Positions 1 to 42,659 of a DNA stretch of 42,659 nucleotides are shown piece after piece. The notes beneath the pieces were generated by a model. It did not search any database, had not been told where the DNA came from, and worked only from the letters and a program-made list of their open reading frames with translations. Position 1 is the first letter of the stretch, and each line of letters begins with the position of its first letter. Source of the DNA: a virus. The position numbers and the translations under genes are program-made. The stretch spans positions 1-42,659 of IMG/VR virus record IMGVR_UViG_3300045922_000218; one strand, 5' to 3'.

Positions 1-17
1 TCACAGGACGGTGCCGC

Positions 18-269
18 ATGATGTGTGAAAAGTGTTGGGCCGATGCAGGCGGTTCTTATGATGCGTACCGTGCTATGCTAACTGCTCGTGTCGAGACTCC
101 CTGTACGCCTGAAGAACAGTGCGGTGAGCGACATCTCATCGACCCCACAACGGGCGTGTGCCGCTGTGGCAAGATAACACGCACGGGTGAAGCAGTTCAT
201 CGCCTCATTGATGCGGACGGTGCGCATGAACGCACCGCCGATATCCGCGACGCACGGGAGGACGCATGA
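18..269 (+). CDS. Small Cys-rich protein, possibly zinc-binding
   Basis: An 83-residue ORF with Cys pairs at residues 3/6 and 48/50 and further Cys at 29 and 35, which is a plausible zinc site; no family is recognised. Base composition of the first half is lower in GC than its neighbours. The start is uncertain: tandem ATG codons lie at 18 and 21, and the frame is open all the way to the left edge. If the molecule is circular it joins in frame to the gene at 42458, so this may be the C-terminal half of a longer protein. It overlaps the next gene by ATGA, which indicates one operon. Confidence 0.55.
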   Translation: MMCEKCWADAGGSYDAYRAMLTARVETPCTPEEQCGERHLIDPTTGVCRCGKITRTGEAVHRLIDADGAHERTADIRDAREDA

Positions 270-559
270 GCGAGTCAGAAGCGGTCGCGGCGTTCCGTGA
301 CCTCACGCTGCGCTTTCCGGACACCGGCGACGCGCCCATGCGACGCGCGGTGCTGGCACACCTCGACGCGCTCACGAAGCGACTGTCGACGATCACGGCG
401 TGCGCCGTCGAGGTGATGCTCGACCTCGAAGCACGGGTGCAGGCCGAGTACAACGGGCCGGATGACGTGCATCCGGCGATGGCGGCACGCTACCGGCGCG
501 ACATGCAGCCGGTGCGCGACTTGCGTGCGGCACTGGGCATCACCGAGGACACCGCATGA
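266..559 (+). CDS. Hypothetical protein, 97 aa
   Basis: An ORF with GC-rich third positions, coupled by ATGA overlaps both upstream (266-269) and downstream (556-559). The product looks wholly helical, with a Leu/Ala-rich central part and a short C-terminal helix. No catalytic motif or known family is recognised. Its place in a run of tiny coupled genes ahead of the terminase suggests an accessory early gene. Confidence 0.6.
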   Translation: MSESEAVAAFRDLTLRFPDTGDAPMRRAVLAHLDALTKRLSTITACAVEVMLDLEARVQAEYNGPDDVHPAMAARYRRDMQPVRDLRAALGITEDTA

Positions 560-774
560 TCACGACGACCCCGTGCGGGCAGTGCCGCCACTGGACCGGC
601 GAAGCGCCGCCCTATCGACCGCACCCGTTTCTGGGGGTCGTGCGCCGTTGCACGAACGCGGCGATCACGCCGGAGCGTGTGACCAGTGCCATGTGGTCCG
701 TCCTGTGGCCCTGGACGGAGGCGCGCGACACCTGCCCGTATGGGGAGCCACGCGCGGCGGGAGGTGCGGCATGA
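556..774 (+). CDS. Small four-Cys protein, putative zinc-binding
   Basis: The 72-residue product has a CxxC pair at residues 7/10 and single Cys at 32 and 60, a C2+C+C spacing that fits one structural zinc or an iron-sulphur site. Trp and Pro residues dominate the rest. Small proteins of this appearance are frequent in phage accessory regions and their function is unknown. It starts in an ATGA overlap with the preceding gene and ends in another with the membrane protein that follows. Confidence 0.55.
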   Translation: MITTTPCGQCRHWTGEAPPYRPHPFLGVVRRCTNAAITPERVTSAMWSVLWPWTEARDTCPYGEPRAAGGAA

Positions 775-929
775 GCACCAGCATCATCACCAGCCTCCTC
801 ACGGCGCTCGCCGTCATCTGGATCCTCTCGCTCGTCCTCACCGGCTGGATGGTGCTCATGTTCGTTGCGTCCGTCTGGACGCGGCGCGATACTGCCGACG
901 ACGCGCAGCAGCGCCGGGAGGCGGAATGA
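771..929 (+). CDS. Single-pass membrane protein, 52 aa
   Basis: A hydrophobic stretch from about residue 5 to 37, rich in Leu, Ile, Val and Trp, is followed by a charged Arg/Asp/Glu tail, the profile of a small inner-membrane protein. The hydrophobic run is long enough for one or a tightly bent second helix. It is coupled by ATGA to genes on both sides. It could be a holin-like or superinfection-type protein, but it is far from the lysis genes and no family is recognised. Confidence 0.5.
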   Translation: MSTSIITSLLTALAVIWILSLVLTGWMVLMFVASVWTRRDTADDAQQRREAE

Positions 930-1138
930 TGACGCACGGCGACCTGTTCTCTGGGATCGGCGGGTTCGCGCTCGCCGCCCGCTGGATGGGCTGGCGCACG
1001 GCGTGGTTCTCCGAGATCGACCCGTTCGCGTGCCGCGTGCTCGCGCATCACTGGCCGGACGTGCCGCAGTTGGGCGACGTGACGCGCGTCGATTGGTCTA
1101 CCGCATGGCGCATCCTCGCGCCGCGTGAAGGCCGGTAA
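926..1138 (+). pseudogene. Truncated cytosine-C5 DNA methyltransferase (N-terminal stub)
   Basis: The 70-residue product begins like a Dcm-type C5 methyltransferase: motif I DLFSGIGG at residues 6-13 (S-adenosylmethionine loop) and the motif II acidic residue Glu30 followed by a helix. It then stops after 'LAPREGR', before the catalytic motif IV Pro-Cys, whereas full enzymes exceed 300 residues. The following bases belong to another gene, and no continuation is visible in other frames. It is most likely a decayed remnant, or less likely a retained SAM-binding mini-protein. It overlaps the upstream membrane protein by 4 bases. Confidence 0.65.
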
Positions 1139-1159
1139 ACTCGACAGAGGAGGTGGACC

Positions 1160-1381
1160 ATGAAGGATGAGGTTGCCCGTGGCTTGATTGAAGCGGCGCT
1201 GGCGCGCTACGATGCACAGTGCCGTCCGTCTGTCCCGTCCGACCAACTGCTGGAGTACGAAGACCGGCTCGCCGAGGCGTGCGAGCGATACCGCAGGATG
1301 GTGCCGAGAGGTACGCCAGCCCCCCGCCCACAGACGACGGTTCGGCCGTCCCCCAACACCAGGAGCACCGATGGCAGGTAG
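1160..1381 (+). CDS. Hypothetical protein upstream of small terminase, 73 aa
   Basis: The ORF starts 21 bases after the methyltransferase stub behind a strong ribosome site, AGGAGG at about 1148-1153. The first 45 residues form a predicted charged helix rich in Glu, Arg and Ala; the tail is Pro/Arg/Thr-rich and disordered. It overlaps the small terminase start by 11 bases, so the two are probably translationally coupled. No family is recognised. Confidence 0.5.
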   Translation: MKDEVARGLIEAALARYDAQCRPSVPSDQLLEYEDRLAEACERYRRMVPRGTPAPRPQTTVRPSPNTRSTDGR

Positions 1382-2075
1382 ACCGAAGGCGCGAGCGCGG
1401 CTCGCGGCACTCCAGAAGATGCAGGCCGGCGAACCGCTGACCCCCGAGGAGCAGGAGCTACTCAACACGCCGGGGCGCCCGATCCGCGACGCTTCGGGTC
1501 AGACGCGCACGTTCGCCGGCAACACGTCCAAGGTGGACCGGGACGGGAGCAAGACCGGCATCAGTGACGACGACATGCACGCCGTGGCGAGCCGCGTCGC
1601 GCAGCATCCGGCGGTGCTGGATCTCCTGTCCTCGAAGCTCGTGGAGGAGCCGGAGGGCGCCGCCTTTTCGCACCAAGCGGTCCAGCTCCTCGCGCAGAGC
1701 GGCACGCCGGACACGGAGATTGCGCGCTTGCTCAACATCACGGTCAAGACGCTCCGCGAGCACGCGACGGACGCCCTGGAGCTTGGGCAGACGCAGCACC
1801 GTGTGTCGTTGCGCCTCGGGCAGTACCGTGCCGCGATGGTCGGCGACCGCTCGTTGCTCATCTGGCTCGGCAAGCAATCGCTCGGACAAGTGGACCGTGC
1901 GGTGAACGAGATCAGCGGGCGCGACGGCAAGCCCATTGAGGTGACGGACGGCGCGAACGACGTGCGCGGGAAGCTGATGCGGCTCATCGCCGCGACCACG
2001 GGCGAGGAGCAGGCCACCGCACTCCCGCCGGCCGGCGATCCGCCCCCCGCTCTCCCCGCAGGCGATGCTGGCTAA
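1371..2075 (+). CDS. terS: Terminase small subunit
   Basis: The 234-residue protein would recognise the packaging site and load the large subunit. Residues about 103-132 look like a helix-turn-helix ending in 'ITVKTLREH', the DNA-binding part expected in TerS. The segment to about residue 175 is helical and suited to ring oligomerisation, and the C-terminal tail is Pro/Ala-rich, where TerS usually contacts TerL. Position immediately before the large terminase, with an 11-base overlap, is the strongest support. The N-terminal 60 residues are basic and low in structure. Confidence 0.75.
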   Translation: MAGRPKARARLAALQKMQAGEPLTPEEQELLNTPGRPIRDASGQTRTFAGNTSKVDRDGSKTGISDDDMHAVASRVAQHPAVLDLLSSKLVEEPEGAAFSHQAVQLLAQSGTPDTEIARLLNITVKTLREHATDALELGQTQHRVSLRLGQYRAAMVGDRSLLIWLGKQSLGQVDRAVNEISGRDGKPIEVTDGANDVRGKLMRLIAATTGEEQATALPPAGDPPPALPAGDAG

Positions 2076-4449
2076 CCTGTCCGCCGAGCAGTTGCAGCGC
2101 ATCCTCAGCGAGTTCAGCGAGGACGAACTGTTCAAGCTGAAGTTCGACTGGCGCTCGTGGGCACGCGCCAGTCAACTGCCGCCGGACGGCGCGTGGACCG
2201 TGTGGATGCTCATGGGGGGGCGCGGGCTCGGGAAGTGTATCGACATCCGAACGCCTTTGCCGACCCCGAGCGGATGGCGCACGTTGGCCGACGTGTCGCC
2301 GGGCGACCAGGTGTTCGACGAGGCCGGCAATCCGACGACAGTGCTCGCGGTGTACGACTCGATCCCGAAGCGCGCGTATCGCCTCACGTTCAGCGACGGA
2401 ACGTGGATTGATGCGTGCGATCAGCACCAGTGGGTGACGTGGACGCACCGAGACCGAAAGCAGTTCTACCGGCACGAGTCCCCGACGGCGTGGCCGGCGC
2501 GGTGGCCGCTGTATCGCGGCATCGTGAAAAGTCGGTGGGGTCATGTGGTCGGCGAGTACGGGCCAGCGATCCGCACGACGCAGCAGATCGTGGACACGCT
2601 GCGCTACGGGAAGCGCGGCGACCTCAACCACTGCATCCCGACGTGTGGTGCGCTCCAATACCCGAAGCGCGACCTCCCGCTTGATCCCTATGCGTTGGGC
2701 TATTGGCTTGGGAATGGCTCGCACCTCAGCGGCACGATCTCGGCCGGTGACGCCGACGAACTCGCGATTCGGGCGTTGTTTGAGGCGGCGGGTGTGTCAA
2801 CCAGCGACCGCGCCGACGCCAACGCTTTCGGCGCGCTCGGGGTCGTTGGCGCGCTGCGCGCGCTTGGCGTGCTGGCGAACAAACACGTCCCGCGCCTGTA
2901 CTTGGAGGCCAGCGTCGAGCAGCGACGGGCGTTGCTCGCGGGGCTGATGGATTCGGACGGCTACGCGGATCACCGCAGCACGGTCGAGTTCTGCAACATG
3001 AACCGGCAACTCGCGGAGTCGGTGCTGGAACTTGCCCGCTCGCTTGGGAACCGTCCGGTGCTGTGGGAGGGCGAGGCGACACTGGACGGGCGCTCCTACG
3101 GCACGAGGTATCGCGTCACATGGTCGCCCGTTGAGCCAGTGTTCCGCTTGCCACGGAAGGCCGAGCGGCTGCGCTTCGGCGGCGAGCAGGGGATGCGCCG
3201 GCATCATCGCATGATCGTCGGTGCCGAGTTGATTGATCCGTGCCCGATGCGGTGTCTCACGGTGAGCGCGCCGACCGCGATGTTCTTGGTGGGCGAAGGA
3301 ATGATTCCGACGCACAACACGCGCACGGGCGCCGAATGGATTCGCTCGCGCGTCGAGGCCGGGGTCGCGCGCCGCATCTACTTGGTCGGCGCGACCGCAT
3401 CGGACGCTCGGGACATCATGGTGGAAGGCGAGAGCGGAATCATGTCGGTCTGCCCGCCGTGGAACAAGCCGCTCTACGAGCCCTCGAAACGCCGCCTGAC
3501 ATGGCCGAACGGTGCGGTGGCGACGCTGTTCTCGGCCGAGGAGCCGGAGCGGTTGCGCGGCCCGCAGGGCGACACGGCGTGGTGCGACGAGATCGGCGCG
3601 TGGACGAGTGGCGATGCGTGGGACCAGATGATGCTGGGCCTGCGGCTCGGCCGAAATCCACAGGCGCTCGCCACGACGACGCCGCGCCCGACGGCGTTTG
3701 TGCGGAGCATCCTGCACCGCCCGGATACCGTCGTCACGCGCGGCACGACCTACGACAACAAGCGGAACCTCGCCCCTGCGTTCTTGACGACCGTGCTCAA
3801 GAAGTACGAGGGCACACGACTCGGCCGACAGGAAGTGCTCGGGGAGTTGTTGGAGGACACCCCCGGCGCGCTGTGGAGCGCCGCGATGATTGAGAACACG
3901 CGGTGGCGCGCACTCCCGGAGGGATGGGAGTGGGGGCGCGTGGTGGTCGGCGTCGATCCGGCGGTCACGAGCCACGACGAGTCAGACGAAACGGGGATCG
4001 TGGTCTGCGGACGTGGCGCGGGGGCGTGGTCCGACCACTATGTCGTGCTCTCGGACAAGTCCGGGCGCCACCCCGTCACGAGCAGCGACCCGACGACCAA
4101 GACATGGGCGGCGGTGGCGGTCGAGGCGTATCGTGCGCACATGGCGGACTGTCTGGTTGCGGAGCGCAACAATGGTGGCGATCTTGTGGCCGGTGCCATC
4201 GCGCAGGTTGCCCCGGATGTCGGGGTGCGGGTGGTGGTGGCGACGAAGGGCAAGGCGAAGCGCGCGGAGCCCATCGCGCTCCTCTGGGAGCAGCGGCGGG
4301 CACATGTGCTTGGGATGCACCACCACCTCGAGGATCAGATGACCACCTTCCAGCCGGACGATCCGACCGCATCTTCCCCCGATCGCATGGACGCGATGGT
4401 GTGGGCGATGACCGAGTTGACGGGCGGAGAAGGGCTCGTGGTGCTGTGA
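2065..4449 (+). CDS. terL: Terminase large subunit, intein-containing precursor
   Basis: The precursor is 794 residues; removing the 361-residue intein (58-418) leaves 433, the usual TerL size. The ATPase packages DNA into the prohead and the nuclease cuts it. The N-extein ends GGRGLGK and the C-extein starts with Thr, so splicing restores the Walker A sequence GRGLGKT. Walker B is 'TAWCDEIG', with Asp147-Glu148 after splicing, followed by the coupling motif 'TTTP'. The RNase H-like nuclease shows 'VVGVDPAV' (Asp270 after splicing) and a late acidic 'DAMVWAM'. The stop overlaps the portal GTG start. Confidence 0.93.
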   Translation: MLANLSAEQLQRILSEFSEDELFKLKFDWRSWARASQLPPDGAWTVWMLMGGRGLGKCIDIRTPLPTPSGWRTLADVSPGDQVFDEAGNPTTVLAVYDSIPKRAYRLTFSDGTWIDACDQHQWVTWTHRDRKQFYRHESPTAWPARWPLYRGIVKSRWGHVVGEYGPAIRTTQQIVDTLRYGKRGDLNHCIPTCGALQYPKRDLPLDPYALGYWLGNGSHLSGTISAGDADELAIRALFEAAGVSTSDRADANAFGALGVVGALRALGVLANKHVPRLYLEASVEQRRALLAGLMDSDGYADHRSTVEFCNMNRQLAESVLELARSLGNRPVLWEGEATLDGRSYGTRYRVTWSPVEPVFRLPRKAERLRFGGEQGMRRHHRMIVGAELIDPCPMRCLTVSAPTAMFLVGEGMIPTHNTRTGAEWIRSRVEAGVARRIYLVGATASDARDIMVEGESGIMSVCPPWNKPLYEPSKRRLTWPNGAVATLFSAEEPERLRGPQGDTAWCDEIGAWTSGDAWDQMMLGLRLGRNPQALATTTPRPTAFVRSILHRPDTVVTRGTTYDNKRNLAPAFLTTVLKKYEGTRLGRQEVLGELLEDTPGALWSAAMIENTRWRALPEGWEWGRVVVGVDPAVTSHDESDETGIVVCGRGAGAWSDHYVVLSDKSGRHPVTSSDPTTKTWAAVAVEAYRAHMADCLVAERNNGGDLVAGAIAQVAPDVGVRVVVATKGKAKRAEPIALLWEQRRAHVLGMHHHLEDQMTTFQPDDPTASSPDRMDAMVWAMTELTGGEGLVVL
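2236..3318 (+). mobile_element. Intein with LAGLIDADG (DOD) endonuclease domain in TerL Walker A
   Basis: The intein runs from Cys1 (TGT at 2236) to the terminal His-Asn (AAC at 3316), with Thr as the +1 residue. Block A begins CIDIRTPLPTPSG; block B is 'DACDQH', with the expected His; block F is near 'AMFLVGEGMIPTHN'. The first endonuclease motif is LGYWLGNGS at intein residues 154-162, with Asn where the catalytic Asp usually sits. The second, LLAGLMDSDG, is near 232-241 and intact. Self-splicing should be competent, while nuclease activity is doubtful. The site is the most conserved loop of the host protein, as inteins favour. Confidence 0.93.
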
Positions 4450-6707
4450 AGCGCGCCCTGACGACACTCGGCATCACCCGTCCGGCCCGCCGGGCGGGCG
4501 AGGCGCTCTACGCCGACCAAGTGGCTGACCCGTTCGACGCCCGCCTTGATAGCGGATTCTCTGTTGTCCGGTCATCCGATCCTGTGCAGTACGTGCGGGC
4601 TGGGCGCACGATCCGGACGAACGGGTTTGAGACGAACGCCATTGTACAGGCGTGCGCCCGTGTCATTGCGGATCAGGTCGGCACGGCGTGGCTGGAGGCG
4701 TACCGGATGCGCGCGAAAGGGGCGGTCGAGCTGGCGCTGGACACGCCACTCCAGTCGTTCCTCGACCAGCCGGCCCCACAGCTCTCAGGGTTCGCGTTCC
4801 GCCGGACGGTGGCGTTGCATCTGACCCTCTACGGCAACGCCTATGCCCAGATTGTGCGGCGGGCGGGCCGGCCGGAGCGTCTGCGCTTGATCCATCCCGA
4901 GCGCGTCCAGCAAATCGTCGTGGATGAGGCGTCCGAGGAGATCCTGGCGTACGTGTGGAATCGGTCGGGCGGCGCGCAGGTCGTCTCGCCGTGGACCGAC
5001 ATCCTCCACGCGCGCGACCTGCTGGTCCATCCGGATCTCTACTTCGGCTTTCCTCGGGGTTTGTCGGCCCTGTTTGAGATGCAGACGGACGACGAGGCAA
5101 GTGTGTATGTGCGCCAGATCCTCTCGAACTCTGGCGTGCCGGCGATCGTGTTCTTCGCGCGCCAAGGCACCAGTTTGGACGAACTCAAGCGGGCTGAGGC
5201 GGCGTGGCACGAGCGCATGGTGCAGCGCGGGGAGCGGGGCCGGACTCGGTTCCTCGGCGGTGTCGAGCAGATGCAGGTGGTTGGGCACACGCTGAAGGAC
5301 TTGGAGTTCCCCTCGCTCCGGCAGATCAGCCGCGAAGATATTTGTGCGGCGTTCGGCGTGGACCCGCGCCTCATCGGCGCGGCGAGCGCGAAGGGCAACG
5401 AGGGCGGATTGTCCGGCTCGCAGTACCAAGAGGCCCGCCGTCGTCTCGAGCAGCAGACCTGCCATCCGCTCCGGATCGCGATTCAGGACGCGCTCGACCA
5501 GACGCTCACGCCGGAGTTCGGCCAGGTGTACGCCCGGTTCTCGCCGGACGCGATCAATGGGATCGTCGAGACGCCGACCGAGCTGGCCGAGCGGGTCGCG
5601 GTGCTCACGGCAGCACGGGTGTTCACGCTGGAGGAAGCGCGGCGCGCGGTCGGGCAGCCGGAGGCGATGGACCCGGCGCACACGACCGAGGCGCAGGCGC
5701 TCCGCACCGTCAAGGAGGCGCTGGAGGCGGGCGCGATGGGGCAGGAAGTGCTCAAGCAGGACATCGCGAGCAACGACACCCTGGACGACGCCGTAGACGA
5801 AGCGCAGGGCTTGCCGACGCCGATGGAGGAAACCCGCGTTGCCAAGCGGCCGAAGCAGACGCGCGCGGAGGCCCCAGTCTCCCGCGTCCGCCGGGGCGAC
5901 GACGCGGTGCCGTGGACGCGCGCCGAGCTGGAGGCGGCGTGGTCCGGCACGGTGGAGGAACTGGCGCTCGTGGAGGAGGAGATGGCGTCGGCGGCGCTCG
6001 ACGTGTACGGGGCGACACTGGACTACGTGCTGTCCGTGCTCGCGGCGGCGAGCGATGAGGACGTGCGCTCCTCGCCGTGGTGGGAGCGGTTCTTGGCGGG
6101 CGTTTCGGCGCTGTTCGCGGCAGACGGGCCGATTCGTCGTCTGTGGTCGCGACGGATGCGTCCGATCATCGAGCGCGTGTTGAGCAGCGCGGCGAACCGG
6201 GCAGCGGCCGAGATGGGCGCTGACGTGTCGGACACCGCGCTCCGGGCTGCGGTGGACCGCCGCACCGGCCAGATGACGGACTACGTGGTGGCGACGACAC
6301 TCCGCCGGCTGAACGAGGTGATCGCGGCCGGGCGCAGCGCGGGCATGACGGCGACGGAACTCCGGGCAGCGATCCAGTCCGTGTTGGCGGACGCCGAGAT
6401 GCTCGCGGCCGATGCCGCGCGCCTCGCCCGCACCGAGGCGTTCGGTGCGCTCAACGAAGGCGAGTGGATCGCCGCGCGTGCCGGCACGACGGCTGGTACA
6501 GTTCGGGTCAAGGCGTGGCTGTCCGAGCGAGACGAGCGGGTGCGCGTCTCGCACGTCGGGTGCGACGCGGCGGGCTGGATTGACGTGGAGGCCGCGTTCC
6601 CCAACGGATTGCAGTACCCGCACGACCCGGCCGGGAGTGCCGATGAGGTTGCCAACTGCCGCTGCGTCCTGCGCTACGCGGATCGTCCCTTGGAGGAAGT
6701 GCCATGA
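4446..6707 (+). CDS. Portal protein fused to MuF-type head morphogenesis domain
   Basis: The 753-residue protein starts with GTG in an overlap with the terL stop. Residues 1 to about 420 follow the HK97-type portal pattern: 'NAIVQACARVIADQVG', 'LYGNAYAQIVR', and 'ISREDICAAFGVDP' with a Gln/Arg-rich stem. Portal dodecamers form the DNA entry vertex. After a Glu/Ala-rich linker, residues about 620-753 resemble the SPP1 gp7/Mu gpF minor head domain, with 'LARTEAF', 'RVSHVGCDAAG' and the final 'NCRC'. Separate genes in many phages are joined here without an intervening stop. The 3' end overlaps the protease by ATGA. Confidence 0.88.
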   Translation: MKRALTTLGITRPARRAGEALYADQVADPFDARLDSGFSVVRSSDPVQYVRAGRTIRTNGFETNAIVQACARVIADQVGTAWLEAYRMRAKGAVELALDTPLQSFLDQPAPQLSGFAFRRTVALHLTLYGNAYAQIVRRAGRPERLRLIHPERVQQIVVDEASEEILAYVWNRSGGAQVVSPWTDILHARDLLVHPDLYFGFPRGLSALFEMQTDDEASVYVRQILSNSGVPAIVFFARQGTSLDELKRAEAAWHERMVQRGERGRTRFLGGVEQMQVVGHTLKDLEFPSLRQISREDICAAFGVDPRLIGAASAKGNEGGLSGSQYQEARRRLEQQTCHPLRIAIQDALDQTLTPEFGQVYARFSPDAINGIVETPTELAERVAVLTAARVFTLEEARRAVGQPEAMDPAHTTEAQALRTVKEALEAGAMGQEVLKQDIASNDTLDDAVDEAQGLPTPMEETRVAKRPKQTRAEAPVSRVRRGDDAVPWTRAELEAAWSGTVEELALVEEEMASAALDVYGATLDYVLSVLAAASDEDVRSSPWWERFLAGVSALFAADGPIRRLWSRRMRPIIERVLSSAANRAAAEMGADVSDTALRAAVDRRTGQMTDYVVATTLRRLNEVIAAGRSAGMTATELRAAIQSVLADAEMLAADAARLARTEAFGALNEGEWIAARAGTTAGTVRVKAWLSERDERVRVSHVGCDAAGWIDVEAAFPNGLQYPHDPAGSADEVANCRCVLRYADRPLEEVP

Positions 6708-7483
6708 AGATCCCTGAACTGTCTCTGTGGGCGACGCGCCTTGAGGTCCGCACGTCCGACCTCCCGAGCGGCGTCGTGGGCCGCGTGCGCGGCGTCGCTG
6801 TGGTCTACGGCGTCGTGGATACGTGGGGCACGCTGTTCAAGCGCGGCTCGCTGGACAAGACGCGCGCGAAAGCCAACGCCGGCAAGGTCAAGCTGTTCGA
6901 CAACCACGGGGTGGCGGACTGGTACGGCACGCGCACGCACATCGGCGTGGTGCGGTCACTCATGCCGGACGGCGACCGCGAGGTGATGGAGGCCGACCTG
7001 TTCGATACCGAGGACGGCCGGCGGGCGAAAGAATACCTCACGGCGGTCATGGCGTCCGGTGCGGACACCGGCCTGTCGATCGGCTTCTACGAGCGGTCGG
7101 GGGGATGGGTGAAGCGCGACGGGGCCTCCATCTACGAGTTTGATGAGGTCGAACTGGACGAGATCAGCCTCGCCCCGCGCCAAGCGGTGCCGGGTGCGGA
7201 GGTCATGGGCGTCCGCCGGACCCCGCAGGGCTTGACGAACGCCACCGCGCGTGCCTTGTTTCGCCACATCCGCTCCTCGCTGTCTGCTGAGGAGATGGCG
7301 GTGCTGCTCGCCGATCCGGTGTCCTCCGACGAGGAGACGCCTCCCGAGCCGCCCACTGTTCCGGCCGCTGACGAAGCTCCGGTCTCACTCGCGTCCCGTC
7401 TTGCGACGGTGCGCTCGATGCTGACCCCCGAGCCCCAGAGGCCGACCCATGCCCGTACAGCAGAAGAACCGCGCCGCCACTGA
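6704..7483 (+). CDS. HK97-family prohead maturation protease
   Basis: The 259-residue protein should cleave the scaffold-like N-terminus of the capsid protein during prohead maturation. It carries the HK97 gp4-type triad in order: His68 in 'LFDNHG', Ser125 in 'DTGLSIGF' and an acidic residue in 'LDEISL' (about Glu153). The core ends near residue 170; the remaining 90 residues are Pro/Ala/Glu-rich and probably disordered or self-cleaved. It starts in an ATGA overlap with the portal, and its tail overlaps the capsid gene start by 35 bases in a different frame. Confidence 0.9.
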   Translation: MKIPELSLWATRLEVRTSDLPSGVVGRVRGVAVVYGVVDTWGTLFKRGSLDKTRAKANAGKVKLFDNHGVADWYGTRTHIGVVRSLMPDGDREVMEADLFDTEDGRRAKEYLTAVMASGADTGLSIGFYERSGGWVKRDGASIYEFDEVELDEISLAPRQAVPGAEVMGVRRTPQGLTNATARALFRHIRSSLSAEEMAVLLADPVSSDEETPPEPPTVPAADEAPVSLASRLATVRSMLTPEPQRPTHARTAEEPRRH

Positions 7484-8813
7484 GCTGCGCGCCAAGGCCG
7501 ACCAGATCCTCGCGGAACTGGCCGACCCGACCAAGGAGTTCACGAAGGACGAAGTGGAGAAGCGCGCCGCCGAGGCGTCCGCGCTCATCAGCCGCTCGCA
7601 GGCCGTCGCCGGCTTCACGCCGCAGGACGAGATCGAGGACCAAGGGGGCGACGCCAACCTGCGCGGCACGCGGACGCCGGATGGCGAGCCGGACGAGCGC
7701 AAGACCTACAAGCAGGAGGTCGAGGCGCTCGCCAAGCGCGTCGAGCAGGCGTTCGGCGGGCCGAACTCGCTGATCCTCGCGCTTGCGCGCCAGTCGATCG
7801 AGCCCCTGACGACGCGGCAGCAGGACGTCATGCGGTCGATCCGCGACCTTCAGGCACGTACGATCACGGCCGAGAGCGGCAACGCCTCCAAGGCCGAGGT
7901 GCTCCTGCCGCTCACGCAGGTGGAGTCGATCTTCCGCGTGCCGATGGAAGTCGGCGGGATGGCGAGCATCGCCACGCGCTACAACGTGCCGGGCCGCACG
8001 CTCCGCATCCCGTACCTCGTCCAGTCCTCCACGGACGTGAACCGGCCGATGTCGGGCATCGCCAACGTGACGATCGTGGGCGAAGCTGCGCCCAAGCCGC
8101 TGCGCGAGCCGAAGTTCGAGCAGCGGCTCCTGACCGTCTACAAGTACGCTGCCTACACCGAGTTTGGCGACGAGACGCTTGCGGACGACATGACGGGCGA
8201 CCTCGCGCCGGTCGTGCAGCAGGCAATCGGCGGTGCGGCACTCAACAAGATCAACGAGGACGTGACCTTCGACGGCACGGGCTCGTCGATGCCGCTCGGC
8301 GCGTTCCATCCGTCGAACCCGGCGCTCTACAAGGTGATCCGCTCCAACGCCGGCGCGTTTACGGCAACGGACGCCTTCGAGATGTACGCGCGCCACGTCC
8401 TCGGCCCGAACTCGCGGTGGTTCATTCACCCCTCGGTGCTGCCGCAGCTCATGGCGATGACGCTGAACGGCACTACGCTGGTGACGTTCATCAACTCGCT
8501 CCAGGGCGTGCCGACGATGCAGCTGCTCGGCATCCCGATCGTCGTGACGCCGCTCGTGGCGCTGCTCGGGCTGGAAGGCGACGTGTGCCTTGGCAACGGC
8601 GCGTTCTACGCTATGGCACTGCGTCAGGCGCTCACGATCGAGTCCTCGATTCACTACAAGTTCCGCGACGACATCACGGCCTATCGCTTCTACGCGCGAG
8701 CCGGTGGCATTCCGATTCCGGACGGGCTCTACTCGTACAAGGTCGGCTCGAACTCGGCCCGCGAGTACGCGGTGTCCCCGTTCGTGGTGCTGGACGACGT
8801 GTACGCGAGCTGA
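7449..8813 (+). CDS. Major capsid protein, HK97 fold
   Basis: The 454-residue protein starts inside the protease gene behind an AGAGG site. Residues about 10-60 are a charged heptad-rich helix like the delta domain that acts as internal scaffold and is cut off by the protease. The mature part, from roughly residue 135, has HK97-type features: the 'TAESGNASKAEVLLP' N-arm, a central 'TEFGDETLADDM' helix, 'LNKINEDVTFDGTGSSMPLG', and a C-terminal 'YRFYARAGGIPIPDG'. It is followed by a stable hairpin, as is common after highly expressed capsid genes. Confidence 0.9.
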   Translation: MPVQQKNRAATELRAKADQILAELADPTKEFTKDEVEKRAAEASALISRSQAVAGFTPQDEIEDQGGDANLRGTRTPDGEPDERKTYKQEVEALAKRVEQAFGGPNSLILALARQSIEPLTTRQQDVMRSIRDLQARTITAESGNASKAEVLLPLTQVESIFRVPMEVGGMASIATRYNVPGRTLRIPYLVQSSTDVNRPMSGIANVTIVGEAAPKPLREPKFEQRLLTVYKYAAYTEFGDETLADDMTGDLAPVVQQAIGGAALNKINEDVTFDGTGSSMPLGAFHPSNPALYKVIRSNAGAFTATDAFEMYARHVLGPNSRWFIHPSVLPQLMAMTLNGTTLVTFINSLQGVPTMQLLGIPIVVTPLVALLGLEGDVCLGNGAFYAMALRQALTIESSIHYKFRDDITAYRFYARAGGIPIPDGLYSYKVGSNSAREYAVSPFVVLDDVYAS

Positions 8814-8818
8814 AGGTA

Positions 8819-8849
8819 GCGGGGAGAGCGCATCCGGTGCTCTCCCCGC
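8819..8849 (+). terminator. Strong hairpin after capsid gene
   Basis: A perfect 11-bp stem (8819-8829 paired with 8839-8849, GCGGGGAGAGC and its complement) encloses a 9-base loop just after the capsid stop. No long T run follows, so it may be a leaky terminator, a Rho-independent remnant, or a 3' stabiliser that raises capsid mRNA relative to downstream genes. Confidence 0.65.
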
Positions 8850-8874
8850 ACCCTTCTGGTCTTGAGGACCGGCA

Positions 8875-10227
8875 ATGACTGCTGAGGCGATCCCGCTGGC
8901 CGACCAGCGTGCGGACGACCCGGAAAGCGGAGCGGGGTGGGGGATCACCGCGCACCGTCCGCCGGGCGACTACACGCTGGTCGCCGCACTCCAGCCGCAC
9001 ATCTACGTGGAGGCCGCGCGCGGGCTGCACGAGAAGGTGCGCCCCGGCATGGTGTATTGGATGGAGACGGAGCGGGTTGAGGCGAACGCCAAGGCCGGCC
9101 TCGTCCACGCCAGTCCCAAGCGGGCGTGCGGGTGGTGGGAGGACGCGCACCGTGTGCTTGGCGTCGAGCCGGGTGCCGATGTCGCGGAGCCCTATGCGGC
9201 CGGCCCGTCGGACGGCGCGCTCCGGATTGCCAGTGGGTGCGGGTACGACCCTGGCAGCGCCGCGTTCCGGTTCCACAGCGCGATCAACGAGCACACGAAA
9301 CACGCGATGGCGTTCGTGCGGTGGGGAGACAACAATCCGCACTGTTCACTGCGCCAGTACGACGGTGTGAACGACTTGTGGGCGGTGCGCGACGCGGTGC
9401 AGCGCGCCGATGTGCTGCACAACCATGTCGGCTACTGGCTACTGAACAACACCGGCGTCCGGCAGCGCGACGATCAACTGCTCGTGCGGCACTATCACGG
9501 CAGCGCAAAGAACGGGCGCTCCAATCTCGAACCGTTGTTCGACAAGGCAAAGCGCGCGGTCGTGCTTGGCGCACGCCTCCAGCTCATCGCGGAGGCGGCG
9601 AGCTTCGACTTGCCGATGGAGTGGTGTCCGATCCCGATGCCGGTGGCGCGATACCGGGCGTGGCGGGATCGGGTACGGCGCGAGATGCAGTGGGAGCCGC
9701 TGGTCGGGCCGGCCACACCGGCGCGGCCGTTCGTGGTTGCGCACACGCCGACCAACATGCGGATCAAGGGGACCGACGTATTCCGTCGGGTCATGCAGAC
9801 GTTGCGGGACCGCAAGGTGCCGGTCGCGTCGCGCCTGATCCACGGCGTCTCGCTGCGCGAAGCGATTGCGCGGCAGGCGGCGTCCGATGCGACGTTCGAT
9901 TCGTTCTGGCTCGGCATCCAAGGGAGCGGTCTTCAGGCGGCGGCGATGGAAATGCCGGTGGTCGCCGGCGACCACGACAACCGCGTGCTGTACGAGGTCG
10001 AGTTCGGCGCAGTGCCCTACACGTTCGCGAACGACGAGGCCGCGCTGGCCGACCAGATTGAGCGGTTGGCGATGGACCCGACGTACCGGTCCACGGAGGC
10101 GTCGCGCGTCGCGCGCTACGCCGAGTCGGTGCATGACTACGCCGCTGTCGCCCGGCGCTACGAGGCGACGCTGGCCCGCGCATTGGGCCGACCCGATGTA
10201 CTCACCCATCCGTCCCACCACGTCTAG
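8875..10227 (+). CDS. Glycosyltransferase (GT4/GT-B-like) with extra N-terminal domain
   Basis: The 450-residue protein follows the capsid gene. From about residue 150 it resembles a GT-B fold enzyme: an N-lobe with 'ADVLHNH' and 'LLVRHYHG', and a C-lobe with 'FVVAHTPTNMRIKGTDV', then 'GLQAAAMEMPVVAGD', which matches the position of the nucleotide-sugar-binding ExxG/AMA-PV segment of GT4 enzymes. Residues about 30-95 ('VRPGMVYWMETERVEANAKAG') look like the small beta domain of head-associated phage proteins. It may glycosylate a virion protein or host surface component; the substrate is unknown. The start follows a GAGG site. Confidence 0.72.
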   Translation: MTAEAIPLADQRADDPESGAGWGITAHRPPGDYTLVAALQPHIYVEAARGLHEKVRPGMVYWMETERVEANAKAGLVHASPKRACGWWEDAHRVLGVEPGADVAEPYAAGPSDGALRIASGCGYDPGSAAFRFHSAINEHTKHAMAFVRWGDNNPHCSLRQYDGVNDLWAVRDAVQRADVLHNHVGYWLLNNTGVRQRDDQLLVRHYHGSAKNGRSNLEPLFDKAKRAVVLGARLQLIAEAASFDLPMEWCPIPMPVARYRAWRDRVRREMQWEPLVGPATPARPFVVAHTPTNMRIKGTDVFRRVMQTLRDRKVPVASRLIHGVSLREAIARQAASDATFDSFWLGIQGSGLQAAAMEMPVVAGDHDNRVLYEVEFGAVPYTFANDEAALADQIERLAMDPTYRSTEASRVARYAESVHDYAAVARRYEATLARALGRPDVLTHPSHHV

Positions 10228-10236
10228 GAGTGCCCC

Positions 10237-10647
10237 ATGTCCGCAATGAGCGACTACCTTGAAGGCCAGCTTCGCGCCCACATCTTCCGCACGGACTCGT
10301 TCACGAAGCCGACACAACTGCACATCGCCCTCTTCACGGCGGCGCCGAACGATGCCGGTGGCGGCACAGAAGTCACGGGCGGCAGCTACGCGCGCGTGGC
10401 GCGGGCGCCCAGCGACGCGAACTGGACGGCGCCGGACGCGACGGGCGGCCTGACGGCGAACGCGGCGGCGATCACGTTCCCGGCGCCGACTGCAAACTGG
10501 GGCACGGTGACGCACTTCGCGATCTTCGATGCGTCGAGCGGCGGCAACATGCTGTTCCACGGTGCGCTGTCGGCCTCGCGCGTCATCAACAACGGCGACG
10601 CCGCGCCCGAGTTTGCGGCGGGCGCGCTGACCATCACCTTCGCCTGA
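10237..10647 (+). CDS. Conserved phage virion protein, tail-fibre-like annotation
   Basis: The 136-residue product has the pattern of a widespread small phage protein often labelled tail fibre or structural: an N-terminal helix ending 'HIFRTDSF', a 'LHIALFTAAP' strand, 'GGSYARVA', 'WGTVTHFAIFDA' and a C-terminal 'GALTITFA'. It is probably a trimeric or decoration-type beta protein. A second in-frame ATG at 10246 is possible. Its place between capsid and connector genes supports a virion role. The precise location in the particle is inferred, not shown. Confidence 0.7.
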   Translation: MSAMSDYLEGQLRAHIFRTDSFTKPTQLHIALFTAAPNDAGGGTEVTGGSYARVARAPSDANWTAPDATGGLTANAAAITFPAPTANWGTVTHFAIFDASSGGNMLFHGALSASRVINNGDAAPEFAAGALTITFA

Positions 10648-10654
10648 GCCAACC

Positions 10655-11110
10655 ATGCCACGCTATGCCATTCCCTTCGGGGTCAACACGTCGCTGACGG
10701 CCGCCACGCCAAAGACGGTGGCGGCTGTCGCGGCGCCCGCCTCGCGCCGTGCCCGCCTGGTCGGATTCGAGCTTGGCTTCGATTCCGTGACCGCGACCGA
10801 CAACTCGTGTCTGGTCGAGATCGTGCGCGGCGACGGTGCGACGGCCGGCACCAGCACGACGCGCACGCCGGTCCCCATCGACGCCTCGGACCCGGCGGCG
10901 CTCGCGGCCGGTCGCGTGAACTACACGGCGGAGCCGACGGAGCTGACCGTCATCAGCGAGCGGCGCGTGACGCCGGTCGGCGGCGGCGTGATCTATCCGC
11001 TCGAGACGGCGGACCAACCGACGTGTGCGGTGAATCATGTGCTCGGCATCCGGCTGACGGCGGCGCAGGCGCAGAGCAACATTCGCGGCACGCTCTACTT
11101 CGAGGAGTAG
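10655..11110 (+). CDS. Putative small structural protein, 151 aa
   Basis: An all-beta-looking protein rich in Thr, Ala and Val, with alternating strands and no signal peptide or catalytic motif. It lies 7 bases after the preceding virion gene and just before a lectin-like gene, so a head decoration or appendage role is plausible. The N-terminal 'MPRYAIPFG' and central 'RRARLVGFELGFDS' are distinctive. No family is recognised with confidence. Confidence 0.6.
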   Translation: MPRYAIPFGVNTSLTAATPKTVAAVAAPASRRARLVGFELGFDSVTATDNSCLVEIVRGDGATAGTSTTRTPVPIDASDPAALAAGRVNYTAEPTELTVISERRVTPVGGGVIYPLETADQPTCAVNHVLGIRLTAAQAQSNIRGTLYFEE

Positions 11111-11113
11111 GGC

Positions 11114-11956
11114 GTGCGTATTCGGGCCGTGACGACGGCGCAGCGGCGTCGGGGCGGTGCCTCGGCGCCGTCGTCGCATCCGCTCGGCGCGAGCGTGTCA
11201 GGCGTGGCGACGGCCGGGGCGGATCTGGTGGTGCCGAGTGCGTGGGCACCGAATCTGCCAGCGAATATGACTCTCTACGCTGACACAACATTCGGTGGTC
11301 CGTGGCAGAATGAACAGGCACGCAACGGGTTCATCACGTTTTTCGATACCAGATTCGTGAATGACACAACCTCACCGCACGATACTCAGGTCATGGAGTG
11401 GTTCTATGATGGCGGTATCAACCTCAACGGCGCTGGCGGCGGTGGGATCAGCTATATAGATGAGTCAAACACGAACTTCTGGCGTGAAGCGTACTACTGC
11501 ATGATGATCAAGTTTTCTCCCACCTATCGCTTCCATGTCGCCGGAGAGAAGTTCTTCTATCCCATCGTGGCTCCGATCGAGGGGGGCGCCAATCTTGAAG
11601 GGTATTCAATCGTGCGCGCACCCGGCAATGATTTCACGCGGGCGCGGTGGCAGTATTACCAAGAGTTTGGCACCGAGCCATATGTCACACGCGGCGAATG
11701 GCTCATGCTTGAAGCGCACGTCAAGCTGTCAGACGTTGGGCAAACCAACGGATTCTGGAGACAGTGGCAGAACGGCACGCTTGTGATGGACATCGGAAAC
11801 TTGTCGAACGGCGTTGGATCTGGCCCGCAGCGGTACTTTCAATCCCTGCGATTCACTGGAACTCGGGGTGGCGGATTTGATGACGCGCTAACTCCACCCG
11901 AGGGAATGTATCGTCGATTCTCTCGCTTCACGGTTTACGCAAGGGTGCAGCCATGA
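11114..11956 (+). CDS. Concanavalin A-like lectin/glucanase-fold virion protein
   Basis: The 280-residue product starts at GTG 11114. After a basic, low-complexity N-terminus (1-45) comes a beta-rich domain with many aromatic residues: 'EWFYDGGINLNGAGGG', 'FWREAYYCMMIKFSP', 'GEWLMLEAHVKLSDVG', 'NGFWRQWQNGTLVMD'. This layout resembles polysaccharide-lyase-14-like or LamG jelly rolls that bind or cut glycans, although no catalytic set can be named. Codon use is clearly more AT-rich than the flanking genes from about base 11250, a sign of recent transfer. It overlaps the next gene by four bases. Confidence 0.62.
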   Translation: MRIRAVTTAQRRRGGASAPSSHPLGASVSGVATAGADLVVPSAWAPNLPANMTLYADTTFGGPWQNEQARNGFITFFDTRFVNDTTSPHDTQVMEWFYDGGINLNGAGGGGISYIDESNTNFWREAYYCMMIKFSPTYRFHVAGEKFFYPIVAPIEGGANLEGYSIVRAPGNDFTRARWQYYQEFGTEPYVTRGEWLMLEAHVKLSDVGQTNGFWRQWQNGTLVMDIGNLSNGVGSGPQRYFQSLRFTGTRGGGFDDALTPPEGMYRRFSRFTVYARVQP

Positions 11957-12867
11957 GTACATTTGTGCGTTCTGCGGCAGTGACCGGCTTCACAACGACG
12001 TTCGACCTGACAGGCGGCAATGGTTGCTATGTGCAGGTTTTTGGGGACAGTCAGTGTACTAATCTCGAAGTCGGGGTTGGTAACGAAGCTACACTCATCG
12101 GCACCATCACTGACACCTATGGATCTGGCTCGACAACGCTATGGCGTTCTACGTCATTCCCCAGCGGGCTTCAGACGATTTACGCGACTATGGCGGGCGG
12201 TGGCAACACCGAAATGATTATAACGCTCGTCAGTGGTGTAAATACCACGACGCCTGAGCGCGACACACCCGTGGCGATCAAAGTAAACGCCGGTACCGCT
12301 GTTACTGCCAGCCCCACAAGCAGTAGCGGCGACTTGATGGTGCAAATGTTGTTTGCGGGTGGCGGCGACCCGACGTTCACTCTGGATAGTGGTCAAACGC
12401 TGCGAACCCGCCGAGAACTCGGAGGCTATACAGGGAACTTGTGGACAAAGGCTGCATCGGCTGGCAGCACCGCGATGAACCTGACCGCCAGCAATACAAC
12501 CGACATTCACGGATTTGTCTTTGCAGTTGCCACAGCGTCCGACACCCTCACCGTCACGAACCAGCCGACGACCGCGACGAGCGGTGTCGCGATGGGCAAT
12601 GTGGTCATCACGTCGAGCGACACGTCGTTCACGGGGAACGTGACGATCGAGAAGGTGAGCGGCGATCCGACGGTGAGCGGCACGCTCACGGTCGCCGCGA
12701 GTGCGGGCGTGGCCACGTTCACGAACATCATCCCGACGGGGACTGGCGCGCTGGTGCTGCGCGCGGTCGCCGCCGATCACGACAACGTGACGCTCGCGAC
12801 GATTACGGTGGCCCCCTCGGCGGTGCCGGCGCTCGGCCGGTTCCGCCTCAGCGGCCCCGTGCGGTGA
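11953..12867 (+). CDS. Virion protein with C-terminal Ig-like domain; mosaic composition
   Basis: The 304-residue protein is beta-rich and lacks signal or membrane segments. Residues 1 to about 195 are encoded by AT-richer DNA like the preceding lectin-like gene; at about base 12540 composition returns abruptly to the phage norm. The second part ('TLTVTNQPTTATSG', 'NVTIEKVSGDP', 'ATITVAPSAVPALG') looks like a bacterial Ig-like fold, common in surface-exposed phage proteins. The gene seems to be a chimera of an imported N-terminal half and a resident C-terminal half. Function is probably adhesion or decoration. Confidence 0.6.
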   Translation: MSTFVRSAAVTGFTTTFDLTGGNGCYVQVFGDSQCTNLEVGVGNEATLIGTITDTYGSGSTTLWRSTSFPSGLQTIYATMAGGGNTEMIITLVSGVNTTTPERDTPVAIKVNAGTAVTASPTSSSGDLMVQMLFAGGGDPTFTLDSGQTLRTRRELGGYTGNLWTKAASAGSTAMNLTASNTTDIHGFVFAVATASDTLTVTNQPTTATSGVAMGNVVITSSDTSFTGNVTIEKVSGDPTVSGTLTVAASAGVATFTNIIPTGTGALVLRAVAADHDNVTLATITVAPSAVPALGRFRLSGPVR

Positions 12868-12878
12868 CGAGGTAGCCC

Positions 12879-15680
12879 GTGGCGTTCACGTCGCTCGGGA
12901 CCGTCGCTGAGGCCGAGAACAAGACCAGCGCGTCGTCGATTGCGGCGACGTTCAGCAACGCCGTGCCGGTTGGCACGCTGCTTGTGCTGCGGTACGCGGG
13001 CGACAACATCACGACGCCGAACACCAACGACGACACCGGGACGACCGAAATCAGCGGCGTCGCCGACTCGCAATCCAATACGTGGATTCGCGCGCGTGGC
13101 GTGATCCGGGGTGCGGGCACAGCGGCCGCCGGCGTTGTGGGCCACGTGTGGTACTGCGTCGTCACGACGGCGCTCAGCACGAGCGATACCGTCACGGTGA
13201 CCCTCGCGTCGTCTCGCACGGCGAAGGCCGTGCATGTTGAGGCGTACAGTTTCGGCGGCAGGACGATTAGCGTCGCCATCGCCAACGGCGCCAACGGCGC
13301 GAGCACGACGCCGAGTGTCGCGAGCGGCACGGCCGACGCAGCCAGATCGGGACGGCTCTGGATCGGGCACACCGCCTACGAGCGGCCCACCAGCGACACC
13401 GACCCGACACGCGGAGAGGACTGGGACGCCGCGCCCGCGGAATACGGGACGACCGGCGGCACGGCCAACACGAATGTCCTGATCGCCGGTGGTCGGCACA
13501 TCACCACGGCCACGTCGCGCACATGGGCGAGCACGCACCCCACGTCGAGCGACTGGGCCGCGATCGTCGTGGCGTTCGACGAGGCCTCGCTCGGCGCGTC
13601 GGTCACGGCGTCGGCGTCCGTCACGGCTGACCTGACGGTCCCGCCGCCGCCCACGCCCATCCTGTCTCTCGGCACAACGCGCCCCGTCGCTCGCCGGCAT
13701 CGTCCGATTGCGCGCCGGGTGCGGTCGCTGGTGTTCGGGCCGCTGCTGGTCGGGCTGTCCGCGCCCGAGGGGATCGCGCTCGCGGCCGATGTGACCGCCA
13801 CGGCGACGGCCAGCGCCTCGCTGACCGTGCCCAAGCCCCTCGCCGCCGAGGGGACCGGGACGGCGACGGCGACCGCCACCCTCCAGGGCGCGTCGGCCGC
13901 GCTCGAGGCGGCGGGGTCAGGCGTGGCGACGGGCGCGGGGGCGCTGACCGTCCCGAAGCCGCTCGAGGCGTCGGTCGCCGCGTCGGCCATCAGCACGGCG
14001 TCCCTCGTCGTCGCACGGCCGCTCGACGGGGCGCTGACCGCCACGGGAACGGCCACGGCAGCCCTGAGCGTGCCCAAGCCGCTGGACGCCGCCGTCACGG
14101 CCACGGCGAGCAGCACGGCGTCTCTGGCAGGCACGTCCGCCCCGCTGGACACCAGCGTCACGGCGACGGCCACCGTTGCGGGCGATCTGGTCGTCGCGAA
14201 GCCGCTCGGAGCGGCCGCGTCGGCCGTGGCCACCACGACCGGCGCCCTCACCGTCCCGAAGCCGCTCGCGGCCGCCGTCACCGCGTTGGCGACCACAACC
14301 GGGGCACTGGAAGATCCGGCGCCGATTGCCGTGGTGGGGCGCGGCACGCTGCGTCCGGTGCGACACCGCACGCCGGCGGTCCCGATCCGGGGCGGGGTGC
14401 AGTTGCTCGTTGGGCGCAAGATGCCGCAGGCGGCTGCTCTCGCCGCCGGGGTAACCGCCACGGCGAGCGTCAGTGCCACGCTGACGACCCCCAACCTACT
14501 CGCGGCAAGCGCGACGGCCACCGCGTCGGCCACTGCGGCCCTCGTGGTCGCGAAGCCGCTCGCGGCCGCCGTGACGGCCACGGCGTCGGTCGCGGGTGTC
14601 CTCGCCAACCCGGACGCGGCGCTTGTCGCGTCCCGTGGCGTGCTGCGTCCGGTGCGAACGCGGCGCCTCCCGGCCCCGGTGCGTGGCGGGCCGCAGTTCG
14701 TGGTCGGCCGCGAGATCGTGGCGGCCGAGTCGGCAGCGCTCGCGGGTGGCCTTACGGCGACCGCCACGACCACGACAACGCTCACGGTGCCCAAGCCGCT
14801 CGCTGCGGCCGTCTCCGGTATTGGCAATACTGAGGGCGCCCTCACCGTCCCGAAGCCGCTGACGGGGCTCCTGAGCGCCACGGCGGGTGTTTCCGGGGCT
14901 CTCGGCGGGGCCAGTCAAGGGCTTGAGGGGACGGCGGTAGTCACGGCCAGCGCAGCCGGGCTATTGCGGGGAACGGCACAGGCGCTCGCGGCTGCGGTCG
15001 GCGCCAACGCGACCGTGGTGGCCGCGATCCGCAGCTCCACGCCCGCCCTCGTCGCGTCGGTTCTCGCCGAGACGTTCGCCGAAGCGTTCCTGGTGGGCAC
15101 GGGCGCTCCCTTGGCGGGCGGGGTCGCGGGGTCGGCGACAGTCGGCGGTGCGCTGTCGGCCTCGGCGGTGCCGCTGGCAGGCGTGGCGGCAGGGACGGCG
15201 CAGGTTGCTGGCACGCTGCGGGGCGCGTCGCAGGGGTTGGAGGTGGCGGCGCTGGCGACAGCGGACGCGACGGGCGCGCTCGTGGTGGCGAAGCCGCTGA
15301 TCGGCGCGGCGAGCGGGTCCGCCACGATGGACGGCGGGCTGCGCGGCGGTGCGGCGGTGTTGCTGGGGAGCGCGGTCGGCGCGGCGGCGGCCGCCGGTGT
15401 CTTGCGGGCCTCCGAGATCCCGCTGGCCGGCGCGGTCGCCGGCTTGGCGGCGGTCACTGGCACGATCCGCGGCGCAGCGGCGGTCCTTGGCGGCGGCGCG
15501 ATTGGGGCGGCGGTGGTGGCCGGCCTCGTGCGTGGCTCGGCGGCGGTCTTGGCCGGTTCCGCGACGGGTCGCGCGGCAGTGGCGGCAACGCTCCGGCGGC
15601 AGCAACTTGCGGTGGGTCGTGTGGCCACCGTCGTGCGCGACCAGTCGCGCCCATCCCCAAGCGTGAGGAAGAAGCGGTGA
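12879..15680 (+). CDS. Giant Ala/Thr/Val repeat virion protein
   Basis: The 933-residue protein starts with GTG. Residues 1 to about 240 form an ordinary beta-rich domain ending 'SDWAAIVVAFDEASLG'. The rest is built from more than 20 imperfect units of about 20 residues of the type LTVPKPLAAAVTATASTTGA, with Leu at positions 1 and 7 and small residues elsewhere, suggesting a beta-solenoid or fibrous stalk. Three Arg-rich modules of about 35 residues interrupt it near 258-295, 480-517 and 578-617. A basic tail ends the protein. The stop overlaps the connector start. A long fibre or whisker is a reasonable guess. Confidence 0.65.
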   Translation: MAFTSLGTVAEAENKTSASSIAATFSNAVPVGTLLVLRYAGDNITTPNTNDDTGTTEISGVADSQSNTWIRARGVIRGAGTAAAGVVGHVWYCVVTTALSTSDTVTVTLASSRTAKAVHVEAYSFGGRTISVAIANGANGASTTPSVASGTADAARSGRLWIGHTAYERPTSDTDPTRGEDWDAAPAEYGTTGGTANTNVLIAGGRHITTATSRTWASTHPTSSDWAAIVVAFDEASLGASVTASASVTADLTVPPPPTPILSLGTTRPVARRHRPIARRVRSLVFGPLLVGLSAPEGIALAADVTATATASASLTVPKPLAAEGTGTATATATLQGASAALEAAGSGVATGAGALTVPKPLEASVAASAISTASLVVARPLDGALTATGTATAALSVPKPLDAAVTATASSTASLAGTSAPLDTSVTATATVAGDLVVAKPLGAAASAVATTTGALTVPKPLAAAVTALATTTGALEDPAPIAVVGRGTLRPVRHRTPAVPIRGGVQLLVGRKMPQAAALAAGVTATASVSATLTTPNLLAASATATASATAALVVAKPLAAAVTATASVAGVLANPDAALVASRGVLRPVRTRRLPAPVRGGPQFVVGREIVAAESAALAGGLTATATTTTTLTVPKPLAAAVSGIGNTEGALTVPKPLTGLLSATAGVSGALGGASQGLEGTAVVTASAAGLLRGTAQALAAAVGANATVVAAIRSSTPALVASVLAETFAEAFLVGTGAPLAGGVAGSATVGGALSASAVPLAGVAAGTAQVAGTLRGASQGLEVAALATADATGALVVAKPLIGAASGSATMDGGLRGGAAVLLGSAVGAAAAAGVLRASEIPLAGAVAGLAAVTGTIRGAAAVLGGGAIGAAVVAGLVRGSAAVLAGSATGRAAVAATLRRQQLAVGRVATVVRDQSRPSPSVRKKR
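13651..13762 (+). repeat. Arg-rich module 1 in repeat protein
   Basis: Encodes the first and most divergent of three related inserts: a hydrophobic start, 'GTTRPVARRHRPIARRVR', then a hydrophobic 'FGPLLVGL'. It interrupts the 20-residue repeat array. Confidence 0.55.
14317..14427 (+). repeat. Arg-rich module 2 in repeat protein
   Basis: Encodes 'GRGTLRPVRHRTPAVPIRGG' followed by 'VQLLVGRKMP'. It shares the order RG-LRPVR, basic stretch, P-RGG and LVVGR with module 3. Confidence 0.65.
14611..14727 (+). repeat. Arg-rich module 3 in repeat protein
   Basis: Encodes 'SRGVLRPVRTRRLPAPVRGG' followed by 'PQFVVGREIV'. It is clearly homologous to module 2 at about 300 bases distance, so the array seems to have grown by duplicating blocks of repeats plus module. 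Confidence 0.65.
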
Positions 15681-16606
15681 TTGGGTATCTCGAGGAGGAC
15701 GTGTCCGGACTGGACAACCTGCACTACGACGTGGTGCTCTCCGACCCGATCACGGGCGCCCCGCTCACCAGCGGGACGGTGACGATGCGGCTGGCGGATG
15801 TCGGCACCGTGGACCGGCTCGGCGACAGCACCAACGCCGAGGTGGAGATGGCGCACGTTGGCGACGGGCGGTGGGTCGGGACGCACGAGGCGAGCGATTT
15901 CGGGCCGCTGCTGCCGGCGGTCGGCGAGCAGTTCGACCGCGTGCTGGTGATCGCCGGGGTCACGCAGGGTCGGCTCATGGCGCGGTGCCGGCGCGTGTCG
16001 ATCACGAGCGCCGGGCTGCTCCAACAGGTCAAGTTGCGCCTACGCATCCAGACCACGGTGGAGGACGCCCACCTGACCGCCATCCTTCAGTCGGCGGTCG
16101 CGATGATCGAAGGGTGGCTCCAGCGCCCGATCCTCCAGCGCGAGGAGGTGTTCATTGACCAGACAGGCACGGGGCCCTTCCCGAGCCCGGCGCTGCTCGT
16201 GCCGGTGACGCCGGTGCATACGTTGGTGTCCGTGGCGGACGGCAATCACGACGCGATCGACGTGGCGACGCTGCGGCTGAACCCGGCCACGGGAGTCGTG
16301 CTGCGCCGGGACGGCGGGACGTTCCGCTGCGGCCCGTACACGATCACGGCGGTGGTCGGGCTGGAGGGCTCGAAGTACGCGCGGGCCGGCGCCGGCCCTG
16401 CGATCACGCAGGCCATCATCGACGTGGCGTGCGATCTCTACCAGCGCCGGAACCCGGTCGCGTCGCGGGAGTCGGAGGGCGGCGGGGTGTCGGTGGACTA
16501 CGGGGCGTCGCAGCGCGGCGTGGGCGCCGACAACGCGCGCGAGGACTTGCTGCCGGAACGGGTGGCGGCGGCGCTCGCGCCCTACCGGATGTTGGGGGTC
16601 GGGTGA
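15677..16606 (+). CDS. Head-tail connector (HK97 gp6-like) with N-terminal beta domain
   Basis: The 309-residue protein begins with GTG overlapping the previous stop. Residues about 115-309 match head-tail adaptors of the HK97 gp6 / DNA-packaging type: 'QTTVEDAHLTAILQSAVAMIEGWL', a beta hairpin region, and 'ITQAIIDVACDLYQRRNP' helices that form a ring under the portal. The first 110 residues form a separate beta-rich domain ('VVLSDPITGAPLTSGTVTM'), resembling an Ig-like or decoration fold not normally attached to gp6. It ends in a GTGA overlap with the next connector. Confidence 0.75.
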   Translation: MIGYLEEDVSGLDNLHYDVVLSDPITGAPLTSGTVTMRLADVGTVDRLGDSTNAEVEMAHVGDGRWVGTHEASDFGPLLPAVGEQFDRVLVIAGVTQGRLMARCRRVSITSAGLLQQVKLRLRIQTTVEDAHLTAILQSAVAMIEGWLQRPILQREEVFIDQTGTGPFPSPALLVPVTPVHTLVSVADGNHDAIDVATLRLNPATGVVLRRDGGTFRCGPYTITAVVGLEGSKYARAGAGPAITQAIIDVACDLYQRRNPVASRESEGGGVSVDYGASQRGVGADNAREDLLPERVAAALAPYRMLGVG

Positions 16607-16977
16607 GCCACGCGACCCTCCGGGCGACGCGCGTGGCGGTCTACGCCTACTCGGCGGTCACGGACCCCGCGACGCGCGTGGCGTCCTCGCGGTACGTCAA
16701 GCAGGCCTCGCCGGACCCGGATGGGCTCTGGTGGGCGTCGCGTGGCGTCATGTTCGGTCGGGAGACGGCGCCTGCGATGGTCCCGCAGGACGAGCAGCAG
16801 GCGCTCTGGAGCTTCGCGACCGAAGTGCCGCTGGACCCGGATGACCTGATCGTGGCGGACGGCCAGCGGTGGCGCGTGGCGTCGGTGATGTTGCGGACGA
16901 CGTTCCGTTCACAGGTGCAGGCGTATTGCGTGGCCGTCAATCGCGGCGAAGAACTGCTGCTGGAGGGCGACGGCTGA
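16603..16977 (+). CDS. Head-closure / head-tail joining protein
   Basis: The 124-residue product starts at GTG 16603, chosen because it overlaps the previous stop as GTGA; longer frames upstream would run into the connector gene. Beta-rich with 'VPLDPDDLIVADGQRWRVAS', it resembles SPP1 gp16-type stopper proteins that close the portal channel after packaging. Its position, second in the connector run and before the gp10-like gene, supports this. The sequence match is weak and the call leans on gene order. Confidence 0.65.
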   Translation: MSHATLRATRVAVYAYSAVTDPATRVASSRYVKQASPDPDGLWWASRGVMFGRETAPAMVPQDEQQALWSFATEVPLDPDDLIVADGQRWRVASVMLRTTFRSQVQAYCVAVNRGEELLLEGDG

Positions 16978-17423
16978 TGGCGAGGCAACGTTCAACGTTC
17001 AAGGAGGCGAGGCACTGGCGCCGCGAGTACTTCGCGCGCGTGGACGAGGCCGTGGTGCGCTCCGGCATCCGCTTGCGCGACGAGATCGTGGCGCGTTTCC
17101 AAGCGCGCGGACTCGGCTACACGACCGGGAACTTTGCCTCTGGTGAGGCGGCGGACATCAAGCTCGGGGCCTTGGAGACACGCGGCGGCGTGCGGCGGAT
17201 CGCGGTGTACTCCCCGGCTCGGCGCTACGGCGAGGACGGGGAGCACAACTACCCGGCCTACTGGGAGCTTGGGCACTTCAACGTGTTCACCGGGCGATTC
17301 GAGCGCGTCGAGACCTTCCGGCCGGCAGCGGAGGCCGTCGCAGACGAGATCCCACGCATCCTCGTGCGGCAGTTCCGGCGCGGCGCGCGGCGTGGTGCTA
17401 TTGAGATCGGGGTTGAGCGGTGA
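16977..17423 (+). CDS. HK97 gp10-like tail completion protein
   Basis: The 148-residue protein starts at ATG 16977 in a TGATG overlap. A basic N-terminal helix is followed by 'GYTTGNFASGEAADIKLG' and 'NYPAYWELGHFNVFTGRFERVE', the pattern of HK97 gp10-family proteins: a loop with tyrosines, a Trp-Glu-Gly segment, and a C-terminal amphipathic helix. These proteins sit at the head-tail interface or complete the tail. It is followed by the tail terminator with a four-base overlap. Confidence 0.78.
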   Translation: MARQRSTFKEARHWRREYFARVDEAVVRSGIRLRDEIVARFQARGLGYTTGNFASGEAADIKLGALETRGGVRRIAVYSPARRYGEDGEHNYPAYWELGHFNVFTGRFERVETFRPAAEAVADEIPRILVRQFRRGARRGAIEIGVER

Positions 17424-17902
17424 CCAGGACCGCGACCCTCTACGGCGTGTTCGCCCGTCGGCTGCTGGACTACCAGCCGGCCGGCGAGATGCCGCTCAAC
17501 GCGGTGCTCGGCGGGCGGCTCTATGCGTTCGAGCCCCCGGAGCCCGCGCAGTTCCCGTTCGCTGTCATGCGGTTATTCGGGCGGCGGACGGGTGGCGGGG
17601 ACGACGGGGCGCTGCGCGAGGACGGGAGTTTGGAGATCCAGTTCTTTGGGCGTCCCCGTGGGCAGTCGGCCACGGTGGACCTCGCCGCCGACATCGCCGA
17701 GGAAGCCTTGCTTCGGTGGTACGCTCCTGAGGAAGGGGCGCTGATGATGCGCCGTCTCGTTTCCCGTGAAACACTTCCGCCCTTCCCGTCCGAGGCCAAT
17801 CGGGAGATCGTTCGGGTGCGGGGGGTGTGGACGTATACGTGGTGGCCCCAGTACCGCACACAGACGGCTGTACCCGCAGGCGCCCCAGCGCCAACTCCGT
17901 GA
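17420..17902 (+). CDS. Tail terminator protein
   Basis: The 160-residue protein starts with GTG overlapping the preceding stop. Its order is typical for lambda gpU/SPP1 gp17-like terminators, which cap the tail tube: an N-terminal helix, a 'PFAVMRLFGRRTGGG' strand, 'EIQFFGRPRGQSATVDLAADIAEEAL', and C-terminal strands around 'VRVRGVWTYTWWPQY'. It lies immediately before the tail tube gene. A proline-rich end is probably disordered. The family call rests on fold pattern plus position. Confidence 0.7.
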   Translation: MTRTATLYGVFARRLLDYQPAGEMPLNAVLGGRLYAFEPPEPAQFPFAVMRLFGRRTGGGDDGALREDGSLEIQFFGRPRGQSATVDLAADIAEEALLRWYAPEEGALMMRRLVSRETLPPFPSEANREIVRVRGVWTYTWWPQYRTQTAVPAGAPAPTP

Positions 17903-17924
17903 CCAATACCCCGAGGACTGACCC

Positions 17925-18536
17925 ATGACGTTTCCCGGCTACACGCGGCCCACCGAGGCCATGATCGACGCGGGGGTGCTCTACCTGCGCGACCCGTCCA
18001 CCAGCAACCTGATCGGCATGGGGCCGACGCGCGGTGGGCTCACGTTCAACCCCGGCCGCGAGATGCGGAACGTGGAGTTCGACGGCAAGACGACGGATAT
18101 CGAGGGCGCCGACCGCGTGCTGCGGTACAACACGACGCTCTCCGGCGGGCTCATCGACTTCTCCGCTCGCTCGCTTGGGTTCTTCGAGCCGGGCAACACG
18201 ACGGGCCAGTCAGGATCGAGCACGGTCGTCTCGCCGATCCTCGCCACGCAGTTCCTCGCGGCCGGCGCGTACCTGCGCGACGTGCTCTGGATCTCGCGCA
18301 ATCAGGACAACCGGATCAAGGTCGTCGGTTTCCCGGTCGGCCTCGTGACCGAATACGAGATCGTCGGCGAGCAGGACAATGAGACGATCGCCAATCTGAC
18401 GATTGCCGCGCGCATCCCCTCGGGAGCGACCGACATCAACACCGCGCCGTACCGCTGGTTCATCGCCAACGCGATCGGCGACCTGGCGGCGCTGTTTCCT
18501 GGGTTCTGGAACATGCCGGGGTACGTCGGCGCATGA
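17925..18536 (+). CDS. Major tail (tube) protein
   Basis: The 203-residue protein has the expected size for a siphovirus tube subunit and sits between the terminator and the frameshifted chaperones. 'RDPSTSNLIGMGPTRGGLTFNPG' near the start and 'VEFDGKTTDIEGADRVLRYN' resemble the strand-rich core of phage tail tube proteins, whose hexameric rings stack to form the DNA conduit. No C-terminal Ig domain is present. The end overlaps the chaperone ATG by four bases. Confidence 0.8.
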   Translation: MTFPGYTRPTEAMIDAGVLYLRDPSTSNLIGMGPTRGGLTFNPGREMRNVEFDGKTTDIEGADRVLRYNTTLSGGLIDFSARSLGFFEPGNTTGQSGSSTVVSPILATQFLAAGAYLRDVLWISRNQDNRIKVVGFPVGLVTEYEIVGEQDNETIANLTIAARIPSGATDINTAPYRWFIANAIGDLAALFPGFWNMPGYVGA

Positions 18537-18985
18537 AGGCGATCAACCTTGCGGACATGCTCGCGCCGCTCCCGCCGGTTCGGTTCCCGACCGGCGCGGA
18601 GTGCGCGGTGCGTCCGTTCACGGCGGAAGCCTACGAGCTATACCGTGCGCTGCGCGGGCGGATGGAGAAGGCAGTGCAGGGCGAGGGGATCAACGAGGAC
18701 GAGATGCAGGAAATGCTCTCCCGGCTGCTCGCCCTCGTGGTGCCGGACGCGACGCCCGACGATCTCGCGTCGCTCGGCGAGCGGTTCGACGCGAAGTTGG
18801 TGCCCGTGATGCTCGCGGCCGGCCGCGTGGAGGAGGTCATGGCGGCGATGCACGACGTGAACGCGGTACCGGAGGGAAACGCGCCCCGCCCGCTGCGCTC
18901 GCGCGGCGGCACGTCCTCGGCGCACAAGTCACGCGGTACGCCCAAGCGTTTGGCCAATCGTGGGGGGCCGTCTATCGTGAAGTAG
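18533..18985 (+). CDS. Tail assembly chaperone, short (G-like) product
   Basis: The 150-residue zero-frame product is helical, starts in an ATGA overlap with the tube gene and is the analogue of lambda gpG. It has a basic, unstructured tail after residue 116. The site GGGAAAC at 18874-18880, codons 115-116, allows part of the ribosomes to enter the -1 frame and make a longer protein. Its role is to bind and chaperone the tape measure during tail assembly. The C-terminal tail beyond the slip site has the look of a default read-on peptide. Confidence 0.82.
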   Translation: MKAINLADMLAPLPPVRFPTGAECAVRPFTAEAYELYRALRGRMEKAVQGEGINEDEMQEMLSRLLALVVPDATPDDLASLGERFDAKLVPVMLAAGRVEEVMAAMHDVNAVPEGNAPRPLRSRGGTSSAHKSRGTPKRLANRGGPSIVK

Positions 18986-19254
18986 ACCTGCGCGACGTAC
19001 TGGTGGCGCTCTGGTGCTTGCAGGACGAAGATCGGCGCGACGAGCTGCGGCGTGAGGGCGACCGGCTCCGGGGCGCGGTCTTGGCGAACTTGGCGTTCCA
19101 CGACGGCAAGGCGCTGGAGCGGGAGATGCGGAAGTACGATCGGGCGCTTGCCACGCCGGTTGGCGGTGGCGCGGCAGTGGACGACCCGGTGATCCGGCGG
19201 GCGCTGTCCGATGCCTTGACTCAGCTTCGTGATACAGGGAGGCGGCGCGCGTGA
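18533..19254 (+). CDS. Tail assembly chaperone, frameshifted (GT-like) product
   Basis: Slipping by -1 on GGGAAAC joins the first 116 codons to an open frame from 18880 to the stop at 19252-19254, giving about 240 residues. The added part contains 'VTRYAQAFGQSWGAVYREVD' and 'ALWCLQDEDRRDELRREGD', a helical domain like the T part of lambda gpGT. It has no start codon placed for separate translation. The stop overlaps the tape measure GTG start, the conserved arrangement G-GT-tape measure. The coordinates span the join; the reading frame changes at the slip site. Confidence 0.8.
18874..18880 (+). promoter_or_regulatory. Programmed -1 ribosomal frameshift site GGGAAAC
   Basis: The heptamer fits X XXY YYZ in the zero frame (G GGA AAC), so both tRNAs can re-pair after slipping one base back. 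Phage lambda uses the related GGGAAAG at the same place in its G-T genes. The next 30 bases are very GC-rich with partly complementary runs (around 18888-18912) that could form a stimulatory hairpin, although no perfect stem is evident. Confidence 0.85.
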
Positions 19255-22200
19255 TTAACCTCGGTGACCTGATGCTGGCCGTCGAGGTGGATGCGGTCGG
19301 CAGTATCAAGGCAATCCGATCCATCCAGAAGGCCGCGCGTACCGCTGCCCAGCAGCAGCAGCGCGACCAAGAGCAGCTTGCGCGGTTCTACGCGCGGCTG
19401 TTCGGAGAGCGGGTTGCCGGTGAGCGTCAGGCCGGCTCCGTGCAGCGCGCCGAGGCGCGGTTCTTGGCGCGGCTCCGAGAGCAAGAGCGCCGGGCGTACA
19501 TCGAGGGCGCGCGGCGGGCGGCGAACGCTGAGGCCGGCTACAACCGCCGGAACGCCGAATGGTGGGTGAACTACCGCCGCCGTCGTCAGGCGTTATTGCG
19601 CGCCGAGACCGCCGCCTACGTGCAGGACGCACGGTTGCGGTCGGCTGCCGATCGGGCCAACGCCGAGTGGTGGATGAGCCACTACCGGCGGCGCCGCGCG
19701 ATGGAGCGCGCCGAGACTGCTGCGTACGTGCAGGACGCACGGCTGCGGTCGGCCGCCGATCGGGCCAACGCCGAGTGGTGGATGAGCCACTACCGGCGGC
19801 GCCGCGCGATGGAGCGCGCCGAGACTGCTGCGTACGTGCAGGACGCACGGCTGCGGTCGGCCGCCGATCGGGCCAACGCCGAGTGGTGGATGAGCCACTA
19901 CCGGCGGCGCCGCGCGATGGAGCGCGCCGAGACCGCCGCGTACGTGCAGGACGCACGGCTGCGCGCCGCCGCCGACCGTCAAGCGGCTGCCGTGGCCGCT
20001 GCCGCGCAGCGTGCCTCGCGCGCTCGGGTCACGGGGGCCGCAATGGCGCTGCGCGGCGGGTCCGGCCTCTCGACGGTCGGCATTACATCAACGGTCGCGG
20101 GTACGTTCGCGGCGCGCGGGCTCCTGCGCGCGATCGACGACGTGCAGGTCATGCGCCAGCGGCTTGCCCAGGTGATCGAGACGGCAGGCGACGCGCGGGT
20201 CGTCATGGACGAACTGACGGCGAGCGCCAGCCGCCTGCGCGTGCCGGTCGGCGATGCGACGGAGCTGTTCGTCAAGCTCCGGCAGTCGAACGGGCAGCTT
20301 GGCCTGTCGATGGGCGAGACGCTGACGGTCACCAATGCGTTTGCGGCAGCACTCCGCATCTCTGGCGCACAGGGGCAAACGGCCGCGTCGGCGCTGCTCC
20401 AGTTCGGGCAGGCGATGGCGAAGGGCAAACTGGACGGCGACGAGTTCCGGACGGTCGCGGAAAATGCGTCCGAGGTGCTCCGCGTCATGGAGCGCCAGAC
20501 GGGCCTGACGCGCGGCGAGCTGCTGAAGATGCGCGAGGCGGGGCAACTGACGGCGAAGATGCTCTCGGACGCCCTGATTGCGGAAGCGAAGACGCTGAAC
20601 GATCGCGTCGCCAAGCTCGCGCCCACCATGACGCAGGCGGCGACGGTGTTCCGCAACTCGATGCTCCAGATGATCGGGAACTCGCGAGACTTGGAGGAGG
20701 CGACGGGAAACGTTGCGCGAAGCATCATCAGCTTCGGCAACACCATCTCCGAGAATAGTCAGACGGTCGCGAACCTCGGCGGGTTGGCGCTCAAGCTCGG
20801 GGCTGCGACCGTCGCCGCGCGTCTCTTGGCGTCTGCCGTGGGAGCGATCGGCACGATCCCGGCCGCGCTGATCGGCGGCGCGGTGCTCCCGTTCGTGGCG
20901 CGCGCCTACGGCGAGGGACAGCGCGCCGACGCGCGCGCGAACCGCATCAAGACGCTCGTCAACGAGGGGAAGCGGGACGAGAAGGCACTGGCGGACTTGA
21001 CCTCCCGGCTGGTCGCGGCGCAGACGCGGTATCGCGCGGCGCAGGACGAGGCCGCGCGCCTCCAGACCTTGCCGGTGGGGCCAGAGCGGAACGCGCTTAT
21101 CGCCCGGTCGAGCGAGATCGCGCGCGAGGCACGGGAAAGCGAGCAGGCATACCGCGAACTCGCCGAGGCGTTGACCTTGGCGTCGCGCGCGCGCGCGGCG
21201 CTCCTTTCCGGAGGATCTGAGGTCACTTCGCCGGCCGGCGACCCAGAGACGATCAAGGACACGACCGACGAGTTCCTGCGTGCGGCGCAGGCATTGGCCG
21301 ATGCGCGGGCGCTGCGCGAGCAGGACTTTGGGCGCCTTCAGCAGATTGCGGCGGCAGAGCGGCGCGTGCTCGAGGAGAACACGGCCAGCACGGAGCGGCT
21401 TGCCACTGCGTACGGGCGCCTGTCGTCGGTGGCGGATGTCATGCGGACGTTCTACAGCGAGAACGAGAAGATTCCCGGCGGTCTCGCGGAGACGACGCGG
21501 CGCGTGGATGTGTTGATCGACCGCTTTGACCTGCTGTTCTCGGTGATGTCCGCGCAGGACGTGCGGGACATCGTGGCCGAGAAGGACCGCCTGACCGAAA
21601 AGCTGCGCGAGCTGGACTTCGCCAGCGAGGAGTACGTGGACACACTGGAGCGGATTCTGGAGATCAGCAATCTGCTCTCCAACGCCGATCCGTTCCGCCT
21701 CGTGTCCGGCGATCGGAACCGAAGGCTCGGCCGGGCCGCGCGCGACATCGAGGACATGGTATCGCAGATGCGGCAGTCCTTGGAAGATGAGATCCTGTCG
21801 ATCCAGATAAACGCGCCGGGCGACCTGTTCACTGCGTTCTTCACGGGACTTGGCGAGCAGTGGGTGCAAGGCGGCACCTCGCTGCGGAATCAGATGCTCG
21901 GCACCATCGGCAATATCTTCATGTCGATGGGCGCGGCGATGGTGAAGTACGGCATCCTCCAGACGAAACTCGCGAAGGCGCTGGTCAACCCGATCACGGC
22001 CGGGCCGGCAGCCATCGCCATCGGCGGGGCGATGGTCGCGCTTGGCGCGGCGTTGTCGTCGGCGTTCCGGAGCGGTGGCCGCGACACCTCCGGATTCGGC
22101 GGGGGCATCGGAGGGCTTGGCGTCGGCGGGGACAGGACGATGGAGTCCGTGTACCGCTTCGATGACCGGCCCTATCAGAGTGGCGGGACGCGCACGGCGA

Positions 22201-22334
22201 GCGGGTCGTCGCCGGTGATCGTGAACGCCACGATCATCGGGCCGAATGACCCGAACGCGCAGCGCCAAATCGCACAGTTGGTGGACAACGCCGCACGGCG
22301 CGGCCTGATGCAAGGCGGAGGGATGCGGACCTGA
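19251..22334 (+). CDS. Tail tape measure protein
   Basis: The 1027-residue protein sets tail length and is the largest tail protein next to the chaperones. Residues 1-120 are a charged coiled-coil region; 119-238 contain 36-residue tandem repeats; 285-475 match the lambda-type tape-measure N-terminal domain, with 'ASALLQFGQAMAKGKLDGDE' and 'GLTRGELLKMREAGQLTAKM'. A hydrophobic Gly/Ala-rich segment near 520-550 and another at about 880-940 could insert in the host membrane. The GTG start overlaps the chaperone stop. Length predicts a tail of ordinary siphovirus size. Confidence 0.92.
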   Translation: MINLGDLMLAVEVDAVGSIKAIRSIQKAARTAAQQQQRDQEQLARFYARLFGERVAGERQAGSVQRAEARFLARLREQERRAYIEGARRAANAEAGYNRRNAEWWVNYRRRRQALLRAETAAYVQDARLRSAADRANAEWWMSHYRRRRAMERAETAAYVQDARLRSAADRANAEWWMSHYRRRRAMERAETAAYVQDARLRSAADRANAEWWMSHYRRRRAMERAETAAYVQDARLRAAADRQAAAVAAAAQRASRARVTGAAMALRGGSGLSTVGITSTVAGTFAARGLLRAIDDVQVMRQRLAQVIETAGDARVVMDELTASASRLRVPVGDATELFVKLRQSNGQLGLSMGETLTVTNAFAAALRISGAQGQTAASALLQFGQAMAKGKLDGDEFRTVAENASEVLRVMERQTGLTRGELLKMREAGQLTAKMLSDALIAEAKTLNDRVAKLAPTMTQAATVFRNSMLQMIGNSRDLEEATGNVARSIISFGNTISENSQTVANLGGLALKLGAATVAARLLASAVGAIGTIPAALIGGAVLPFVARAYGEGQRADARANRIKTLVNEGKRDEKALADLTSRLVAAQTRYRAAQDEAARLQTLPVGPERNALIARSSEIAREARESEQAYRELAEALTLASRARAALLSGGSEVTSPAGDPETIKDTTDEFLRAAQALADARALREQDFGRLQQIAAAERRVLEENTASTERLATAYGRLSSVADVMRTFYSENEKIPGGLAETTRRVDVLIDRFDLLFSVMSAQDVRDIVAEKDRLTEKLRELDFASEEYVDTLERILEISNLLSNADPFRLVSGDRNRRLGRAARDIEDMVSQMRQSLEDEILSIQINAPGDLFTAFFTGLGEQWVQGGTSLRNQMLGTIGNIFMSMGAAMVKYGILQTKLAKALVNPITAGPAAIAIGGAMVALGAALSSAFRSGGRDTSGFGGGIGGLGVGGDRTMESVYRFDDRPYQSGGTRTASGSSPVIVNATIIGPNDPNAQRQIAQLVDNAARRGLMQGGGMRT
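19605..19964 (+). repeat. Near-identical 108-bp tandem repeats in the tape measure gene
   Basis: Units start at 19605, 19713, 19821 and 19929, exactly 108 bases apart; the last is partial. Each encodes 36 residues of the form RAETAAYVQDARLR then 'ANAEWWMSHYRRRRAME'. Units 2 and 3 look almost identical at DNA level, which implies recent duplication. A more diverged half-unit ('NAEWWVNYRRRRQALL') lies just upstream. Confidence 0.9.
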
Positions 22335-22762
22335 TGGCGACAATCACCTTCACCGACGGCGCGGGCGCAGCCACGTTCAGCAACGGCACGACGGGGCCGA
22401 TGTCCCGTTTCACCGAATGGACGCCGGACGTGTCGCGCATCAGCGACTCGGCCGTGGCGCTCGGGTCTGGCATCACCTACGAGTACCTGTTCCGGCAGGA
22501 CTACGGGGCACGGTTCCGCCTCGAGCACATCCCGCTCGCGCAGATCAGCAACTATCACCGCTTCAAGCGGCACGCACTCTCCGGAGCGACGTTCACTGTG
22601 AACACGCAGGACAAGAGCAATCGCAGCTACCTGTGCCGGATCGCACCAGGCGCCGACCTTGAACTGGAGATGGAGGACCGGGTGTTGTTGGAGTACTCGC
22701 TGGAAGTGGCGGTCATTAGCGCGGAGGTGACACCCGCGCCCATGCTGTGTGAGTACCGCTGA
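22334..22762 (+). CDS. Distal tail / minor tail protein, 142 aa
   Basis: The ATG overlaps the tape measure stop by one base. The beta-rich product ('MSRFTEWTPDVSRISDSAVALG', 'YEYLFRQDYGARFRLEHIP') occupies the position of distal tail or minor tail proteins that link the tape measure end to the tip. No signal peptide or enzyme motif is present. The start of the next gene overlaps its stop by one base. The call depends mainly on synteny. Confidence 0.6.
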   Translation: MATITFTDGAGAATFSNGTTGPMSRFTEWTPDVSRISDSAVALGSGITYEYLFRQDYGARFRLEHIPLAQISNYHRFKRHALSGATFTVNTQDKSNRSYLCRIAPGADLELEMEDRVLLEYSLEVAVISAEVTPAPMLCEYR

Positions 22763-25700
22763 TGCCCTCGCAGTCCGTCACCTATCGCCTTCGCATCCGG
22801 AACGCGGCGGACAGCGCCGACGAGATGGTCGCCACGTCGGGCACGGGCACCGGCGCGCACATCGTCGAGCCCCCGCGCGTGGACGGGTCCAGCTTTGACC
22901 CGCTGACCGGCAAACTGTCGATCGGCAGTGCGGTGGTGCGCGTGGCGGACCCATTGCTCTCGGCCGGCACCCGGTTCGTGACGCAGTACTTGGCGGACGC
23001 CAGCGGCAACAGTCAGTTGCTTTCTCGCCGCGCGTTCATCGACATCGACCGAGGGGCTGGATTCGCGGGCTATTTCGCCGGCTACGTCTCTGACCTTGAG
23101 CTGGTGGACGCGATCACCTACTCGATCACGCTCGCGCACACCACGCGCGACGACGCGACGACGAAGGTGTGGAACGACTCGCAGAACGCCAACCTCGCGG
23201 CGCGCTCGTACTTGTTCGGCGGGCCGGTGAGCGCGGCCGTGCCGAGCGCGCACCCCACGACCGTCCTCCAGCAGCCGCAAGGGTTCTGGCAGGCCAGAGT
23301 GATCGCGGTGTACTCGACGTTTGTGCATCTCGACATCTTGGAAGATGCGTCTGCGGCGTTCCCTCCGGGCGACTTGCAGCGCGAGCTGCGCGACCGTGGC
23401 GTGCTGCGGCTGAACAACAACGCCTTTCAGCGCAACGTGTTCCGCTGGGCGCGCGGCAACGCCGAGCGGTACTTCCGGCGCGGATTCCCGAGCGAAGCGG
23501 CGCGCACGCAGTGGACGACCAACCCGACGGGGAAGGGGCCGATCCGGGGCTACATGCCGCGCGTGGACGTGCAGTTCTTGGCGAAGAATGGGATGATGAT
23601 TAACCACCGCGCCGCGATGATGGGCGGGTACAGCGTCATTATCCCGGCGTTGTTCGGCCAGCCGGAGCGAGAGGTGGAAGCGACGGTCTTTGAGGACTTG
23701 GGCAACCATTTCTACGTCGCGTGGGCGAACACGGACCCTGTGGCGCAGCCGTTGCCGAACGACGTGCTCACCTTCTACGCCGTGCCGCGCGATGTGTCGC
23801 CGGCCGCGCCGGTGTGGGTGCGCGATCACCCGGTGGACGTACTCGCCGGCATCTTGACGGACAGCGGCTATGTGGTGGACAGCGGCTCGCTGGCGGCGGC
23901 GCGCGCGGCGGTCGGGGCGATCCAGGTCTCGCTCCGGATCACGGAGGCGATGACGCTGGAGCGGGCAACCGAGATGCTGTGCGGGGCGTTCGGGCTCGGC
24001 GTGCGCTTCAACACGGACGGCACGCGCACGATCTTTTGCTGGCGCCCTCGGCGCACGCCGGTGGCCACGATCACCGCCGACGACCTCGCGGGCACCGACC
24101 ACGGGTGGTGGGAAACCAGCGAGGCGTCGCGCGTCTCCAACGTGCGGTGGAAGTTTGCACGGTTCGACGTGTGGCCAGGCGAGACGGCGCGCGTCGAGGG
24201 CGAGAGCGCGTCGGTGAGCGACCGTCCGCTGGACGGCATCATCGAGCTTGGCGACGAGCCCATCGAGTTCGCCGCCTTCGCCGAAGCGCCGCCGGATTCC
24301 CGACAGCAAGAGTACGTCGTCCCCGGCGTCATCCTCGCCAGCGACGGTTCGCGGCTGTCGTCGCTCGTGGACACCACAGCCGCGTGGGCGGATCAGATTC
24401 TTGAGGTGTACGCCAACGGCGCGCAGACGACTTCGCTGGCCGTGCTGCACACCGTGACGGCGGATGTCGGTGACGAAGTGGTGCTGAACCTGCCACCGCG
24501 TCCCGGCATGATCTCGTCGCAGACGCCGACCGCGCAGCGCGGCACGATCGAGCAGTGCTTGGTGATCGGGCGCACGCCGCAGCCGTTCGGGGCGACGCTC
24601 CGGCTGCTGCGCGTGAAGGCGGTGGCGCCGGCCCCGGACGGCACTGGCACGACGCCGCCGGTCCTCCCGCCACTCGACAACAGCTTCACGCTCGATCTCG
24701 GCACGCCGCCCTCGCGCCGCGTGCTGCTGGAGCTGGACGACGAGACCGGATGGGAAGATGTCGCGGTGCTGGATATTGAGTACTTGGTGCAGGATGACGC
24801 GCCAGATGCGAGCGACGTTGGACTCCGGTGGCCGGAGCGATGGGCGCCCCCTGGCGTGTTCGACGCCGGCCCGTTCACGCCGGGCCGCACCGTGTGGTTT
24901 CGGGTTCGCACCGTGTACCTCGCGATCTTCTCGCCGGGCGAGTGGACCGCGTGGCAGTCGATCACGCTTGATGAGGCGTCGCTGACGCCGCCTGGCGTGG
25001 TCCTCACGCCGACTGTCACCTACGTGCTCAACGAGGGGACTGGCGAGGTGGACGTGACCGTACTGGCTGGTGTCGAGGCCGTGAAGGTGTACTGCCGCGC
25101 GAGCTTGGCAACGTTCCCGCCCGCGCAGGACATTATTGACAACGGGGCCGAAGATGTCAGCGCGCCGTATGAGTTCCCGGCGCTCGTGACGATTCCTGAC
25201 GGGCAGATTGCGTACATCGGCGCCATCGCCGAGGACGAGGACGGCTTGCGGTCGCTCGTCAACTACGCGGTCGTCCGCCGTGGTGTGCCCACCGACGAAG
25301 GGCTGAACGTGCGCGGCGGGCTGCGGTTCGTGCCCGACAACACGTACGACATTGGCGAGGTCAGCAACTACCGGCCGCGCAACGTGTACGTCGCCGGCAC
25401 CGTGTTCGCGCAGGACTTTGTGCTGACGGACGGCGGGACGGGGGAGCCCGCGACTATCGGGCCGGCGATCGTGGTGTGGGGGTCGGCCGTGCCGGACGGC
25501 ACGCCGGCCGCGCTCAACACCACGGCGACGCCGCTGTCCATCCTGCGGTTCAGCGGGCCGGGGGTGACGACCACAGCGGACGACGGGGACGTATCGGTCG
25601 TCATCGAGGGCGGGGGTGGGGGTGGGGGGGGAATCACGTTGTCCTCGCCCCTCACCGGCTACACCGCCGGCAGCGATGTGGCGCTGGAGGCGACGGACAC

Positions 25701-26982
25701 GATCTTGCAGGCGTTCGGCAAGGCGCAGGGGCAGATCAACACGCGCATCCGCCTCACGTCCGCGATCACGGGCTACGAAGCGGGCATCAACGTCCCGCTC
25801 GCCGCCACGGACACGCTGCTGGCGGCGCTCGGGAAGTTGCAGGGGCAGGTCACCGCGCGGCTCGAGAAGAACCAGCCGATCCTGTTCGACCCTGACAACA
25901 CGTACGACATTGGCGAACTGACGGACCACCGCCCGCGCAACATCTACGCGGCGGGCTCGGTGTTCGCGCAGGATTTCGTTCTGATTGACGGCGGCACCGG
26001 CGAGCCGGCCACCATCGGGCCGGCGATCGTGGTGTGGGGGTCGGCCGTGCCGGACGGCACGCCGGCCGCGCTCAACACCACGGCGACGCCGCTGTCCATC
26101 CTGCGGTTCAGCGGGCCGGGCGTCACGGTGACGCATACGGCCGGCGACATCTCCGTGGTGGTGTCGGGCGGCGGCGGCAGTGGCGACCTCACGCTTGCGT
26201 CGCCGATCACGGGGTACACGGTCGGCGGGAACACCGCGCTGGCGGCGACCGACACGATCCTCCAAGCGTTCGGCAAGCTCCAAGGCCAGGTGGACGCGCG
26301 CCTCAGCGCCAACCAGACGATCACGCTCTCCGGCGACGCGACGGGCTCCGGGGCCACAGCGATCACGGTGAGCATCGCGGAGTCGGTGGTGACAGGGAAG
26401 GTGCTCACCGGGTATAGCGTGGGCAGCAACACGGCGCTGGCGGCGACGGACACGATCTTGCAGGCGTTCAACAAGGTGCAGGGGCAGATCAACGCGCGGC
26501 TCACAAGCAACCAGACAATCACGCTCTCGGGCGACGTGAGCGGAAGCGGTGCGACCTCGATTGGGGTGACGCTCGCCAACTCCGGCGTGACGGCCGGGAC
26601 GTACAACGACGTCGCCTCACAGGTGCGCCCGTTTACGGTCGATGCGAAGGGTCGCGTGACCTCCATCGGTGCGGCCGTGAACATCGCCATCACCGCCGGT
26701 TCGGTGAGCGGTCTCGCAGCGAGCGCGACGACAGACGCGACCAATGCGTCCAACATCAGCACGGGCACCTTGCCGTCCGGCCGGATCTCCGGCGCGTACA
26801 CGGGGATCACGGGCGTTGGCACGCTCGCCTCGCTCACAGTGACGGGCGCCGCGACGTTCACCAACGGCCCGCTCACGGTGGCCACGTCGTACAAGATTGG
26901 CGGGCTGGTCTATTCCACATCGAACCCCGGCTCGCCGTCCGGCGTTCCGGACGGGGCGTTGTGGGTGGTGTACTCCGCATGA
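22762..26982 (+). CDS. Tail tip / central fibre protein, 1406 aa
   Basis: The N-terminal ~620 residues are beta-rich and probably form the tail hub; 640-840 contain fibronectin-III-like strands ('LGTPPSRRVLLELDDETGWE'). From about 850 the protein is fibre-like: two homologous blocks starting 'PDNTYDIGE' (about 855 and 1042), each ending in a Gly run, and four units of about 32 residues, TGYTVGSNTALAATDT followed by QAFGKLQGQ. The C-terminus holds 'SGDVSGSGATSIGVTLAN' and 'LPSGRISGAYTGITGVGTL', repeats familiar from phage fibres. It should bind the host receptor. Confidence 0.8.
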   Translation: MPSQSVTYRLRIRNAADSADEMVATSGTGTGAHIVEPPRVDGSSFDPLTGKLSIGSAVVRVADPLLSAGTRFVTQYLADASGNSQLLSRRAFIDIDRGAGFAGYFAGYVSDLELVDAITYSITLAHTTRDDATTKVWNDSQNANLAARSYLFGGPVSAAVPSAHPTTVLQQPQGFWQARVIAVYSTFVHLDILEDASAAFPPGDLQRELRDRGVLRLNNNAFQRNVFRWARGNAERYFRRGFPSEAARTQWTTNPTGKGPIRGYMPRVDVQFLAKNGMMINHRAAMMGGYSVIIPALFGQPEREVEATVFEDLGNHFYVAWANTDPVAQPLPNDVLTFYAVPRDVSPAAPVWVRDHPVDVLAGILTDSGYVVDSGSLAAARAAVGAIQVSLRITEAMTLERATEMLCGAFGLGVRFNTDGTRTIFCWRPRRTPVATITADDLAGTDHGWWETSEASRVSNVRWKFARFDVWPGETARVEGESASVSDRPLDGIIELGDEPIEFAAFAEAPPDSRQQEYVVPGVILASDGSRLSSLVDTTAAWADQILEVYANGAQTTSLAVLHTVTADVGDEVVLNLPPRPGMISSQTPTAQRGTIEQCLVIGRTPQPFGATLRLLRVKAVAPAPDGTGTTPPVLPPLDNSFTLDLGTPPSRRVLLELDDETGWEDVAVLDIEYLVQDDAPDASDVGLRWPERWAPPGVFDAGPFTPGRTVWFRVRTVYLAIFSPGEWTAWQSITLDEASLTPPGVVLTPTVTYVLNEGTGEVDVTVLAGVEAVKVYCRASLATFPPAQDIIDNGAEDVSAPYEFPALVTIPDGQIAYIGAIAEDEDGLRSLVNYAVVRRGVPTDEGLNVRGGLRFVPDNTYDIGEVSNYRPRNVYVAGTVFAQDFVLTDGGTGEPATIGPAIVVWGSAVPDGTPAALNTTATPLSILRFSGPGVTTTADDGDVSVVIEGGGGGGGGITLSSPLTGYTAGSDVALEATDTILQAFGKAQGQINTRIRLTSAITGYEAGINVPLAATDTLLAALGKLQGQVTARLEKNQPILFDPDNTYDIGELTDHRPRNIYAAGSVFAQDFVLIDGGTGEPATIGPAIVVWGSAVPDGTPAALNTTATPLSILRFSGPGVTVTHTAGDISVVVSGGGGSGDLTLASPITGYTVGGNTALAATDTILQAFGKLQGQVDARLSANQTITLSGDATGSGATAITVSIAESVVTGKVLTGYSVGSNTALAATDTILQAFNKVQGQINARLTSNQTITLSGDVSGSGATSIGVTLANSGVTAGTYNDVASQVRPFTVDAKGRVTSIGAAVNIAITAGSVSGLAASATTDATNASNISTGTLPSGRISGAYTGITGVGTLASLTVTGAATFTNGPLTVATSYKIGGLVYSTSNPGSPSGVPDGALWVVYSA
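25456..25562 (+). repeat. 107-bp exact direct repeat, copy 1 (tail fibre gene)
   Basis: Identical by eye to 26014-26120, 558 bases downstream in the same frame. It encodes the 'GPAIVVWGSAVPDGTPAALN' segment of each fibre block. Sequence on either side has diverged. Confidence 0.85.
26014..26120 (+). repeat. 107-bp exact direct repeat, copy 2 (tail fibre gene)
   Basis: Second copy of the repeat at 25456-25562. Identity in the middle of otherwise diverged blocks suggests gene conversion or a recent partial duplication. Confidence 0.85.
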
Positions 26983-27818
26983 GCCCGATCAGCGTGAACC
27001 AAGCGGGGACGTGGCGCACCGCAATCCGCATGTACGTGCGCGACGCGACGGTGACATGGCGCATCGTGCAGCGCGCGTTCGTGAATCAGGCTGGGACGTG
27101 GCGGCTTGGCTTCGCGCGCACGCCAGCGGTCGTAACGGGCACGGGGCTGACGCTCAACGGCACGACCGATGCGTCGCTCACCGTGAGCGCGAGTCCGGTC
27201 GCGGCGGTGGCGACGTGGACGCGCGGGGCGGACGACGCCGGCCTCCCCGTCGAGGTCGTGTGGTATGTCAACGGCTCGCCGAGCGGATCGCCCGACAACG
27301 TGCAGTCTGGCAACACGGCGAGCCGAGACTTCACGATCGGGCCGGGGCAGTCGCGCGCGATCTACGCCACGATCCGGGTGCGGAACGGTGTGCTCGACTC
27401 GGTGGATGGCGGCGATGTGTACGGGCCGGTGGAGTCCACGCCGGAGTTGACGCGAACGTGGCCACAGCCGACCCTCACCAGTTTCACGCTCGGCACGAAC
27501 GTCGCGTCCAACCTGCTCACGGCGGTCTGGATCGCGAGCAACGCGCCGTCCGGTGCCAAGTACCGGCTGCGGTGGCGCGCCGAATACCAAGACGACCCAT
27601 TGAACGTCAACTCGCGCCAGGATCAGTTCACCAACTTCACGACGAACGCCACGGGCCGGAATCTTGACGAGTTCGACCACGGCTACACCATCATGGAAAA
27701 CCTCGCCGATGCGTATATCCGCTGGTACTGCCGCGCGCAGATGTACACGGCGGACGAAACGACGCTGTTGGTCGAGACAGACGAGGAATCGCTGTTCGTG
27801 CCGGTGGAGACACTATGA
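26979..27818 (+). CDS. Tail protein with NQAGTWR motifs and Ig/FN3-like domains
   Basis: The start at ATG 26979 is chosen because it overlaps the previous stop as ATGA; an in-frame GTG at 26961 would only add six residues. Two copies of VNQAGTWR lie in the first 45 residues, a motif common next to phage fibre genes. The rest of the 279 residues are beta-sandwich-like ('GLTLNGTTDASLTVSASPVA', 'LTSFTLGTNVASNLLTAVW') and suit Ig or fibronectin-type folds. It is probably exposed on the tail tip. It overlaps the next gene by ATGA. Confidence 0.62.
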   Translation: MSPISVNQAGTWRTAIRMYVRDATVTWRIVQRAFVNQAGTWRLGFARTPAVVTGTGLTLNGTTDASLTVSASPVAAVATWTRGADDAGLPVEVVWYVNGSPSGSPDNVQSGNTASRDFTIGPGQSRAIYATIRVRNGVLDSVDGGDVYGPVESTPELTRTWPQPTLTSFTLGTNVASNLLTAVWIASNAPSGAKYRLRWRAEYQDDPLNVNSRQDQFTNFTTNATGRNLDEFDHGYTIMENLADAYIRWYCRAQMYTADETTLLVETDEESLFVPVETL

Positions 27819-28798
27819 GCCCGCTGAACTTGGTCGGACTGCTCAAGGCATCGAAGGTCGGCGCAGCGCGCGGGCAGGGGTTCCGCCTGTACGCGCGCGG
27901 GGCCGGCGACGGCGCACGCATAACGGACTATATGGTGACCTCTCTCACTCGAACGGGCGGGACAGCGACGGGCACACCGATCGCGCCGTTTACCAACATC
28001 ACGTTCGTGGCCGAGTACACCCAAGGGGACTTGGCGGATGGCATCTTTGACGAGCAGTGGGATGGGCAGGTCCAGTTGGTGCTCGGCACGCCTGAGGTTG
28101 ATGGCTTCCCGGCGGGGCCACAGGAGTTCTTCGGGCCAGCCGGCACGCTGCGCTCGGTGGCGATCAACCGGGCGACGCGGGAAATCACGGCGACCGTCAC
28201 GCTGAACAACTGGATCTATTTCGACGACGACGATCCGCCGCTTGCCGGTGAAGGGTTCTTTGTGGCGATTCCGGTGGCGTTGTCGTTCCGTCCGGAGATG
28301 TACTTCAACGTCGCGCGCACGAGCGACACTGCGATTTACAGTGTGCGCCCGTACCGGCTCGGCCAGCCCACGCCGGAGAGTCTGCCGCAGTCGATCATCG
28401 GGATTCCGAGCGAAGATGATTGGGAATGGAGTGAAGATCCCGCCAACCCGCCGAACGAACGGGTGACGGGAGTGACGGTGCGGTGTCGGTTCGCGGGCTC
28501 CGGCGGGGGATGGTGGAACAACTTCAACGGGGACTACGCGGGCACGGGCCTGACGCTGGAGTACACATGGGAACGCTTGGTGGGCGCGGAGTGGGTGTTC
28601 TTTTCGCTCCAGACACGCGACGGTGCGAACGTGGTGCCTGACCCGTCGCTCTTGCTCAACGGTGCGCCGAACGAGGAGTTCGAGATGCGCGTAACGGTAC
28701 AGGTCACCGCGCCGTTCGTGTCGCCGCCGGCCAGCCACACGCGCGTCATCACGATCCCTGATGCGATTCGCGGGCCGGGCGGCGGGCCGATCGTATGA
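27815..28798 (+). CDS. Putative tail tip protein, 327 aa
   Basis: The last gene of the tail operon, starting in an ATGA overlap. The sequence is beta-rich with several aromatic patches ('FDEQWDGQVQLVLG', 'GGGWWNNFNGDYAGTGLTLE') and no signal peptide or catalytic set. It shares the Pro/Gly/Thr style of the preceding tail protein and may form part of the same tip complex. No family is recognised. About 90 untranslated bases follow. Confidence 0.58.
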   Translation: MSPLNLVGLLKASKVGAARGQGFRLYARGAGDGARITDYMVTSLTRTGGTATGTPIAPFTNITFVAEYTQGDLADGIFDEQWDGQVQLVLGTPEVDGFPAGPQEFFGPAGTLRSVAINRATREITATVTLNNWIYFDDDDPPLAGEGFFVAIPVALSFRPEMYFNVARTSDTAIYSVRPYRLGQPTPESLPQSIIGIPSEDDWEWSEDPANPPNERVTGVTVRCRFAGSGGGWWNNFNGDYAGTGLTLEYTWERLVGAEWVFFSLQTRDGANVVPDPSLLLNGAPNEEFEMRVTVQVTAPFVSPPASHTRVITIPDAIRGPGGGPIV

Positions 28799-28823
28799 CG
28801 GCGTGGCGTTCCCCGCCTTGCGG

Positions 28824-28832
28824 TGCTACAAT
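28824..28832 (+). promoter_or_regulatory. Extended -10 promoter candidate for the lysis cassette
   Basis: TGC followed by TACAAT (five of six to consensus) gives an extended -10 element; no good -35 box is 17 bases upstream, as is acceptable for extended -10 promoters. A small inverted repeat, TGCGCC at 28839 with GGCGCA at 28856, follows downstream. It lies in the only gap between tail and lysis genes. Confidence 0.45.
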
Positions 28833-28890
28833 ACGAGATGCGCCGGGCACTGCGCGGCGCACGCGCCTACGGAACCCCCATCCCTGAGCC

Positions 28891-29112
28891 ATGAGCGCAG
28901 CCCCCGGCCGGTACAAGCTGACCCGCACGCAGAAGCAGGCGCTGCTTCAGACGCAACTTGCCTGCGACCTCGCCCGCAAGGAACTGGCGGCGCGTGAGGC
29001 CGAGGCACAGCGGGTCAGCGATCTCATCATCGACGCCTGCGGACTCCCGCCGGGCACGCAGGCATCGTTCGACGAGGCGACGGACGAGATTGTCGTCGTC
29101 GAGGCGAAGTAA
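28891..29112 (+). CDS. Small helical protein at head of lysis cassette, 73 aa
   Basis: The product is mostly one long charged helix (residues about 10-45, rich in Gln, Leu, Ala and Glu), followed by a short acidic end, 'DEATDEIVVVEAK'. No membrane segment is present. It is the first gene after the tail operon and lies directly before the putative membrane lysis protein. It might be an antiholin-like or accessory virion protein, but no family is recognised. Its small size and position make it plausible as a real gene. Confidence 0.55.
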   Translation: MSAAPGRYKLTRTQKQALLQTQLACDLARKELAAREAEAQRVSDLIIDACGLPPGTQASFDEATDEIVVVEAK

Positions 29113-29113
29113 C

Positions 29114-29455
29114 GTGGCCGACGAGACGGCACCGGTGCGCGTCATGGAGTGGCTTTTGGGGCCGATCGCCGGCATCGCCAGCGGGTTCTTCGCGGCCGGG
29201 CGCAAGACACAGGCCGTTGACGAGAACCGCCGCCGCTTGGATACGCTGGAGGCGACAGCGCGGGCGGAGGCGATGGCCGCGCAGGCGAAGCTCGACGCCG
29301 CGACCGCGAGGACCGACTCGGTGCGCGCCGAGGTGCGAGCCGAGATGAAGGAGATGCGGGGCGAGCTGCTCGAGGAGCTGCGGTCGATGCGTCAGGACAT
29401 TCGCGACGACATGCGGCGCCTTGAGATGACACGGCCGAAGGGGCCGACCCCGTGA
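29114..29455 (+). CDS. Membrane-anchored coiled-coil lysis protein (holin or spanin candidate)
   Basis: The GTG start at 29114 follows the previous stop by one base. In the 113-residue product, residues about 13-28 ('WLLGPIAGIASGFFAAG') are hydrophobic and could form a short membrane segment. Residues 35-105 form a strongly charged coiled coil. Such an N-anchor plus coil layout is seen in inner-membrane spanins and in some holin-like proteins; the short hydrophobic run makes either call tentative. It overlaps the endolysin gene by four bases, which supports a lysis role. Confidence 0.5.
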   Translation: MADETAPVRVMEWLLGPIAGIASGFFAAGRKTQAVDENRRRLDTLEATARAEAMAAQAKLDAATARTDSVRAEVRAEMKEMRGELLEELRSMRQDIRDDMRRLEMTRPKGPTP

Positions 29456-29901
29456 ACCGCGCCAAGGCCGAGGCCCGCTACCGGGAGTGGCTGGCCGATC
29501 ACGCCAAGGCCCGCTTCGGGTTCGCCGAGGAGATCGCGCGCCTCGCCAACAACACGACGGCTGGTGTGCGCAACTCGACCCCCCCGGTGGATCTGTGGGA
29601 TGCCATCGTGCCGACGCTGCGGCTGCTTGAGCGTCTGCGTGAGCAGTTTGGGCCGACAACGATCACGAGCGCGTACCGGGATCGCCTGTACAATACGGCG
29701 GTCGGGTCCGGTATTGGGAGCCAACACATCCGCAACACCGCGCTGGACTTCCACTGCCGCACCGGCACGCCGGCCGACTGGATGCGCGCACTGCGCGAGT
29801 GGCGCGCGGCCGGCGAGTTCGCGGGCGGGGTCGGCCTCTACGTTGGGCGCGGGTTCGTGCATGTGGACACGCGCGGCACCAACGCGGACTGGACGGGCTG
29901 A
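29452..29901 (+). CDS. Endolysin, peptidase M15 family
   Basis: The 149-residue enzyme should cut peptide crosslinks in peptidoglycan at the end of infection. The M15 signature is visible: 'ITSAYRDRLYNTAVGSG', then His92 in 'GSQH', Asp99 in 'TALDFHC', and His137 in 'GRGFVHVDTRG' as zinc ligands, with the glycine-rich 'GGVGLY' strand before it. There is no separate wall-binding domain or signal peptide, so release depends on a holin. It starts at a GTG overlapping the preceding stop. Confidence 0.88.
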   Translation: MNRAKAEARYREWLADHAKARFGFAEEIARLANNTTAGVRNSTPPVDLWDAIVPTLRLLERLREQFGPTTITSAYRDRLYNTAVGSGIGSQHIRNTALDFHCRTGTPADWMRALREWRAAGEFAGGVGLYVGRGFVHVDTRGTNADWTG

Positions 29902-30317
29902 TGCAGATTCGCGCGGGCGGGGCGGTGTTCGCCGACGATGGGGTATCACTCGGCTTCCTCACGGACCCGGCGATCCGCCCCGTGCGCGGCAGCGGGAACC
30001 TCTGGGAGCTGGCCGACCAGCCGCTCATCTGGCGTCGCACGGACGGTACGCTCGACGTGATTTCGGTCGGCTACCGATGCAACCTGGCGTCGATCCCGAA
30101 GGCGGTGCATGGGCTGGATCACCCGGCCTCGCACTGGCTCATCCGGGGCAGCGTGGTGCATGACTGGCAGTGTGAACACCACGACGAGCGCGGGAGCGAC
30201 GCCGTGCATCGCCAGTGGGGGCAGATGGTCGGGTGGGACGCGGAGACGTGGGTGCAGCGCACGATCAAGCGGCCGACCTACGAGCGCCTCGTCCGCTGGA
30301 TGGGACCGCGCTGGTGA
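29901..30317 (+). CDS. DUF1353 family protein
   Basis: The 138-residue product starts in a TGATG overlap with the endolysin. It has the DUF1353 pattern: a strand-rich first half, 'GYRCNLASIPKAVHGLDHP' and 'IRGSVVHDWQCEHH' with conserved His and Asp, followed by helices. The function of this phage-associated family is unknown; its repeated location beside endolysins suggests a part in lysis or tail-tip work. It is the last gene before the promoter at 30319. Confidence 0.75.
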   Translation: MQIRAGGAVFADDGVSLGFLTDPAIRPVRGSGNLWELADQPLIWRRTDGTLDVISVGYRCNLASIPKAVHGLDHPASHWLIRGSVVHDWQCEHHDERGSDAVHRQWGQMVGWDAETWVQRTIKRPTYERLVRWMGPRW

Positions 30318-30318
30318 C

Positions 30319-30347
30319 TTGACGGGTTGCCTGTCTGGCCGTACACT
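30319..30347 (+). promoter_or_regulatory. Rightward sigma70-like promoter for recombination genes
   Basis: TTGACG (30319-30324) and TACACT (30342-30347) are exactly 17 bases apart. The -10 is part of a small inverted repeat ACAC-T-GTGT (30343-30351), a possible operator. The next gene starts 38 bases downstream behind AGGGAGG. Confidence 0.7.
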
Positions 30348-30385
30348 GTGTGCAGGTATTCCACCTACACACTCAGGGAGGCAGT

Positions 30386-30574
30386 ATGGCCGCAGGTCGT
30401 GTCACGATCTCTGTCCACGTTCCGATGGACAGCTACCAGATCATTCAGAAGGCGATTGAGCGCACGGGGGAGGGGTGGTCGCCGTTCTTCCTGGCCGCCG
30501 CTGAGGAGCGCGCGGCGCGCGTGTTCGCGACGACCGTGGAACCGGAGTCGGCCGGTGCCGCGCCTCAGTCCTGA
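30386..30574 (+). CDS. Small ribbon-helix-helix-like DNA-binding protein
   Basis: The 62-residue product begins with a strand, 'RVTISVHVPMD', followed by two helices, 'YQIIQKAIERTG' and 'WSPFFLAAAEERAARVF'. This is the size and order of an Arc/CopG-type ribbon-helix-helix repressor. It is the first gene behind the promoter at 30319, so autoregulation is plausible. The strong AGGGAGG ribosome site fixes the start. It overlaps the exonuclease gene by 20 bases in another frame. Confidence 0.55.
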   Translation: MAAGRVTISVHVPMDSYQIIQKAIERTGEGWSPFFLAAAEERAARVFATTVEPESAGAAPQS

Positions 30575-31517
30575 CCAGCTCGCCCGGCGCCGCTCGTTCC
30601 TCGGGTCGTCCGACATTGCCGCCATCGCCGGGCTGGACCCCTACCGCAGCGGCCTTGACGTGTGGCTCGAGAAGCGGGGGCTGGCACCGGAGCAGGAGGA
30701 GTCTGAGGCGGCGCTGATGGGGCACCTCTTGGAGCCTGTCGTGGCGCAGCGGTACGCCCTCGCGAACCCGGACGTCGCGCTCCAGCCGGTCGCGCAGGAG
30801 GTGGTGGGACCGGAGCCGTACTTCGCGGCGACGGTGGACTACCTTGCCGCGCAGGACCAGCGCCAGTGGGTCGTAGAAGTCAAGACGCGCAGCAAGTTCA
30901 CGATGCGCGACTGGGGGCCGGCCGGCAGCGATCAGGTGTCGCCGGCCGTGCTGGCTCAAGTGCTCTGGCAGCAGGCGATGACCGGCCTCACGACCATGGC
31001 AGAGGTTGCGGTGCTGGTGGACGGGCGGGAGTTCCGCCTGTACGCGGTGCAGCACGACGCGGCGGTGGTCGCGGACCTCATGGAGATCGGGCGCGACTGG
31101 TGGCAGGCGCACATCATCGAGGGCAGGGAGCCGGCCTTGGACGGGCCGAACGTCGCGGCCTACCTGCGCGAGAAGCACAAGCAGGCGCTCACGAAGGACG
31201 TGCGCGAGGCGGACGAGACGGCGCGCGCGCTGCTGGCGGAGTACGCCCGCATGGACGCGGCGCGCAAGGAGGCCGAGGCCGGGCGCGAGCGCATGAAAGA
31301 GGCGCTGATGCCGGTGATCGGCGACGCCTACGGCATCGAGGCGCCCGGCGTAGGCAAGATGTACTGGCTGAACGTGAAGGGGCGGGCCACGACCGACTGG
31401 CAGGCGATCGCCAAGGAACTCGGCGCACCGGACGAGGTGATTCAGCGCCATACCCGCATCGGTGCCCCGTCGCGCCAGATGCGATTCTATCCAGCCACGG
31501 AGACGACCAATGAGTGA
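30555..31517 (+). CDS. YqaJ-family phage exonuclease
   Basis: The 320-residue protein starts at GTG 30555, which fits an overlap with the upstream gene and the beginning of homology. It degrades one strand of double-stranded ends to supply single strands for annealing. The YqaJ/lambda-exo nuclease core is clear: 'SFLGSSDIAAIAGL', Glu60 in 'GHLLEPVVAQRYA', Asp95 in 'ATVDYL', and Glu108-x-Lys110 in 'VVEVKT'. A charged helical C-terminus follows. It pairs with the RecT gene downstream, which overlaps by eight bases. Confidence 0.9.
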   Translation: MPRLSPDQLARRRSFLGSSDIAAIAGLDPYRSGLDVWLEKRGLAPEQEESEAALMGHLLEPVVAQRYALANPDVALQPVAQEVVGPEPYFAATVDYLAAQDQRQWVVEVKTRSKFTMRDWGPAGSDQVSPAVLAQVLWQQAMTGLTTMAEVAVLVDGREFRLYAVQHDAAVVADLMEIGRDWWQAHIIEGREPALDGPNVAAYLREKHKQALTKDVREADETARALLAEYARMDAARKEAEAGRERMKEALMPVIGDAYGIEAPGVGKMYWLNVKGRATTDWQAIAKELGAPDEVIQRHTRIGAPSRQMRFYPATETTNE

Positions 31518-32439
31518 GCGCACGGCGGTTGCCCCCCGCGTCGAGGCCGCCAAGCCGACGCGCGAGGCGAAGATCCTCGGCCACCTCGCCCCGCTGATGG
31601 GTGGCGACGAAGCGAAGGCACGGAAGATGTATCGCGTGGCCCTCAACGCGATGAGCAAGACGCCCGCGCTCGCGCGCTGCAACGAGGGCAAGTTCTGGCT
31701 GGCCGTTTCCGAGGTCGCCGCCATGAACCTGACGATCGGCGTGCGCGGCGCCTACCTCGTGCCGTACAAGACTGAGGTGCAGGTCATCATCTCGCCGCAC
31801 GGCCTCGTCGAGCTGGCGTTCCGGCATCCGCTCGTGCGGTCGGTGCAGGCGCGCGTGGTGCGGGCTGGCGAAGCGTTCCGCGTCGAGTACGCGCCGGACG
31901 CGGTGGTGCAGCATGAGCCGCGTCTGTCGGGGTCGCCTGGCGATCTGGTGGGCTGCTACGCGATCATCGACCTGGCGACCGGCGGGCGCGTTGTCGAGTA
32001 CATGACGCGCGATGAAGTGCTCGCCATCCGCCAGCGGTCGCAGTCGGCGCGCAAGGGCGAGGGGCCGTGGATCACGGACGAGGCGGAGATGTGGCGCAAG
32101 ACGGTGCTGAAGCGGGCAATGAAGTACGTCCCGCAGTCGGAGGAGATGATGCGCGCGCTCGAGATCGACGACGACGACACCGACCTGTCGGTGGTGCCGG
32201 ACCACGCGCGCTCGTTGGTGGCCGCACCCGTTGAGGACGCGGTGGGGGCGGTGGTGGTCGGCGCGGGGGTGGCTGGGCTGAAGGTGGCGATGGCCGCGCG
32301 CCGGCAGCAGGCGGAGCCCGAGGTGGCAGCGGAGCCCGAGGGAACGCACTCCACCGAGCAGTATCCCGAGGACTATTCGCTGGAGCCGGACGGGACCGAG
32401 GCGGATGACCCGTGGGGTGCGGCGGTGGACGGTCGGTGA
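31510..32439 (+). CDS. recT: RecT-family single-strand annealing protein
   Basis: The 309-residue protein starts at ATG 31510 inside the exonuclease end. The RecT core is recognisable: 'GKFWLAVSEVAAMNLTIG', 'AYLVPYKTEVQVIISPHGLV', 'LVGCYAIIDLATGG' and 'EMWRKTVLKRAMKYVP'. It coats the 3' tails made by the YqaJ nuclease and anneals them to complementary strands, giving the phage its own recombination system. The C-terminal 80 residues are acidic, Pro/Glu-rich and probably unstructured. Confidence 0.92.
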   Translation: MSERTAVAPRVEAAKPTREAKILGHLAPLMGGDEAKARKMYRVALNAMSKTPALARCNEGKFWLAVSEVAAMNLTIGVRGAYLVPYKTEVQVIISPHGLVELAFRHPLVRSVQARVVRAGEAFRVEYAPDAVVQHEPRLSGSPGDLVGCYAIIDLATGGRVVEYMTRDEVLAIRQRSQSARKGEGPWITDEAEMWRKTVLKRAMKYVPQSEEMMRALEIDDDDTDLSVVPDHARSLVAAPVEDAVGAVVVGAGVAGLKVAMAARRQQAEPEVAAEPEGTHSTEQYPEDYSLEPDGTEADDPWGAAVDGR

Positions 32440-32455
32440 CCATCGTGGCGTGGGC

Positions 32456-33046
32456 ATGACGAGCGCGCGCGAGGCGAAGGACCGGGCTGTCCGCGAGGCG
32501 CTGGCGCTGCTCCGTCAGGTGTGGCCCCGGCGCTTCGCGCTGACGCACGAGGAAGAGCAGGTGACGATTTACGGCCGCGCGCTCGGCTCGATCACGATTG
32601 ACTGCGTGGTGCCCGGCGCCGAGCGGTACGTCGCCGAGCAGAAGTACCCGCCGACGCCGGCCGAGCTGCGTGAGTATGCCGTGCGGGAGCAGCGGATCCG
32701 CTACCCGCACGTCTCGCCGCCCGCGCTGGGGGTCGTGCGTGATCCCGACCTCCAAGCGCACCTGGACGCACTCGACGCGCAGCGCGCCCAGATGGACCGG
32801 GTGGCGGTGTGGCTGGTGCGCCGGGTCCGGTCCTTGGAGGCGGTATTCGTCGTGTTCGCGATTGTCTGGCATCGCGCCGCGACCGACGAGGACCGAGCGC
32901 GTATTCGTCGGGGCGGGGCGACCCGCGAGGAGGTGGCGGCGGCGCTTGCCGAGTGGGAGGCCGACGAGGAGCGACGCGCGATTGCGCGGGAGTGGGTGGC
33001 CGACGAGGAGCGACGCGCGACTGCGCGGGAGGGGGGTGATGCGTGA
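32456..33046 (+). CDS. Possible helicase loader / replication initiation protein (G39P-like N-terminus)
   Basis: Residues about 10-75 resemble the helicase-loader domain of phage G39P: 'LRQVWPRRFALTHEEEQVTIYG', a helix around 'VPGAERYVAEQKYPPTPAELRE'. The rest of the 196 residues contains a hydrophobic helix ('LEAVFVVFAIVWHRA') and an Arg/Glu-rich C-terminus with a short duplication, 'VADEERRA' and 'EADEERRA'. Such proteins bring the host or phage replicative helicase to the origin. The assignment rests on pattern and on the neighbouring recombination genes, so it is tentative. Confidence 0.5.
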   Translation: MTSAREAKDRAVREALALLRQVWPRRFALTHEEEQVTIYGRALGSITIDCVVPGAERYVAEQKYPPTPAELREYAVREQRIRYPHVSPPALGVVRDPDLQAHLDALDAQRAQMDRVAVWLVRRVRSLEAVFVVFAIVWHRAATDEDRARIRRGGATREEVAAALAEWEADEERRAIAREWVADEERRATAREGGDA

Positions 33047-33479
33047 GGCGGAGGTGGGTCGCCAGTGTGACGCGCTGGCGGAGACCCTGGGGTGGACTGT
33101 CGAGCGGTACGAGCAGGGTCGCGCCACGCGGATCACCGAGGGGCTACCGGATCGCCGGTACGTCCGCGCTGGCCAGCGGGTGTGGGTGGAGCTGAAGGCG
33201 CCGCTCGGCCGGCTCACGACCCATCAATACGGCTGGCTCCTGAGCGAACTGGACGCCGGGGGGCTGGCGACCGTGATACATAGCCAAGACGAGCTGGCGT
33301 ACCTGTTCTCGGTGCTGGCGCGGCGCTCGTCGATCATGGAGGCGCGGGCGCGCGATCTGTGCCGCGAGTGGGTGGCGCTGACGTGGCAGCGCGGGCCGCG
33401 CGAGGGTCGGCGGGACGGCCGGCGTGGGGCTGGCGGAAACACCACACCCCGCCGCCTGGGTGGGCGACGGGGTGGGTAA
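33039..33479 (+). CDS. VRR-NUC domain nuclease
   Basis: The 146-residue protein starts at ATG 33039, overlapping the previous gene by eight bases. The PD-(D/E)xK core fits VRR-NUC: Glu4 at the start, 'GLPDRRYV' with Asp38, 'VWVELKAP' with Glu51 and Lys53, and 'THQYGWLLSELDAGG' with Gln63. Phage VRR-NUC enzymes act as Holliday-junction or branched-DNA nucleases. A Gly/Arg-rich basic tail could help bind DNA. It is the last rightward gene of the recombination operon and faces the leftward operon. Confidence 0.82.
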   Translation: MREAEVGRQCDALAETLGWTVERYEQGRATRITEGLPDRRYVRAGQRVWVELKAPLGRLTTHQYGWLLSELDAGGLATVIHSQDELAYLFSVLARRSSIMEARARDLCREWVALTWQRGPREGRRDGRRGAGGNTTPRRLGGRRGG

Positions 33480-33533
33480 GGCGACGCGGACGCTCGCGCA
33501 GCACACACCAGCCACGGGGTGCGCCTGCAGTAT

Positions 33534-33553
33534 AGGGCTGGCGCGGGGCTGGC
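33534..33553 (+). repeat. GGGGCTGGC repeat pair, 11-bp period (3' end of leftward operon)
   Basis: GGGCTGGC at 33535 (first G replaced) and GGGGCTGGC at 33545, offset by 11. The pair lies just beyond the stop of the last leftward gene. Confidence 0.6.
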
Positions 33554-33560
33554 GCAAGGT

Positions 33561-33884
33561 TCACTGCGGGAGCCACGGCATCCCCCCGCCCTTCCCCTGC
33601 GGGGGCTGGCTGGCCGCTGGCGGGCCGCTGGCGGGCGCTTGCGCCGTCGGGCTGGCTGCCCCCTTGGCGGGCTGGCGTTTCGGCTTGAGGCGGGCTCTGG
33701 CGGCGGCGCGGCGCTCTTGGGAGACGTTCGCGGTCGGCATCCCGAGCAGTCGCCGTAGCAGGTCGCTGGCGGTCAGGTTCAGCGCGGTGGCGCGCGCGTG
33801 GATCTCGTGTAGCTCGGTGTCGGTCACGCGCAGGTACAGCGCGCGGGTGCGCGGCTGTCCCTGAATTGTTGGCTTGTAGCTCAC
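33561..33884 (-). CDS. Ribbon-helix-helix-like regulator with Pro/Ala tail
   Basis: The last gene of the leftward operon, 107 residues. The GTG start at 33884 is chosen because it overlaps the upstream stop. Residues 15-50 ('RALYLRVTDTELHEIHARAT', 'NLTASDLLRRLLG') fit a strand plus two helices of the CopG/Arc type. The basic linker is followed by a Pro/Ala/Gln-rich tail encoded by GCCAGC-type repeats. A regulatory DNA-binding role is likely; its target may be the repeats or operators in this arm, which is inference. Confidence 0.6.
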   Translation of the reverse strand: MSYKPTIQGQPRTRALYLRVTDTELHEIHARATALNLTASDLLRRLLGMPTANVSQERRAAARARLKPKRQPAKGAASPTAQAPASGPPAASQPPQGKGGGMPWLPQ

Positions 33885-34150
33885 GGGGCTGGCTCTTGGT
33901 TGGGCGGTGGGTCCGGGACGGCACGGTGGTCGCGCACCAAGACGGCGCGCGCCTCGGTCGGCGTGCATCGCATGAGGTCGGCCAGGTGGCCGGCGACCGC
34001 CGCCACGAACGCCTCGGTATCGCGGTGGAGGCGCGCGCGGTATCCGGTGGTGACGATGAGGTCCGCTAGGCGCCGCGCGCGCCGGTCGTCAATGGGCGGA
34101 AGGGGCTGGCGCGGGGCTGGTGAGCGGTTGAGGGCTGGCGGTGGGTTCAT
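33881..34150 (-). CDS. Hypothetical helical protein, 89 aa
   Basis: The ATG start at 34150 overlaps the previous stop as ATGA and its own stop overlaps the next start. The first 20 residues ('MNPPPALNRSPAPRQPLPP') are the translation of the GGGGCTGGC repeat DNA and are probably unstructured. The rest is helical: 'DDRRARRLADLIVTTGY', 'EAFVAAVAGHLADLM'. It resembles small phage proteins of unknown function. Confidence 0.5.
   Translation of the reverse strand: MNPPPALNRSPAPRQPLPPIDDRRARRLADLIVTTGYRARLHRDTEAFVAAVAGHLADLMRCTPTEARAVLVRDHRAVPDPPPNQEPAP
33885..33893 (+). repeat. GGGGCTGGC single repeat at gene junction
   Basis: Single copy directly upstream of the leftward GTG start at 33884, inside the overlapping end of the upstream gene. 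Confidence 0.55.
34102..34139 (+). repeat. GGGGCTGGC repeats at gene junction (11-bp period plus third copy)
   Basis: GGGGCTGGC at 34102, GGGGCTGGT at 34113 and GGGCTGGC at 34132. They sit immediately inside the leftward start at 34150. Confidence 0.65.
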
Positions 34151-34410
34151 GTGCGGCTGCGCCCGTCGCGGTGGATCGCCACGTTCCATTCTCCGGAGAG
34201 GATCGCGCGCGCGGCGCCGTGCGTGGTGTGGTCGAGGAGGTATTCGTAGGCCTCGAGCCCGTTTCGGCACTCGGCCACGGCGACCCCGTCGCGCAGCACG
34301 GTCATGGGGTCCGGGGCTGCCCAGACGCGCGAGAGGGTATCGTAGCAAAGGTCGCGTGCCGTCATCGGCCTGTGGCCGGTGGGCTGGCGCGGGGCTGGCG
34401 GTGGGGTCAT
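34147..34410 (-). CDS. Hypothetical protein, 87 aa
   Basis: The start at 34410 is in an ATGA overlap with the upstream stop. A second ATG at 34365 ('MTARDL') would leave the repeat array untranslated and is a real alternative. The body ('PMTVLRDGVAVAECRNGLEA', 'YLLDHTTHGAARAIL') looks like a small alpha/beta fold. A loosely similar segment ('VTILQDCVVVATVVNAERA') occurs in the gene at 34896-35177, so the two may be distant paralogues. Function unknown. Confidence 0.5.
   Translation of the reverse strand: MTPPPAPRQPTGHRPMTARDLCYDTLSRVWAAPDPMTVLRDGVAVAECRNGLEAYEYLLDHTTHGAARAILSGEWNVAIHRDGRSRT
34380..34399 (+). repeat. GGGGCTGGC repeat pair, 11-bp period, at gene junction
   Basis: GGGCTGGC at 34381 (one base off at 34380) and GGGGCTGGC at 34391. 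They lie between a leftward stop at 34407 and the alternative start at 34365. Confidence 0.65.
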
Positions 34411-34721
34411 GCGTCCCACGGCCCCGACGCGAGCGGTGGGGCCTCGCCAGAGGCGATCGCGTCGTCGGTGGCGTCAGGCGCGTGGATCGACCAGCCGTCG
34501 GGGTTGTCGCACACCTCGAACCCGAGCCGGGCGGCGGCGTCGCACGCGAGGCGACCCACCGACACGCCTTCATACCAGGCGTTGTTGATTGCGTCGGCAA
34601 CCGAGTGCGGCCACTGATCGTCGGTGCCGAGCGGCAGGAGGATGGCGGCGGCGGCGTTCAGGTTGGCGAGGTCGGCGGCGCTATAGCCGGTGGTGTTGTC
34701 GGTCGTGAACAGGGGGGGCAT
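34407..34721 (-). CDS. Hypothetical protein, 104 aa
   Basis: The start at 34721 is preceded by a GGAG site 8-10 bases upstream on the minus strand. Residues 10-30 ('GYSAADLANLNAAAAILLP') and 45-65 ('SVADAINNAWYEGVSVGRLA') are helical. The end is acidic and Ala/Pro-rich. The layout 'DQWPHSVADAINNAW' resembles small phage early proteins whose role is unknown. It ends in an ATGA overlap with the next leftward gene. Confidence 0.55.
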   Translation of the reverse strand: MPPLFTTDNTTGYSAADLANLNAAAAILLPLGTDDQWPHSVADAINNAWYEGVSVGRLACDAAARLGFEVCDNPDGWSIHAPDATDDAIASGEAPPLASGPWDA

Positions 34722-34776
34722 CGTCGGGGTCTCCGGTGGGTGGTGAATCTGTCCGGCACACTGCCGGAGCTGGTGA

Positions 34777-34785
34777 GGGGCTGGC
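34777..34785 (+). repeat. GGGGCTGGC repeat in leftward intergenic gap
   Basis: One full copy here and a shorter GGGCTGGC at 34801, both in the 174-base gap before the leftward gene starting at 34721. The rest of this gap shows no ORF. Confidence 0.55.
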
Positions 34786-34876
34786 CGGGCGCTCGCGCTC
34801 GGGCTGGCGACCGGCTCAGGGGGGACAATACGCTGCCGTGCGCGTCCTGCCAATAGGCAGGGCTGAGGGCTGGTTG

Positions 34877-34885
34877 GGGGCTGGC
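34877..34885 (+). repeat. GGGGCTGGC repeat after leftward gene
   Basis: A full copy 11 bases past the leftward stop at 34896, with a partial GGGCTGG at 34868. Confidence 0.55.
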
Positions 34886-34895
34886 AAGGGGCCGG

Positions 34896-35177
34896 CTACG
34901 GGATCAACCGCTCGAGCCGCTCGCGCTGGGCCTCGCGCTGGCTCAGGACCTGGACCTCGGCCGGCGTGGCGTAGCGCGTGAACCATCCGCCGTAGCGCAG
35001 CGAATAGCTCACCGAGTGCGTGCTACTCGCCGCAATCACGAAAAACGCGCGCTCGGCGTTGACAACCGTGGCGACCACCACACAGTCCTGCAGGATGGTG
35101 ACGGGCCGGCTCAGGTCGGTGAGGTCGGACAGTGAGGGATATGCGTTGCGCGAGGTACGCAGTGTGGGGATCGGCAT
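34896..35177 (-). CDS. Hypothetical protein, 93 aa
   Basis: An ORF between two repeat-bearing gaps. 'VTILQDCVVVATVVNAERAF' and 'SVSYSLRYGGWFTRYATPAE' suggest beta strands, and the end 'SQREAQRERLERLIP' is a charged helix. The start lacks a clear ribosome site, so the N-terminus is unsure. A faint likeness to the product of 34147-34410 is noted. Function unknown. Confidence 0.5.
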   Translation of the reverse strand: MPIPTLRTSRNAYPSLSDLTDLSRPVTILQDCVVVATVVNAERAFFVIAASSTHSVSYSLRYGGWFTRYATPAEVQVLSQREAQRERLERLIP

Positions 35178-35225
35178 CGGAGTCAGTCCGTCGTGGGTGG
35201 GTTGGACTCGTCACTCCCCTAGCCA

Positions 35226-35245
35226 GGGGCTGGCTAGGGGCTGGC
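35226..35245 (+). repeat. GGGGCTGGC repeat pair, 11-bp period, intergenic
   Basis: Exact GGGGCTGGC at 35226 and 35237, separated by TA. They lie in the gap upstream of the leftward start at 35177 and are fully noncoding. Confidence 0.75.
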
Positions 35246-35259
35246 GAGGGGATCGGGTC

Positions 35260-35433
35260 TCATGAGAACGTGCCGAACGGAAACGCCGCTTCCATGATCG
35301 TCTCGAGTTGCCGGAGCCGTGCGGCATCGGTCGGGCTGAGGACGCGCCGGAACCCCAGGCGTTCCTGCAAGGCGAATAACTCACGTGCGACCTCCGCAAG
35401 GTCCTGCGGGTCGCTTGTCTTTTCTGGTGTCAT
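35260..35433 (-). CDS. Small helical protein, 57 aa
   Basis: The ATG at 35433 is preferred to a GTG at 35445 because GGGAG lies at the right distance upstream. The product is two charged helices ('DLAEVARELFALQERLGF', 'DAARLRQLETIMEAAF'). A perfect hairpin lies just upstream of its ribosome site. No family is recognised. Confidence 0.5.
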   Translation of the reverse strand: MTPEKTSDPQDLAEVARELFALQERLGFRRVLSPTDAARLRQLETIMEAAFPFGTFS

Positions 35434-35442
35434 CGTTACTCC

Positions 35443-35466
35443 CACCGCCGGACGTTACCGGCGGTG
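35443..35466 (-). promoter_or_regulatory. Perfect 9-bp hairpin in leftward leader
   Basis: CACCGCCGG (35443-35451) pairs with CCGGCGGTG (35458-35466) around a six-base loop. On the leftward transcript it ends directly before the GGAG site of the gene starting at 35433. It could be a translational control element, a processing site, or a weak terminator. Confidence 0.6.
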
Positions 35467-35481
35467 TTGGTGGGCTGGTGA

Positions 35482-35501
35482 GGGGCTGGCTAGGGGCTGG
35501 C
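35482..35501 (+). repeat. GGGGCTGGC repeat pair, 11-bp period, intergenic
   Basis: Exact copies at 35482 and 35493 with TA between them, the same format as 35226-35245. They lie in the gap between two leftward genes. Confidence 0.75.
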
Positions 35502-35508
35502 CGGGGGA

Positions 35509-35694
35509 TCACTCCCAAGGCCACGGCTCCGGGCGCGAAAGCATTTCCGCTTCACAGTTCCGCATTACCGTCCGGCAACCGTCGGGGCCACCGAATGTGC
35601 CATCGTTGGCCGCAAGGCCGCGACGCGCAATGCGCATCCATTCGACCGTTTCCCAGCGGCGGGCACGCTCGGGGTTGCGTTCCACATTCGTCAT
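35509..35694 (-). CDS. Hypothetical protein, 61 aa
   Basis: The start at 35694 follows a GGAGG site at a good distance on the minus strand, the clearest start in this operon. The product has an Arg/Glu-rich first half ('RARRWETVEWMRIARRG') and ends 'RPEPWPWE'. No known family. It is the second gene behind the leftward promoter. Confidence 0.55.
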   Translation of the reverse strand: MTNVERNPERARRWETVEWMRIARRGLAANDGTFGGPDGCRTVMRNCEAEMLSRPEPWPWE

Positions 35695-35760
35695 CGTTGG
35701 GATCCTCCGTCATGGTTGTGGTCATGGGTAGATACTCCGAGAGAGAGTGGGGGGGGCGAG

Positions 35761-36165
35761 TCAGTTTCCGAGAATGTTCGCACGGCTACGCGCCTCGCGA
35801 TCGCGAAGCAGCTTCGCGGCCGGTCGCTCGTGCCACGCGAGGTCCGCTGAGCCCGGCGCAAGGTGTCCGTCATGGTCGATGGCGACGCACCCGTGAGTGA
35901 TCGCGCCCGACTCGTTGTGCGAGCGATACGGCGCGGAAAGCGGGCGATTGCAGATGCGGCAGAGCGCCCCCCGCCACCAGGCCTCGTGCTCCCACACGCG
36001 CTGCGCCCGCTCGGCGTCGCCGCGCGCCGCCGTCCAGACGGCCAGCGCCTCCTCCAGCGACACACCGCGCGCGTCGCACCACTGCTCGGCGGTGGCGGGC
36101 GTGAGATCGGCGGACAGGCGGGCGAGGTCGGCGTAGGTCGGGGTCGGGGTCGGGGTCGGGGTCAT
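35761..36165 (-). CDS. First gene of leftward operon; Cys/His-containing protein
   Basis: The 134-residue product starts at 36165, behind GGAGA. The first residues 'MTPTPTPTPTY' are encoded by four tandem GGGGTC units. Residues 15-60 are helical ('TYADLARLSADLTPATAEQW'). A CxxC pair in 'LCRICNRPLS', then 'HGCVAIDHDGH', could bind zinc, reminiscent of but shorter than HNH or endonuclease VII motifs; the second half of such motifs is missing. It is the first gene after the strong leftward promoter. Confidence 0.6.
   Translation of the reverse strand: MTPTPTPTPTYADLARLSADLTPATAEQWCDARGVSLEEALAVWTAARGDAERAQRVWEHEAWWRGALCRICNRPLSAPYRSHNESGAITHGCVAIDHDGHLAPGSADLAWHERPAAKLLRDREARSRANILGN
36140..36163 (+). 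repeat. GGGGTC hexanucleotide tandem repeat (4 units)
   Basis: Four perfect units, encoding Thr-Pro repeats directly after the leftward ATG at 36165. Copy number could vary by slippage without changing frame. Confidence 0.8.
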
Positions 36166-36228
36166 GGTCGGTGTCTCCGTGGCTAGTGATGCGTGCCGCC
36201 AGCAGCGTGTCCGCTGGCGTGCAGGGAC

Positions 36229-36257
36229 AATATGTGTATGGCGTGCACACATGTCAA
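36229..36257 (-). promoter_or_regulatory. Leftward promoter with operator-like spacer
   Basis: Read on the minus strand, TTGACA (36257-36252) and CATATT (36234-36229) are 17 bases apart. An inverted repeat, ATGTGT-N9-ACACAT (36232-36252), fills the spacer and overlaps both boxes, so a bound dimer would block polymerase. It drives the eight-gene leftward operon. Confidence 0.72.
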
Positions 36258-36329
36258 GAGGGGGCGGGGGTTTTTTTTCGGGGGGATCAGCGCCCGCCCC
36301 ACCTCGCCCCCCAATCCCACCCGCACTCG

Positions 36330-36363
36330 CGCCACAACGGCAGGCACCGCCACAACGGCAGGC
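36330..36363 (+). repeat. 15-bp direct repeat pair, 18-bp period (origin-like)
   Basis: GCCACAACGGCAGGC occurs at 36331-36345 and 36349-36363. It lies 53 bases before the DnaA-like iterons, as iteron sets often do. Confidence 0.75.
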
Positions 36364-36364
36364 C

Positions 36365-36379
36365 GTGTCAGATCGACAC
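36365..36379. promoter_or_regulatory. Palindrome GTGTC-N5-GACAC, copy 1
   Basis: Perfect five-base arms, spaced by AGATC. The same arms and spacing recur at 37529-37543 next to the rightward promoter, so both may bind one dimeric regulator. Confidence 0.55.
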
Positions 36380-36415
36380 ACGTAACCGTCGTGCGGCCCG
36401 TTGCCGGTTAGCGCC

Positions 36416-36455
36416 CCCGCGCCAGTTTTCCACATTCCCGCGCCAGTTTTCCACA
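36416..36455 (+). repeat. Two 19-bp iterons with DnaA-box-like cores
   Basis: CCCGCGCCAGTTTTCCACA occurs at 36416-36434 and 36437-36455, with a 21-base period (two helical turns). Each ends TTTTCCACA, one base from the DnaA box TTATCCACA. Nearby short repeats such as CGACCGAT (about 36479 and 36512) extend the cluster. This is the strongest origin candidate in the window. Confidence 0.65.
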
Positions 36456-37330
36456 CGGGCGACACGCGGCAGTTTTTGCCGACCGATCCCCGGCCACCGG
36501 ATTCCGGCGCCCGACCGATTCCCGGACGGCTCAAGTGTCGCGTTTCCGGACGGCAGATATTGCCGCCCTCGCCTCGAGCGTCGCGGTCACTTTGCCCGAT
36601 GGCCCGCAATCGCGCAGAACGGGGCCTCTGAGCCCGTTGCCCCCCGTGGCCGGCCTTTGGTATTCCCGGCGCCCTCGGGCGGCTCTGACGGGGCTCTGGC
36701 GCGCAGCAACGGGCCGTTCCGCCGGCAACGGCGCGTCGGCGTCGGCGACCGGGGGGGGGGGGACGGCGACCGAAAACCGGGCGGCAGCTTTTTCCGGGTC
36801 AAAGGCCGCGGCGACAGGCGAGGCGGGGGCACCCTCCTCTCACCCTCCCGGTTTCCGAAGGTGTATGCCGTCCACCCGGCGATTCTTGCCGTGGGGGGGG
36901 GAGGTGTGGTGCTTGAGGCTTGGTCTTGGCGTTTTTCTGGTGCTGGGCGTTGAAGTTGTATGCCAGCAGCACATCGGTGGTGGGTTGTGTGCGGTTTGGG
37001 GCTGGGTTTGGGGGGGTGCTGGCGGATTTCGGGGTGGCGGCTGGCGCTGGAAGGGGTCAGGATCGCGCAGAATCGCGTTCTGGCGGGCTTTGGGGGTGTG
37101 GTGAAGGGTTGTGGTCGGGTCGGGCGGAGATCGGGCCGCAAATCGCCGTTTAGCGCGTTTTGTGGTGCCGGGGTGGTGTTGGGTGCCGGGATCGGGGCAG
37201 TGGCGCTGGTGTGTGCCGGGCTTTCTCTCTGATGGCGAGGATGGTGCAGTTGCGTTTCCCTGTAGCGCAGCGAAAGGGTGGGGCTCCTAGATCTTGCTGG
37301 TGCTGACGCCTTGTGCGATGAGCGGAGGTG

Positions 37331-37540
37331 GTGGCAAAACAGCGCACCCACCCTGACGAGAGAGAGGAGGAGAGTCGTGGTGATGTGGTGCTTCCAATCG
37401 AACCCCCGAGTGTAACGAAGGGGGTTCGGAACGCGCGCGCGGCTATAGATGTGTTGCGGGAAAGGCTGACATCCGAGTGGCGCTCGACTGGCGCGATGCG
37501 TCGGGTGGCGGAGACCGCCCCGCTCCCTGTGTCGCTTTGA
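37331..37540 (+). CDS. Doubtful small ORF in control region
   Basis: A GTG-started frame of 69 codons behind GGAGG. The product is charged ('RTHPDEREEESRGDVVLP', 'GVRNARAAIDVLRERLTSEW') and more protein-like than other ORFs of this gap, but third positions are less GC-rich than in all neighbours and the frame contains a stem-loop. The ribosome site is too close to the GTG. It may be foreign, or not a gene. Confidence 0.25.
   Translation: MAKQRTHPDEREEESRGDVVLPIEPPSVTKGVRNARAAIDVLRERLTSEWRSTGAMRRVAETAPLPVSL
37399..37428. other. Stem-loop with perfect 9-bp stem
   Basis: CGAACCCCC (37399-37407) pairs with GGGGGTTCG (37420-37428) around a 12-base loop. There is no following T run. It could be part of the origin, a small RNA fold, or a terminator remnant. 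Confidence 0.5.
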
Positions 37541-37544
37541 CACA
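37528..37544. promoter_or_regulatory. Palindrome TGTGTC-N5-GACACA, copy 2 (operator candidate)
   Basis: Six-base arms with the spacer GCTTT, directly upstream of the -35 box at 37546. It shares arms and spacing with 36365-36379. Confidence 0.6.
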
Positions 37545-37545
37545 C

Positions 37546-37574
37546 TTGCGCGATCCGCCCGCCTGCCGCATACT
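37546..37574 (+). promoter_or_regulatory. Rightward promoter candidate for the second early operon
   Basis: TTGCGC (37546-37551) and CATACT (37569-37574) have a 17-base spacer. The -35 is poor, so activation by a protein at the adjacent palindrome is possible. The first gene starts 52 bases downstream behind GGAG. Confidence 0.45.
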
Positions 37575-37625
37575 GCCCTCGCGCTACATGAGCGCACACG
37601 AACACACAGCCACAATGGAGAGCGT

Positions 37626-37958
37626 ATGAGCCGCTTCGACCCGCCCGACAGTCCGCCGGACGACTGGCCGATGGCCGGCCCGCAGTGGGCGATTTCCGAT
37701 CCGCACCCGGTCGCCGATGGCTGGGAGCGCATCGGCTACGAGGACGAGGACGGCGAGGTGTGGCTGCCCGCGTGGCTACCCGGCTCGGCCACGCTCGAGG
37801 ACGCCTTGGCGAGCGCGGCCAGAATCGAGACCGAGGGCCGGCCGCGTCGCGTGCGTGGCCTCGATGTGCCCACCGGCCACGCGCTCGCCTGGGCGCAGGA
37901 CGAATACACCGGCCGCACGCACTACACCGACTGGATCACGCCCGAGGACGTGGCATGA
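37626..37958 (+). CDS. Hypothetical acidic protein, 110 aa
   Basis: First gene of the right-hand rightward operon. The N-terminus is Pro/Asp-rich; the middle ('GWERIGYEDEDGEVWLPAWL') is acidic and strand-like; a helix, 'SATLEDALASAARIETEG', follows. Very acidic, Trp-rich small proteins of this kind are common among phage early genes that block host functions, but nothing specific is recognised. It overlaps the next gene by ATGA. Confidence 0.58.
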   Translation: MSRFDPPDSPPDDWPMAGPQWAISDPHPVADGWERIGYEDEDGEVWLPAWLPGSATLEDALASAARIETEGRPRRVRGLDVPTGHALAWAQDEYTGRTHYTDWITPEDVA

Positions 37959-38251
37959 CCCCGGCCGACGCCGCCACCCTCGGCGACGGCGACGTGGTGG
38001 TCTCGTGGCGCACCACCCCGCCGCTCAAACCGCTCACGGTGGACCGCGTGTGGGTCAATGCCGCCGGCACCGTGGCGCGGGTCCTCGTGCGCGGCGAGCC
38101 CGCCCTGCGCCACCAGTGGCTGCCGGCAGACGGCCTCTATCGCCCGCCACCGGGCTACCTGTGGGCGCCCCGCAGGGCCTCGTGGGTCCGGCCGATCGAC
38201 GGCAGCCACCACGTCTGGAGCGGCCCCGACCCGGCCGCGCCGACCCTGTGA
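37955..38251 (+). CDS. Hypothetical small protein, 98 aa
   Basis: An ATGA-coupled ORF whose first half looks like a small beta barrel ('LGDGDVVVSWRT', 'VDRVWVNAAGTVARVLVRG'). The second half is rich in Trp, Pro and Arg ('LWAPRRASWVRPIDGSHHVW'). Function unknown. A 71-base gap with no second gene follows. Confidence 0.55.
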   Translation: MTPADAATLGDGDVVVSWRTTPPLKPLTVDRVWVNAAGTVARVLVRGEPALRHQWLPADGLYRPPPGYLWAPRRASWVRPIDGSHHVWSGPDPAAPTL

Positions 38252-38322
38252 CCCCCCGTGACCGGCAACCACCACGGCACACCCTCGACGCGACCTCTCG
38301 ACGCGACCCTCGGAGCGACCCC

Positions 38323-38529
38323 ATGAGCGACCCCACCCTGCGTCCCCCGTGGACGCCCGCCGTCATCGCCGCGCTTGCCGCGATCACCGGCAAGCACACG
38401 ACGCACGCGCACACGATCGCCGACGCGCTCGACGCCGCCGCCGACCTGCTCGCCGCGACCCAATACGAGCTGCGCAAGGCCACGCGCACCATCGCGCGCC
38501 TGCGCGGCGACGAGGACGGCGAACGATGA
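38323..38529 (+). CDS. Small helical protein, 68 aa
   Basis: Starts at ATG 38323. The product is a pair of helices ('AVIAALAAITGKHTTHAHT', 'ALDAAADLLAATQYELRKA') ending in 'RLRGDEDGER'. It is coupled by ATGA to the next gene. No family is recognised; the longer frame upstream belongs to the shadow of the previous genes. Confidence 0.55.
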   Translation: MSDPTLRPPWTPAVIAALAAITGKHTTHAHTIADALDAAADLLAATQYELRKATRTIARLRGDEDGER

Positions 38530-38699
38530 CCCCCGCCCTCCTGATCGCCAGCGCGTGGCTCGTCGTCGTCCTCGGCGCCACCTGGCGCGAACTGACGCGC
38601 AACCCGTGCGCCTACGAGGACCAGCTCCCGTCCCACTGGCGCCCTCACCCGCGGACGATCGTCCGCACCCACCACCTCACCGGAGGACGCAGCTCGTGA
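38526..38699 (+). CDS. Small membrane-anchored protein, 57 aa
   Basis: Residues 3-20 ('PALLIASAWLVVVLGAT') form an N-terminal hydrophobic segment, followed by a positively charged soluble part with several His and Arg. The layout suggests an inner-membrane anchor with a cytoplasmic or periplasmic tail. It is coupled on both sides by four-base overlaps. Function unknown. Confidence 0.5.
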   Translation: MTPALLIASAWLVVVLGATWRELTRNPCAYEDQLPSHWRPHPRTIVRTHHLTGGRSS

Positions 38700-39289
38700 C
38701 CCCGACCCTGACCCCGCAGCAAGAACAGCCGTGCATGAGCCGGGTGATCGGCCGCTGGATCATCAGGATTGAGGACCGGATGCCCAGCAGCATCCGGAAC
38801 AGCGCCGCGTGGCGTGATCTGCTGCCGCTCGCCGCCGGGACAGGACGCGCGCACGAGGCCGAGCGGCTCGCCCTCATCCTCGACTGGATGTGGGGCACGG
38901 TGCTCCCGGCCGTGCAGCCGGTGGCCGACGCGCGTGGACTCGGCCCCGCGTGGCGGACGATGTGCGAGCAGCGGACGCCTGCCGCCGCTGAGGCCGCCGC
39001 CCACGCCGCCGGCGTCGCTTCCGTTGCTGCGATGGTTTCGGTCGCGGACCTCCGCGACGCTGGCATCCGCATCGCGTACGCCGCCGCTGCCGCCCACGCC
39101 GCCCACGCCGCCGACACCGCTGCCGCCAACGCCAACGCCGCCGCTGCCGCCGCCGCTGCTGCTGCCGCCGGCGCCGCTGCTGCCGCTGCGGTCGATTACG
39201 CCGGCGTGTGGCGCACGTTCGATCCGGTCGGCTTGCTGCGCCGACTGATCGCCGTGACGGACCCGCGCGCGATGGAGGTGGTCGCATGA
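38696..39289 (+). CDS. Alanine-rich helical protein, 197 aa
   Basis: Starts at GTG in a GTGA overlap. Residues 1-95 look globular ('VIGRWIIRIEDRMPSSIRN', 'LALILDWMWGTVLPAVQP'). Residues about 98-165 are dominated by Ala with spaced His, Asp and Asn, encoded by GCC/GCT-rich DNA, and would form long helices. The end 'VWRTFDPVGLLRRLIAVTDP' is ordinary again. Similar Ala tracts occur in phage proteins of GC-rich hosts, without known role. The tract is prone to length change. Confidence 0.6.
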   Translation: MTPTLTPQQEQPCMSRVIGRWIIRIEDRMPSSIRNSAAWRDLLPLAAGTGRAHEAERLALILDWMWGTVLPAVQPVADARGLGPAWRTMCEQRTPAAAEAAAHAAGVASVAAMVSVADLRDAGIRIAYAAAAAHAAHAADTAAANANAAAAAAAAAAAGAAAAAAVDYAGVWRTFDPVGLLRRLIAVTDPRAMEVVA

Positions 39290-39654
39290 CGTCGCGCACC
39301 GCAGGAGACGACCCCATGACCGACACGACACCGGCCGCTGGCTTCGTCCACGACGTGTTTCCCGTGGACCGCTGCGGCGTCTGCGTCGACGCCGGCAACG
39401 GCGGCTGGACCGTGGAGCACCCAGAGCCGCAGCACGACGCGCTCCCCGCCTACGCCGTGCCGATCGCGCTCCTGACGGACCCGCAGTTCGTGGAGGCCGT
39501 CTCGGCCCGCTGGTGGGCGATGGCGCGCGACACGGAGCCGAACGCCGCGAAGATCCCGACCCTGTTCCTGGCCCTCGCCGCCGAGCTCGAGGAGCGCGCC
39601 GCCGACAACGACCGGCGGAACGGGATCGTGCCGCCCGACGAGGACGACGCATGA
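39286..39654 (+). CDS. Hypothetical protein, 122 aa
   Basis: The ATGA-coupled start at 39286 is listed; a second ATG at 39316 ('MTDTTP') has a GGAGA site upstream and may be the real one. 'RCGVCVDAGNGGWTVEHPE' holds a CxxC pair and one His. The rest is helical ('FVEAVSARWWAMARDTEPNA', 'LFLALAAELEERAADNDR'). It directly precedes the helicase-methyltransferase by a four-base overlap. Function unknown. Confidence 0.55.
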   Translation: MTSRTAGDDPMTDTTPAAGFVHDVFPVDRCGVCVDAGNGGWTVEHPEPQHDALPAYAVPIALLTDPQFVEAVSARWWAMARDTEPNAAKIPTLFLALAAELEERAADNDRRNGIVPPDEDDA

Positions 39655-41918
39655 GCGGCGACTATGCGGCGTTTCTGGCGGCCAAGACGCAGCGGATGCC
39701 CGCCCGCGGAATGGCATCAAACGTCGTCGCCCAGTGCCCATTGCCGCCGTCCCTGTTCGCGTGGCAGGATCACATCGTCCGATGGGCACTTCGGCGTGGC
39801 ACGGCCGCCTTGTTTGCCGACACCGGCCTTGGCAAGACGGCCATGCAGCTGGCGTGGGCCGATGCGATCGCCACCTACACCGGCGCGCGCGTGCTCATTC
39901 TGGCGCCGCTGGCGGTCGCCGCGCAGACGGTCGGCGAAGGCAGGCGCATCGGCGTGGCGGCGCGCGTCATCCGCGATGCTAGTGACGTGACCCCGGACTG
40001 TCCGCGCGTTGTCGTCTGCAACTACGATCGCGTGCATCGGCTCGATCTGACCGAGTTCACCGGCGTCGTGCTGGACGAATCGTCCATCCTGAAAAACATG
40101 ATGGGCAAGACGCGCACCGCGCTCATCACCATGTTTCGCGACACGCCGTACCGTCTCGCTTGTACCGCCACGCCGTCCCCGAACGACTTTGACGAGCTCG
40201 GGAACCACGCGGAGTTTCTCGGCGTCACCACGATGTCCGAGATGCTGGCGCGCTACTTCGTGAACGATCTTGGCGATACCGGCACATGGCGACTCAAAGG
40301 ATACGCCGAGTCGGCGTTCTGGACCTGGTGCGCGTCGTGGGCCATCGCCATCCGAACGCCCGCCGACCTGCGCGCGGCAGACGGCACGCCCTACGACGGC
40401 GCACGGTATGTGCTCCCGGCGCTTGACATTCGGCACGAGATCGTCGCCGTCGATCACCTCGCGCGCCAACTGGACACGGGCGAACTGTTCGCCGGGCAGG
40501 CGTTGTCGGCCACCACGCTCCACCGAGAACTGCGCGCCACCGCCACGGATCGCGCGGCCGCCGTCGCGCGGATCGTTCACGCGGAACCTGACGAACCGTG
40601 GATCATCTGGGTCCATACCGACTACGAGGCAGATGCCGTGAAGTCCATCGTGCCCGAAGCGGTCGAGGTGCGCGGCTCGATGACGCCTGACGAGAAGGAA
40701 CGCCGCCTTGTGGACTTCTCCGAGGGACGCACTCGCATCCTGTTGACCAAGCCGTCGATCGCAGGATTCGGCATGAACTGGCAACATTGTGCGCGCATGG
40801 TGTTTGCGGGCCTGTCGTATTCCTACGAAGCACTCTACCAAGCACTGCGTCGCTCATGGCGCTTCGGACAGACGCGCGACGTGGTCGCGTATTTGGTCGC
40901 GGCCGAAAGCGAAGGCGCCGTCCGTGACGCACTCACTGCCAAAGAGGAGCAGCACCGCATGATGCAATCGAAGATGGTGGAAGCCATGCAGCACAGTCAG
41001 GGCCGCGATGACGCCACGGACGCCGTTGCGGAAGGCGGCACGGGCGACACCGCGATCGGCAATGGGTGGACGCTGACCAATGGCGATTGCGTCGAGGTGT
41101 GGCGCTCGATTCCCGATGGCACGATCGACTTCACGATCTACTCGCCGCCGTTCGCCAATCTGTACGTGTACAGCGATGATCCGCGCGACATGGGAAACGT
41201 CACCGACGATGATGCGTTCTTCCGCCATTTCGGCTACCTGCTGCCAGAACTGTTCCGCGCCACGCGACCTGGCCGATTGATGGCGGTCCACGTGTCCCAG
41301 TTGCCATCCTTCAAGTGGAAGCATGGCGTCAGCGGGCTGCGCGACTTTCGCGGCGATGTCATCCGCGCAGCGGAAGCGGCCGGGTGGACCTATCATTCCG
41401 AAGTGTGCATCTGGAAAGACCCCGTGACCGAGATGCAACGCACGAAGTCGCATGGGTTGCTGTACAAGACGATCCAGCGCAACGCCTCATTCTCGCGCGT
41501 TGGGATGCCCGACTATCTCGTCGTGTTTCGCAAGTGGAGCGATGGCGAGGAAACGCCCGTGACGCACACGCCGGATGACTTCCCGCTCGACCTCTGGCAG
41601 CGCGTCGCGTCCCCTGTCTGGTTCGACATTGACCAGACGCGCACGCTCAACGTGCGACAGGCGCGCGACTCGCAGGACGAAAAGCACCTGTGCCCGCTCC
41701 AGCTTGACGTGATCGAGCGGGCTGTGGCGTTGTGGTCAAATCCGGGCGACCTGGTGGCCTCACCATTCACCGGCATTGGGAGCGAAGGTGTAGTCGCGTT
41801 GCAGATGGGACGGCGATTCATCGGAGCCGAGCTTAAGCCGACCTACTGGAAACACGCCTGCCGAAACTTGCGCGATGCGACGGCGCAGGCTGACTTGTTC
41901 GGAGTATCGGCCGCATGA
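39651..41918 (+). CDS. Fused SNF2/DEAD-like helicase and N4/N6 DNA methyltransferase
   Basis: A single 755-residue chain. Residues 30-430 carry superfamily 2 motifs: Q-like 'LFAWQDHIVRWAL', Walker A DTGLGKT (57-63), 'VVLDESS' (DExx, 139-145), 'CTATPSPND' and motif VI 'YQALRRSWRFGQTRDV'. Residues 470-750 carry a beta-class methyltransferase: motif IV 'IYSPPF' (497-501), then the SAM loop motif I 'PFTGIGSEGVVALQ' near 705-717. No nuclease motif is seen. It would modify phage or host DNA while translocating. Third positions are slightly less GC-rich than neighbours, hinting at transfer. Confidence 0.85.
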   Translation: MSGDYAAFLAAKTQRMPARGMASNVVAQCPLPPSLFAWQDHIVRWALRRGTAALFADTGLGKTAMQLAWADAIATYTGARVLILAPLAVAAQTVGEGRRIGVAARVIRDASDVTPDCPRVVVCNYDRVHRLDLTEFTGVVLDESSILKNMMGKTRTALITMFRDTPYRLACTATPSPNDFDELGNHAEFLGVTTMSEMLARYFVNDLGDTGTWRLKGYAESAFWTWCASWAIAIRTPADLRAADGTPYDGARYVLPALDIRHEIVAVDHLARQLDTGELFAGQALSATTLHRELRATATDRAAAVARIVHAEPDEPWIIWVHTDYEADAVKSIVPEAVEVRGSMTPDEKERRLVDFSEGRTRILLTKPSIAGFGMNWQHCARMVFAGLSYSYEALYQALRRSWRFGQTRDVVAYLVAAESEGAVRDALTAKEEQHRMMQSKMVEAMQHSQGRDDATDAVAEGGTGDTAIGNGWTLTNGDCVEVWRSIPDGTIDFTIYSPPFANLYVYSDDPRDMGNVTDDDAFFRHFGYLLPELFRATRPGRLMAVHVSQLPSFKWKHGVSGLRDFRGDVIRAAEAAGWTYHSEVCIWKDPVTEMQRTKSHGLLYKTIQRNASFSRVGMPDYLVVFRKWSDGEETPVTHTPDDFPLDLWQRVASPVWFDIDQTRTLNVRQARDSQDEKHLCPLQLDVIERAVALWSNPGDLVASPFTGIGSEGVVALQMGRRFIGAELKPTYWKHACRNLRDATAQADLFGVSAA

Positions 41919-42064
41919 GCGCCCCGGACACGCCCCCGGCCGTCTGCGGCTGGTGCGGCGGGGCGCACTCGCTCGCGGACTGCCCGCGGGCGCCCCGGCT
42001 GTTGCTCGAGGCCGTGGTGACGTTCGCGCTCGAGGCGCTGGTGCGGCCGGGGCGGACGTGGTGA
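41915..42064 (+). CDS. Zinc-knuckle-like miniprotein, 49 aa
   Basis: Too short for usual gene finders, but coupled by ATGA to the helicase-methyltransferase and ending in a GTGA overlap. 'CGWCGGAHSLADC' gives Cys11, Cys14, His18 and Cys23: CX2CX3HX4C, one residue short of the retroviral-type zinc knuckle that binds single-stranded nucleic acid. A helical end ('RLLLEAVVTFALEALV') follows. Nucleic-acid binding next to a DNA-modifying enzyme is plausible. Confidence 0.5.
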   Translation: MSAPDTPPAVCGWCGGAHSLADCPRAPRLLLEAVVTFALEALVRPGRTW

Positions 42065-42270
42065 CCGCCGAGACGCCCCTTGCCGTCGCGCTCCGCGCCG
42101 CCCTCACGCGCGAGTGGCAGAGCACGCAGGCGCTCCGCGATGCGGTCAGCACGCGCTCGCATCGCCCCGCCCTGTCCGATGTCGCGGCCACGCTGCGGCA
42201 GCTCCGGCGCGACGGCGTGTGCGAGCGGGCCTCGCGCGGAACCGATGGTCACGCCTGGAGGCGGGCGTGA
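42061..42270 (+). CDS. Small winged-helix-like protein, 69 aa
   Basis: Starts at GTG 42061 in a GTGA overlap. Helices 'LAVALRAALTREWQSTQALR', 'PALSDVAATLRQLRRDG' and a final turn 'VCERASRGTDGHAWRRA' match the size and helix-helix-wing order of small DNA-binding phage regulators. It overlaps the next membrane gene by one base (TGATG). DNA targets are unknown. Confidence 0.55.
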   Translation: MTAETPLAVALRAALTREWQSTQALRDAVSTRSHRPALSDVAATLRQLRRDGVCERASRGTDGHAWRRA

Positions 42271-42461
42271 TGCGCGCCGCCCTGCTCGACGCCGCGCTCT
42301 TCGCCGCCGTCGTGGCGGTGGGCGTCGCGCTCGTAGTGGTGACCGCCCACGATCGTGGCTACCGCGTCTCGCTGTACACCGTGGCGCCGTGCGCGCCGCC
42401 AACGGCCGTCGCGCCGCACGCGATGTCTGCCAACCCTTTCAACACGGACACGATCCCATGA
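42270..42461 (+). CDS. Small membrane protein, 63 aa
   Basis: Residues 4-26 ('ALLDAALFAAVVAVGVALVV') form one hydrophobic helix at the N-terminus, followed by a short polar domain with a single Cys. It could act as an anchor or an uncleaved signal. It starts in a TGATG overlap and ends in an ATGA overlap with the last gene. Function unknown. Confidence 0.5.
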   Translation: MRAALLDAALFAAVVAVGVALVVVTAHDRGYRVSLYTVAPCAPPTAVAPHAMSANPFNTDTIP

Positions 42462-42659
42462 GTGACACGACGCAGACGCAGGACACCCCGCCGCTCATCG
42501 ACCTCGCGAGGGAGTTTGTCGAGGCGGCGCGAGCCCACGAGCACGCCGATGCGCGACTGGACGAGGCGAGAGCCCGTGCCTATGCGCTCGGCATGACCTC
42601 GCAGTTTGACGCAGAGTTCTACGTGCGCGGCTACGACGCCGGTGTGGACGCGGGGCCGC
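42458..42659 (+). CDS. Partial ORF running off the right edge
   Basis: Sixty-seven codons are visible, starting at ATG 42458 in an ATGA overlap. The product is acidic and helical ('LIDLAREFVEAARAHEHADA') and ends 'YVRGYDAGVDAG'. No stop occurs before the edge. If the molecule is circular, the frame continues into 1-269 without a stop, giving a protein of about 156 residues with the Cys-rich part at its C-terminus. Confidence 0.5.
   Translation, partial: MSDTTQTQDTPPLIDLAREFVEAARAHEHADARLDEARARAYALGMTSQFDAEFYVRGYDAGVDAGP

Follow-up and report, generated by a model that had tools for sequence, protein, structure and literature searches.

A polar bipartite repeat at the gene ends of a small leftward operon in a tailed phage contig

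Introduction

Stoperators are short asymmetric repeats that lie between genes and are oriented with transcription, and the protein bound to them contacts two adjacent major grooves (PMC9283540, PMC6550527). The SAS/ESAS elements of cluster K mycobacteriophages comprise a 13-bp asymmetric repeat, found in one orientation at gene junctions and with an inverted repeat near about half of the copies (PMC3203893). In T4-type phages, PeSL cassettes are promoter-stem-loop repeats between small genes, which have been linked to gene shuffling (cited in PMC4503421). At the RNA level, Rho sites are C-rich and G-poor with YC dimers 9–13 nt apart (PMC9160355), and have also been described as cytosines every 11–13 nt followed by a pause hairpin (PMC6407284).

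Here, we analysed a phage contig of 42,659 bases (the window, i.e., the whole stretch of DNA analysed), in which a sequence-only reading had noticed a repeated 9-mer punctuating a leftward operon.

Results

Organization of the contig

The contig has a G+C content of 69% and belongs to a tailed phage of bacteria. According to a codon-usage gene call, genes A–H form the sole leftward block, and all other genes are rightward, including the following.

Terminase, 2065–4449, rightward
Capsid, 7449–8813, rightward
Tape measure, 19251–22334, rightward
YqaJ, recombination protein, 30555–31517, rightward
RecT, recombination protein, 31510–32439, rightward
Helicase-methylase fusion, 39651–41918, rightward

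In the last of these, a helicase is fused to an N6/N4 methylase; its relatives on viral contigs number in the hundreds, and the best 80 are mostly about 50% identical. A separate 70-aa ORF at 926–1138 matches C5-cytosine methylases over its N-terminal ~55 residues only and is a truncated or frameshifted gene.

The leftward block and its flanking signals are as follows, in the direction of transcription.

Main leftward promoter-like sequence TTGACA-17-CATATT, 36257–36229, minus strand
Operon A–H, 33561–36165, minus strand
Gene A, 36165–35761, minus strand
Gene B, 35694–35509, minus strand
Gene C, 35433–35260, minus strand
Gene D, 35177–34896, minus strand
Internal promoter-like sequence TTGGCA-17-TATTGT in the D/E gap, 34853–34825, minus strand (9 of 12 consensus matches)
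Gene E, 34721–34407, minus strand
Gene F, 34365–34147, minus strand
Gene G, 34150–33881, minus strand
Gene H, the last operon gene, 33884–33561, minus strand
Terminator-like 12-pair hairpin at the operon end, with TGGTGTTT after it, 33474–33445, minus strand

The internal promoter is a consensus match only. The called frames of B–H had the best codon-usage score, as did that of A after a one-base shift of its interval. Among the operon proteins scanned, no domain was recognised except in H, which gave weak ribbon-helix-helix matches (NikA/Arc/CopG-like). H is a candidate ligand of the repeated site described below, the only one encoded inside the operon. The structure of protein E was of too low a quality for use.

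A 21-bp-spaced direct repeat at 36416–36455, just ahead of the leftward promoter, contains two perfect DnaA boxes (TTTTCCACA), and this region is a candidate replication origin. An 18-bp tandem repeat (CGCCACAACGGCAGGCAC / CGCCACAACGGCAGGCCG) is located close to it at 36330–36365. By eye, a TGTGTGCA...ACACA-like palindromic sequence was seen at 36257–36229 and again at about 30310–30380, which is promoter-like and precedes the small gene at 30386, YqaJ, and RecT. This palindrome may be an operator common to both promoter regions.

Copy number, strand, and period of the repeat

The 9-mer, GGGGCTGGC, occurs 16 times in the window, against 0.87 expected and a maximum of 4 in shuffles; 14 of the 16 copies are in the plus orientation, and 11 of those 14 lie inside 33545–35501. 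Its core, CCAGCCC (GGGCTGG on the plus strand), was found 20 times on the leftward strand of 33530–36180, where 2000 dinucleotide shuffles of the same strand averaged 0.90 and never gave more than 5, and not once on the opposite strand of that interval. The punctuation of the leftward operon by a repeat is thus real. The positions first assigned to the copies were mostly right, except that those at 33535, 34113, 34132, 34381, and 34801 are 8-base or one-mismatch copies, and that copies at 34867 and 35472 had been missed. The 11-bp period was also borne out, since 7 of 13 CCAGCC pairs no more than 40 nt apart are spaced by exactly 11 nt, but the initial count of five sets is corrected to seven 11-nt pairs and one triple, at the B/C junction. 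No copy was found at the A/B junction.

One-mismatch cores are not in excess in the operon (10, against 10.1 expected from the same strand in the rest of the window), and the spacers between conserved blocks vary freely while the cores stay exact. The missing surplus of inexact cores, together with the variable spacers, points to a sequence-specific function rather than to decaying duplications or a loosely C-rich Rho site.

The repeat as part of a bipartite site

Although the 9-mer itself is present, it turned out to be merely part of a longer site, TGANCC-N4-G-CCAGCCC(C), often followed by extra CCAGCCC units at 11-nt steps. In an alignment of nine arrays, a second conserved block lies exactly 11 nt upstream of the first core (T 7/9, A 9/9, CC 9/9). 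This six-column upstream conservation was reached in none of 5000 sets of random operon flanks and in none of 5000 sets of flanks given four real stops at that offset. When at most one mismatch was allowed, the whole site matched eight times against 0.37 expected, always leftward and in the operon. In a leave-one-out analysis, each held-out copy ranked in the top 10 of about 85,000 positions (contig, both strands). A 19-bp profile built from eight copies detected no comparable site elsewhere in the 42.7-kb contig, the main leftward promoter-like sequence at 36257–36229 included. The bipartite consensus was defined post hoc, and the resampling tests address this within the window alone. In total, about nine sites are present on this contig, which may be incomplete, all of them in 33535–35511 and in one orientation. 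The repeats are copies of one asymmetric, bipartite, sequence-specific cis site. The individual elements are as follows.

Element 1, 35472–35511, minus strand: TGATCCCCCGGCCAGCCC and two CCAGCCC cores at 11-nt steps; at the end of B, with TGA as the B stop
Element 2, 35227–35255, minus strand: CGATCCCCTCGCCAGCCC and one core at +11; just after C
Element 3, 34867–34906, minus strand: TGATCCCGTAGCCGGCCC and two cores; across the end of D
Element 4, 34767–34818, minus strand: TGAGCCGGTCGCCAGCCC, with one core at +23 and another, with one mismatch, after a further 11 nt; within the long D/E gap
Element 5, 34381–34409, minus strand: TGACCCCACCGCCAGCCC and one core at +11; TGA is the E stop
Element 6, 34132–34149, minus strand: TGAACCCACCGCCAGCCC; TGA is the F stop
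Element 7, 34103–34131, minus strand: TCAACCGCTCACCAGCCC and one core at +11; within the N-terminal coding sequence of G
Weaker G/H element, 33886–33903, minus strand: CCAACCAAGAGCCAGCCC, with CCAACC; just before the G stop
Element 8, 33535–33563, minus strand: TGAACCTTGCGCCAGCCC and one core at +11; TGA is the H stop

Three further cores in gene H (33603, 33649, and 33669 on the plus strand) are probably coincidental, because they have no second half-site and lie inside a Pro/Ala-rich coding tail. Element 2, at the C/D junction, contains an 11-bp hairpin (CCCCTAGCCAG-CCC-CTGGCTAGGGG; fold z −3.6). The other junction folds were unremarkable (z −0.05 to −2.0), and conserved hairpins at the junctions were therefore rejected as the common feature, only C/D standing out. 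No called gene ends at element 4, which coincides with the expected transcription start of the promoter-like sequence at 34853–34825, an operator-like position.

Placement at gene ends

The association with gene junctions held in a more specific form: seven of the eight genes (B–H) have a copy next to or spanning their ends. Of ten core clusters, seven fall within −10 to +20 nt of a gene stop, a number that none of 20,000 random placements reached. Genes B, E, F, and H use the TGA of the site as their stop codon at a common 11-nt offset, which was likewise absent from all 20,000 random placements. In elements 2, 3, 4, and 7, TGANCC or a close variant of it is retained although it has no stop role: in element 3 the TGA is out of frame and the D stop is a TAG in the spacer, and the gene C element has CGA in place of TGA. 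Since it is kept where it does not serve as a stop, TGANCC seems to belong to the site; the motif would thus not be due to the stop codons, the genes having instead come to end within it.

At the F/G junction, the TGA of element 6 overlaps the G start as ATGA, so that the element is translated as the N-terminus of G, and the 18-nt spacing there arises from elements 6 and 7 standing back to back. The G stop and the GTG start of H overlap likewise, as GTGA. The cores inside G fall in two reading frames (CCA GCC C and C CAG CCC), which agrees with the proposal that selection acts on DNA or RNA and not on protein; a protein-level repeat was rejected for the same difference in frame. The distance from the site to the next gene start varies. 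None of the predicted rightward gene ends carries the site, and the initial observation is thus not refuted by an equal density in other gene blocks. The 3' end of 16S rRNA is GGCUGGAUCACCUCC; pairing with it would leave the invariant seventh C as well as the preceding G unpaired, and was therefore rejected.

Relatives and wider searches

Collection searches with RecT, terminase, the helicase-methylase, the concatenated operon proteins, and portal found no genome with this operon, and neither did tblastn/blastn against phages; the collection scans with single proteins are sensitive to close relatives only. For genes A, B, D, E, and F, neither the collection scan nor the phage searches gave any relative. 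In G001/L048, the closest relative as judged by helicase (76%) and capsid (50%), there was no operon-protein match and no good copy of the site.

Viral contigs with three CCAGCCC units at 11-nt steps numbered 16, whereas the reversed control gave 50 and a 12-nt spacing at least 120. Being scarcer than both controls, the array is not a common viral motif, and the viral-contig arrays inspected look like local minisatellites, repeats within genes, or chance occurrences. In bacterial genomes, 18 scattered single matches were obtained. Rfam gave no convincing match, the one sub-threshold match lying inside gene G only. Dispersed k-mers were also surveyed in 331 loci, a non-random sample, and the top-ranked others inspected were mostly in-gene or local satellites. 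On an unrelated viral contig (L138), a palindrome, TGATATCA, is dispersed in 12 copies over 11148–13952 (reverse strand).

Discussion

Comparison with described systems

The stoperators of cluster A phages (L5, Bxb1, TipsytheTRex), suggested earlier as a parallel, resemble the present site as asymmetric repeats in one orientation, all copies here being leftward, and in their intergenic placement. Cluster A phages carry 20–30 sites genome-wide, whereas about nine are present here in one operon of about 2 kb, on a contig that may be incomplete. Their operator lies at the early promoter; here, the main promoter has no copy, and one is found only at the internal promoter-like sequence, which is weaker. 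The present site also differs in being bipartite (18–19 bp) with extra 11-nt units and in being anchored on gene ends. Its sequence was judged unrelated to that of the L5 stoperator. The cluster A system further includes a repressor with HTH and stoperator domains and an orientation-dependent block of elongation. No repressor-like Pfam match was obtained among the non-structural proteins scanned, an ORF subset in which a divergent repressor could escape detection. A weak HTH match was seen in 1371–2075, the ORF just before the large terminase gene. Because the site occurs in one operon only and is absent from the main promoter, and because no repressor was recognised among the proteins scanned, its membership in the stoperator family is not supported at present.

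Two other parallels raised at the outset did not survive. Start-associated sequences lie immediately upstream of gene starts, whereas the anchor here is the gene 3' end, and the SAS consensus GGGATAGGAGCCC is unrelated to TGANCC-N4-G-CCAGCCC. A Chi-like site was rejected since the copies are clustered, being confined to about 2 kb. As compared with PeSL cassettes, promoter-like sequence is found at one junction only and a clear hairpin at some junctions only.

Possible roles of the site

The reading that we prefer, tentatively and at somewhat less than an even chance, is that the repeats are polar binding sites of a stoperator-like kind, through which leftward transcription is affected at gene ends. 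This preference is based on the polar bipartite site, its single orientation at gene ends, its likeness to stoperators, and the operator position of element 4. A phage or host factor would bind the sites, most simply on DNA, where half-sites one helical turn apart would present the same face. The bound factor would slow or stop leftward transcription where the genes end, in the manner of the cluster A stoperators, and the small operon might be kept silent or graded gene by gene. Binding, an action on DNA rather than RNA, and an effect on elongation are what we infer from the arrangement of the site. Several points weigh on the other side. The site is missing from the main leftward promoter and from the rightward operons; anchoring on stop codons would also suit an RNA-level or a cassette role; the internal promoter is a consensus match only; and no repressor was recognised among the proteins scanned, the ribbon-helix-helix candidate H aside.

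A single site for each gene end, which provides the stop codon or overlaps with it, would also be expected if the site were a cassette border, that is, a 3' seam for the gain, loss, and shuffling of operon genes by RecT-type annealing or a site-specific recombinase. Neighbouring copies are indeed the most alike, with CTAG as the spacer in B and C, and CGCG in E, H, and the second F/G copy; a copy standing by itself is found in the D/E gap, which is unusually long; both YqaJ and RecT are encoded by the phage; and the searches made yielded no relatives of A, B, D, E, and F. Exact cores with variable spacers, however, offer poor homology for annealing, and rearranged genes were seen in no second genome. 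In integrons, the attC site follows the stop codon of each small cassette gene in the same orientation, but the GTTRRRY integron core is absent from the leftward strand of the operon, and the non-structural proteins that were scanned included no recognisable integrase or recombinase. We regard a cassette border as possible but rather unlikely. The likeness between neighbouring copies would also fit a short repeat that spreads neutrally or selfishly and persists at gene ends only because they tolerate it, as would the varying number of tandem units and the local 11-nt CCAGCCC minisatellites of unrelated phages. Against such spread stand the lack of excess decayed cores despite diverged spacers, the strict orientation, the 11-nt stop offset fixed in four genes, and the acceptance of copies within the coding sequence of G, and it appears somewhat less likely still.

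We consider least probable a Rho-type or other RNA 3'-end signal, in which Rho, or another RNA-binding protein, would be loaded at the C-rich units and transcription would be terminated or attenuated. The site does resemble rut sites in its C-richness and in its 11-nt spacing just after stop codons, and the site-bearing junctions show a C-over-G excess of 16–39% against the leftward-strand mean of 4%. A rut site would need a composition, a stretch of about 70–80 nt with C over G and regularly spaced C, and the junction excess is moderate, with equally strong C-rich stretches in gene bodies and elsewhere on the leftward strand. Exact conservation of the heptamer and TGANCC is not a described property of such sites. 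Unstructured RNA before a pause hairpin would also be expected, and the C/D hairpin would serve as such, but folding is clear only there, and Rfam lent no convincing match.

Implications

The phage junction sites compared here are otherwise start-associated or genome-wide repressor stop sites. It is conceivable, if doubtful, that the polar site of 11-nt units across stop codons represents a new class of phage gene-end element, in which each gene would have its own 3' control site or cassette border, read by a dedicated phage factor. If such a confined gene-end site is true, it would mean gene-by-gene control, or shuffling, of a small operon of uncharacterised genes, one that adjoins the candidate replication origin. 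A defined 19-bp probe is now available for finding the factor that reads the site.
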